Of a DNA stretch of 34,980 bases, positions 1-34,980 are shown piece by piece. The stretch covers positions 1 to 34,980 of the forward strand of contig NZ_JAFKRG010000003.1 in NCBI RefSeq assembly GCF_019038415.1, given 5' to 3'. This DNA is from Synechococcus sp. CCY 9618. Its GTDB lineage: Bacteria > Cyanobacteriota > Cyanobacteriia > PCC-6307 > Cyanobiaceae. Numbering within the stretch: position 1 is the first letter of the stretch; every line of letters begins with the position of its first letter. The position numbers were made by a program, and so were the translations under genes. The notes beneath the pieces are model-generated. The model saw only the letters and a list, made by a program, of their open reading frames with translations, made no database searches and was not told the DNA's origin.

Positions 1-14
1 GGGGGGGGGGGGGG
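1..14. repeat. Poly-G run at the window edge
   Basis: Fourteen consecutive G residues open the window. The run would encode glycines in the hyuB frame. A homopolymer of this length exactly at the edge may be a contig-end or sequencing artefact rather than genomic sequence. Confidence 0.6.
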
Positions 15-1645
15 TTCGCCCCCGCCCGGCCGCCGCGGCCTCCTCCCCCTCCGGGGTGGTGGATCCGGTGCAGCTGGAGCTCTACAACCACCGGTTCTCC
101 GCCATCGCCGAGCAGATGGGTGAGCGGCTGCGCCAGTGCAGCCGCTCGGTGAACATCCGCGAGCGGCTCGACTTCTCCTGTGCGCTGTTCGACGGGGCGG
201 GCCGGCTGGTGGCCAATGCCCCGCACATCCCCGTGCACCTGGGCTCGATGGGGGAGAGCGTGACCAGCCTGCTGGCCGCCGTCGCCGCCGGGTCGGTGCC
301 CCCGCTGGCGCCGGGGGATGCCTACGCCGGCAACGACCCCTTCGCCGGTGGCACCCACCTGCCCGACATCACGGTGATCACTCCGGTGTTCAGCCAGGAC
401 GATGCAGGGACGCCACTGTTCTTCGTGGCCTGCCGGGGGCACCATGCCGATGTGGGGGGCATCACGCCGGGCTCGATGCCCCCGTTCAGCCGCCGCATCG
501 AGGAGGAGGGGCTGCTCCTCGCCCACGTGCCCCTGCTGCGGCAGGGCCGTTTCGATGCGGAGCTCTGGCGGGAGCGGCTGGAGGCGGGCCCCCACCCGGT
601 GCGCAACCCCGACCAGCTGCTGGCCGATCTCCAGGCCCAGCTGGCCGCCAACCGGCTGGGGGTGAGCGAACTGCAGCGGCTGCTGGAGCGCGAGGGACCC
701 GGCGACGTGGTGAGCTACATGGGCCACGTGCAGGAGAACGCGGCGGCGGCCGTTCGGGAAGCGATCGGCGGACTGGGCGATGGCGACCATGCCGTGGAAC
801 TCGACAACGGCAGCCGGATCGTGGTGGCGGTGCGGATTGAGCCCCACGCCCGTCGGGCCCGGATCGACTTCACCGGCACCAGCCTCCAGCAGGACGGCAA
901 CTTCAACGCGCCGCTGGCGATCACCAAGGCGGCGGTGCTCTATGTCTTCCGCTGCCTGGTGGGCCGGTCGATCCCCCTGAACGCGGGCTGCTTCGAGCCG
1001 ATCGATCTGGTGGTGCCCGAGGGCTGCCTTCTGAACCCCCGCCCGCCGGCGGCCGTGGTGGCCGGCAATGTGGAGACCTCCCAGGCGGTCACCAACGCCC
1101 TGTTCGGCGCCCTGGGGGTGATGGCGGCCGCCCAGGGCACCATGAACAATCTCAGCTTCGGCGATGCGCACTGCCAGTACTACGAGACCATCTGCGGCGG
1201 CACCGGGGCGGGCGTGCAGCCAGGCGGCAGCGGTTTTGCCGGCGCCAGCGCCGTGCAGAGCCACATGACCAACTCGCGCCTCACCGACCCGGAGATCCTC
1301 GAGGACCGCTTCCCGGTGCGGCTGGAGCGCTTCGCGATCCGCACCGGCAGTGGCGGGGCGGGCCGCTGGCCGGGGGGCGAGGGGGTGGTGCGGCGGCTGC
1401 GCTTCCTGGCGCCGATGACCGCCGCGATCCTCTCCGGCTCCCGCCGGGTGCCCCCCTTCGGCCTGGCCGGCGGCGCTGACGGGGCGGTGGGCCGCAACCG
1501 GCTGGAGCGGGCCGATGGCCGCAGCGAAGACCTCCCCGGCTGCGCCCAGGTGGCGGTGGAGCCCGGCGATCTGCTGGAGATCGCCACCCCCGGCGGCGGC
1601 GGCTACGGCGCGCCGCTGGCGGGCCCGAAGGGGGATCCCCCATGA
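1..1645 (+). CDS. Hydantoinase B / 5-oxoprolinase C-terminal half (5' end probably outside the window)
   Basis: This is the HyuB domain of the hydantoinase/5-oxoprolinase family, which performs ATP-dependent ring opening of 5-oxoproline or hydantoins together with a HyuA domain. From the GTG at 56 it gives 529 residues, the usual HyuB length. It opens with [14 protein letters not shown] and [12 protein letters not shown] and ends with a Gly-rich [10 protein letters not shown] tail. The internal [13 protein letters not shown] and [14 protein letters not shown] segments resemble the C-terminal half of fused 5-oxoprolinases more than stand-alone HyuB. The same frame stays open from position 2 through an Ala/Pro/Ser-rich stretch (17-55) that looks like a linker, so the real protein may be a HyuA-HyuB fusion cut by the window edge. 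If it is a separate gene, the GTG codons at 56 or 59 are the candidate starts. The stop overlaps the next gene (ATGA). The family call is firm; substrate and start are less sure. Confidence 0.88.
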
Positions 1646-3468
1646 GCGCGCGACCCGGTCGCCGGAGGGCCACCGGGCTGGCCCTGCTCTTGCTGGCGGG
1701 GGCGCCGGAGGCGCTCGCCCAGGCCCCGGCCGGCCCTGGCACCAATGTGCTGCAGGAGGGGGAGCAGCGCTTCCGGCCGGTGTGGTCGGCGAAGGGGATC
1801 GTGGCGGCCCAGGAGCCCCTGGCGGCGGCGGCCGGGGCGGCCACCCTGCGGGCCGGGGGCAACGCGGTGGACGCGGCGGTGGCCACTGCCTTCGCCCTGG
1901 CGGTCACCCTGCCCCAGGCCGGGAACCTGGGCGGCGGCGGCTTCCTGCTGCTCTGGCTGCCCGGGCCATCGCCGGCGGCGGCCCGGGGCTGCCTGGCAGA
2001 TGCTGCTGGTGGCTCTGCCGCTGCAGCGGGTGACGGCCCCGAACGGCGCCTGGGTGGCGGCACGGCGGTGGCGGTGAACTTCCGCGAGACCGCCCCCCGG
2101 GCGGCGACGGCCGGCATGTTCCTCGGCGCCGACGGCCAGGTGGACCGGGCCCGGGCCACCCGCAGCCTGCTCAGCACCGGCGTGCCCGGCAGCGTGGCCG
2201 GCCTGGCCCTGGCTCAGCGCTGCTACGGCCGCCTGCCCCTGGAGCGGGTGCTGGCGCCGGCGCTGCAGCTGGCGGAGCAGGGCTTCCCGGTGAGCCGGGA
2301 GCTGAGCGAGTCCTTGGCCGCCGCCGCCCCCCTGCTGGGGGCCGACCCCACCTCCCGCCGCCTGTTCCTTCCCCCCCCCGCGCCGGGCACGATGCTTCGC
2401 CAGCCGGAGCTGGCCGCCACCCTGCGGCGCATCACCGCCGAGGGGGAGCGGGGCTTCTACGCCGGGCCGGTGGCCGCTGCCCTGGTGGATCGCATGGAGC
2501 AGGGGGGCGGCCTGATCCGCCGCGATGATCTGCTCGCCTACCGGGCCCGGCTGGTGGCACCGCTGCTGGTCCGCTTCCGCGGCCACCAGGTGCTGACGAT
2601 GCCACCACCCGGTGGTGGTCTGACCCTGCTGCAGATCCTGGGGATCCTCGAGCCGTTCGATCTGGCCGCCAGCGGCCTGAATGCCGCCAGCACCGTGCAC
2701 GTGATGGCCGAGGCCATGAACCTGGCCTACCGCGATCGCAATGCCCTGCTGGGGGATCCGGAGCAGGTGCCGGTGCCGGTGGCGCGGCTGCTGTCGCCGG
2801 CCTATCTGGCCGGCCTGCGCCGCCGCATCAACCCCCGCCGCCACACCCCGGCGCGGCAGCTGGAGGCGGCCTCCGCCCGGGAAGGTACCAACACCACCCA
2901 CCTCTCGGTGGCCGACCGCCAGGGGGGGCTGGTGGCCCTCACCACCACCCTCAACTTCGCCTACGGCAATGGTGTCGCTGTGCCCGGCGCCGGCTTCCTG
3001 CTCAACAACGAGATGGACGACTTCACGGCCCGGCCGGGCAGCGCCAACGCCTTCGGTTTGCGCCAGGGGGAGGCCAACGCCATCGCCCCGGGCCGCCGGC
3101 CCCTGAGTTCGATGGCCCCCACGTTGCTGTTCCGTCCCGACGGCCGGCCCTGGCTCGCCACCGGCAGCCCCGGCGGCAGCCGCATCATCACCACCGTGCT
3201 CCAGGTGCTGCTCAACCGGCTGGTGCATGGTCTCAACCTGGCCTCCGCCGTGGCCGCCCCCCGCCTCCACAGCCAGCTGTGGCCCGATCGCCTCGATCTG
3301 GAGCAGGGCATCAGCCCCGACACCCGTTCTTTGCTGGAGGCCATGGGCCACCAGCTGCGCAGCGCCCCGGCCATGGGGGCGGCCAACAGCGTCGAGGTGC
3401 TGGAGGGTGGGGGCAGCCTGGGGGCGGTGGATCCGCGCCGCGGCGAGGCCCCGGCCGTGCCCGAATGA
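1642..3468 (+). CDS. ggt: Gamma-glutamyltransferase (GGT), exported
   Basis: This enzyme hydrolyses or transfers the gamma-glutamyl group of glutathione and related peptides. The N-terminus is a signal peptide with a twin-Arg-like basic start, a short hydrophobic core and a probable cut after residue 31 (EALA-QAP), so the protein should be periplasmic. The autoprocessing Thr is Thr418 in NTTHLSVAD. The small-subunit NNEMDDF, PLSSMAPT and GSPGGSRIITT motifs of substrate binding and the oxyanion hole are all present. Length is 608 residues, near the usual 560-600. Residues about 109-143 form an Ala/Gly-rich insertion between GGGGFLLLW and the conserved NFRETAP motif. The ATG overlaps the hyuB stop by 4 nt, which implies co-expression. 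Oxoprolinase plus GGT fits recycling of gamma-glutamyl compounds to glutamate. Confidence 0.95.
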   Translation: MSARPGRRRATGLALLLLAGAPEALAQAPAGPGTNVLQEGEQRFRPVWSAKGIVAAQEPLAAAAGAATLRAGGNAVDAAVATAFALAVTLPQAGNLGGGGFLLLWLPGPSPAAARGCLADAAGGSAAAAGDGPERRLGGGTAVAVNFRETAPRAATAGMFLGADGQVDRARATRSLLSTGVPGSVAGLALAQRCYGRLPLERVLAPALQLAEQGFPVSRELSESLAAAAPLLGADPTSRRLFLPPPAPGTMLRQPELAATLRRITAEGERGFYAGPVAAALVDRMEQGGGLIRRDDLLAYRARLVAPLLVRFRGHQVLTMPPPGGGLTLLQILGILEPFDLAASGLNAASTVHVMAEAMNLAYRDRNALLGDPEQVPVPVARLLSPAYLAGLRRRINPRRHTPARQLEAASAREGTNTTHLSVADRQGGLVALTTTLNFAYGNGVAVPGAGFLLNNEMDDFTARPGSANAFGLRQGEANAIAPGRRPLSSMAPTLLFRPDGRPWLATGSPGGSRIITTVLQVLLNRLVHGLNLASAVAAPRLHSQLWPDRLDLEQGISPDTRSLLEAMGHQLRSAPAMGAANSVEVLEGGGSLGAVDPRRGEAPAVPE

Positions 3469-3470
3469 CT

Positions 3471-3502
3471 CTGGCCGTGGCCAGTGAACCTCAGGCCTGA
3501 GG
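3471..3502. terminator. Two short palindromes between convergent genes
   Basis: CTGGCC-GT-GGCCAG (3471-3484) is followed by the perfect palindrome CCTCAGGCCTGAGG (3489-3502), which covers the stop codon of the reverse gene. They lie exactly in the tail-to-tail gap between ggt and the HdeD-like gene, where a bidirectional terminator is expected. There is no T-tract, so intrinsic termination is uncertain. Confidence 0.35.
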
Positions 3503-4018
3503 CGCGGGAGGGGCCGGCGGGGTGCCGGTCAGCAGGTTGATGCCGGAGAAGGCCAGGGCGAAGCCGAACAGGGTGCCGATGGCCCAGACGCTGTCGGAGG
3601 GCCACTCCACGATCAGCATCCCCCCCAGCACGGTGGTGACGATGCCGTCGAGCAGCACCAGCCCCCGGGCGGGCACCGCTCCGGCGGCCGCCCCGGCCAG
3701 CTCCATCACCCCCTCGATGGCCAGCAGGACGCCGATGAACAGGGTGAGGCTGATGGTGCTGGCCACCGGGAACAGCACCAGGCCGATGCCGCCGCCCACG
3801 TACAGCACCGCCGAGATGCCTCGGAAGATCTTGCTGCGGGTGTCGTCGGCGGAGGTGAGCCGCAGCAGCTGGGAGATGCCGGCGGCTATGGCCACCCCGC
3901 CCAGGGCGATGGTCAGCAGGGTGGCCGACACGAAGGGCAGGGCCAGGCAGAGCACCGCCGCCACGATCAGCAGGCCGGCGGTGACCCAGCGAAGAGTGGG
4001 GGAGGTGGGAATCGACAC
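3491..4018 (-). CDS. HdeD-like (DUF308) membrane protein
   Basis: This is a 175-residue polytopic membrane protein with about six hydrophobic segments in two similar halves of three. Glycine-rich turns (IALGGVAIAAG, LFIGVLLAIEG) mark each half, as in HdeD/DUF308 proteins. In E. coli HdeD is linked to acid resistance at high cell density; no molecular activity is established for most relatives, so none is claimed here. It ends in a Pro/Ala tail. It is convergent with ggt and divergent from the DUF2231-oxidase run, so it is probably transcribed alone from the 4019-4158 spacer. Confidence 0.8.
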   Translation of the reverse strand: MSIPTSPTLRWVTAGLLIVAAVLCLALPFVSATLLTIALGGVAIAAGISQLLRLTSADDTRSKIFRGISAVLYVGGGIGLVLFPVASTISLTLFIGVLLAIEGVMELAGAAAGAVPARGLVLLDGIVTTVLGGMLIVEWPSDSVWAIGTLFGFALAFSGINLLTGTPPAPPAPQA

Positions 4019-4158
4019 GAGCTTGGGGCGGCTGGGTCGAGGTTAGGCCGCCTGTCCATCGGCGAATCCCCACAGCGGCCGTCGCAAAGCATCACAGGAA
4101 ACACGGTTCCCCGGCTTTTCTCCCCACATTGGAAGGCCATGCCGGATCCCGTGCAGCC
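4019..4158. promoter_or_regulatory. Divergent intergenic region upstream of the oxidase run
   Basis: This 140-base spacer lies between the HdeD-like gene (reverse) and the first DUF2231 gene (forward). It is less GC-rich than the genes around it and must carry the promoter for the forward run unless an internal one exists. I could not assign convincing -10/-35 boxes or an operator by eye. Confidence 0.4.
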
Positions 4159-4656
4159 ATGTTCGAGTTGCTGCCACCGCTCAACGATCACAACCTGCCC
4201 TGGATGGACACGATCCATCCGATCGTGGTGCACTTCGTGATCGCCATGGCGGTGATCTCGGTGGTGTTCGATCTGATCGGCGTGCTGGCCCGCAAGCCCA
4301 ACCTCTTTGAGGTGAGCTTCTGGAATCTGCTGTTCGCCACCCTGGCGATCTTCGTGGCGATCATCTTCGGCCAGGTGGAGGCGGGCCTGGCCAATCCCTA
4401 TGGCGCCGCCAGCGAGATCCTCAACCTGCACAGCACCCTGGGCTGGTCCCTGGCCGGCGTGCTGTCGGTGCTCACCGCCTGGCGCTACGTGATCCGCAGC
4501 AAGGATCCCCAGCGGCTGCCCCTGGCTTTCCTGGCCGCCGGTGGGGTGCTGAGCGTGCTGGTGGCGGTGCAGGTGACCCTGGGCAACCAGCTGATCTGGG
4601 TCTACGGCCTGCACACGGTCAAGGTGGTGGAAGCGACGCGGGCGGGGCTGGTGTGA
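4159..4656 (+). CDS. DUF2231 membrane protein, first of a tandem pair
   Basis: This membrane protein has the DUF2231 signature near its N-terminus (MDTIHPIVVHFVIAMAV) and about four transmembrane segments. I chose the ATG at 4159 (165 residues) because the MFELLPPLNDHN start leads directly into the conserved domain. A TTG at 4129 would add ten non-conserved residues. The function of DUF2231 is not established; the paired histidines of HPIVVH are the obvious conserved polar residues and might bind a cofactor (inference). Its stop overlaps the next GTG (GTGA), so it is translationally coupled to a second DUF2231 gene and then to oxidase subunit II. This placement suggests a role in assembly or electron delivery for the oxidase. 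Confidence 0.82.
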   Translation: MFELLPPLNDHNLPWMDTIHPIVVHFVIAMAVISVVFDLIGVLARKPNLFEVSFWNLLFATLAIFVAIIFGQVEAGLANPYGAASEILNLHSTLGWSLAGVLSVLTAWRYVIRSKDPQRLPLAFLAAGGVLSVLVAVQVTLGNQLIWVYGLHTVKVVEATRAGLV

Positions 4657-5312
4657 GGGAGTTGCCTGATCTCCTGGCGGCGATGGCCCCGGCGGCGCTC
4701 TACCTGCCGCCGGACGCGCCGATCGACCAGCTGGCCTCCCGGCTGGGCCCCAACGACCTGCCCTACGCCCTGCCGATCCATCCCACCCTGGTGCACTTCA
4801 CGATCGGCCTGTTCGTGATCGCCATCGCCTTCGACATCGCCGGCGCCATCTATCCGCTCGAGAAGCGCCTGTTCCGCTTCCTGGCCCTGCCGGTCACCCG
4901 AGCCGGTCTGCACGACGTGGGCTGGTACAACCTGCTGGCCTGTGCGGCCGTGTCGTTCTTCACGGTGGCGGCCGGCTTCTACGAGATGCTGCTGGCGGTG
5001 CCCCTGCCGGGGGTCACCAGCAGCATCGGCCTGGAAAGCATGGCCACCATGCTCTGGCACGGCGTGGGCGGCGTGGCGATCCTGCTGGTGATCATCGCCA
5101 TGACGGTCTGGCGCGGCTACCAGCGCTTCGCCTGGCGCCATGAGCTGGGCCGCCAGGTGCAGTGGTCCTACCTGCTGGTGGGCCTGGTGCTCTACGGGGT
5201 GCTGGGCCTGCACGGCACCCTGGGCGCCGAACTGGCGGCCGAGTTCGGCGTGCATGTCACCGCCGACCAGCTGCTGGCCGCCGGCGCCGACCTGCGCGAG
5301 GCCCTGCCATGA
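4653..5312 (+). CDS. DUF2231 membrane protein, second of a tandem pair
   Basis: This 219-residue protein is related to the one before it. The core signature IHPTLVHFTIGLFVIAIAFD matches the HPxxVHF motif of its neighbour, and about four transmembrane segments follow. It is longer, with an N-terminal extension (residues 1-40) and a loop containing LPVTRAGLHDVGWYN before the second helix. It starts at a GTG overlapping the previous stop and its own stop overlaps the ctaC ATG (ATGA), so it belongs to the same transcript as the oxidase. The tandem pair may form a heterodimer (inference). The biochemical role is unknown. Confidence 0.82.
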   Translation: MRELPDLLAAMAPAALYLPPDAPIDQLASRLGPNDLPYALPIHPTLVHFTIGLFVIAIAFDIAGAIYPLEKRLFRFLALPVTRAGLHDVGWYNLLACAAVSFFTVAAGFYEMLLAVPLPGVTSSIGLESMATMLWHGVGGVAILLVIIAMTVWRGYQRFAWRHELGRQVQWSYLLVGLVLYGVLGLHGTLGAELAAEFGVHVTADQLLAAGADLREALP

Positions 5313-6268
5313 CCCCCTCCGCTCCCCCGGCGCGGCGCTTCCCCATCGCGGCCCTTGTGCTGATCGCGGCGGCCCTCGCCGCCGACGGCGCCGTCAGTCT
5401 CTGGATGGCCCGGACGTCCCACCACTGGCTGCCGGTGCAGGCCTCGGCGGCGGCCCCCTACGTCGACGACCTGTTCGCCCTCGAGACGGGCATCGGCAGC
5501 TTCATCTTCCTGGGCTGCTTCGCTGTGATGCTCTGGACGCTGCTGTTCAACCGGGCCCCCAAGTACGACATGGAGGACGGCGATCCGATCGAGGGCAACC
5601 TCAAGCTGGAGATCACCTGGACGATCATCCCCCTGGTGATCGTGATGCTGATCGCCATCCATGCGATCCGCGTCAGCAACACCCTGGCCACCATCGGCCC
5701 CAAGGAGCGGGTGCTGGGCGGGGAGCAGGCGCTGCAGGTGGCCGAAGGCGCCACGGCCACGGGTGCTGCCCCGGCTGCGGCCGACTACGGCCCGATCGAG
5801 GTGATCGCCCGGCAGTGGTCGTGGGAGTTCGTCTACCCCGACGGCACCCGCAGCGGCGAGCTGCACCTGCCGGTGGACCGGAGGGTGCGCTTCAAGCTGA
5901 TCTCCATGGATGTGCTGCACGGCTTCTACGTGCCCGCCTTCCGGCTCAAGCAGGACCTGATCCCCGGCAGCGTCATCGACTACAGCCTGGTGCCCACCCG
6001 CGAGGGCCGTTACAGGCTGCGGGATTCGATGTTCAGCGGCGGCTATTTCTCCACCAACCAGACCGACGTGGTGGTGGAGTCGGCCGGCACCTTTGAGCGC
6101 TGGCTGGCCGATGCCGCCCGCGCCCCCCTGCAGGAGAGCCCCAACGCCGCCCTGCAGCTCTGGCAGGCCCGCCTGGCCAAGGGCGACAAGGGCTGGGCCA
6201 CCGTGCCGCCGGCCCCCCCTCCGCTGGTCAACGTCATCCACGACCCCACCGCCCCCCACGAGGGCTGA
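5309..6268 (+). CDS. ctaC: Terminal oxidase subunit II lacking the CuA site
   Basis: This is subunit II of a heme-copper oxidase: an N-terminal hydrophobic segment, two transmembrane helices (about residues 47-68 and 95-115) and a periplasmic cupredoxin domain with RQWSWEFVYPDG and SMDVLHGFYVPAFRLKQDL. The first CuA-side histidine position is kept (His204). In the loop that normally supplies the two Cys, the Glu-carbonyl, the second His and the Met, the aligned residues are Asp239, Met241, Ser243, Phe247 and Asn250. The protein has no Cys outside the membrane part, so it cannot form CuA. This matches the alternative respiratory terminal oxidases (ARTO/cox3) of cyanobacteria, proposed to oxidise quinol rather than cytochrome c. 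The ATG at 5309 overlaps the DUF2231 stop; an upstream in-frame start at 5162 lies inside that gene and is unlikely. Residues about 131-155 are an Ala-rich insertion. Confidence 0.93.
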   Translation: MTPSAPPARRFPIAALVLIAAALAADGAVSLWMARTSHHWLPVQASAAAPYVDDLFALETGIGSFIFLGCFAVMLWTLLFNRAPKYDMEDGDPIEGNLKLEITWTIIPLVIVMLIAIHAIRVSNTLATIGPKERVLGGEQALQVAEGATATGAAPAAADYGPIEVIARQWSWEFVYPDGTRSGELHLPVDRRVRFKLISMDVLHGFYVPAFRLKQDLIPGSVIDYSLVPTREGRYRLRDSMFSGGYFSTNQTDVVVESAGTFERWLADAARAPLQESPNAALQLWQARLAKGDKGWATVPPAPPPLVNVIHDPTAPHEG

Positions 6269-6271
6269 ACC

Positions 6272-7963
6272 ATGGCCACCTCCGTTCCCTTCGATCCCCG
6301 GGTGCTCAAGGCCCCCCATCCGGTGCCCGGCGCGCCGGACAACTGGAAGCGCTTCTTCAGCTTCAACACCGACGCCAAGGTGATCGGCATCCAGTACATG
6401 GCGGTGGCGCTGCTGTTCCTGCTGGTGGGGGGCCTGCTGGCGATGATCATGCGCGGCGAACTGATCACCCCGCCGGCGGATCTCGTCGACCCCACGGTCT
6501 ACAACGGGCTCTACACCATGCACGGCACGGTGATGCTGTTCCTGTTCCTGTTCCCGATCCTGAACGGTTTCAACAACCTGCTGATTCCGCCCATGATCGG
6601 GGCACCGGACATGGCGTTCCCGAGGCTGAATGCCCTCGCCTTCTGGCTGTTCCCGCTGTTCGGGATCATCCTGATGGCCAGCTTCTTCGTGCCCGGGGGC
6701 CCCTCCGGATCGGGCTGGTGGGCCTATCCGCCGGTGAGCACCCAGAACCCCCTGGGCCATTTCATCAACGGCCAGTTCCTCTGGATCCTGGCGGTGGCCC
6801 TCTCGGGGGTGTCCTCGATCCTGGGGGCCATCAACTTCATCACCACGATCCTCCGCATGCGGGCCCCGGGCATGGGCTACTTCCGCCTGCCCATCTTCTG
6901 CTGGACGGCCCTCGCCGCCCAGACGATTCAGCTGATCGGTCTGCCGGTGCTCACCGGCGGGGCGGTGATGCTGCTGTTCGACCTCAGCTTCGGCACCAGC
7001 TTCTTCCGGCCCGAGGGGGGCGGTGATCCGATGCTCTACCAGCACTTCTTCTGGTTCTATTCCCACCCGGCCGTCTACGTGATGGTGCTGCCGGTGTTCG
7101 GCATCTTCTCCGAGCTGTTCCCCGTCTATGCCCGCAAGCCCCTGTTCGGCTACAAGGTGGTGGCGATCGCCTCCTTCGGCATCACCTTCCTGAGCCTGAT
7201 CGTGTGGGTGCACCACATGTTCTACAGCGGCACCCCCCAGTGGATGCGCAATCTGTTCATGGTCACCACCATGCTGATCGCCGTGCCCACTGGCATCAAG
7301 GTGTTCGCCTGGCTGGGCACCCTCTGGCGCGGCCGCATCCGGCTCAGCACGCCGATGCTGTTCTGCCTGGGCGGCCTGTTCAACTTCATCTTCGCCGGCA
7401 TCACCGGCATCATGCTGGCCACCGTGCCGGTGGACATTCACGTGGGCAACACCTACTTCGTGGTGGGTCATTTCCATTACGTCATTTTCTGCACCATCAC
7501 CTTCGGGGTGTTCGCCGGCATCTACCACTGGTTCCCCAAGTTCACCGGCCGGATGTACTACGAGGGGCTCGGCAAGCTCCATTTCGTGCTCACCTTCATC
7601 GGCAGCACCCTCAACTTCCTGCCCATGCACTGGGCCGGGCTGATGGGGATGCCCCGCCGCGTCGCCTCCTACGACCCGGAATTCGCCCTCGCCAATGTGC
7701 TCGCCAGCCTCGGCGCCTTCCTGCTGGGGGTGGCCACGATCCCCTTCATCCTCAACATCGTCAGCTCCTGGGCCCGGGGCCCCAAGGCCGGCCCCAACCC
7801 CTGGAGCGCCATCGGCCTGGAGTGGCTGCTGCCCTCGCCGCCCCCGGCGGAGAACTTCGAGGACGACGTGCCCACCGTGATCAGCGGCCCCTACGGCTAC
7901 GGCCTGGGCCAGCCCCTGGTGGAGCACCAGGAGCGCTATGTCGCCCGCGCCAAGGAGGCCTGA
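6272..7963 (+). CDS. ctaD: Terminal oxidase subunit I (A2-type heme-copper oxidase)
   Basis: This 563-residue, 12-helix catalytic subunit reduces O2 to water and pumps protons. All metal ligands are visible: heme-a His84 (TMHGTVM) and His402, heme-a3 His400 (GHFHYV), and CuB His265, His314 and His315. Tyr269 is the His-Tyr cross-link partner. The D-channel Glu of A1 enzymes is absent; the sequence is FYSHPAVY (Tyr263-Ser264), the hallmark of A2-type oxidases. The K-channel Lys343 (TGIKVF) is present. The start is 3 nt after ctaC. With the CuA-less subunit II this makes an ARTO-like quinol oxidase. I cannot tell from sequence whether it sits in the plasma or thylakoid membrane. Confidence 0.96.
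   Translation: MATSVPFDPRVLKAPHPVPGAPDNWKRFFSFNTDAKVIGIQYMAVALLFLLVGGLLAMIMRGELITPPADLVDPTVYNGLYTMHGTVMLFLFLFPILNGFNNLLIPPMIGAPDMAFPRLNALAFWLFPLFGIILMASFFVPGGPSGSGWWAYPPVSTQNPLGHFINGQFLWILAVALSGVSSILGAINFITTILRMRAPGMGYFRLPIFCWTALAAQTIQLIGLPVLTGGAVMLLFDLSFGTSFFRPEGGGDPMLYQHFFWFYSHPAVYVMVLPVFGIFSELFPVYARKPLFGYKVVAIASFGITFLSLIVWVHHMFYSGTPQWMRNLFMVTTMLIAVPTGIKVFAWLGTLWRGRIRLSTPMLFCLGGLFNFIFAGITGIMLATVPVDIHVGNTYFVVGHFHYVIFCTITFGVFAGIYHWFPKFTGRMYYEGLGKLHFVLTFIGSTLNFLPMHWAGLMGMPRRVASYDPEFALANVLASLGAFLLGVATIPFILNIVSSWARGPKAGPNPWSAIGLEWLLPSPPPAENFEDDVPTVISGPYGYGLGQPLVEHQERYVARAKEA
7163..7170. other. HIP1 octamer GCGATCGC
   Basis: This octamer lies within ctaD; another is at 2732-2739 in ggt. HIP1 (GCGATCGC) is over-represented in many cyanobacterial genomes. 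Two copies in a GC-rich 35 kb window are only weak support for a cyanobacterial origin. Confidence 0.5.
7952..7958 (+). promoter_or_regulatory. Strong Shine-Dalgarno for ctaE
   Basis: AAGGAGG lies 9 nt before the ATG at 7968, inside the last codons of ctaD. It decides the ctaE start against the in-frame ATG at 7938, which is within ctaD. Confidence 0.75.
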
Positions 7964-7967
7964 TTCC

Positions 7968-8579
7968 ATGACCGGCGTTCCCCTCGACACCGCCCCGGCC
8001 GACGTCGCCACCACCCATGGGGGCCATGGCACCCACGGCGGCTACAACCTTACCGGCTTCATCATCTTTCTCTGCTCCGAGAGCGTCATCTTCCTGGCGC
8101 TGTTCGTTGGCTACACCACCTTCAAGCTCTCCTCGCCGGTGTGGCTGCCGCCGGGGGTGGAGGGCCTCGAGGTGCGCGAACCGCTGATCAACACGATCAT
8201 CCTGGTGAGCAGCAGCTTCGTGGCCTGGGCGGCGGAGCGGGCCCTGGCCCGGCGGCGGATCTGGCGCTTCCGCGCCTGGTGGCTGCTCACCATGGCCATG
8301 GGCAGTTACTTCGTCTACGGGCAGGCGGTGGAGTGGTCCCAGCTGCGCTTCGGCCTCGGCGACGGGGTGTTCGGCGGCACCTTCTACCTGCTCACCGGCT
8401 TCCATGGCCTGCACGTGATCACCGGCATCCTGCTGATGGGGCTGATGCTGATCCGCTCCTTCCAGAAGGGCAACTACGACGGCGGTGAGGCGGGAGTGGT
8501 GTCGGTCTCCCTGTTCTGGCACTTCGTCGATGTGATCTGGATCGTGCTGTTCCTGCTGCTCTACATCTGGCAGCCATGA
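7968..8579 (+). CDS. ctaE: Terminal oxidase subunit III
   Basis: This is the COX3-family subunit of the oxidase, 203 residues, the short form with about five transmembrane helices. A His/Gly-rich N-terminus (THGGHGTHGG) precedes the first helix. Recognisable family motifs are the buried Glu of FLCSESVIF, GFHGLHVITGI and the C-terminal WHFVDVIWIVLF. The start is set by AAGGAGG at 7952. The stop overlaps the ATG of the following GMC flavoprotein by 4 nt, so the oxidase operon continues into sugar/alcohol-oxidation genes, an unusual extension. Confidence 0.94.
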   Translation: MTGVPLDTAPADVATTHGGHGTHGGYNLTGFIIFLCSESVIFLALFVGYTTFKLSSPVWLPPGVEGLEVREPLINTIILVSSSFVAWAAERALARRRIWRFRAWWLLTMAMGSYFVYGQAVEWSQLRFGLGDGVFGGTFYLLTGFHGLHVITGILLMGLMLIRSFQKGNYDGGEAGVVSVSLFWHFVDVIWIVLFLLLYIWQP

Positions 8580-10093
8580 TCATTGACGACCGCCACTACG
8601 ACGTCGCCATCGTCGGCAGCGGGGCCGCCGGGGCCACGCTGGCGGCGGAGCTGGCGGCGGCCGGCAAGGCGGTGCTGCTGCTGGAGCGGGGCGGGGCCAT
8701 GGCCCTGGCCGACCAGAACGTGGCCGATGTGGGCCTCTTCCGCCGCCAGCGCTACCACCCGGATGAGGCCTGGTTCGGGCCGGACGGCGATCCCTTCGCC
8801 CCCCAGATGATCTACGCGCTTGGCGGTAACACCAAGATCTGGGGCGGCGTGCTGGAGCGGATGCGGGAGCGGGAGTTCACCGGCCTGGCCCTGCAGGACG
8901 GCGCCTCCCCGGACTGGGAACTGCGCTACGAGGATCTGGCCCCCTGGTACGAGAAGGCCGAGGCCCTCTACCGGGTGCACGGCCGCTCCGGCATCGACCC
9001 CAGCGAGCCGCCCCGCAGCGCCGAGTTCCCCCATGCCCCCCGGCCGATCGAGCCCTTCCTCGAGGAACTGCGCCAGGGGCTGCAGCGCCGCGCCGTGCAC
9101 CCCTACCCCCTGCCCCTGAGCTGGTCCACCTCGGAGGAGGACCCCAGCGGTGATGCCGAGCGCTTCGGCCTGGAGCGCGCCGCCGCCGCCGCCTCCTACA
9201 CCCTGCGCTGCGGCGCCCGTGTGCGGGCCCTGCATGTGAATCCCTCCGGCACCGAGGTGCGCGGGGTGGAGGCCTGCATCGACGGCCGCAACTGGCTGTT
9301 CACGGCCCACCAGGTGGTGCTGGCCGCCGGCGCAGTTAACAGCGCGGCGATCCTGCTGCGCTCAGTGAGCGAGCCCCACCCGGACGGGCTTGCCAACGGC
9401 TCGGGCCAGGTGGGCCGCAACCTGATGAAGCCCCAGCTCACCTCGATCCTGCAGCTGGCTTCCAGCCCCAACTCGGGCCGCTATCCCCGCAGTCTCGGCG
9501 TCAACGACTACTACTGGGGTGACAAGAACGTGGACTTCCCCCTCGGGGCCATCCAGAGCGGTGGCGGGGTGTTGCAGGATCCCCTGTTCGCCGAATCGCC
9601 GCCGGTGCTCTCCCTGGTGACGAAGCTCCTGCCGGATGGGGCCCTGGAGGCCCTGGCACGGCGCTCGGTCTGCTGGTGGGCCATGAGTTCCGTTCTGCCG
9701 GATCCGGAGAACCGGCTCACCGTGCGGGGCGACCGCATCCAGATCAACTACGCGGCCAACTGCCTGGAGGCCCACGACCGGCTGGTCTACCGCTGGCTCG
9801 ACACGATCCAGGCGGTGGAGAAGGATCCCCTCATCCAGGTGGTGCGCGCCGCGCCGATCTACCCGCGGGGGGAGGCGCCCCTGGCGGTGATGGGCTACGC
9901 CAGCGGCACCTGCCGCATGGGCAGCGATCCGGCCACGTCGGTGGTGGATCTGGAGGGCCGCAGCCACCAGGTGGCCAACCTCTCGATCGCCGATGCCAGC
10001 ATCCTGCCGGGCTGTCCGGCGGTGGGGCCCGGCCTGACGGTGATCGCCAATGCCCTGCGCATCGCCGAGCGTCTCAAGGCCGACCTGGCATGA
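8576..10093 (+). CDS. GMC-family flavoprotein, probably catalytically altered
   Basis: This 505-residue protein has a GMC (glucose-methanol-choline) oxidoreductase fold: an N-terminal FAD dinucleotide motif VAIVGSGAAGATLA (about residues 10-23), GGNTKIWGG, and the C-terminal GTCRMGSDPATSVVDLEG plus IANALRIAERL. Compared with its paralogue at 12791, it carries Tyr441 where the active-site His of HxxGTC should be and Gly484 in place of the Asn of NPSLT. It also lacks the Cys cluster. It probably binds FAD but may not oxidise an alcohol by the usual His/Asn chemistry. It has no signal peptide. It is coupled to ctaE and followed 22 nt later by the glycosidase. A role as a non-catalytic partner or electron-transfer subunit of the second GMC protein is possible (inference). 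Confidence 0.88.
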   Translation: MIIDDRHYDVAIVGSGAAGATLAAELAAAGKAVLLLERGGAMALADQNVADVGLFRRQRYHPDEAWFGPDGDPFAPQMIYALGGNTKIWGGVLERMREREFTGLALQDGASPDWELRYEDLAPWYEKAEALYRVHGRSGIDPSEPPRSAEFPHAPRPIEPFLEELRQGLQRRAVHPYPLPLSWSTSEEDPSGDAERFGLERAAAAASYTLRCGARVRALHVNPSGTEVRGVEACIDGRNWLFTAHQVVLAAGAVNSAAILLRSVSEPHPDGLANGSGQVGRNLMKPQLTSILQLASSPNSGRYPRSLGVNDYYWGDKNVDFPLGAIQSGGGVLQDPLFAESPPVLSLVTKLLPDGALEALARRSVCWWAMSSVLPDPENRLTVRGDRIQINYAANCLEAHDRLVYRWLDTIQAVEKDPLIQVVRAAPIYPRGEAPLAVMGYASGTCRMGSDPATSVVDLEGRSHQVANLSIADASILPGCPAVGPGLTVIANALRIAERLKADLA

Positions 10094-10115
10094 GCGGCCG
10101 CAGCGGGGGGCGGCC

Positions 10116-12794
10116 ATGAAGGAGCGCGCCGAAGCCGGCCGCATGGCGGAACGTGACCAGGGGCTGATGCCCTGGAACCTCTGGGGCACCTACCTGAGCG
10201 ACCGCCAGTGGGGCACGGTGCGGGAGGACTACTCCGCCGACGGCGACGCCTGGCGCTCCTTCCCCCACGACCATTCCCGCTCGCGGGTCTACCGCTGGGG
10301 GGAGGACGGCCTGCTGGGGCTGTGCGACCAGGAGTGCCGGCTGTGCTTCTCGGTGGCGCTCTGGAACGGCGTCGATCCGATCCTCAAGGAACGGCCCTTC
10401 GGGCTGGGCAACCCGGAGGGCAACCACGGCGAGGACATCAAGGACTATTTCTTCCACCTCGATGCCACCCCCACCGGCAGCTTCATGCGGGGGCTCTACA
10501 AGTACCCCCAGGGGCGCTTCCCCTACGAGCGGCTGATCGAGGAGAACGGAAGCCGCAGCCGGGAGCAGCCGGAGTTCGAGCTGGTGGACACCGGCCTCTT
10601 CGACGCCGACCGCTACTTCGATGTCTTTGTGGAGTACGCCAAGGAGGCCCCCACTGACCTGCTGATCCGCCTGCGGGTGGTGAACCGGGGGCCCGAGCCG
10701 GCGCCCCTCACCCTGTTGCCCAGCCTGTGGCTGCGCAACACCTGGGACTGGGGCTACCCCGACGAGCTGCCCCAGCAGCTGCGGCTGCTCGACGACCGCG
10801 TCGTCTCCACCGCCATCCCCACCCTGGGGGTCTATGAGCTGCTCTGCGACCAGGCCGGCGAGTGGATCTTCACCGACAACGCCACCAACACCGAACGCCT
10901 CTGGGGCGTCCCCAACACCACCCCCTTCCAGAAGGACGGCTTCCATCGTCACCTGATCGAGGCGGAGGCGGGCGCCATCAACCTGGCCGGAGTGGGCAGC
11001 AAGGCCGCCCGGCTGCTGCGGCGCACCCTGGCCCCCGGCGAGGAATGGAGCGTGGCCCTGCGGCTGCGGGCCGTGCCGGAGCACCCAGCCGCGCCCGGCC
11101 CCGAGCCCCTGCCACCCCTGTTTGGCGCGGCGTTCGCGGCGACCTTCGCCCAGCGCCAGGAGGAGGCCCGCCTGTTCCTGGCCGACCTTCAGCAGGACCT
11201 CAGCGACGACGACCGGCTGATCCACACCAGCGCCCTGGCGGGGCTGCTGTGGTGCCGCAAGTACTACGGCTGGAGCGTGCTGCGCTGGCTGGAGGGGGAT
11301 CCCACCCAGCCGCCGCCGCCGGCCGGCCGCTGGCACAGCGGGGCGGGCTACTGGAAGCGGCTGCATGCCCACGACATCATCTCCATGCCGGATTCCTGGG
11401 AGTACCCCTACTTCTGCCAGTGGGACCTGATGTTCCACGCCGTGGCCTTCGCCGAGATCGATCCGACCGTGGCCAAGGAGCAGTGCATGCTGCTGCGCTC
11501 GGCCCACTACACCGCCCCCAACGCCCAGACCCCCGCCTACGAATGGGCCCTCTCCGATCCCAACCCGCCGATCGGGGCCTGGGCGGCGCTGCGGATCTTC
11601 CAGATCGAGAGGCGCCAGAGCGGCCGCGGCGATGGGGCCTTCCTGCGCTCGGCGCTGCGCAAGCTGCTGCTGGAGTACGGCTGGTGGGCCAACCGCAACG
11701 ACCGCTCCGGCGACAACGTCTTCGAGGGGGGCTTCCTGGGCCTCGACAACATCGCCGTCTTCGACCGGCGCTTCCCCCTGGCCGACGGCAGCCGCATCGA
11801 GCAGTCGGATGGCACCGCCTGGATGGCTTCCCTGAGCCTCAACCTGCTGGCCATCTCTGTGGAGCTGAGCTGCGAGGAGCCCGAATACGCCGATGCCTGC
11901 GAGCGCTTCGTCTGTGATTTCGTGCAGCTCAACCTGGCTCTCAACTCTCCCTACGAGCGCGACTTCCTCAACTGGGACCACGAAGATGGCTTCTACTACG
12001 ACGTCATCCGCCGCCCGGACGGCAGCAGCGACTACCTGCGCACCCGCTCCGTGTCGGGCCTGATTCCCCTGCTGGCGGTGGCCAGCTTCGACCGCGCCAC
12101 GGTGGAGCGGCTGCCGGTGCTCGATGTGGCCGAAAGCATGGCCTGGTTCGTGCACGAGCGCACCACGCCCACCTGGATGGAGCGCAACCTGGGCCAGTGG
12201 CATGGCGACCGGCTGCTCTTCTCCCTGGTGCCGGAGGACCGGCTGCGCCGCATCTGCGCGCGCTTGTTTGATGAGGAGGAGTTCCTCTCCCCCCACGGCA
12301 TCCGCTCCCTTTCCAGGGTGTACGGCGAGCATCCCTACAGCTACACCGAGGGCAGCGAGACCGAGACCCTGGCCTACAGCCCCGGCGCCAGTCCGGTGGC
12401 CATGTTCGGCGGCAATTCCAACTGGCGCGGGCCGGTGTGGATGCCGATCAACTTCCTGCTGATCGAATCCCTGCAGAAGTTCGCCCACTTCTACGGCGAC
12501 AGCTTCCAGGTGGAGTTCCCCACCGGCTCGGGCCGGCTGATGGACCTCTGGCAGATCTCCCTGGAACTGGAGAAGCGCCTGGTGGGGATCTTGCGCCGCG
12601 ACGGCCAGGGCCGGCGGCCCTTCCTGGGCGCGCAGGAGCTTTTCCAGAACGATCCCCACTGGCGCGACCGGATCCAGTTCCACGAGTACTTCCATGGCGA
12701 TGACGGCCACGGCATCGGCGCCTCCCACCAGACGGGCTGGAGCGCCATGGTGGCCAAGATGATCGGCCAGCTCAGCCGTTACCCGGTGGAATGA
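10116..12794 (+). CDS. GH63 / MGH1-like glycoside hydrolase
   Basis: This is a large (892-residue) glucosidase-like protein. An N-terminal beta-rich part (to about residue 350) precedes an (alpha/alpha)6-barrel catalytic part with WEYPYFCQWDLMFHA, NVFEGGFLGLDNIAVFD and NSNWRGPVWMPINFLL, all typical of the bacterial GH63/MGH1-like group annotated as mannosyl-oligosaccharide glucosidase-like. Known bacterial relatives hydrolyse alpha-glucosides, mannosylglycerate or glucosylglycerate; the substrate here cannot be read from sequence. There is no signal peptide, so it is cytoplasmic. I chose the ATG at 10116, preceded by a G-rich stretch at 10105-10110; the ATG at 10143 is an alternative. The stop overlaps the next ATG (ATGATGA). 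It sits between two GMC genes, suggesting it releases a sugar that they oxidise. Confidence 0.9.
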   Translation: MKERAEAGRMAERDQGLMPWNLWGTYLSDRQWGTVREDYSADGDAWRSFPHDHSRSRVYRWGEDGLLGLCDQECRLCFSVALWNGVDPILKERPFGLGNPEGNHGEDIKDYFFHLDATPTGSFMRGLYKYPQGRFPYERLIEENGSRSREQPEFELVDTGLFDADRYFDVFVEYAKEAPTDLLIRLRVVNRGPEPAPLTLLPSLWLRNTWDWGYPDELPQQLRLLDDRVVSTAIPTLGVYELLCDQAGEWIFTDNATNTERLWGVPNTTPFQKDGFHRHLIEAEAGAINLAGVGSKAARLLRRTLAPGEEWSVALRLRAVPEHPAAPGPEPLPPLFGAAFAATFAQRQEEARLFLADLQQDLSDDDRLIHTSALAGLLWCRKYYGWSVLRWLEGDPTQPPPPAGRWHSGAGYWKRLHAHDIISMPDSWEYPYFCQWDLMFHAVAFAEIDPTVAKEQCMLLRSAHYTAPNAQTPAYEWALSDPNPPIGAWAALRIFQIERRQSGRGDGAFLRSALRKLLLEYGWWANRNDRSGDNVFEGGFLGLDNIAVFDRRFPLADGSRIEQSDGTAWMASLSLNLLAISVELSCEEPEYADACERFVCDFVQLNLALNSPYERDFLNWDHEDGFYYDVIRRPDGSSDYLRTRSVSGLIPLLAVASFDRATVERLPVLDVAESMAWFVHERTTPTWMERNLGQWHGDRLLFSLVPEDRLRRICARLFDEEEFLSPHGIRSLSRVYGEHPYSYTEGSETETLAYSPGASPVAMFGGNSNWRGPVWMPINFLLIESLQKFAHFYGDSFQVEFPTGSGRLMDLWQISLELEKRLVGILRRDGQGRRPFLGAQELFQNDPHWRDRIQFHEYFHGDDGHGIGASHQTGWSAMVAKMIGQLSRYPVE

Positions 12795-14416
12795 TGACCG
12801 CTCCCTTCACCCCCGGCACCGTGCTGGATCCCCTGCCGGCGGCCGCCCAGCTGGAGGTGGCCGATGGCGCCCACTTCGATGTGGTGATCATCGGCAGCGG
12901 CGCCGGCGGCGGCACCCTCGCCGGGCGGCTGGCGGCCAGCGAGCTGCGGGTGCTGGTGCTGGAGCGGGGCGACTGGCTGCCCCAGGAGCCCCAGAACTGG
13001 AGCGCCGAGGAGGTGTTCCAGAAGGGCCGCTACGTGTCGGCCGATCTCTGGCGCGACCGGCATGGCAAGAGCTTCCAGCCCGGCAGCCACTACTTCGTGG
13101 GCGGCGCCACCAAGATGTACGGCGCCGCCCACTTCCGCCTGCGGGAGCGGGATTTCGAGGCGGTGGAGCACGTGGATGGCATCTCGCCGGCCTGGCCCCT
13201 GCGCTACGCCGACTTCGAGCCCTGGTATCAGCGGGCCGAGGAGCTGTATCAGGTGCACGGCCAGCGGGGGGAGGATCCCACCGAACCGCCCTGCAGCGGC
13301 CCCTACCCCCACCCGCCGGTGGCCCATGAGCCGCGCATGCAGAAGCTGGTCGACGACCTGCGCGGCGCCGGTCTGCACCCCTTCCATGCCCCCAGCGGCG
13401 TCCGGCTAGAGGAGGGGGCCATGCCCTTCAGCCGCTGCCGCAAGTGCAACTGCTGCGACGGCTTCCCCTGCCTGGTGCACGCCAAGTCGGACGCCGAGGT
13501 GCTGGGCATCCGGCCGGCGCTGGCCTCACCGCGGGTGAGCCTGCTGACCCGTGCCCACGTGCAGCGGCTCGAGACCGACGCCGGCGGTCGCAGCGTGCGG
13601 CGGGTGCACTTCGAGCGGGACGGGGTGCCCGCCAGCGTGTCCGGGGATGTGGTGGTGGTGAGCTGCGGCGCGGCCAACTCCGCCCGGCTGCTGCTGATGT
13701 CGGCCTGCGACGGCCACCCCCGGGGCCTGGCCAACGGTTCCGACCAGGTGGGGCGCAACTACATGTTCCACAACAGCAAAGCGATGGTGGCCCTGGCCCA
13801 TGAGCCCAATCCCACCGTGTTCCAGAAGACGGTGTCGGTCAACGACTGGTATTTCGGGGATGCCGATTTCCAGTGGCCGATGGGCAATCTGCAGATGACC
13901 GGCAAGACCAACGGCACGATGATGAAGGGCTACGCGCCGCTGGAAACCTTCCTGATGCCGGGCTGGACGATGGACAAAATCGCCGAGCACGCCCTCGATT
14001 TCTGGATCTCCACCGAGGATCTGCCCGATCCGGACAACCGCGTCAGCGTGGACGCCGGCGGCACGATCACCCTGAGCTACACGCCCAACAACCAGAAGGC
14101 GTCGCAGGAGCTGGTGCGGCGGCTGGAAGCGGTGCTGGAGCGGCTCTACCTGAAGAAGCACCTGGTGGAGCGCCAGATCTACATCCAGAGCCCCATGACG
14201 ATCGCGGCGGTGGGCCACCAGAGCGGCACCTGCCGTTTCGGCAGCGATCCGGCCACGTCGGTGCTGGATCTGAACTGCAAGGCCCACGAGCTCGACAACC
14301 TCTACGTGGTGGACACCAGCTTCATGCCCAGCATCGGCGCCGTGAACCCCTCCCTGACCGCCATCGCCAATGCCCTGCGGGTGGGCGAGCACCTGCTGGA
14401 GCGGCTCGGCCGCTGA
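12791..14416 (+). CDS. GMC-family oxidoreductase with Cys cluster
   Basis: This 541-residue FAD-dependent sugar/alcohol dehydrogenase or oxidase has the FAD motif VVIIGSGAGGGTLAG (about residues 32-46), GGATKMYGAAHFRLRERDF, and a C-terminal GMC_C region with the active-site pair His476 (GHQSGTCRFG) and Asn519 (VNPSLTAIANALR), both intact. Residues 216-227 form CRKCNCCDGFPC, five closely spaced Cys. This recalls the iron-sulphur region of membrane-coupled GMC dehydrogenases and suggests electron transfer onward, for example to quinone, rather than directly to O2. It is a paralogue of the GMC gene at 8576. It starts at an ATG overlapping the glycosidase stop. There is no signal peptide or Tat motif. 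Confidence 0.92.
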   Translation: MMTAPFTPGTVLDPLPAAAQLEVADGAHFDVVIIGSGAGGGTLAGRLAASELRVLVLERGDWLPQEPQNWSAEEVFQKGRYVSADLWRDRHGKSFQPGSHYFVGGATKMYGAAHFRLRERDFEAVEHVDGISPAWPLRYADFEPWYQRAEELYQVHGQRGEDPTEPPCSGPYPHPPVAHEPRMQKLVDDLRGAGLHPFHAPSGVRLEEGAMPFSRCRKCNCCDGFPCLVHAKSDAEVLGIRPALASPRVSLLTRAHVQRLETDAGGRSVRRVHFERDGVPASVSGDVVVVSCGAANSARLLLMSACDGHPRGLANGSDQVGRNYMFHNSKAMVALAHEPNPTVFQKTVSVNDWYFGDADFQWPMGNLQMTGKTNGTMMKGYAPLETFLMPGWTMDKIAEHALDFWISTEDLPDPDNRVSVDAGGTITLSYTPNNQKASQELVRRLEAVLERLYLKKHLVERQIYIQSPMTIAAVGHQSGTCRFGSDPATSVLDLNCKAHELDNLYVVDTSFMPSIGAVNPSLTAIANALRVGEHLLERLGR

Positions 14417-14432
14417 GGGGGTGTCGCTCAGC
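14400..14432. terminator. Hairpins spanning two convergent stop codons
   Basis: AGCGGC-TCG-GCCGCT (14400-14414) overlaps GCTGAG-N9-CTCAGC (14412-14432). The second repeat contains the TGA of the forward GMC gene in one arm and the stop of the reverse DoxX gene in the other. It is a candidate bidirectional terminator ending the long oxidase run. No T-tract is seen. Confidence 0.35.
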
Positions 14433-14916
14433 TTCCGGCCAGGCCCGTCAGGGCCAGCAGGCGGGGCAGGACCAGGGCGTCAAGGCTGAAGCGGCCGGCG
14501 CCGGCGGTGGCCAGCACCAGGCACATCACGACATACATGGCCGCCTTCTCCCAGCTGGGCGGATCTCCCACCCCCATCGGCCCGGCGTAGTCGCCCGCGG
14601 GAATCTGGAAGGGGTCGGGGGCGATGAAGGGGAACCCGGAGCGGATCTCCAGCACCATGGCGTAGGCCATCGACACCAGGATCGCCAGGGCCGCCAGGGG
14701 GGTGAGCAGGCCCGGCAGCAGGGCGATGCCGCCCGCCCACATGGAGAAGGCCGAGAGGAAGCAGAGCCACACCGGTGTGTTCAGGGCCGCGGCCCAGGTG
14801 CCCAGGTGGCGCAGCTTGGGCCAGCCGTGGCGGATGAAGGCCACCGCCAGGAACAGCCGCAGGACCAGCAGGCCCACGGCTGCGGCGGTGCTGGGGGGCT
14901 GCAGCCAGTCGCTCAT
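14428..14916 (-). CDS. DoxX-family membrane protein
   Basis: This 162-residue protein has four transmembrane helices and the DoxX pattern: VGLLVLRLFLAVAFIRHGWPKL at the start, a central PLAALAILVSMAYAM helix, and a short periplasmic loop before the last helix. DoxX proteins are membrane subunits or partners of quinone-reactive enzymes and of thiol/redox complexes. The start is the ATG at 14916, which overlaps the stop of the upstream secreted-protein gene (ATGA); the same frame stays open farther upstream only as a shadow. It ends 11 nt from the convergent GMC gene. Confidence 0.85.
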   Translation of the reverse strand: MSDWLQPPSTAAAVGLLVLRLFLAVAFIRHGWPKLRHLGTWAAALNTPVWLCFLSAFSMWAGGIALLPGLLTPLAALAILVSMAYAMVLEIRSGFPFIAPDPFQIPAGDYAGPMGVGDPPSWEKAAMYVVMCLVLATAGAGRFSLDALVLPRLLALTGLAGS

Positions 14917-15293
14917 CGGGGCGGGCCGTTGTAGAGGATGGCCATCACCCGGCGGCCGTCCGGGGCGATCTGGATCTCGGTTTCGGTGGTGGCCGCCATC
15001 CCCTTCACCTCCCAGCCCGGAGGGCCGCCCAGGAAGCGGTAGACGAAGCCGTCGGCGGTGTTGCTCACCAGGCAGGGGTTGCTGGCCGCCGAGGTGGTGA
15101 ACATGCAGTTGGCCGGGGTGTAGACCGTCAGCCCGCCATTGCTGAGCACGGCCGCGTTGCGGGCCAGGTTGAGGGCCCGCACTTCGTTGAAGGGGGTCCC
15201 CTGCGCCCAGGCAGGGGTCATCGGGGCGGCCGCCAGCATCAGTGCGGCTCCGGTTGGCAGCAGGCGTCTCCGGAGACGGGAGCGGAGGGCCAT
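14913..15293 (-). CDS. Small secreted protein, unknown function
   Basis: I do not recognise this 126-residue protein. The ATG at 15293 gives a clear signal peptide: basic ALRSRLRRRLL, a hydrophobic core and a likely cut after PAWA (about residue 31). The mature part is about 95 residues, with two Cys (NCMFTT and NPCLVS) that may form a disulphide, and ends in ILYNGPPR. An upstream in-frame start at 15347 would bury the signal peptide and is less likely. It is translationally coupled to the DoxX gene, suggesting a periplasmic partner of that membrane protein. Confidence 0.7.
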   Translation of the reverse strand: MALRSRLRRRLLPTGAALMLAAAPMTPAWAQGTPFNEVRALNLARNAAVLSNGGLTVYTPANCMFTTSAASNPCLVSNTADGFVYRFLGGPPGWEVKGMAATTETEIQIAPDGRRVMAILYNGPPR

Positions 15294-15376
15294 TGGGATC
15301 CGTGCGACTGGCTCCAGTATCGAGCCGGTCTTCCTTCCCCACAACACGCCTGGCCTGAATCTCCCCTGGGGGCCGA

Positions 15377-16357
15377 TCAGGGGGCGGCAACAAGCTGGAG
15401 ACGGTGGCCGTCGGGATCGGCGATCTGCAGGGCCCGGCCGGCCTCCAGCCAGGGTTCCGCCAGGGACACGATGCCCGGCGAGAGCACGGTGCCGCCGAAA
15501 CTGCTCACCTGCTCGGCCACCCCATCGAGATCGTCGACCCGCACCCGCACCTGCCAGTGGGCCAGATCCTGGAAGCCCAGGTCGGCGGGCATGGGCCGGC
15601 CGCGATTGGGGGCCAGGTACTCCAGCGCCTCCAGGCCCATCCCCCGGGCGGCCCGGTGGGCGGTGATTCTCACCTGGACATTCGGCAGGCCATCGAGCCG
15701 CTCCTGCTCCGGCCCTTGGTTGATCCCGTCGGCTGCCTGGTGGAAGCCGAGCAGATTCCCATAGAACCGGGCGGTGCGGGCCGTGTCGGCCACGGCGATG
15801 GCGCTGTGGTCGAGGCCCTTGAAGCGGCCCGGCAGCCGGTGCCAGCGGGGATCCCCTTTGTCGGCGGGGAACTGCAGCAGCTCGATCGGATGGCCCTCGG
15901 GATCGTGGAACTTGAAGGCCTCGATGCCGGCCGCCGCCCGGTTCCAGGCCGGCAGCCGCTGGGGGGCGCTGGAGATGGCCACCAGCGCCCCGCCGGCGAT
16001 ACGGCGTCGCACCCCGGTGGACGCCGCCTCCATGGCGTCCACCACCACGCAGATGTGCTGGAACCAGCGGTCGCAGCTGCGGGACTCGGCGGGCAGGGGC
16101 CGCCCTGCGCGGGCTCCCCGCCCTGGATCCAGCACCTCACTGAGCTCCAGCCGTTCACTGCCCAGCCGCAGGTGCACCAGCTTCAGCCGTGCTCCGGGCA
16201 GACCCACCAGCTGGGTGTAGGGACCAGGGGGCACCAGGATCGCGCCCCCCTCGGCCTGGAAGCCCAGCTCCCGGCGGAAGAAGGCAGCGGCGGCCTCGGC
16301 ATCGGTCGTGGTGAAGCCGACGCTCTCGATCACGGGAACGGTGGGGGCTGGCGGCAT
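15377..16357 (-). CDS. Two-domain VOC (glyoxalase/dioxygenase-like) protein
   Basis: This 326-residue protein consists of two to three beta-alpha-beta-beta-beta VOC units. The N-terminal unit starts IESVGFTTTDAEAAAAFF, a central part has WFQHICVVVDAMEAA and FKFHDPEGHPIELLQFP, and the C-terminal unit runs from GLDHSAIAVADTARTARFY to QIADPDGHRLQLV. Typical metal-ligand positions occur in WFQHI, HPIELL and LDHSA. The VOC superfamily includes extradiol dioxygenases, glyoxalase I and resistance proteins, so the substrate is not decided. It lies 15 nt downstream of the SMP-30 gene on the same strand, probably in one operon. Confidence 0.85.
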   Translation of the reverse strand: MPPAPTVPVIESVGFTTTDAEAAAAFFRRELGFQAEGGAILVPPGPYTQLVGLPGARLKLVHLRLGSERLELSEVLDPGRGARAGRPLPAESRSCDRWFQHICVVVDAMEAASTGVRRRIAGGALVAISSAPQRLPAWNRAAAGIEAFKFHDPEGHPIELLQFPADKGDPRWHRLPGRFKGLDHSAIAVADTARTARFYGNLLGFHQAADGINQGPEQERLDGLPNVQVRITAHRAARGMGLEALEYLAPNRGRPMPADLGFQDLAHWQVRVRVDDLDGVAEQVSSFGGTVLSPGIVSLAEPWLEAGRALQIADPDGHRLQLVAAP

Positions 16358-16372
16358 CAGGGGCTGGGGTGT

Positions 16373-17278
16373 TCAGGGCAGCTGGACGCCGCGGGTGTTC
16401 ACGTACAGGGCGTAGACGGCCGGGGCCGCGCAGATGAACAGCCGATTGCGGAAGGCCCCTCCGAAACAGAGGTTGGCCACCAGGGAGGGCACCAGCACCC
16501 GGCCCAGCAGGGTGCCGTCCGGGGCGAGGCAGTGGACACCGTCGCCGGCGCTGCTCCAGACGTTGCCCTGCTCGTCCACCCGCAGGCCGTCGGCCCAGCC
16601 GGGCTCGATGCGGTGGAAGACGCCGCCGCCGCTGAGGCTGCGGCCGTCGGCCCCCACGTCGAAGACGCGGATGTGGCGATCCGGGGCCGGATCCCCCACC
16701 GCGCCGGTCTCCACCAGGTAGAGCCGCCGTTCATCGGGGGAGAAGGCGAGGCCGTTGGGGCCGGCCATGTCGCTCACCACCCGCTCCAGTTCACCGGAGG
16801 CCGGATCGAGGCGGTAGACGGCGGCCGGCTGCTCAGAGTCCTGGCGGCCGCCCTCGTAGTCGGTGGCGATGCCGTAGAGGGGATCGGTGAACCAGAGGCT
16901 CCCGTCCGACTTCACCACCACGTCATTGGGGGAATTGAGCCGCTGGCCGTCGGCCCGGCTCACCAGGGTGGTGAGGCTGCCGTCGATCTCCAGCCGGGTG
17001 AGGCTGCGGGAGCGGTGATGGCAGCTGATCAGGCGGCCCTGCAGGTCGCGGCACTGGCCGTTGGCGTAGTCGCTGCTGGGGCGGAACACGCTCACGCCGC
17101 CGGCCTCGCTCCAGCGCAGGGTGCGGTTGTTGGGGATGTCGTTGAACAGCAGGCAGCCGTGGTCGGCGAACCAGACCGGTCCTTCGCACCAGCGCAGCCC
17201 GTCGGCGATGGTCTCCAGTTCGGCGTTGAACAGCACCAGGCCGTCGAAGCGCGGGTCGTGGCTGACGGTGCGGGCCAT
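16373..17278 (-). CDS. SMP-30 / gluconolactonase-like lactonase
   Basis: This 301-residue six-bladed beta-propeller of the SMP-30/gluconolactonase/LRE family hydrolyses sugar lactones with a divalent metal. The expected ligands are visible: Glu32 (WCEGPVW), Asn175 (GPNGLAFS) and Asp230 (WADGLRVD), plus the substrate-side Asn118 (NSPNDVVV). There is no signal peptide, so it is cytoplasmic. Its start codon overlaps the cupin stop by 1 nt (TGATG). With a sugar-dehydrogenase-like SDR divergent from this operon and GMC dehydrogenases nearby, a lactonase acting on gluconolactone-type products is a reasonable fit (inference). Confidence 0.9.
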   Translation of the reverse strand: MARTVSHDPRFDGLVLFNAELETIADGLRWCEGPVWFADHGCLLFNDIPNNRTLRWSEAGGVSVFRPSSDYANGQCRDLQGRLISCHHRSRSLTRLEIDGSLTTLVSRADGQRLNSPNDVVVKSDGSLWFTDPLYGIATDYEGGRQDSEQPAAVYRLDPASGELERVVSDMAGPNGLAFSPDERRLYLVETGAVGDPAPDRHIRVFDVGADGRSLSGGGVFHRIEPGWADGLRVDEQGNVWSSAGDGVHCLAPDGTLLGRVLVPSLVANLCFGGAFRNRLFICAAPAVYALYVNTRGVQLP

Positions 17279-17751
17279 CAGGAGAACGCGCCGGGGCGTG
17301 CCCCGCGCCAGCCGTCACCGTTGCGCTGCAGGATCAGCTGAACACAGGGCTCATCCCCCACCTGGCCGGAGAGATGGCCGAAACGCCCATCCGCCGTGGG
17401 CACCGTGTCCTGGTCGCCGCCGAAGCTGAAGCTGCCCGGGCCGAAGACCTGCCGGTGGCCGTCCATGCTCTTCACGAACCAGCTGCCGCTCAGCACGAAG
17501 ATCCATTTAGGCACGGTGTTCTCGTGCCATTCGCCGAGCCAGCCCACCGGCAGCACGGTGAGGAAGGCGTTGCCGTCGGCCACCAGATCCAGATTCCACT
17601 GGGAGGCGACGCCGGGGTTCAGGGCCGCCCGGGTCATGGCGCCCAGGGGGGTGAGGTCCTGGCGGCTGATGCCCCCGTCGTCGGTCCACAGGTGCCAGTA
17701 GGCGGTCGGGGTGCCGCTGGGCGGGGCTCCCGTGCTGGAGGTGTCGCTCAT
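17278..17751 (-). CDS. Cupin-domain protein
   Basis: This 157-residue protein has a single cupin beta-barrel: the VLPVGWLGEWHENTVPKWIFVLSG half (residues about 66-89) and the second strand pair VFGPGSFSFGGDQDT. The metal-binding His pattern is partial (one His in GEWHEN), so binding of a small molecule without classical metal catalysis is possible. It is the first gene of the reverse-strand cupin-lactonase-VOC operon, and the spacer to the divergent SDR gene is 81 nt. The function is unknown. Confidence 0.78.
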   Translation of the reverse strand: MSDTSSTGAPPSGTPTAYWHLWTDDGGISRQDLTPLGAMTRAALNPGVASQWNLDLVADGNAFLTVLPVGWLGEWHENTVPKWIFVLSGSWFVKSMDGHRQVFGPGSFSFGGDQDTVPTADGRFGHLSGQVGDEPCVQLILQRNGDGWRGARPGAFS

Positions 17752-17832
17752 GGCCGCAAGTTAGTTACGGCCGGCGGCTCTGTCGGCAGGGCGGTTCAGC
17801 GTTGATACCCTGCGGCCAGACGCCAGGAACCG
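17752..17832. promoter_or_regulatory. Shared divergent promoter region (cupin operon / SDR)
   Basis: This 81-base spacer lies between two divergent start codons, so both promoters must lie here or extend into the genes. It includes GTTGATACC (about 17801-17809) facing the SDR gene and, on the reverse strand, TAACTAAC close to the cupin ATG, as possible -10-like elements. An AGGAA Shine-Dalgarno at 17825-17829 precedes the SDR ATG. The box assignments are tentative. Confidence 0.35.
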
Positions 17833-18639
17833 ATGACCGCAGTGAATCCCCTGGCCGGCAAGGCCCTGTCCAGTTTCCTGGCCGGGAAGGTGGCGATCGT
17901 CACCGGCGGCAACAGCGGCATCGGCAAGGCGATCGTGGAGCAGCTGGCCCAGCTTGGCGCCAAGGTGGTGATCGACTACCGCTCCAACCCGGAGGCCACC
18001 GAGGATCTGGAGGAGCAGATCGGCGCCTACGGGGGTTGCAGCTTCGGGGTGCAGGCCGATGTCTCGAAGCTTGAGGATCTGCAGCGCCTGATCCAGGCGG
18101 CGGTGACGAGGTATGGCCGGCTCGATGTGATGGTGAACAACGCCGGCGTCGAAACCCGCACCTCCATCCTTGACACCACGCCCGAGGACTACGACAAGGT
18201 GCTGAATGTGAACCTGCGGGGGGTGTTCTTCTCCACCCAGTACGCCGCCAGGCAGATGATCTCCCAGGGCGGCGGCGGACGCGTCATCAACATCTCCTCG
18301 GTGCACGAGGACTGGCCGATGCCCAACAACACCCCCTACTGCCTGTCCAAGGGGGGCATGCGCATGCTCACCCGCACCGCCGGGGTGGAGCTGGCCCCCC
18401 ATGGCGTCACCGTGGTGAACGTGGGCCCCGGGGCGGTGGCCACCCCGATCAACGATGCCACCATGAACGACCCGAAGCTGCTGGCCCAGCTGAACGCCGC
18501 CATCCCCCTGGGACGCATGGCCCAGCCGGAGGAGATCGCCGCGGTGGTGGGGTTCCTGGCCAGTGATGCGGCCAGCTACATCACCGCGACCACCATCTTT
18601 GCCGACGGCGGCATCATGCAGAGCAGCCCCGGGCTCTGA
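17833..18639 (+). CDS. Short-chain dehydrogenase, glucose 1-dehydrogenase-like
   Basis: This 268-residue classical SDR is NAD(P)-dependent. It has the Rossmann motif TGGNSGIG (residues 24-31), NNAG (102-105), the catalytic Ser156-Tyr169-Lys173 triad in SSVHEDWPMPNNTPYCLSK, and the C-terminal FADGG typical of glucose 1-dehydrogenase-like enzymes. The acidic/aromatic end of beta-strand 2 (VVIDYR, with Arg50) may favour NADP. Substrate prediction within SDRs is unreliable; glucose or another sugar/polyol fits the neighbouring lactonase. The stop overlaps the channel ATG by 1 nt. Confidence 0.9.
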   Translation: MTAVNPLAGKALSSFLAGKVAIVTGGNSGIGKAIVEQLAQLGAKVVIDYRSNPEATEDLEEQIGAYGGCSFGVQADVSKLEDLQRLIQAAVTRYGRLDVMVNNAGVETRTSILDTTPEDYDKVLNVNLRGVFFSTQYAARQMISQGGGGRVINISSVHEDWPMPNNTPYCLSKGGMRMLTRTAGVELAPHGVTVVNVGPGAVATPINDATMNDPKLLAQLNAAIPLGRMAQPEEIAAVVGFLASDAASYITATTIFADGGIMQSSPGL

Positions 18640-19457
18640 TGCCCCCGGCCTCCCGCCACGACGGTCTCCCCCACGACCGCCTGCAGCAGCGGCGGCACCG
18701 CTTCTATGTCGCGCTGCTGCTGATCACCGTGGGGGTGATGGGGGGCTATGCCATGCCAGCGGCCTGGGGACGGCTGTCGTTCCTGGGCCATGTGCTGCTC
18801 ACCCTGCTGCTCTGCGTCGAACTCGGTGGGGTGCTCAGCTGGTCCCACCGCTCCCGGCACCTGCTCGACCTGCTCTACCGGCTGCTGGGCTTCGCCTGCC
18901 TGGGAGCCCAGCTGATCTGGCTGTTCACCCCGGTGAACGTCCGCTTCAGCGGCCTGCCCCTGCTGGTGCTGTTCAGCCTGTTCACCGGCTGGAGCCTCAA
19001 GCGGCTGGTGCAGTGCCTGGGGCGGGAGCGGCGGGTGGTGGGCCAGGTGGTGGCCGGGGCCCTGGCGGGCTACCTGCTGCTGGGCATCAGCGGCGGCCTG
19101 TTGCTGAGCGTGCTGGCCACGGTGGACCCGCCCGGGTTCATCAGCACCCACCAAGTGGGCTCCCTGGCCCCACCGGCGGTGAGCGATTCGCTGCTGAGTC
19201 GGGAGGTCTGGCGGATCGATTTCATCAACATCAACTATTTCGCCTTCGTCAGCCTCACCACCGTGGGCTATGGCGACATCCTGCCGGTGTCGGCTCCCAC
19301 CAAAATGGCCAGCGTGGCCCTGAGTGTGGCCGGGCCCCTCTACATCGCCGTGGTGATGGGGGTGCTGATCAGCCGGCTGACGAAGCAGGCGGAGGAGCCA
19401 GCTCGAGCCGCTCCAGACCCACCTCCACCCCCATGTGCTGGTCGGGGCGGCCGGTGA
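18639..19457 (+). CDS. Two-TM potassium-channel-like protein with extra N-terminal helices
   Basis: This 272-residue membrane protein has about five N-terminal hydrophobic segments, then a pore domain with the K+ selectivity filter TTVGYGD at residues 207-213 followed by a last helix (ALSVAGPLYIAVVMGVLISRL). The early segments lack a clear S4 Arg repeat, so voltage sensing is not evident. It is coupled to the SDR stop (TGATG). The last 89 nt overlap, in antisense, the 3' end of the convergent NADH dehydrogenase; the encoded tail (EEPARAAPDPPPPPC onward) is low-complexity. A frameshift-free shorter end is not available, so the overlap appears real unless there is a sequencing error. Confidence 0.82.
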   Translation: MPPASRHDGLPHDRLQQRRHRFYVALLLITVGVMGGYAMPAAWGRLSFLGHVLLTLLLCVELGGVLSWSHRSRHLLDLLYRLLGFACLGAQLIWLFTPVNVRFSGLPLLVLFSLFTGWSLKRLVQCLGRERRVVGQVVAGALAGYLLLGISGGLLLSVLATVDPPGFISTHQVGSLAPPAVSDSLLSREVWRIDFININYFAFVSLTTVGYGDILPVSAPTKMASVALSVAGPLYIAVVMGVLISRLTKQAEEPARAAPDPPPPPCAGRGGR

Positions 19458-20760
19458 TCAGCAGCGAGGCACGCTGCTGGGTGACGATCGCCCACAGCCA
19501 TTTGGTCAGCAGGCTGAGCCGGTTCTCGGTGGCGGGCATGAAGGCCAGGTGGGCGAGGCCCCAGAGCAGCCAGCCGAGCGGGCCGCTCACCCGCAGGCCG
19601 CGCAGGTCGGCCACGGCGCAGAGGGGACCGATCACGGCCATGCTGCCGAAGTCGGTCCAGCGGAAGGGGGCGTGGGGCCGGCTTTCGATGCCGGCGAGAA
19701 TGTCGGCGGCCACCCAGCCGCCCATCTGCACCGCCGGGCCGGCCATGCCGGGCAGGGATTTGCCGTCGGCGGTGTGGCCGTAGGAGCAGAGGTCGCCCAC
19801 CACCCGGATGGCGGGGTGGCCGGGGAGGGAGAAATCGGGCGCGACGATCAGCCGCCCGCCCCGGTCCACCGGTGCCCCGGTGCGCTCGGCCAGCAGCTTG
19901 CCCAGGTGGGAGGCGCGCACCCCGGCGGTCCAGCAGAGGGTGGCCGCCTCCAGGGTCTGCTCGCCGTCGGCGACGCCCACCGTGACCCGCCCCGCGGCGA
20001 TGGCCTTCACCCGCCCGCCCAGCAGCAGCTGCACGCCGCGGGAGCGCAGGTAGCGGGCGGCGGCCTCCGAGAGGCTGGGGTGCATGGCCCGCAGCAGCCG
20101 CTCGCCCGGATCCACCAGGGTGACCCGGCAGTCGGCCGGATCCAGCTGCTTGAAGTCGCGGGCCACGGCATGGCGCAGCATCTCGTTCACCGAGCCGGCC
20201 AGTTCGCAGCCCGAGGGGCCGCCCCCCACCACCACCACAGCCTGCAGGTGGCGGCGGCGGGCCGGATCGGGGGTCTGCTCGGCCTCCTCCAGGGCCGTCA
20301 GCAGCCGGCGGCGCACCTCATCGGCGTGTTCGAGGATCTTCATCGGCGGAGCGTGCTCACGCCATTCCTCGTGGCCGAAGTAGGTGCTGCCCGAGCCCGT
20401 GGCCAGGATCAGGTGATCGAAGGCCAGGTGCCGGTCGTTGAACACCACCTCCCGGGCTGCCGGGTCGATGTCGACCACCTCGCCGAGCAGGATCTGGATG
20501 TTGGGGGCCTGGCCCACCATCTGGCGCAGGGGCGAGGCCACGTCCGCCTCCGACACCAGCCCCGAGGCCACCTGATAGAGGAGCGGCTGAAAGAGGTTGA
20601 AGTTGCGCTTGTCGATCAGGGTGACGCGGACCGGCTTGCCGATCAGGCTGTGGGCCGCCTTGAGGCCGGCGAAGCCGCCGCCCACGATCACCACATGGGG
20701 CAGCTGGCGCAGGCTGGCATCGGGAGGGGTGAGCTCGAGGAAGAAGCGTTCCTTGGCCAT
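19369..20760 (-). CDS. ndb: Type II NAD(P)H dehydrogenase (NDH-2), copy 1
   Basis: This 463-residue single-subunit flavoprotein transfers electrons from NAD(P)H to quinone without proton pumping. It has the FAD motif VVIVGGGFAGLKAA (about residues 23-36), the NAD(P) motif VVVVGGGPSGCELAG (about 176-190), a CWTAGVRAS segment and VVGDLCSY before the C-terminal FAD contact. C-terminal hydrophobic/amphipathic stretches (GWLLWGLAHLAFM and LLTKWLWAIV) fit membrane attachment. It is a paralogue of the gene at 21294; part of the N-terminal region is almost identical in DNA. It would supply quinol for the CuA-less oxidase (inference). Its 3' end overlaps the channel gene. Confidence 0.95.
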   Translation of the reverse strand: MAKERFFLELTPPDASLRQLPHVVIVGGGFAGLKAAHSLIGKPVRVTLIDKRNFNLFQPLLYQVASGLVSEADVASPLRQMVGQAPNIQILLGEVVDIDPAAREVVFNDRHLAFDHLILATGSGSTYFGHEEWREHAPPMKILEHADEVRRRLLTALEEAEQTPDPARRRHLQAVVVVGGGPSGCELAGSVNEMLRHAVARDFKQLDPADCRVTLVDPGERLLRAMHPSLSEAAARYLRSRGVQLLLGGRVKAIAAGRVTVGVADGEQTLEAATLCWTAGVRASHLGKLLAERTGAPVDRGGRLIVAPDFSLPGHPAIRVVGDLCSYGHTADGKSLPGMAGPAVQMGGWVAADILAGIESRPHAPFRWTDFGSMAVIGPLCAVADLRGLRVSGPLGWLLWGLAHLAFMPATENRLSLLTKWLWAIVTQQRASLLITGRPDQHMGVEVGLERLELAPPPASSAG

Positions 20761-20892
20761 GGGAGCTGCCCGTCTGGGCGAACGCTATCGGCGCAGGCCC
20801 GGTTCAGCCCCCCCTCTGGTTCGACACCCCGTCGGGATGGACACGCCGCCAGCGTCGCCGGTTCGCTAACGGTGGGGCAACCGCAGCGACCG

Positions 20893-21096
20893 ATGCCGCC
20901 CCTTTTCGCCTGTTCCAGCTGCGGCGTTCAGATCGAACGCGCCACCCGCAGCTACCTCCAGCAGAAGGGCCAGATGCTCTGCTCCACCTGCCTCGACCGG
21001 CAGGAGGCCGCCGAGGCGGCGGCGGCGGGGCCTGGGGCGGAGGGACCTGATGGGGAGGGGGCCACGGCGCCGCCTTCGGGGGACGGCGGCGGTTGA
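20893..21096 (+). CDS. Small zinc-ribbon protein
   Basis: This 67-residue protein has two CxxC pairs, Cys7/Cys10 (CSSC) and Cys30/Cys33 (CSTC), spaced like a small zinc ribbon. A disordered Ala/Gly/Glu/Pro tail takes up the second half. The ATG at 20893 gives a start directly before the first CxxC (MPPLFACSSC). A much longer frame open upstream is antisense to the NDH-2 gene and is not used. It sits between the two NDH-2 paralogues, divergent from the first and convergent with the second. The function is unknown; regulation or assembly of NDH-2 is only a guess from position. Confidence 0.7.
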   Translation: MPPLFACSSCGVQIERATRSYLQQKGQMLCSTCLDRQEAAEAAAAGPGAEGPDGEGATAPPSGDGGG

Positions 21097-21293
21097 TTGG
21101 GCCCGTCGTTTGTTGACCCATCGGTGGATCATCAGCAAGCTCGCCGCTGGAGGCCATCAGGCGACTCTCGGAACGATGCGATCAAGATCCTGTCGCAGCT
21201 CCCTGCTTGAGAGTGGATCCCGGGCGCCGGCCCAGAGGCCACGACCCTGCCGCTGCTGGATGCAACAGAAATCTGCTGGGCGGACCGGTGGGC
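21097..21293. other. Intergenic stretch between convergent genes
   Basis: About 197 bases lie between the zinc-ribbon gene and NDH-2 copy 2. The stretch has somewhat more A/T than the surrounding genes. I find no convincing ORF, RNA or terminator hairpin with a T-tract in it. Confidence 0.4.
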
Positions 21294-22724
21294 TCAGGCG
21301 GCCAGCGGCAGGTCGTTGTCTGCCGGCTCCACCTCGCCCGCGGGGGCTGCGGCGGGCTCCGGCGGATGCAGCTGGGCCCGGTAGAGGCCCACATCGACGC
21401 CCAGGTGCTGGTCGGGCCGGCCGGTGATCAGCAGGGCGGTGCGCTGGCGGGTGGCGATCTGCCACATCCACTTGGTGAACAGGGTGATGCGGTTCTCCGT
21501 GTCGGGGATGAAGGCCAGGTGGGCCAGGGCCCACAGCACCCAGCCAGCCAGGCCGCTGACGTGCAGGCCGCGCAGGTCGGCGACGGCATAGAAGGGGCCG
21601 ATCACCGCCATGCTGCCCAGGTCGGTGAAGCGGAAAGGGGCCAGGCTGCCGTTCTGGTTCAGGATCGAGGCCGCCACCCAGGCGCCCATCTGCACCGCCG
21701 GCCCCGCCATGCCGGGGAGGGGCCGGCCGTCGGCGGTGTGCAGGTAGGCGCAGAGGTCGCCGACGGCACGGATCTCCGGGTGGCCGGGGATCGAGAAGTC
21801 GGGCTCCACCAGCAGCCTCCCGCCCCGGTCCACCGGGGCCCCGGTGCGCTCGGCCAGCAGGGCGCCGAGGCGGGAGGCGCGCACGCCGGCGGTCCAGCAG
21901 ATGGTGGCGGCCTGCAGCTCCCGGTGGCCTTCAGGACCGTCGAGGGCCACCCGGCCGGGGGCGATGCCCTTCACCATCGAGCGCATCACCAGCGTCACCC
22001 CGGCCCGCTCCAGGTGACCGGCGGCGGCGGCGGAGAGCTTCGGGTGCATGGTGGGCAGCACCCGCTCCACCGCATCCACCAGCACCACGCGGCAGAGATG
22101 GTGGTCGAGCTGCTTGAAGTCGCGGCGGATGGCGCGGTGCATCAGCTCGATCAGGGAACCGGCCAGCTCGCAGCCGGCCGGGCCGGCCCCCACCACCACC
22201 ACCGACTGCAGGAAGCGGCGCCGCTCGGGGTCGCGGGTCTGCTCGGCCTCCTCCAGGGCCATCAGCAGCCGGCGGCGGATCTCGTCGGCGTGCTCGAGGA
22301 TCTTCATCGGCGGCGCCAGGGGCCGCCATTCCTCATGGCCGAAGTAGGTGCTGCCCGAGCCGCTGGCCAGGATCAGGTGGTCGTAGCCGTAGCGGTGGTC
22401 GTTGAACACCACTTCCTTTGCGGCTGGGTCAATGTCGACCACCTCGCCGAGCAGGATCTGGATGTTGGGGGCCTGGCCGACCATCTGGCGCAGGGGCGAG
22501 GCCACGTCGGCCTCCGACACCAGCCCCGAGGCCACCTGATAGAGGAGCGGCTGGAAGAGGTTGAAGTTGCGCTTGTCGATCAGCGTCACCCGCACCGGCT
22601 TGCGCGCCAGGGCATGGCAGACCTTGAGCCCGGCGAAGCCGCCGCCCACGATCACCACATGGGGCCACTCCCGCATCGCTTCGGAGGGGGGATCGAGTTC
22701 GAGGAAGAAGCGTTCCGGTGCCAT
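21294..22724 (-). CDS. ndb: Type II NAD(P)H dehydrogenase (NDH-2), copy 2
   Basis: This 476-residue paralogue of the enzyme at 19369 has the same order of parts: an FAD motif VVIVGGGFAGLKVC, a second dinucleotide motif VVVVGAGPAGCELAG, CWTAGVRASRLG, a VGDLCAY contact and the C-terminal TKWMWQIATRQRTALLITG region. The tail is longer and Pro/Ala-rich (HPPEPAAAPAGEVEP). It oxidises NAD(P)H and reduces plastoquinone-type quinones in the family's known role. Residues covering RNFNLFQPLLYQVASGLVSE onward are identical to copy 1. Both copies keep the nucleotide-binding motifs, so both are probably active, perhaps with different regulation or substrate preference. Confidence 0.95.
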   Translation of the reverse strand: MAPERFFLELDPPSEAMREWPHVVIVGGGFAGLKVCHALARKPVRVTLIDKRNFNLFQPLLYQVASGLVSEADVASPLRQMVGQAPNIQILLGEVVDIDPAAKEVVFNDHRYGYDHLILASGSGSTYFGHEEWRPLAPPMKILEHADEIRRRLLMALEEAEQTRDPERRRFLQSVVVVGAGPAGCELAGSLIELMHRAIRRDFKQLDHHLCRVVLVDAVERVLPTMHPKLSAAAAGHLERAGVTLVMRSMVKGIAPGRVALDGPEGHRELQAATICWTAGVRASRLGALLAERTGAPVDRGGRLLVEPDFSIPGHPEIRAVGDLCAYLHTADGRPLPGMAGPAVQMGAWVAASILNQNGSLAPFRFTDLGSMAVIGPFYAVADLRGLHVSGLAGWVLWALAHLAFIPDTENRITLFTKWMWQIATRQRTALLITGRPDQHLGVDVGLYRAQLHPPEPAAAPAGEVEPADNDLPLAA

Positions 22725-22811
22725 GGGCCGCCTCCACGGCCTTTCAAGGTATCCAGTTCAGCGGGTCGACTTCGGTAGTGGTGGTTGCGTTCGCGTTCAC
22801 CCCACCGGCCG

Positions 22812-23684
22812 TCAACGCAGGAAGAGGCTCCTCAGCCAGCCGTCCACCACCCGCGTCGCGGGGTCGTCGGGCTGGCCCAGCTGGCGGTTGATGGCCATGT
22901 GCCCCGCCAGCCCGGTGCCAGCGAAGCCGGCGACTTCCACAGGGGTGCCGGCCCGCTGCAGCGCCCTGGCCAGGTCGCGCGTCTGGCTCCTGGCGTCGAG
23001 ACGCTGCACATGGAGAAGCAGGAAGGCGGGGGCATTGGGTGCGGCCGCCTGCCAGGTGGGGGAGAGGGCCCGCTGGCGCAGGGGGTCGTTGCCGAAGGCC
23101 TGGGCGTACGTCTGCTGCATCAGGGGGCCGGCCAACCGCAGCTGGGCCGGCACGTCGTAGGCGGCGCCGTCGATGGGCACCACGCCGGCCACGGCGCCCT
23201 GTGTCAGACCCACCGAGCGCAGGTAGGCGGGATCGGTGCCCACCAGGGCGACCAGATGCGCCCCGGCGCTGTGGCCCATCAGCACGATGCGCCGCGGATC
23301 GATGCCCAGCCGGCCGGCGTGGCGGATCAGCCAGGCCAGGGCGCTGGCCACGTCGGCGGCCTGCTGCTCCACCGTGGCGGCCGGCACCAGGCGGTAGTTC
23401 ATGGTGGCGAAGGCGTAGCCCCGGGCCCGGAAGTGGGACACCTTGGCCCTGCCGGTGGCCGTGGCCCGGTCGCCGCGCTTCCAGCCGCCGCCGTGCACGA
23501 ACAGGATCAGCGGCGCGGGACGGCCGGCCTCGCTGGCGGCGCCCCAGAAGCTGAGGCGCTGCAGCCGGTCCTGGCCGTAGGCGAGGTCCTGGCCCAGGGA
23601 GCCGAGGGCCGGTGTCGTGCCGCAGCTGATCAGGGTGGCCAGCAACAGGGGGGCGAGGGCGGATCGGACCAGGACTGCGCGCAT
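22812..23684 (-). CDS. Alpha/beta hydrolase (esterase/lipase-like), lipoprotein
   Basis: This 290-residue hydrolase has the hormone-sensitive-lipase-type pattern: oxyanion HGGG (His64-Gly67), nucleophile elbow GHSAG (Ser139), a Tyr-rich FATMNYRLVP strand, and a C-terminal catalytic His likely in GLAGHMA. I chose the ATG at 23684 because it yields a lipoprotein signal (LLLATLISC, lipidated Cys21) that ends directly before the mature part; the in-frame start at 23834 would bury it and overlap vapB. It should be membrane-anchored and face the periplasm. The substrate is unknown; small esters are typical. It is monocistronic by spacing. Confidence 0.87.
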   Translation of the reverse strand: MRAVLVRSALAPLLLATLISCGTTPALGSLGQDLAYGQDRLQRLSFWGAASEAGRPAPLILFVHGGGWKRGDRATATGRAKVSHFRARGYAFATMNYRLVPAATVEQQAADVASALAWLIRHAGRLGIDPRRIVLMGHSAGAHLVALVGTDPAYLRSVGLTQGAVAGVVPIDGAAYDVPAQLRLAGPLMQQTYAQAFGNDPLRQRALSPTWQAAAPNAPAFLLLHVQRLDARSQTRDLARALQRAGTPVEVAGFAGTGLAGHMAINRQLGQPDDPATRVVDGWLRSLFLR

Positions 23685-23748
23685 CGCGGGATGGGCCGGT
23701 GGGATGGGGAGCTGGGAACAGGGGGCCTTCAGCGGGGGCCAGGCTGAT

Positions 23749-23786
23749 CCCGATGTGTATGCCAGGGCTAAAGTGTGCGTATCGGG
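23749..23786. promoter_or_regulatory. Candidate vapBC operator/promoter
   Basis: CCCGAT (23749-23754) and ATCGGG (23781-23786) are perfect inverted arms around an A/T-richer centre that contains GTGTATG, GCTAAAGT and GTGCGTAT. The repeat lies 36 nt before the vapB ATG, where a VapB-VapC autoregulatory operator is expected. This was assigned by eye only. Confidence 0.3.
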
Positions 23787-23822
23787 GAAGGCCTTTGGGC
23801 CACCCCCTTGCCAAGGACCACC

Positions 23823-24074
23823 ATGGGCACCCATCCAGCCACCCGCACCAACATCGTCATTGACGACGGCCTGATGAAGGATGCGATGCAGGCCAGCGGT
23901 GCCCGCACCAAGCGGGAAGCCGTGGAGTTGGGTCTGCGCACCCTGGTGGAGCTCAAGCAGCAGGAGGGCCTGCGTGCCTTCCGCGGCAAGCTCCGCTGGG
24001 AGGGTGATCTCGAGGCGCTGCGGCTTGATCGCTCTGATGGCAGTAAGTCTCCGCTCGGCGGTGAGGGCCGGTGA
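23823..24074 (+). CDS. vapB: VapB-type antitoxin
   Basis: This 83-residue antitoxin has an N-terminal ribbon-helix-helix-like DNA-binding half (RTNIVIDDGLMKDAM then TKREAVELGLRTLVE, residues about 8-45) and a flexible C-terminal half (RAFRGKLRWEGDLEALRLDR) of the type that covers the VapC active site. The ATG at 23823 is preceded by AAGGA at 23813-23817. A start at 23775 would add 16 residues with no family similarity. The stop overlaps the vapC GTG by 4 nt, the standard arrangement. Confidence 0.9.
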   Translation: MGTHPATRTNIVIDDGLMKDAMQASGARTKREAVELGLRTLVELKQQEGLRAFRGKLRWEGDLEALRLDRSDGSKSPLGGEGR

Positions 24075-24460
24075 TCGTCGTCGATTCCTCGGTCTGGGTC
24101 GACTTCTTCAACGGCATCGCCACCCCTGAAGTGGAACGGCTTGATGGACTGCTCGGCATCAGGCCCGTGGCGGTGGGCGATCTGATCCTGGTGGAAGTGT
24201 TGCAGGGCTTCCGAAACGACGGTGACGCCGCCAGGGCAACACAGCTGTTCGGCTCGATGGCGGTGATCGAGATGCTGGGCCGCCGCCATGCTTACCGGGC
24301 TGCGGAGAACTATCGGACGCTGCGAAAAAAGGGGCTGACGGTGCGCAAGACGATCGACGTGATCATCGCCACCGCCTGCATTGAGGCCCACCTGCCGTTG
24401 CTGTTTTCCGATCGCGACTTCCAGCCGTTCGTGACGCATCTGGGGCTGGAGGCGGCCTGA
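24071..24460 (+). CDS. vapC: VapC-type PIN-domain toxin
   Basis: This 129-residue PIN-domain ribonuclease has the Mg2+-binding acidic set Asp5 (IVVDSSVWVDF), Glu42 (LVEVLQGF), Asp96 (TIDVIIATAC) and Asp114/Asp116 (FSDRDFQPF). All are intact, so the toxin should be active. Known VapC enzymes cut tRNA or rRNA. It starts at a GTG overlapping the antitoxin stop. It is the first toxin-antitoxin module of the accessory island. Confidence 0.93.
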   Translation: MIVVDSSVWVDFFNGIATPEVERLDGLLGIRPVAVGDLILVEVLQGFRNDGDAARATQLFGSMAVIEMLGRRHAYRAAENYRTLRKKGLTVRKTIDVIIATACIEAHLPLLFSDRDFQPFVTHLGLEAA

Positions 24461-24551
24461 ACCGCAGCACGTCACTCCGATCTGCCCCACCAAATCGCTG
24501 GAAAGATGGTGCTGAGCACCCTCACCTCTGCCTACCCGCCCGAATTCCCCC

Positions 24552-25523
24552 TCAGCTCCTTACCGCTTCCGAGTCTTCGGGGCAGATCAGATCGGCAGCC
24601 TTGCGGGCATCGCTGAGCACCTGCAGCAGCACCCGGGGCGAGTCGCGCAGCAGGGCGATCCAGTGGCCCAGATAGGCGGCGTGGTTGGCCATGGCACTGC
24701 CGATCTCCAGGCGATCACCGACCAGCACCGCCCCCAGCTCGGCGACGAGCTCCTCGCGGGCATAGGCCATGCCGCCATCGCCTTCGACGCCCATGCCGCC
24801 GGAAAGATCGCGGGCCAGCCGGGAGCTGTGGCCACAGGAGTGGATCGCCTCATGGGCCCAGGTGGCATAGAGGGCCGCGGCTGAATGGAAGCCGGAGCGA
24901 TCGGGCAGCTGAATGCGATCGGGCACCGGCAGATAGCAGGCTCGATCTCCAGCGAAGTTGACGGGCACCCCCCAGTGGCTGAGGACAGCTTCTGCGGCTG
25001 CCAGCCGCTCGGGCTCCGGCCGCCGGCTCACCCCCTCGGCCTGCCGGCGTTTCTGGAGCAGCCCCTCCAGCGCCTGGCCTTCCAGATCGGCGGCATTGAA
25101 CACCGCCACCGGCCGGTAGCTCACCCAGCGGTGGCACGCCCCATCGGCCGGAGCCGCCTCGGCAAGCCGGCCTTCGCTCTGCTGATGCACCTGGGGCCGC
25201 AGCACATGCACGGCCCTGCTGCCCTTGCGGGGAAAGATCCCCAGCGCCTTGGCCTCGGCAAAGCCGCACCAGTAGGGCAGCGATGAACCCCGCAGGTGCA
25301 GGCCCAGGGTCAGCAGCACCGGATTGGCACCGCGGTAGCGGCGGCCGGAGAGCAGGTTCACGTGGTGACCGCCAGCGGCGGCCTCCCACTCCCGCCGCCA
25401 GGGGGTGGTGCCCGCCTCCAGCAGGGTGATCAGGGAGGCCACCAGCTTTTCCTCGGGGGAGGTCTTGGTGCCGGGTGTGTCTTTGGGCGTGGAGGTGGAC
25501 AAGGATGGGGAAGGAACAGCCAC
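24552..25523 (-). CDS. ArdC-like antirestriction / zincin-like protein
   Basis: This 323-residue protein has an N-terminal ArdC ssDNA-binding-like domain (residues about 22-145: KLVASLITLLEAGTTPWRREW, RRYRGANPVLL and the GSRAVHVLRP strand). The C-terminal part is a zincin-like metallopeptidase domain with HEAIH (224-228) and a downstream EELVAELGA Glu (257/258) as the third ligand. ArdC proteins of plasmids and integrative elements protect incoming DNA from restriction. Here it stands between two toxin-antitoxin pairs with no conjugation genes in the window, suggesting a remnant or a fragmented mobile region. The start is a GTG at 25523 and no ATG is available close by. Confidence 0.88.
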   Translation of the reverse strand: MAVPSPSLSTSTPKDTPGTKTSPEEKLVASLITLLEAGTTPWRREWEAAAGGHHVNLLSGRRYRGANPVLLTLGLHLRGSSLPYWCGFAEAKALGIFPRKGSRAVHVLRPQVHQQSEGRLAEAAPADGACHRWVSYRPVAVFNAADLEGQALEGLLQKRRQAEGVSRRPEPERLAAAEAVLSHWGVPVNFAGDRACYLPVPDRIQLPDRSGFHSAAALYATWAHEAIHSCGHSSRLARDLSGGMGVEGDGGMAYAREELVAELGAVLVGDRLEIGSAMANHAAYLGHWIALLRDSPRVLLQVLSDARKAADLICPEDSEAVRS

Positions 25524-25768
25524 GGTTGGCAGGCGCGCAGGACAGCAAGCGCAAGCGCGACCAGTGGCAAGGGCCAGGCGCAGCGCTCACTGAAACCAAT
25601 GCCCCCAGGCGTCCCGTCTCCTGCGGTTGGTCGGCTTGCAGCGCCCTTGCGCTGCCGCGCACGCTGAGGACTTCTGCGCGCGCTTTCTCAGGTTTCCAGG
25701 CGTCTTAACTGCGCACGGGTTGCTCACATCAGATCAGCTGAACTGGCACCTGGATAGGGCCAGCCGAT
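25524..25768. other. Longest gene-free spacer, with a perfect hairpin
   Basis: These 245 bases lie between the ArdC-like gene and yoeB. At 25638-25655 there is a perfect 7-bp stem with a 4-nt loop, GCAGCGC-CCTT-GCGCTGC, with no T-tract after it. The right part (25700-25768) is A/T-richer. The promoter of the ArdC-like gene should lie in this spacer. No small ORF or RNA gene is recognised. Confidence 0.4.
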
Positions 25769-26035
25769 TCAACGCCCGTCGTGATACCGGCAAGCCAGGA
25801 TCACCAGCAGCGGCCCGTCAACCCGATAAACCAGCCGGTGGGTGTCGTCGATGCGGCTTGACCAGCAGCCGGAGAGGTTCTCCCGCAGCGGTTCGGGTTT
25901 GCCGATGCCGCTGAACGGATCCCGCAGACAGGCCTGGATCAGCTGGTTGATGCGCCGGAGCTGTTTGCGGTCCTGGCCTTGCCAATACACGTAGTCCTCC
26001 CAGGCGGCGGGCGCCCAGGCGAGCCGCTCAGGCAT
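25769..26035 (-). CDS. yoeB: YoeB-type toxin
   Basis: This 88-residue Txe/YoeB mRNA interferase cuts translated mRNA at the ribosome. The family signature is complete: AWEDYVYWQGQDRKQLRRIN, LRDPFSGIGKPEPL, LSGCWSSRIDDTHRLVYRV and the C-terminal CRYHDGR with the catalytic His/Tyr pair region. Length is normal (E. coli YoeB has 84). The ATG at 26035 lies 8 nt upstream of the end of the antitoxin gene. The toxin appears intact although its cognate antitoxin is unusually short. Confidence 0.95.
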   Translation of the reverse strand: MPERLAWAPAAWEDYVYWQGQDRKQLRRINQLIQACLRDPFSGIGKPEPLRENLSGCWSSRIDDTHRLVYRVDGPLLVILACRYHDGR

Positions 26036-26183
26036 CGGGATCGATCAGCCCATGCTCCAGCGACATCACCACGGCGCTCTGGCCGTGGCGGCGGGTGATC
26101 ACCGTCACATCGGCATCGGCCGTGACCCGGTCGAGCACCGCCTTGAAGCTCTCCCGGACTTCGGAAAAGCTGAGCACCTGCAT
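26028..26183 (-). CDS. yefM: Short YefM-type antitoxin (51 aa, C-terminal domain missing)
   Basis: The ATG at 26183 opens a 51-residue frame that starts MQVLSFSEVRESFKAVLDRV and continues TVITRRHGQSAVVMSLE. This is the N-terminal dimerisation/DNA-binding part of YefM (Phd/YefM family). After Glu43 it passes directly to HGLIDPDA and stops. A normal YefM has about 80-90 residues, and the missing segment is the C-terminal toxin-neutralising region. The frame overlaps yoeB by 8 nt, as expected of the pair. It was found by reading the reverse strand upstream of yoeB. Either an in-frame internal deletion has occurred or neutralisation works differently here. On the reverse strand TGTACC lies in the 39-nt spacer upstream, resembling the TGTACA core of known yefM operators. 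Confidence 0.8.
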   Translation of the reverse strand: MQVLSFSEVRESFKAVLDRVTADADVTVITRRHGQSAVVMSLEHGLIDPDA

Positions 26184-26222
26184 CGCCGTTGTCCAGGAAG
26201 TGGTACAGAGTTCAGCGCCCCC

Positions 26223-27110
26223 TCACAAGCCCGCCCCGCAGTGCTTGCAGTGGCGCGCATCCGGATCGTGCCCCTCCCTCTGGCAGCTCCCGCACACCAC
26301 GGCGGGCTTCAGGAGACCCTCCCGCTGGCGGGCGCTGGCCTGGCCGATCTCGGCGGTGATGATGCCGGTGGGCACGGCGATGATGCTGTAGCCCAGCAGC
26401 ATCACCACCGAGGCCAGGAATCGGCCCAGGGGCGTCACCGGCGCCACGTCGCCGTAGCCCACGGTGGTGATCGTCACGATCGCCCAGTAGATACCCACCG
26501 GGATGCTGTTGAAGCCCTGCTCGGGACCCTCGATCACGTACATCACCGAGCCGATCACCGTCACCAGGGTGATCATCGCCAGCAGGAACACCGACATCTT
26601 GCGCCGGCCGGCCACGATCGCGTCCCAGAGCAGGTTCGATTCCTGCAGGTATTCGCCCAGCTTCAGCACCCTGAACACCCGCATCACCCGCAGCATCCGC
26701 ACCACCAGGAACACGTGGGCGCCGCTCACCAGCAGCCCCAGGAAGCTGGGCACGATCGAGAGCAGATCCACCACTCCGAAGAAGCTGCGGGCATAGCGCA
26801 GCGGTGATCCCACGCACAGCAGCCGCAGCAGGTATTCGAGCGTGAACAGCAGGGTGAAGAACCACTCGAGCACGTCGAACGGGCGGTCGTAGCGCACCCG
26901 CAGCACCGGGTCGCTCTCGACCACCACCGCCACCACGCTCACCACGATCGCCACCAGCAGCACCACGTCGAAGCTCTTGCCGGCGGGGGTGTCGGTCTCG
27001 AAGATCGTGCGGAACAGCCACACCTTTCCGTAAACGCGGCGGATCCCCAGGGCCACCAGCAGCAGGCCACCGAGGATCACCGGAATCAGCAGGGCGGGGG
27101 GCATCAGCAT
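26223..27110 (-). CDS. Voltage-gated K+ channel with C-terminal zinc ribbon
   Basis: This 295-residue six-helix channel of the ion-transport family has an S4 segment with Arg at every third position (RMLRVMRVFRVLKL), a pore with the K+ filter TTVGYGD and an S6 helix (VVMLLGYSIIAVPTGIITAEI). After S6 there is no RCK or cyclic-nucleotide domain. Instead a short linker leads to CGSC-N14-CKHC, a zinc-ribbon-like knuckle at the very C-terminus. The start is the ATG at 27110 or 27104; both overlap the livF stop, so it is co-translated with the transporter. A K+ channel tied to an amino-acid importer may balance charge during uptake (inference). Confidence 0.9.
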   Translation of the reverse strand: MLMPPALLIPVILGGLLLVALGIRRVYGKVWLFRTIFETDTPAGKSFDVVLLVAIVVSVVAVVVESDPVLRVRYDRPFDVLEWFFTLLFTLEYLLRLLCVGSPLRYARSFFGVVDLLSIVPSFLGLLVSGAHVFLVVRMLRVMRVFRVLKLGEYLQESNLLWDAIVAGRRKMSVFLLAMITLVTVIGSVMYVIEGPEQGFNSIPVGIYWAIVTITTVGYGDVAPVTPLGRFLASVVMLLGYSIIAVPTGIITAEIGQASARQREGLLKPAVVCGSCQREGHDPDARHCKHCGAGL

Positions 27111-27826
27111 GTCTCTCCCAGGTAGGTGGCCCGCAGGCCTGCGTCGGCCAGCAGCGCTCCAGCGCGGCCCGCCATCGCCATGCTGCCGCCCTCGAGCACC
27201 AGGCCGCGGTCGGCGATCTCCAAAGCGGCGGTGGCGTTCTGCTCCACCAGCAGCATCGTCAGCCCCTCCTTGTGCAGGGCCGCCAGGGCGGCCATCACCT
27301 CGGCCACCAGCTTCGGGGCCAGGCCCAGGCTGGGTTCATCCAGCAGCAGCAGGGTGGGCCGGCCCATCAGGGCCCTGGCGATGGCCAGCATCTGCTGCTC
27401 CCCCCCCGAGAGGTTGCCCGCCAGCTGCTGGCGCCGGTCGGCCAGGCGGGGGAACAGGGCGTAGCAGCGCTCCAGGTCGGCGGCGATGGCGGCCCTGCCG
27501 CGCCGCAGCCAGGCGCCCAGCTCCAGGTTGGTGGCCACGCTCTGGCGGGCCAGCACCCGCCGGCCCTCCGGGCAGTGGCCGATGCCCAGCCGCACGGTGC
27601 GGTGGGTGGCCAGCTCCGCCAGGTCTTTGCCGCGCCAGAGCACCTGGCCGGCCGCCGCCTGCACCAGCCGGGAGATGGCCCGCAGGGTGGTGCTCTTGCC
27701 GGCGCCGTTGGCCCCCAGCAGGGCCACCAGCTCCCCTTGCTGCACCTGCAGATCGATGCCCCGCAGGGCGGTGAGGGCGCCGTAGCGCACCGTCAGCCGG
27801 CGCAGCTCCAGCAGCGGCACGCTCAC
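27104..27826 (-). CDS. livF: Branched-chain/neutral amino-acid ABC transporter ATPase LivF-like
   Basis: This 240-residue ATPase has Walker A GANGAGKS, the signature LSGGEQQMLAIARAL, Walker B LLLLDEPSLGLAP and a switch His replaced by the family's EQN (LLVEQNA). It matches LivF/NatE of high-affinity amino-acid importers. The GTG start overlaps the livG stop (GTGA). It is the last transporter gene; the channel gene follows with overlap. Confidence 0.95.
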   Translation of the reverse strand: MSVPLLELRRLTVRYGALTALRGIDLQVQQGELVALLGANGAGKSTTLRAISRLVQAAAGQVLWRGKDLAELATHRTVRLGIGHCPEGRRVLARQSVATNLELGAWLRRGRAAIAADLERCYALFPRLADRRQQLAGNLSGGEQQMLAIARALMGRPTLLLLDEPSLGLAPKLVAEVMAALAALHKEGLTMLLVEQNATAALEIADRGLVLEGGSMAMAGRAGALLADAGLRATYLGETC

Positions 27827-28587
27827 GGCTGCCCCCCCAGGTAGGCCTCGATCACCCGCGGGTCGCGCCGCACCTCCGCCGGGCTGCCCAGGGCGATCCG
27901 TTCGCCGAAATTGAGCACCGCCAGCCGGCCGCAGAGCTGCATCATCAGCGGCACGTGGTGCTCGATGATCAGCACGCTCAGGGCGAAGTGGTCGCGGATC
28001 CGGCCGATCAGCAGCCGCAGCTCCTCCTTCTCGGCCGGGTTCATGCCGGCGGCGGGTTCATCCAGCAGCAGCAGTTGGGGGGCCGTGGCCAGGGCCCGGG
28101 CGATCTCCAGCCGCCGCCGGTCGCCGTAGGCCAGCTCCCCGGCCCGCTGATCGGCCAGGGGGGCCAGCTCCAGCCGCTCCAGCAGCTCCAGCGCCTGCTC
28201 CTTCAGCCGCCCCTGGCGCCGCCGGAAGCTGCCGCTGCCCAGCAGGGCCCCCGGCAGCGGCGCCCCGGCGGCGTGATGCAGCCCCACCAGCACGTTCTCG
28301 AGCGCCGTGAGGCTCTCGAACAGGCGCAGGTTCTGGAAGGTCCGGGCGATGCCGAGCCGGTTGATGGCCGCCGGCCCCATGCCCTGCATCGGCCGGCCCC
28401 GCCAGAGGCAGCGGCCGCCGCTGGGGCGGGTGAGGCCGGAGATCACGTTGAACAGGGTGGTCTTGCCGGCGCCGTTGGGGCCGATCAGGCCGAAGATCTC
28501 CCCCTCCCGCACCTCCAGGCTCACCCCGGCCAGGGCCTGCAGGCCGCCGAAGCGGCAGCTGACTCCCTCCACCTGCAGCAGGCTCAT
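27823..28587 (-). CDS. livG: Amino-acid ABC transporter ATPase LivG-like
   Basis: This 254-residue ATPase has Walker A GPNGAGKT, the family's variant signature LAYGDRRRLEIARAL, Walker B LLLLDEPAAGMNP and the EHH switch in VLIIEHHVPLMM. It pairs with LivF on the cytoplasmic face. The ATG at 28587 overlaps the livM stop (ATGA). The frame stays open far upstream across livM, but that part has no transporter similarity, so a fusion is not supported. Confidence 0.95.
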   Translation of the reverse strand: MSLLQVEGVSCRFGGLQALAGVSLEVREGEIFGLIGPNGAGKTTLFNVISGLTRPSGGRCLWRGRPMQGMGPAAINRLGIARTFQNLRLFESLTALENVLVGLHHAAGAPLPGALLGSGSFRRRQGRLKEQALELLERLELAPLADQRAGELAYGDRRRLEIARALATAPQLLLLDEPAAGMNPAEKEELRLLIGRIRDHFALSVLIIEHHVPLMMQLCGRLAVLNFGERIALGSPAEVRRDPRVIEAYLGGQP

Positions 28588-29492
28588 GGGGCCAGGGGCG
28601 CGCCGCGGCGCCGGGGCAGCAGGGCGGCCAGGGTCTGCAATCGCTGCAGCCGCTCCGCCGTCACCAGCCCCTGGGGAAAGAACAGCGGCCCCAGCAGGAT
28701 CACGGCGCCGAACAGGATCAGACGCAGGTCGCCCACCGGCCGTAGCAGCTCCGGCAGGGCGGTGAGCAGCAGGCCCCCCAGCACCGGCCCGGGCCAGAGC
28801 CTTGAGCCGCCGAACACCACGAAGGCCAGGGTGGTGATGCTGGCGTCGAAGCTGCCGGCCCGGGCGTTCCAGGAATTGAAGAAGTGGGCCGCCACCGCGC
28901 CGGTGACCCCGGCCAGCAGGGCGCTGGCCACGAAGGCGATCAGCTTGGTGTGCGGCGTGTCGATGCCCACGCAGGCGGCCGCCAGTTCGTCGTCGCGGAT
29001 GGCGGCCATGGCCCGGCCCAGCCGCAGCGCCTCCAGCCGCTGGCACAGCCAGCAGGCCAGGGCCAGCAGCGCCAGGGTGAAGGCCACATAGCCCTCCGGC
29101 TGCGCGAAGGGCTGGGGGATGCCGAAGATGCCCATGGCCCCGCCGGTGAAGGGCAGGTTGAGGTTGATCACCCGCAGGATCTCCACCAGGGCGATGGTGG
29201 CGATGGCCAGGTAGATGCCCCGCAGCCGCAGCACCGGCCCGCCGATCGCCAGGGCGATCAGCCCCGCCAGGGCCCCCGCCAGCACCATCTCCACCAGCAG
29301 GGCCGGCAGCGGCGAGGTGGCGCCGGTGCCAGCGAAGGCGGGAACGCCGGTGGAGAGCAGGGCGGCCACGTAGCCCCCCACCGCATAGAAGCCCGGCGTC
29401 GCCAGCGACAGCTGGCCGCAGCGCAGCGGCAGGTACACCGACAGGGCCAGCAGGGCCCCCAGCAGCATCTGTTCCAGCAGGCCGGCGTCCAT
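28584..29492 (-). CDS. livM: Amino-acid ABC transporter permease LivM-like
   Basis: This 302-residue permease has about eight to nine transmembrane helices. It starts at the ATG 29492 (MDAGLLEQMLLGALLALSVY). The LivM motif GIYLAIATIALVEILRVI and the cytoplasmic coupling loop AAIRDDELAAACVGID are clear. It ends in a basic tail (LLPRRRGAPLAP). It begins 5 nt after the livH stop. The upstream in-frame extension is antisense-like low-complexity sequence. Confidence 0.93.
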   Translation of the reverse strand: MDAGLLEQMLLGALLALSVYLPLRCGQLSLATPGFYAVGGYVAALLSTGVPAFAGTGATSPLPALLVEMVLAGALAGLIALAIGGPVLRLRGIYLAIATIALVEILRVINLNLPFTGGAMGIFGIPQPFAQPEGYVAFTLALLALACWLCQRLEALRLGRAMAAIRDDELAAACVGIDTPHTKLIAFVASALLAGVTGAVAAHFFNSWNARAGSFDASITTLAFVVFGGSRLWPGPVLGGLLLTALPELLRPVGDLRLILFGAVILLGPLFFPQGLVTAERLQRLQTLAALLPRRRGAPLAP

Positions 29493-29497
29493 GGCCC

Positions 29498-30427
29498 TCA
29501 CACCTTGGTGGGCAGGGGCCGGCCCAGCAGCCCCCGGGGCCGCACCAGCAGCACCAGGAACAGGAAGCCGTAGCCCACCGCATCCTTCCAGCCCGAGGCC
29601 TCGGCCGGCACGCAGGCCTCGGCCAGGCCCACGATCAGCCCGCCCAGCACCGCCCCCGGCACGCTGCCCAGCCCGCCCAGCACCAGCACCGCCAGGCCCT
29701 TGAGGCCGTAGCCGATGCCGAAGTAGGGCCCGGCGATGCTGACGCTCAGCCCCACCAGGCCCCCCGCCACCCCGGCCAGGAAGCCGCTGAGGCCGAAGGC
29801 CAGGCGCACCATCGCCGTGCTGTCGATGCCGAGCAGCTGGGCGGTTTCGGCGTCCTCCGCCACCGCCTGCAGCCCCCTGCCGTTGCGGCTGCCCTCCAGC
29901 CACAGGCTGAGCACGGCCAGCAGCAGCAGGGAGATCGCCAGCAGCAGGGCCTGCACCGTGCGCACCCGGGCCCCCAGCAACGGGAAGGAGGCCGGCAGGC
30001 CGCCCAGGGCGCCGGTGGGGATGGCGTAGCTCTCCGCCCCCACCAGCAGCTGGATCAGGTTCACCAGGATCACCCCGGCCCCCAGGCTGGTGATCAGGGC
30101 CAGCAAGGGATCGGCCCGGCGCCGGCGCAGGGGCCGGAAGGCCACCCGCTCCACCAGCAGGGCCACCAGGGCCGCCCCCAGCCCCGCCAGCGGCAGGGCG
30201 CCCCAGAAGGGCAGGGCGAAGGGCAGCGCAAAGCCGGCCAGCAGGCCGTTGGCCCCCACCGCCCCGCCGATCAGCAGGTAGGTGAAGTAGGCCCCCAGGG
30301 TGAACACGGCCCCGTGGGCGAAGTTGATCACCCCCAGCACCGAGAACACCAGCGTGTAGCCGAGGGCGAACAGGCCGTAGACCGCCCCCACCGACAGACC
30401 GTTCACCAGGATCTGGATCAGGTCCAC
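29498..30427 (-). CDS. livH: Amino-acid ABC transporter permease LivH-like
   Basis: This 309-residue permease has about eight helices. The LivH start MDLIQILVNGLSVGAVYGLF, GVINFAHGAVFTLGAY and the coupling loop VAEDAETAQLLGID are present. The start is a GTG at 30427, 7 nt after the livK stop. With LivM it forms the transmembrane channel of the importer. Confidence 0.94.
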   Translation of the reverse strand: MDLIQILVNGLSVGAVYGLFALGYTLVFSVLGVINFAHGAVFTLGAYFTYLLIGGAVGANGLLAGFALPFALPFWGALPLAGLGAALVALLVERVAFRPLRRRRADPLLALITSLGAGVILVNLIQLLVGAESYAIPTGALGGLPASFPLLGARVRTVQALLLAISLLLLAVLSLWLEGSRNGRGLQAVAEDAETAQLLGIDSTAMVRLAFGLSGFLAGVAGGLVGLSVSIAGPYFGIGYGLKGLAVLVLGGLGSVPGAVLGGLIVGLAEACVPAEASGWKDAVGYGFLFLVLLVRPRGLLGRPLPTKV

Positions 30428-30434
30428 CCGGCTC

Positions 30435-31634
30435 TTACTTCAGCAGGGCGAAGCGCCCACTGCGCCCGCCCGGATCCATCCGCACCCGGGCCACGTAGAA
30501 CTGGCTCTGGATCACCTCCCCCTCCGGCGTGAAGCGGATCTCCCCCAGGGGGGTGGCGTAGCTGCCGGACAGGATCTCGGCCATCAGCGCCTTTCTGGCC
30601 TCCACCAGGTTGGCGCCGGCCAGGGGCAGGCGCTTGTCGAGGCGCACCAGGGCCTCGGCGACCACCTGCAGGGCCGTGTAGGCCTGGGCGGTGAGCTGGG
30701 GCGGGGTAGCGCCGCCCTTGGCCGCCCGGAAGGCCTTGAGGAAGGCGTTGTTGGCCGGCGTGTCCAGCTCGGGGCTGTAGGCCTGGCCGATCAGCACCCC
30801 GTCGCAGTACTTCTGGCAGATCGGATAGATGTTGGGCGTGTTCATGCCGTTGCCGGCCACGATCAGGCCCCTGTAGCCCAGCTCCCTCAGCTGGCGGATC
30901 AGGTTGCCGCCGTCCACCGCCTGCAGCGACAGCACGATCAGATCGGGTTGTTCCCGCAGGGCGGCGCTGATCTGGTTCTGGAAGTCCTGGTCGTTGAGCT
31001 GGGTGCGCTGCACCGTCACCGGATCCAGACCCCTGCCCTTGAGGGTCTGCTGGAAGATCGTCGTTTCGGCGGTGCTGTAGGCGTCGTCCTGGGCGTAGAA
31101 CACCGCCGCCCGCTTCAGCCCTGGCTGGAGCTTGAGGGCCGCCTCGATCGCCAGGGGGGCGATCACCGAGCTCTGGGCCGACACCCGGCTGATGAAGGAG
31201 CCGATCTCCGGGATGCCGGTGGCCGTGTTGGAGGGGGCCACCACCGGCACGCCGCGGCGCTGGGCGATCGGGTCGGCGGAGAAGGCCTGCTGGGAGAGGG
31301 TGGGGCCGATCAGGGCCAGCATGCCGTTGTTGATCTGCAGGGTGAAGGCGGCGTTGGCCCCCGGTTCGTCGCTGCCGCTGTCCTCCAGCGCCAGCTTCAG
31401 GGGCCGGCCGTTGATGCCGCCCACCCCGTTGCGTTGCTTCAGGGCCAGCTCCAGGCCGATCTTCTGGTCCTGCCCGTACACATTGGCGTTGCCGGTGAGG
31501 GCCAGCACGGCCCCCACCGGCACACCGCCGGCCAGGTTGATCGGCTGCTTGCCGCCGTCGCCGCCGCAGCCCGCCAGCAGCAGGGCCAGGGCCAGCAGCC
31601 CGGTGCCGGCCCGATGGAGTCGGCCGGGGATCAC
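30435..31634 (-). CDS. livK: Amino-acid-binding lipoprotein LivK/NatB-like
   Basis: This 399-residue periplasmic binding protein is a type I fold of two lobes. The lipoprotein signal ends LLLAGC, with lipidated Cys23. The first lobe begins [18 protein letters not shown] and has [13 protein letters not shown], then [16 protein letters not shown] and the hinge-side [13 protein letters not shown], typical of the branched-chain/neutral amino-acid group. The ligand cannot be read exactly. The GTG start overlaps the hemL stop by 4 nt, so the transporter follows hemL directly. Confidence 0.93.
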
Positions 31635-32959
31635 GCCAGCGAGAGGAACACGTCGCGGAAGGCGGCGATGGTGGCGTCGATGTCGGCGTCGCTGTGGGCC
31701 AGGGAGGTGAAGCCGGCCTCGAAGGCGCTCGGGGCCAGGTAGACGCCGCGCTGCAGCATGGCCCGGTGCAATTTGCCGAAGCGGGCCGTGTCGGTGGCCT
31801 TGGCCTGCTCGAAGTTGTGCACCGGCCCTTCGCAGAGGAAGAAGCCGAACATGGCGCTGATGCTGCCGCCGCAGCAGGGGATGCCGGCTTCGGCGGCGGC
31901 GGCGAGGATGCCGTCGCTGAGACGGCGGGTGATCGTTTCGAGCCGCTCGTAGCTGCCGGGCTGCTTGAGCAGCTGCAGCGTCTTGATGCCGGCCGTCATG
32001 GCCAGGGGGTTGCCGCTCAGGGTGCCGGCCTGATAGACGGGCCCGGCCGGGGCCACCATGCCCATGATGTCGGCCCGGCCGCCGTAGGCCCCCACCGGCA
32101 GGCCGCCGCCGATCACCTTGCCCATGGTGGTGAGATCCGGGGTGACCCCGAAACGGGCCTGGGCGCCGCCGTAGCTGATGCGGAAGCCGGTCATCACCTC
32201 GTCGAACACCAGCAGGGCGCCGTTCTCCTTGGTGAGTTCCCGCAGGCCCTCCAGGAAGCCGGGCTCGGGGGTGATGAAGCCGGCGTTGCCCACCACCGGC
32301 TCCAGGATCACGCCGGCGATCTCGCCGGAGTTGTCGGCGAACAGCTTCTTGACCGACTCCAGGCAGTTGTAGGGGGCGGTGAGGGTGTTGGCGGTGGTGG
32401 AGCGGGGCACGCCCGGGGAATCGGGCAGGCCCAGGGTGGCCACCCCGGAACCGGCCTTGACCAGGAACATGTCGGCGTGGCCGTGGTAACAGCCCTCGAA
32501 CTTGATCAGCTTCTCCCGGCCGGTGAAGGCCCGCATCAGCCGCAGCACGGCCATGCAGGCCTCGGTGCCGGAGTTGACGAAGCGCACCATCTCCACCGAG
32601 GGCACCGCCTCGATCACCAGCTCCGCCAGGGTGTTCTCCAGCAGGCAGGGGGCGCCGAAGCTGGTGCCCTTCTCCAGGGCCTCATGCAGAGCGGCGATCA
32701 CCTCGGGGTGGCTGTGGCCGCAGATGGCGGGCCCCCAGCTGCCCACGTAGTCGATGTAGCGGTTGCCGTCCACGTCCCAGGCGTAGGCCCCCTTGACCCG
32801 GTCGAAGACGATCGGCTGGCCGCCCACCGATTTGAACGCCCGCACCGGTGAACTGACGCCTCCCGGCATCAGTTTCTGGGCGGCGGCGAAGATCTCCTCG
32901 GAGCGGGTGGTGAGGAGAGCAGGGGCCGAGACGGGCGCTGAAGGGGTGGCCGAACTCAA
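31631..32959 (-). CDS. hemL: Glutamate-1-semialdehyde 2,1-aminomutase
   Basis: This enzyme makes 5-aminolevulinate, the first dedicated precursor of heme, chlorophyll and bilins in the C5 pathway. About 442 residues are encoded. The N-terminus of the domain [20 protein letters not shown], the PLP-contact Asp253 ([10 protein letters not shown]), the Schiff-base Lys281 ([14 protein letters not shown]) and the substrate-side [13 protein letters not shown] are all present. No ATG exists before the conserved domain. The first usable start is TTG at 32959 (MSSATPSAP after initiation) without an obvious Shine-Dalgarno. A longer open frame upstream is antisense to glcD and is rejected. Its stop overlaps livK. 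Confidence 0.96.
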
Positions 32960-33082
32960 GGCGGGTTCCGCAGTTGGTGGAAGGATTCGTCTCCCATCCT
33001 TACCCAGAAGAGTCCCACGGTGCTTCGGCTCGGTAGGTTCGGAAGCAATGCCACCCCTTTTCCGGCCCGCCGGCCCGCCTCC
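32960..33082. promoter_or_regulatory. Divergent promoter region hemL / glcD
   Basis: About 123 bases separate the two probable starts, with an A/T-richer core around 32985-33020. Both hemL and glcD must be driven from here. I could not fix -10/-35 elements with confidence. Confidence 0.4.
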
Positions 33083-34588
33083 GTGACGATCGACTGGGCC
33101 GCGATGGAGCGCCAGTGCCGCCGGCTGCTGCCGGCCCGCGCGGTGGTGGCGGCCCCCCAGGAACTGCTCACCTACGACTGCGACGGCCTCACCCTGCACC
33201 GGGCCCAGCCATCGCTGGTGGTGCTGCCGGAAACCACCGACCAGGTGGCCGCCCTGCTGCGGCTCTGCCACTCCGAAGGGGTGCCCTTCGTCGCCCGGGG
33301 CAGCGGCACCGGCCTCTCCGGCGGCGCCCTGGCCGAAAACGGCGCCCTGGTGATCGCCACCACCCGGATGCGCTCGATCCTCGATCTCGATCTGGCCAAC
33401 CGGCGCATCACCGTGCAGCCGGGGGTGATCAACTCCTGGGTCACCCGTGCCGTGGCCGGCGACGGCTTCTACTACGCCCCCGATCCCTCCAGCCAGGTGG
33501 TGTGCAGCATCGGCGGCAACGTGGCCGAGAACTCCGGCGGGGTGCACTGCCTCAAGTACGGGGTCACCAGCAACCATGTGCTGGCGATGGAGGTGGTGCT
33601 GCCTGACGGCACCGTCACCACCCTGGGCAGCGGCCTGGCCGAAACCCCCGAGCTGGACCTGCGCGGGGTGTTCATCGGCAGCGAGGGCACCCTGGGCATC
33701 GCCACCGCCATCACCCTGCGGCTTCTTCGGGCGCCCCAGAGTGTGGCGGTGCTGCTGGCCGATTTCAGCGCCATGGAGGCGGCCGGCGAGGCGGTGCGTC
33801 TGGTCACCGCCGCCGGGGTGCTGCCGGCGGGGATGGAGATCATGGACAACTTCACGATCAACGCCGTCGACGACCTGTTCGGCAGCGACGAATACCCCCG
33901 CGACGCTGCGGCGGTGCTGCTGATCGAGCTGGACGGCCAGGAACGGGAGGTGGCCGCGGCGGTGGAGATCACCGGTGAGCTCTGCCGCCGCGCCGGCGCC
34001 CGTACCCTCCGCCAGGCCTCCAGCGAGGCCGACCGGGCCCTGCTGTGGAAGGGCCGCAAGGCCGCCTTCGCCGCCGTGGGCCGCATCACCCCCACCTATT
34101 ACGTGCAGGACGGCGTGGTGCCCCGCAGCGCCCTGCCCGGCGTGCTGGCGGCCATCGAGGAGCTGAGCCGCCGCTACGAGCTGCCGGTCGCCAACGTCTT
34201 CCACGCCGGCGACGGCAATCTCCATCCCCTGATCCTGTACCGGGCCGACCAGCCGGGCGTCACCGAGCGGGTGCAGGCTCTGGGGGCCGAGATCCTGCGC
34301 CTCTGCATCGACGCCGGCGGCAGCATCACCGGCGAGCACGGGGTGGGCAGTGACAAGCGCTGCTACCTCGACTGGATGTTCGCCCCCGACGACCTGGCCA
34401 CCATGGGCCTGGTGCGGCAGGCCTTCGACCCGGCGGGGCTGGCCAACCCCGGCAAGATCTTCCCCACCCCGCGCAGCTGCGGTGAATCGGCCCGGCGCCG
34501 GGCGGCTCCTGTGACCCTGCGGCTGGCCGAGGAGGTGCCCACGGGGACAGGCGAGGAGCCCAGCCTGGAGCCCCTCGACGTCTTCTGA
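33083..34588 (+). CDS. glcD: Glycolate dehydrogenase GlcD (FAD-linked oxidase)
   Basis: This 501-residue FAD-binding PCMH-type flavoprotein has [20 protein letters not shown] (the FAD pyrophosphate region) and [20 protein letters not shown], which are strongly diagnostic. The C-terminal cap has [14 protein letters not shown] and [13 protein letters not shown] with the catalytic His residues. In cyanobacteria this enzyme oxidises glycolate from photorespiration to glyoxylate. I chose GTG 33083 because the domain begins right after it; GTG 33020 or ATG 33104 are alternatives. It is divergent from hemL. Residues about 468-501 are a poorly conserved tail. Confidence 0.93.
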
Positions 34589-34657
34589 GCCTGTGACGAG
34601 CGGGGTTCCGGCTCATTGCCGGTTCTACACTTGCCGCCCTCCTCTGCCTGGCCCTTC

Positions 34658-34945
34658 ATGACGTTCCGCCTGATGGCCTGTCTGGGTGGCGCCGTGGTTC
34701 TGGCGAGCGCAGCCCCGGTCCGGGCCCAGTCCCCGGTGGTGAACCTGGTGGCCGCCAAGGTCATCGAGCGCTATCAGAACTCCACCTGCGAAGAGCTGTG
34801 GGCCGCCCGCGGCCAGAGGCGCGGGTCCCAGGAGCAACGCGTGCTCGATCTGCTGAACGGGGATTCCGGGATGCGCCAGGCCTTCTTCAATCAGATCTCC
34901 GCTCCGGTGATGAACAAGATGTTCGTCTGCGGGATGATCCCCTGA
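34658..34945 (+). CDS. Small secreted protein, CGMIP-ending family
   Basis: This 95-residue protein has a signal peptide (MTFRLMACLGGAVVLASAAP, cut likely after VRA or VRAQ) and a mature part of about 70 residues: VVNLVAAKVIERYQNSTCEELW, a middle helix-rich segment and the C-terminal FVCGMIP. The two Cys (STCEEL and FVCGMIP) may form a disulphide. It resembles small periplasmic proteins of unknown function known mainly from Proteobacteria. I chose the ATG at 34658 because it gives the signal peptide; a TTG at 34616 is less likely. Confidence 0.75.
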   Translation: MTFRLMACLGGAVVLASAAPVRAQSPVVNLVAAKVIERYQNSTCEELWAARGQRRGSQEQRVLDLLNGDSGMRQAFFNQISAPVMNKMFVCGMIP

Positions 34946-34980
34946 AGCACCCGGTGGGCATCGAGGCGCAGACGGCTAGA
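34946..34980. other. Right edge, no feature
   Basis: These 35 bases follow the last stop codon. I see no gene start or terminator in them. Confidence 0.3.

Follow-up and report, generated by a model that had tools for sequence, protein, structure and literature searches.

The window, that is, the whole stretch of DNA that was analyzed (34,980 nt, positions 1 to 34,980 of the forward strand of contig NZ_JAFKRG010000003.1, assembly GCF_019038415.1), comes from Synechococcus sp. CCY 9618 and carries a run of eight plus-strand genes at positions 4159 to 14416. On sequence grounds, the oxidase encoded in the run is of the ARTO type, a CuA-less cyanobacterial heme-copper oxidase. Its genes are preceded by two genes for DUF2231 membrane proteins and followed by two for GMC-fold proteins (GMC1 and GMC2) with a GH63-like glycosidase gene between them. 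The eight genes named in the first-pass annotation are all present on the same strand and Pfam backs every name, the functions being predicted throughout. The features are as follows.

4159 to 4656, plus strand: DUF2231 membrane protein A (Pfam DUF2231, 126.1 bits)
4653 to 5312, plus strand: DUF2231 membrane protein B (Pfam DUF2231, 127.1 bits)
5309 to 6268, plus strand: ctaC, ARTO subunit II without CuA ligands (Pfam COX2 and COX2_TM)
6272 to 7963, plus strand: ctaD, ARTO subunit I (Pfam COX1, 523.4 bits)
7968 to 8579, plus strand: ctaE, ARTO subunit III (Pfam COX3, 117.6 bits)
8576 to 10093, plus strand: GMC1, ARTO-linked GMC-fold protein (Pfam GMC_oxred_C, 58.7 bits)
10116 to 12794, plus strand: GH63-like glycosidase, 892 aa (Pfam MGH1-like_GH, 62.4 bits over a cut-off of 27; Glyco_hydro_63, 31.9 bits over a cut-off of 22.4)
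12791 to 14416, plus strand: GMC2, GMC oxidoreductase that retains the His476/Asn519 pair and has a Cys-rich loop (Pfam and residue alignment)
14428 to 14967, minus strand: DoxX family membrane protein, a convergent neighbor outside the plus-strand run (Pfam DoxX)

DoxX genes elsewhere were also found close to GMC genes with an intact catalytic pair.

Four of the seven junctions within the run are 4-nt overlaps (4653 to 4656, 5309 to 5312, 8576 to 8579, and 12791 to 12794), one fewer than first counted, and gaps of 3, 4, and 22 nt, as annotated, separate the genes at the others. The start of the GH63 gene is uncertain since an in-frame second ATG lies nine codons later, from which the 22-nt gap would widen. 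A consensus scan of positions 3900 to 14700 found no sigma-70-like promoters (mean of 0.6 in shuffled sequences) and five terminator-like sites (mean of 3.2 in shuffled sequences), all of which were within genes and none at a junction. Comparison with PHROGs gave nothing useful.

Alignment of the oxidase subunits bore out the description of the enzyme as CuA-less. In all 97 ARTO CtaC rows of the alignment, Asp and Ser stand in place of the CuA cysteine pair, and in 96 of them Phe replaces the His that follows, whereas the same genome's own CuA-bearing CtaC, used as a control, has both cysteines. All 94 rows of subunit I kept the heme/CuB ligands H106, H284, H333, H334, H419, and H421 (CyoB numbering). 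However, R71, D75, H98, and Q101, which we take to be the high-affinity quinol-site residues of Escherichia coli bo3, were not kept in any of these 94 rows, and this weakens the earlier suggestion that the oxidase probably uses quinol. Both CuA and the bo3 quinol-site residues are thus missing from ARTO. ARTO has been tied to low iron and to iron reduction and uptake (excerpts of PMC10119275 and PMC7676907), as well as to heterocyst respiration (excerpt of PMC6616624). The last source, in the part available, describes the ARTO/Qox operon of Anabaena sp. PCC 7120, alr2729-alr2730-coxB3-coxA3-coxC3, in which two genes likewise precede subunits II, I, and III and in which subunit II lacks CuA, as in the window. 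The genes alr2729 and alr2730 may correspond to the DUF2231 pair.

Both DUF2231 proteins contain nearly invariant histidines. His20, His25, His91, and His152 of protein A were kept in 92 to 94 of 94 rows, and His43, His48, His136, His187, and His201 of protein B in 93 to 96 of 96 rows. The predicted model of protein A is a four-helix bundle (pLDDT 83.9). When the idea of a diheme cytochrome b was pursued by fold comparison with the PDB, the matches were unspecific: the best Foldseek match, with an E value of 0.12, was a cytochrome bd-type oxidase chain, and most entries of the VIA-align list (Z 12 to 15) were designed bundles or oxidase subunit III. The only match to DUF2231 with heme or oxidase in the open-access literature was a cysteine database.

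Comparison of gene order across cyanobacterial genomes showed that the linkage is kept far beyond one strain. The complete eight-gene order was found in 23 of the 42 genomes of the genus (the window included; one is cut by a contig end). This recurrence puts it beyond chance, and the objection that the first-pass annotation had held against its own proposal, namely no conservation of the linkage, therefore does not apply. Within this order, the run divides into two modules. First, GMC1 belongs to ARTO. All 40 ctaE places retrieved from the genus (a single gene is included twice) have it directly behind ctaE, as do all 20 retrieved from the family's other genera. Of the 386 cyanobacterial genomes sampled, 48 have a member of the GMC1 clade, and each of them also has ARTO. 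In 47 of these, GMC1 shares contig and strand with ctaC and lies 2.3 to 5.2 kb downstream of that gene; in the 48th, a contig end separates the two. ARTO and GMC1 are both present in 25 genomes of the window's family and both absent from 33. Second, GH63 and GMC2 are optional. GMC1 stays beside ARTO without an adjoining GH63 or GMC2 gene in six genomes of the genus, and the same is true of a 1.7-Mb genome (G341). The GMC-glycosidase-GMC genes are therefore no fixed cassette, contrary to how they had first been read; the modules are separate in many genomes. Third, ARTO does not depend on GMC1 everywhere, since the GMC1 clade was absent from 48 of the 96 ARTO-bearing genomes of the sample at a cut-off of 470 bits, which can miss members with a Cys loop, for example in Trichormus. 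At 14 of 14 ctaE places from ARTO genomes without the clade, no GMC gene was found in the 1.2 to 4.3 kb inspected behind ctaE. The earlier statement that subunit III is the last gene of known ARTO operons thus holds for Anabaena 7120, as far as the excerpt of PMC6616624 goes, but not generally, as the GMC1 clade occurs in 48 of 96 ARTO genomes; in the window, ctaE is overlapped by a GMC-fold gene, with GH63-GMC2 behind it. Finally, other cyanobacterial families also have sugar-related genes close to their ARTO-type oxidases, in varying subsets of GH63, intact-pair GMC, SMP-30 lactonase, DoxX, VOC, SDR, and NDH-2.

The two GMC proteins differ in their catalytic residues. The nearest sequences to both are FAD fructose dehydrogenase and FAD glucose dehydrogenase, which are also the nearest solved folds to GMC1 (PDB 9jqa and 8grj). 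Compared to these enzymes, GMC2 keeps the catalytic His and Asn, whereas GMC1 lacks the His, the Asn, and the Cys loop, and by Pfam neither a cytochrome c nor a small chaperone-like subunit is among the eight genes of the window's run. In GMC1 of the window, Tyr441 occupies the catalytic His position and Gly484 the catalytic Asn position. Among the GMCs directly behind ctaE, the Asn was found in none of the 99 distinct rows with a residue at that site (100 rows, one gap) and the His in only 12 of 100, compared to both residues in 91 of 96 rows from elsewhere. Overlapping or doubly fetched regions had made some rows repeat a gene; collapsing identical rows took the linked rows from 107 to 100 and the unlinked ones from 91 to 88. 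The five unlinked rows without the pair include two near contig ends (L171 and L182) and two gapped at the site (L226 and L233); the other, L178, is a real member of the ARTO GMC clade that has no adjoining oxidase and no catalytic pair. In the tree, the ARTO clade (54 of 122 rows) is set apart with an SH-aLRT of 100. The pair was lost in a single lineage, which means that the rows cannot be counted as independent. Within the clade, many different residues, including Y, N, G, H, and F, occupy the former His position, and the His-Ser pair found in some ARTO-linked GMCs belongs to basal members. Because its Cys loop is deleted, GMC1 was not taken to carry a GDH-like Fe-S cluster. The idea of a redox-active CXXC motif (CGTC) was likewise discarded, since GMC1 of the window has SGTC and CGTC also occurs in many unlinked relatives.

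Fold and FAD motif are kept in GMC1. The residues of the FAD dinucleotide motif (Gly14, Gly16, Gly19, and Glu37) are invariant, more than 60 residues are invariant among 59 sequences, and some near-invariant residues, e.g., Q77 and Y405, are specific to the clade. The dN/dS ratio of 0.15 to 0.17 indicates purifying selection. Rows of under 440 residues (4 of 84) were left out of the GMC1 set. The predicted model (pLDDT 90.7) aligns along its entire length with the large subunit of fructose dehydrogenase (Z 45.8, rmsd 2.8, 462 aligned), and GMC1 would, from this fold and the motif, bind FAD. Because fold, FAD motif, and purifying selection are kept while the pair is lost, GMC1 is probably a repurposed accessory flavoprotein of ARTO, and its operon setting suggests an unrecognized partner of the oxidase; no GMC-ARTO link was found among the open-access papers listed. 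Mycobacterial MftG is also a GMC-superfamily protein tied to respiration (excerpt of PMC11778925). Unlike GMC1, however, MftG oxidizes mycofactocinol and is not placed in an oxidase operon in that excerpt, and the window GMCs score far below the cut-offs of the MftG models.

In GMC2, the catalytic pair was kept in 32 of 32 rows. Its Cys-rich loop is also conserved, the first Cys being present in 91 of 96 unlinked GMC rows. When the loop was compared for the Cys ligands of a 3Fe-4S cluster as in FAD-GDH/FDH, its spacing differed from that of the aligned GDH stretch. The GH63-like protein has no obvious signal peptide by eye. GH63 is beside GMC2 in all 14 genomes of the family that have GMC2, and of 25 further genomes that encode a GMC2-type protein, 11 have GH63 within 15 kb of it.

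The best explanation, which we hold with moderate confidence, is a picocyanobacterial ARTO operon with two modules, in which GMC1 is an FAD-binding accessory and GH63-GMC2 a sugar-handling pair. The first module would be DUF2231-DUF2231-ctaC-ctaD-ctaE-GMC1, with GMC1 as a steady companion of ARTO. GMC1 would descend from a sugar- or alcohol-oxidizing GMC enzyme whose catalytic pair was lost in its lineage, and most likely it now acts in electron entry, sensing, or assembly of the oxidase rather than as a sugar oxidase. The second module, GH63-GMC2, would stand behind the first in part of the family. GMC2 most likely oxidizes a sugar or glycoside that GH63 has released or processed, and its electrons may pass to the membrane quinone pool or to a partner, either of which would in turn supply ARTO or another oxidase. 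A sugar-to-oxygen path through GMC2 is plausible. Some observations speak against the accessory role of GMC1: L178 adjoins no oxidase, half of the ARTO-bearing genomes (48 of 96) lack the clade at the cut-off used, the loss of the pair goes back to one lineage, and the basal members have a His-Ser pair, which is also present in CtFDO of Chaetomium thermophilum. According to the excerpt of PMC8171062, CtFDO is a GMC protein for which no strong substrate was found and whose catalysis is unsettled; it is a fungal glycoprotein, however, and in most ARTO-linked GMCs the His is gone as well.

A tentative possibility, to which we give clearly less weight, is that GMC1 and the two DUF2231 proteins, whose histidines could hold hemes, together form the electron-entry or control unit of ARTO. 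Somewhat less probable again, GMC1 may still be an oxidoreductase that uses a different donor and new active-site residues. The kept fold and FAD motif, the purifying selection, the near-invariant Q77 and Y405, and the His-Ser pairs shared with CtFDO (excerpt of PMC8171062) are consistent with this, but the highly variable former His position is unlike a conserved new catalytic site. We consider unlikely the self-contained path first proposed, in which GH63 frees a sugar, both GMCs oxidize it, electrons reach quinone, and ARTO consumes quinol. The tight gene packing, the intact pair of GMC2, and the adjacency of GH63 and GMC2 in several families fit such a path, as does the presence of sugar-related genes close to ARTO-type oxidases in cyanobacteria of other families. 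The missing catalytic pair of GMC1 goes against it, as do the separation of the modules in many genomes and the absence of the bo3 quinol-site residues from ARTO subunit I. Slightly more doubtful still is that the genes are merely coexpressed, for example under low iron or in dark respiration, with no direct electron or protein link. Operon packing by itself is no proof of a shared pathway, and ARTO is tied to low iron (excerpts of PMC10119275 and PMC7676907), but the ctaE-GMC1 order is kept over many families and the GMC behind ctaE was always of the altered type in the rows compared. The loss of the catalytic pair and Cys loop might indicate that GMC1 is in decay and travels with ARTO as a passenger. 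This reading is highly improbable and was rejected on the dN/dS of GMC1, with its full-length frames in many families and its invariant residues also against it.

If GMC1 and the DUF2231 proteins do form the electron-entry or control unit, ARTO would represent a terminal oxidase equipped with a flavin module dedicated to it, and this could bear on the link of ARTO to Fe(III) reduction. A conserved operon member that has lost its catalytic pair would also provide a direct handle on the assembly, respiration, and iron reduction of ARTO. If GMC2 and GH63 feed the same chain, this would represent a picocyanobacterial route from sugar to oxygen that bypasses NAD(P)H.

Analysis of the window, which is one complete contig of a 2.93-Mb assembly, showed a compact run of eight plus-strand genes followed by a mixed-strand set:

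4159-14416, plus strand: DUF2231, DUF2231, ctaC, ctaD, ctaE, GMC1, a GH63-like glycosidase gene, and GMC2
4159-5312, plus strand: the two DUF2231 genes
8576-10093, plus strand: GMC1, directly behind ctaE
12791-14416, plus strand: GMC2, behind the GH63 gene
14428-14967, minus strand: DoxX gene, at a convergent junction that ends the eight-gene run
14428-22724, behind the operon: DoxX, VOC, and SMP-30 (minus), SDR and an ion channel (plus), and two NDH-2-like genes (minus)

Of the seven junctions within the run, four are 4-nt overlaps; the other three are gaps of 3, 4, and 22 nt. The same-strand run described in the first-pass annotation is present, although the overlaps had been counted as five.

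By its residues, the oxidase is ARTO-type (alternative respiratory terminal oxidase), because both Cys of the CuA site are substituted in subunit II (all 97 aligned rows; the CuA-type CtaC of the same genome served as a positive control) and all six His ligands of subunit I are retained (94/94 rows). The first-pass annotation had this enzyme probably using quinol. However, residues R71, D75, H98, and Q101 of E. coli CyoB, which we take to be the high-affinity quinol site, are altered in 94/94 rows, and the usual label "quinol oxidase" therefore finds no support at that site. Each of the two DUF2231 proteins carries 4 or 5 His that are near-invariant across rows and could hold haem.

What is new here is an ARTO-bound GMC clade that has lost its catalytic pair. 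No literature on such a clade was found in an open-access search for GMC and terminal oxidase. When aligned with GMC2 and FAD glucose dehydrogenase, GMC1 of the window has Tyr441 in place of the catalytic His and Gly484 in place of the Asn. GMC genes were scored as linked when they lay on the same strand within 3.5 kb downstream of ctaE, which leaves the window's GMC2 (4.2 kb downstream) unlinked. Several trends were apparent. First, the catalytic Asn was absent from every linked row (107, or 100 after merging identical rows; among the latter, Gly in 65, Ser in 28, Pro in 4, Thr in 2, and a gap in 1), and the His was seen in 12 of the 100 distinct rows, compared to a complete pair in 91 of 96 unlinked rows. 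Second, Trp70, Lys232, and Lys346 of GMC2 are invariant in the 88 distinct intact rows, but only 6, 7, and 15 of the 100 distinct linked ones, respectively, keep them. Third, a Cys-rich loop was present in only 6/107 linked rows, all early branches of the ARTO clade, and was gone from nearly all others. Finally, a 122-row tree, built by a quick method and midpoint rooted, set the 54 rows of the ARTO clade, 51 of them linked, apart from 68 unlinked rows with an SH-aLRT of 100. Of the three unlinked rows within the clade, L171 and L182 lie near contig ends and one is a real exception: a GMC with a His-Ser pair, not adjoining an oxidase, on a contig named Richelia sp. UBA3308 (L178:9001-10491). 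The change in GMC1 seems to have arisen once and to have been inherited thereafter, so the linked rows are not independent trials. Decay of GMC1 is argued against by a dN/dS of 0.15 to 0.17 (versus two close relatives), a confident structure model (pLDDT 90.7), and a full-length match of that model to fructose dehydrogenase (Z 45.8, rmsd 2.8, 462 aligned).

With cutoffs placed by eye where the score lists showed gaps (at least 470 bits for the GMC1 clade and 196 bits for ARTO-type CtaC), the clade was matched in 48 of 386 cyanobacterial genomes, and all 48 had an ARTO-type CtaC. In 47, the GMC gene shared contig and strand with ctaC and lay 2.3 to 5.2 kb downstream of it; a contig end intervened in the other (G235). 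ARTO-type CtaC occurred in 96/386 genomes, 48 of which lacked the clade by this cutoff, and no GMC followed ctaE at any of 14 places inspected over 1.2 to 4.3 kb in genomes without the clade. In the window's family, 25 genomes had both ARTO and the clade and 33 had neither. The link was also found in Hydrocoleum, Moorena, Nodosilinea, Leptolyngbya, Phormidesmis, Oculatella, Brasilonema, Rhizonema, and Trichormus, among others; a GMC stood behind 26 of 30 ctaE places in these loci, which had been fetched by their GMC. In Trichormus variabilis ATCC 29413 plasmid A (L164:3448-17545), two cydAB-type pairs, hypB, and feoB come after the ARTO-GMC operon.

Within the genus, the full eight-gene order was seen in 23 of 42 genomes (window included; one interrupted by a contig end). 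Three had GMC1 and GH63 with no GMC2 behind (G005, G031, and G040), six had GMC1 alone behind ARTO (G007, G018, G021, G023, G029, and G034), one had the parts split (G017), and nine were incomplete or broken at contig ends. GMC1 is the fixed member behind ARTO and GH63-GMC2 an optional addition, because a same-strand GMC followed ctaE within 3.5 kb at 40/40 places in the fetched genus regions (one G017 gene counted twice) while GH63 or GMC2 did not stand behind it in some genomes. G017 carries a second GMC1-GH63-GMC2 copy (L080:6420-9545) about 11 kb from a complete ARTO-GMC1 operon; upstream of this copy are two DUF2231 genes and a ctaE match at 54%, and nothing matching ctaC or ctaD lies between these.

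GMC2 retains His476 and Asn519 in 32/32 GMC2 rows, the window included, and GH63 adjoins it in all 14 family genomes having GMC2. Another 25 cyanobacterial genomes carry a GMC2-type protein (at least 530 bits), and GH63 lay within 15 kb of it in 11 of them (places counted by hand from those listed). Outside cyanobacteria, intact GMCs had GH63 in the fetched flank, for instance in contigs named Ignavibacteria, Acidobacteriota, Bacteroidetes, and Saprospiraceae. Since the pair also occurs elsewhere, GH63 and GMC2 seem to form an ancient sugar-processing unit that became attached to the ARTO operon in the window's family. A second GH63-like gene of the genome (L103:4533-9735), about 50% identical, adjoins a gene that, judged by eye, resembles a molybdopterin oxidoreductase.

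Sugar-related genes recur near ARTO-like oxidases. Outside the family, a GMC2-type protein lay within 15 kb of ARTO-type CtaC in 5 of the 25 genomes that carry one (G101, G166, G243, G344, and G373). Among loci picked for closely spaced matches, two (L251 and L252) hold ARTO, GH63, GMC, SMP-30, SDR, and NDH-2 inside 17 kb, and four (L253 to L256) hold ARTO-like oxidases with SMP-30, DoxX, and GMC, plus VOC in three. The GMCs of all six have the His and Asn; the L256 copy (8033-9484, G422) is interrupted by seven stops. Other cyanobacteria have subsets of the window's downstream genes in the vicinity of an intact GMC gene or an ARTO-type oxidase, and DoxX, VOC, SMP-30, and SDR occur near intact GMC genes on Nostoc and Paraburkholderia plasmids. 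In Lichenicola cladoniae (L166:7989-15418), a GMC with an intact pair precedes annotated cyoA, subunit III, and cyoD of a quinol oxidase by about 2 kb. This recurrence supports a functional connection of sugar oxidation with ARTO-like oxidases. The interpretation in the first-pass annotation is to that extent partly supported; the precise chain it proposed, from GH63-released sugar through GMC and quinone to oxygen, gains no support from the recurrence, and GMC1 lacks the intact catalytic pair.

GMC2 is the likely dehydrogenase. It may act on a sugar or a glycoside that GH63 processes, SMP-30 being a possible lactonase, and would pass its electrons on, either into the quinone pool or to a partner. 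MftG offers a precedent in which a GMC protein feeds respiration (PMC11778925). CtFDO, which has a changed catalytic pair, cautions that such a change need not mean a dead enzyme (PMC8171062). A role in iron reduction has been proposed for ARTO in two reports (PMC10119275, PMC7676907). Because its FAD fold is kept and it remains beside ARTO even where GH63 and GMC2 are missing, GMC1 is best read as a putative FAD-binding accessory flavoprotein that would serve ARTO in electron entry, sensing, or assembly.
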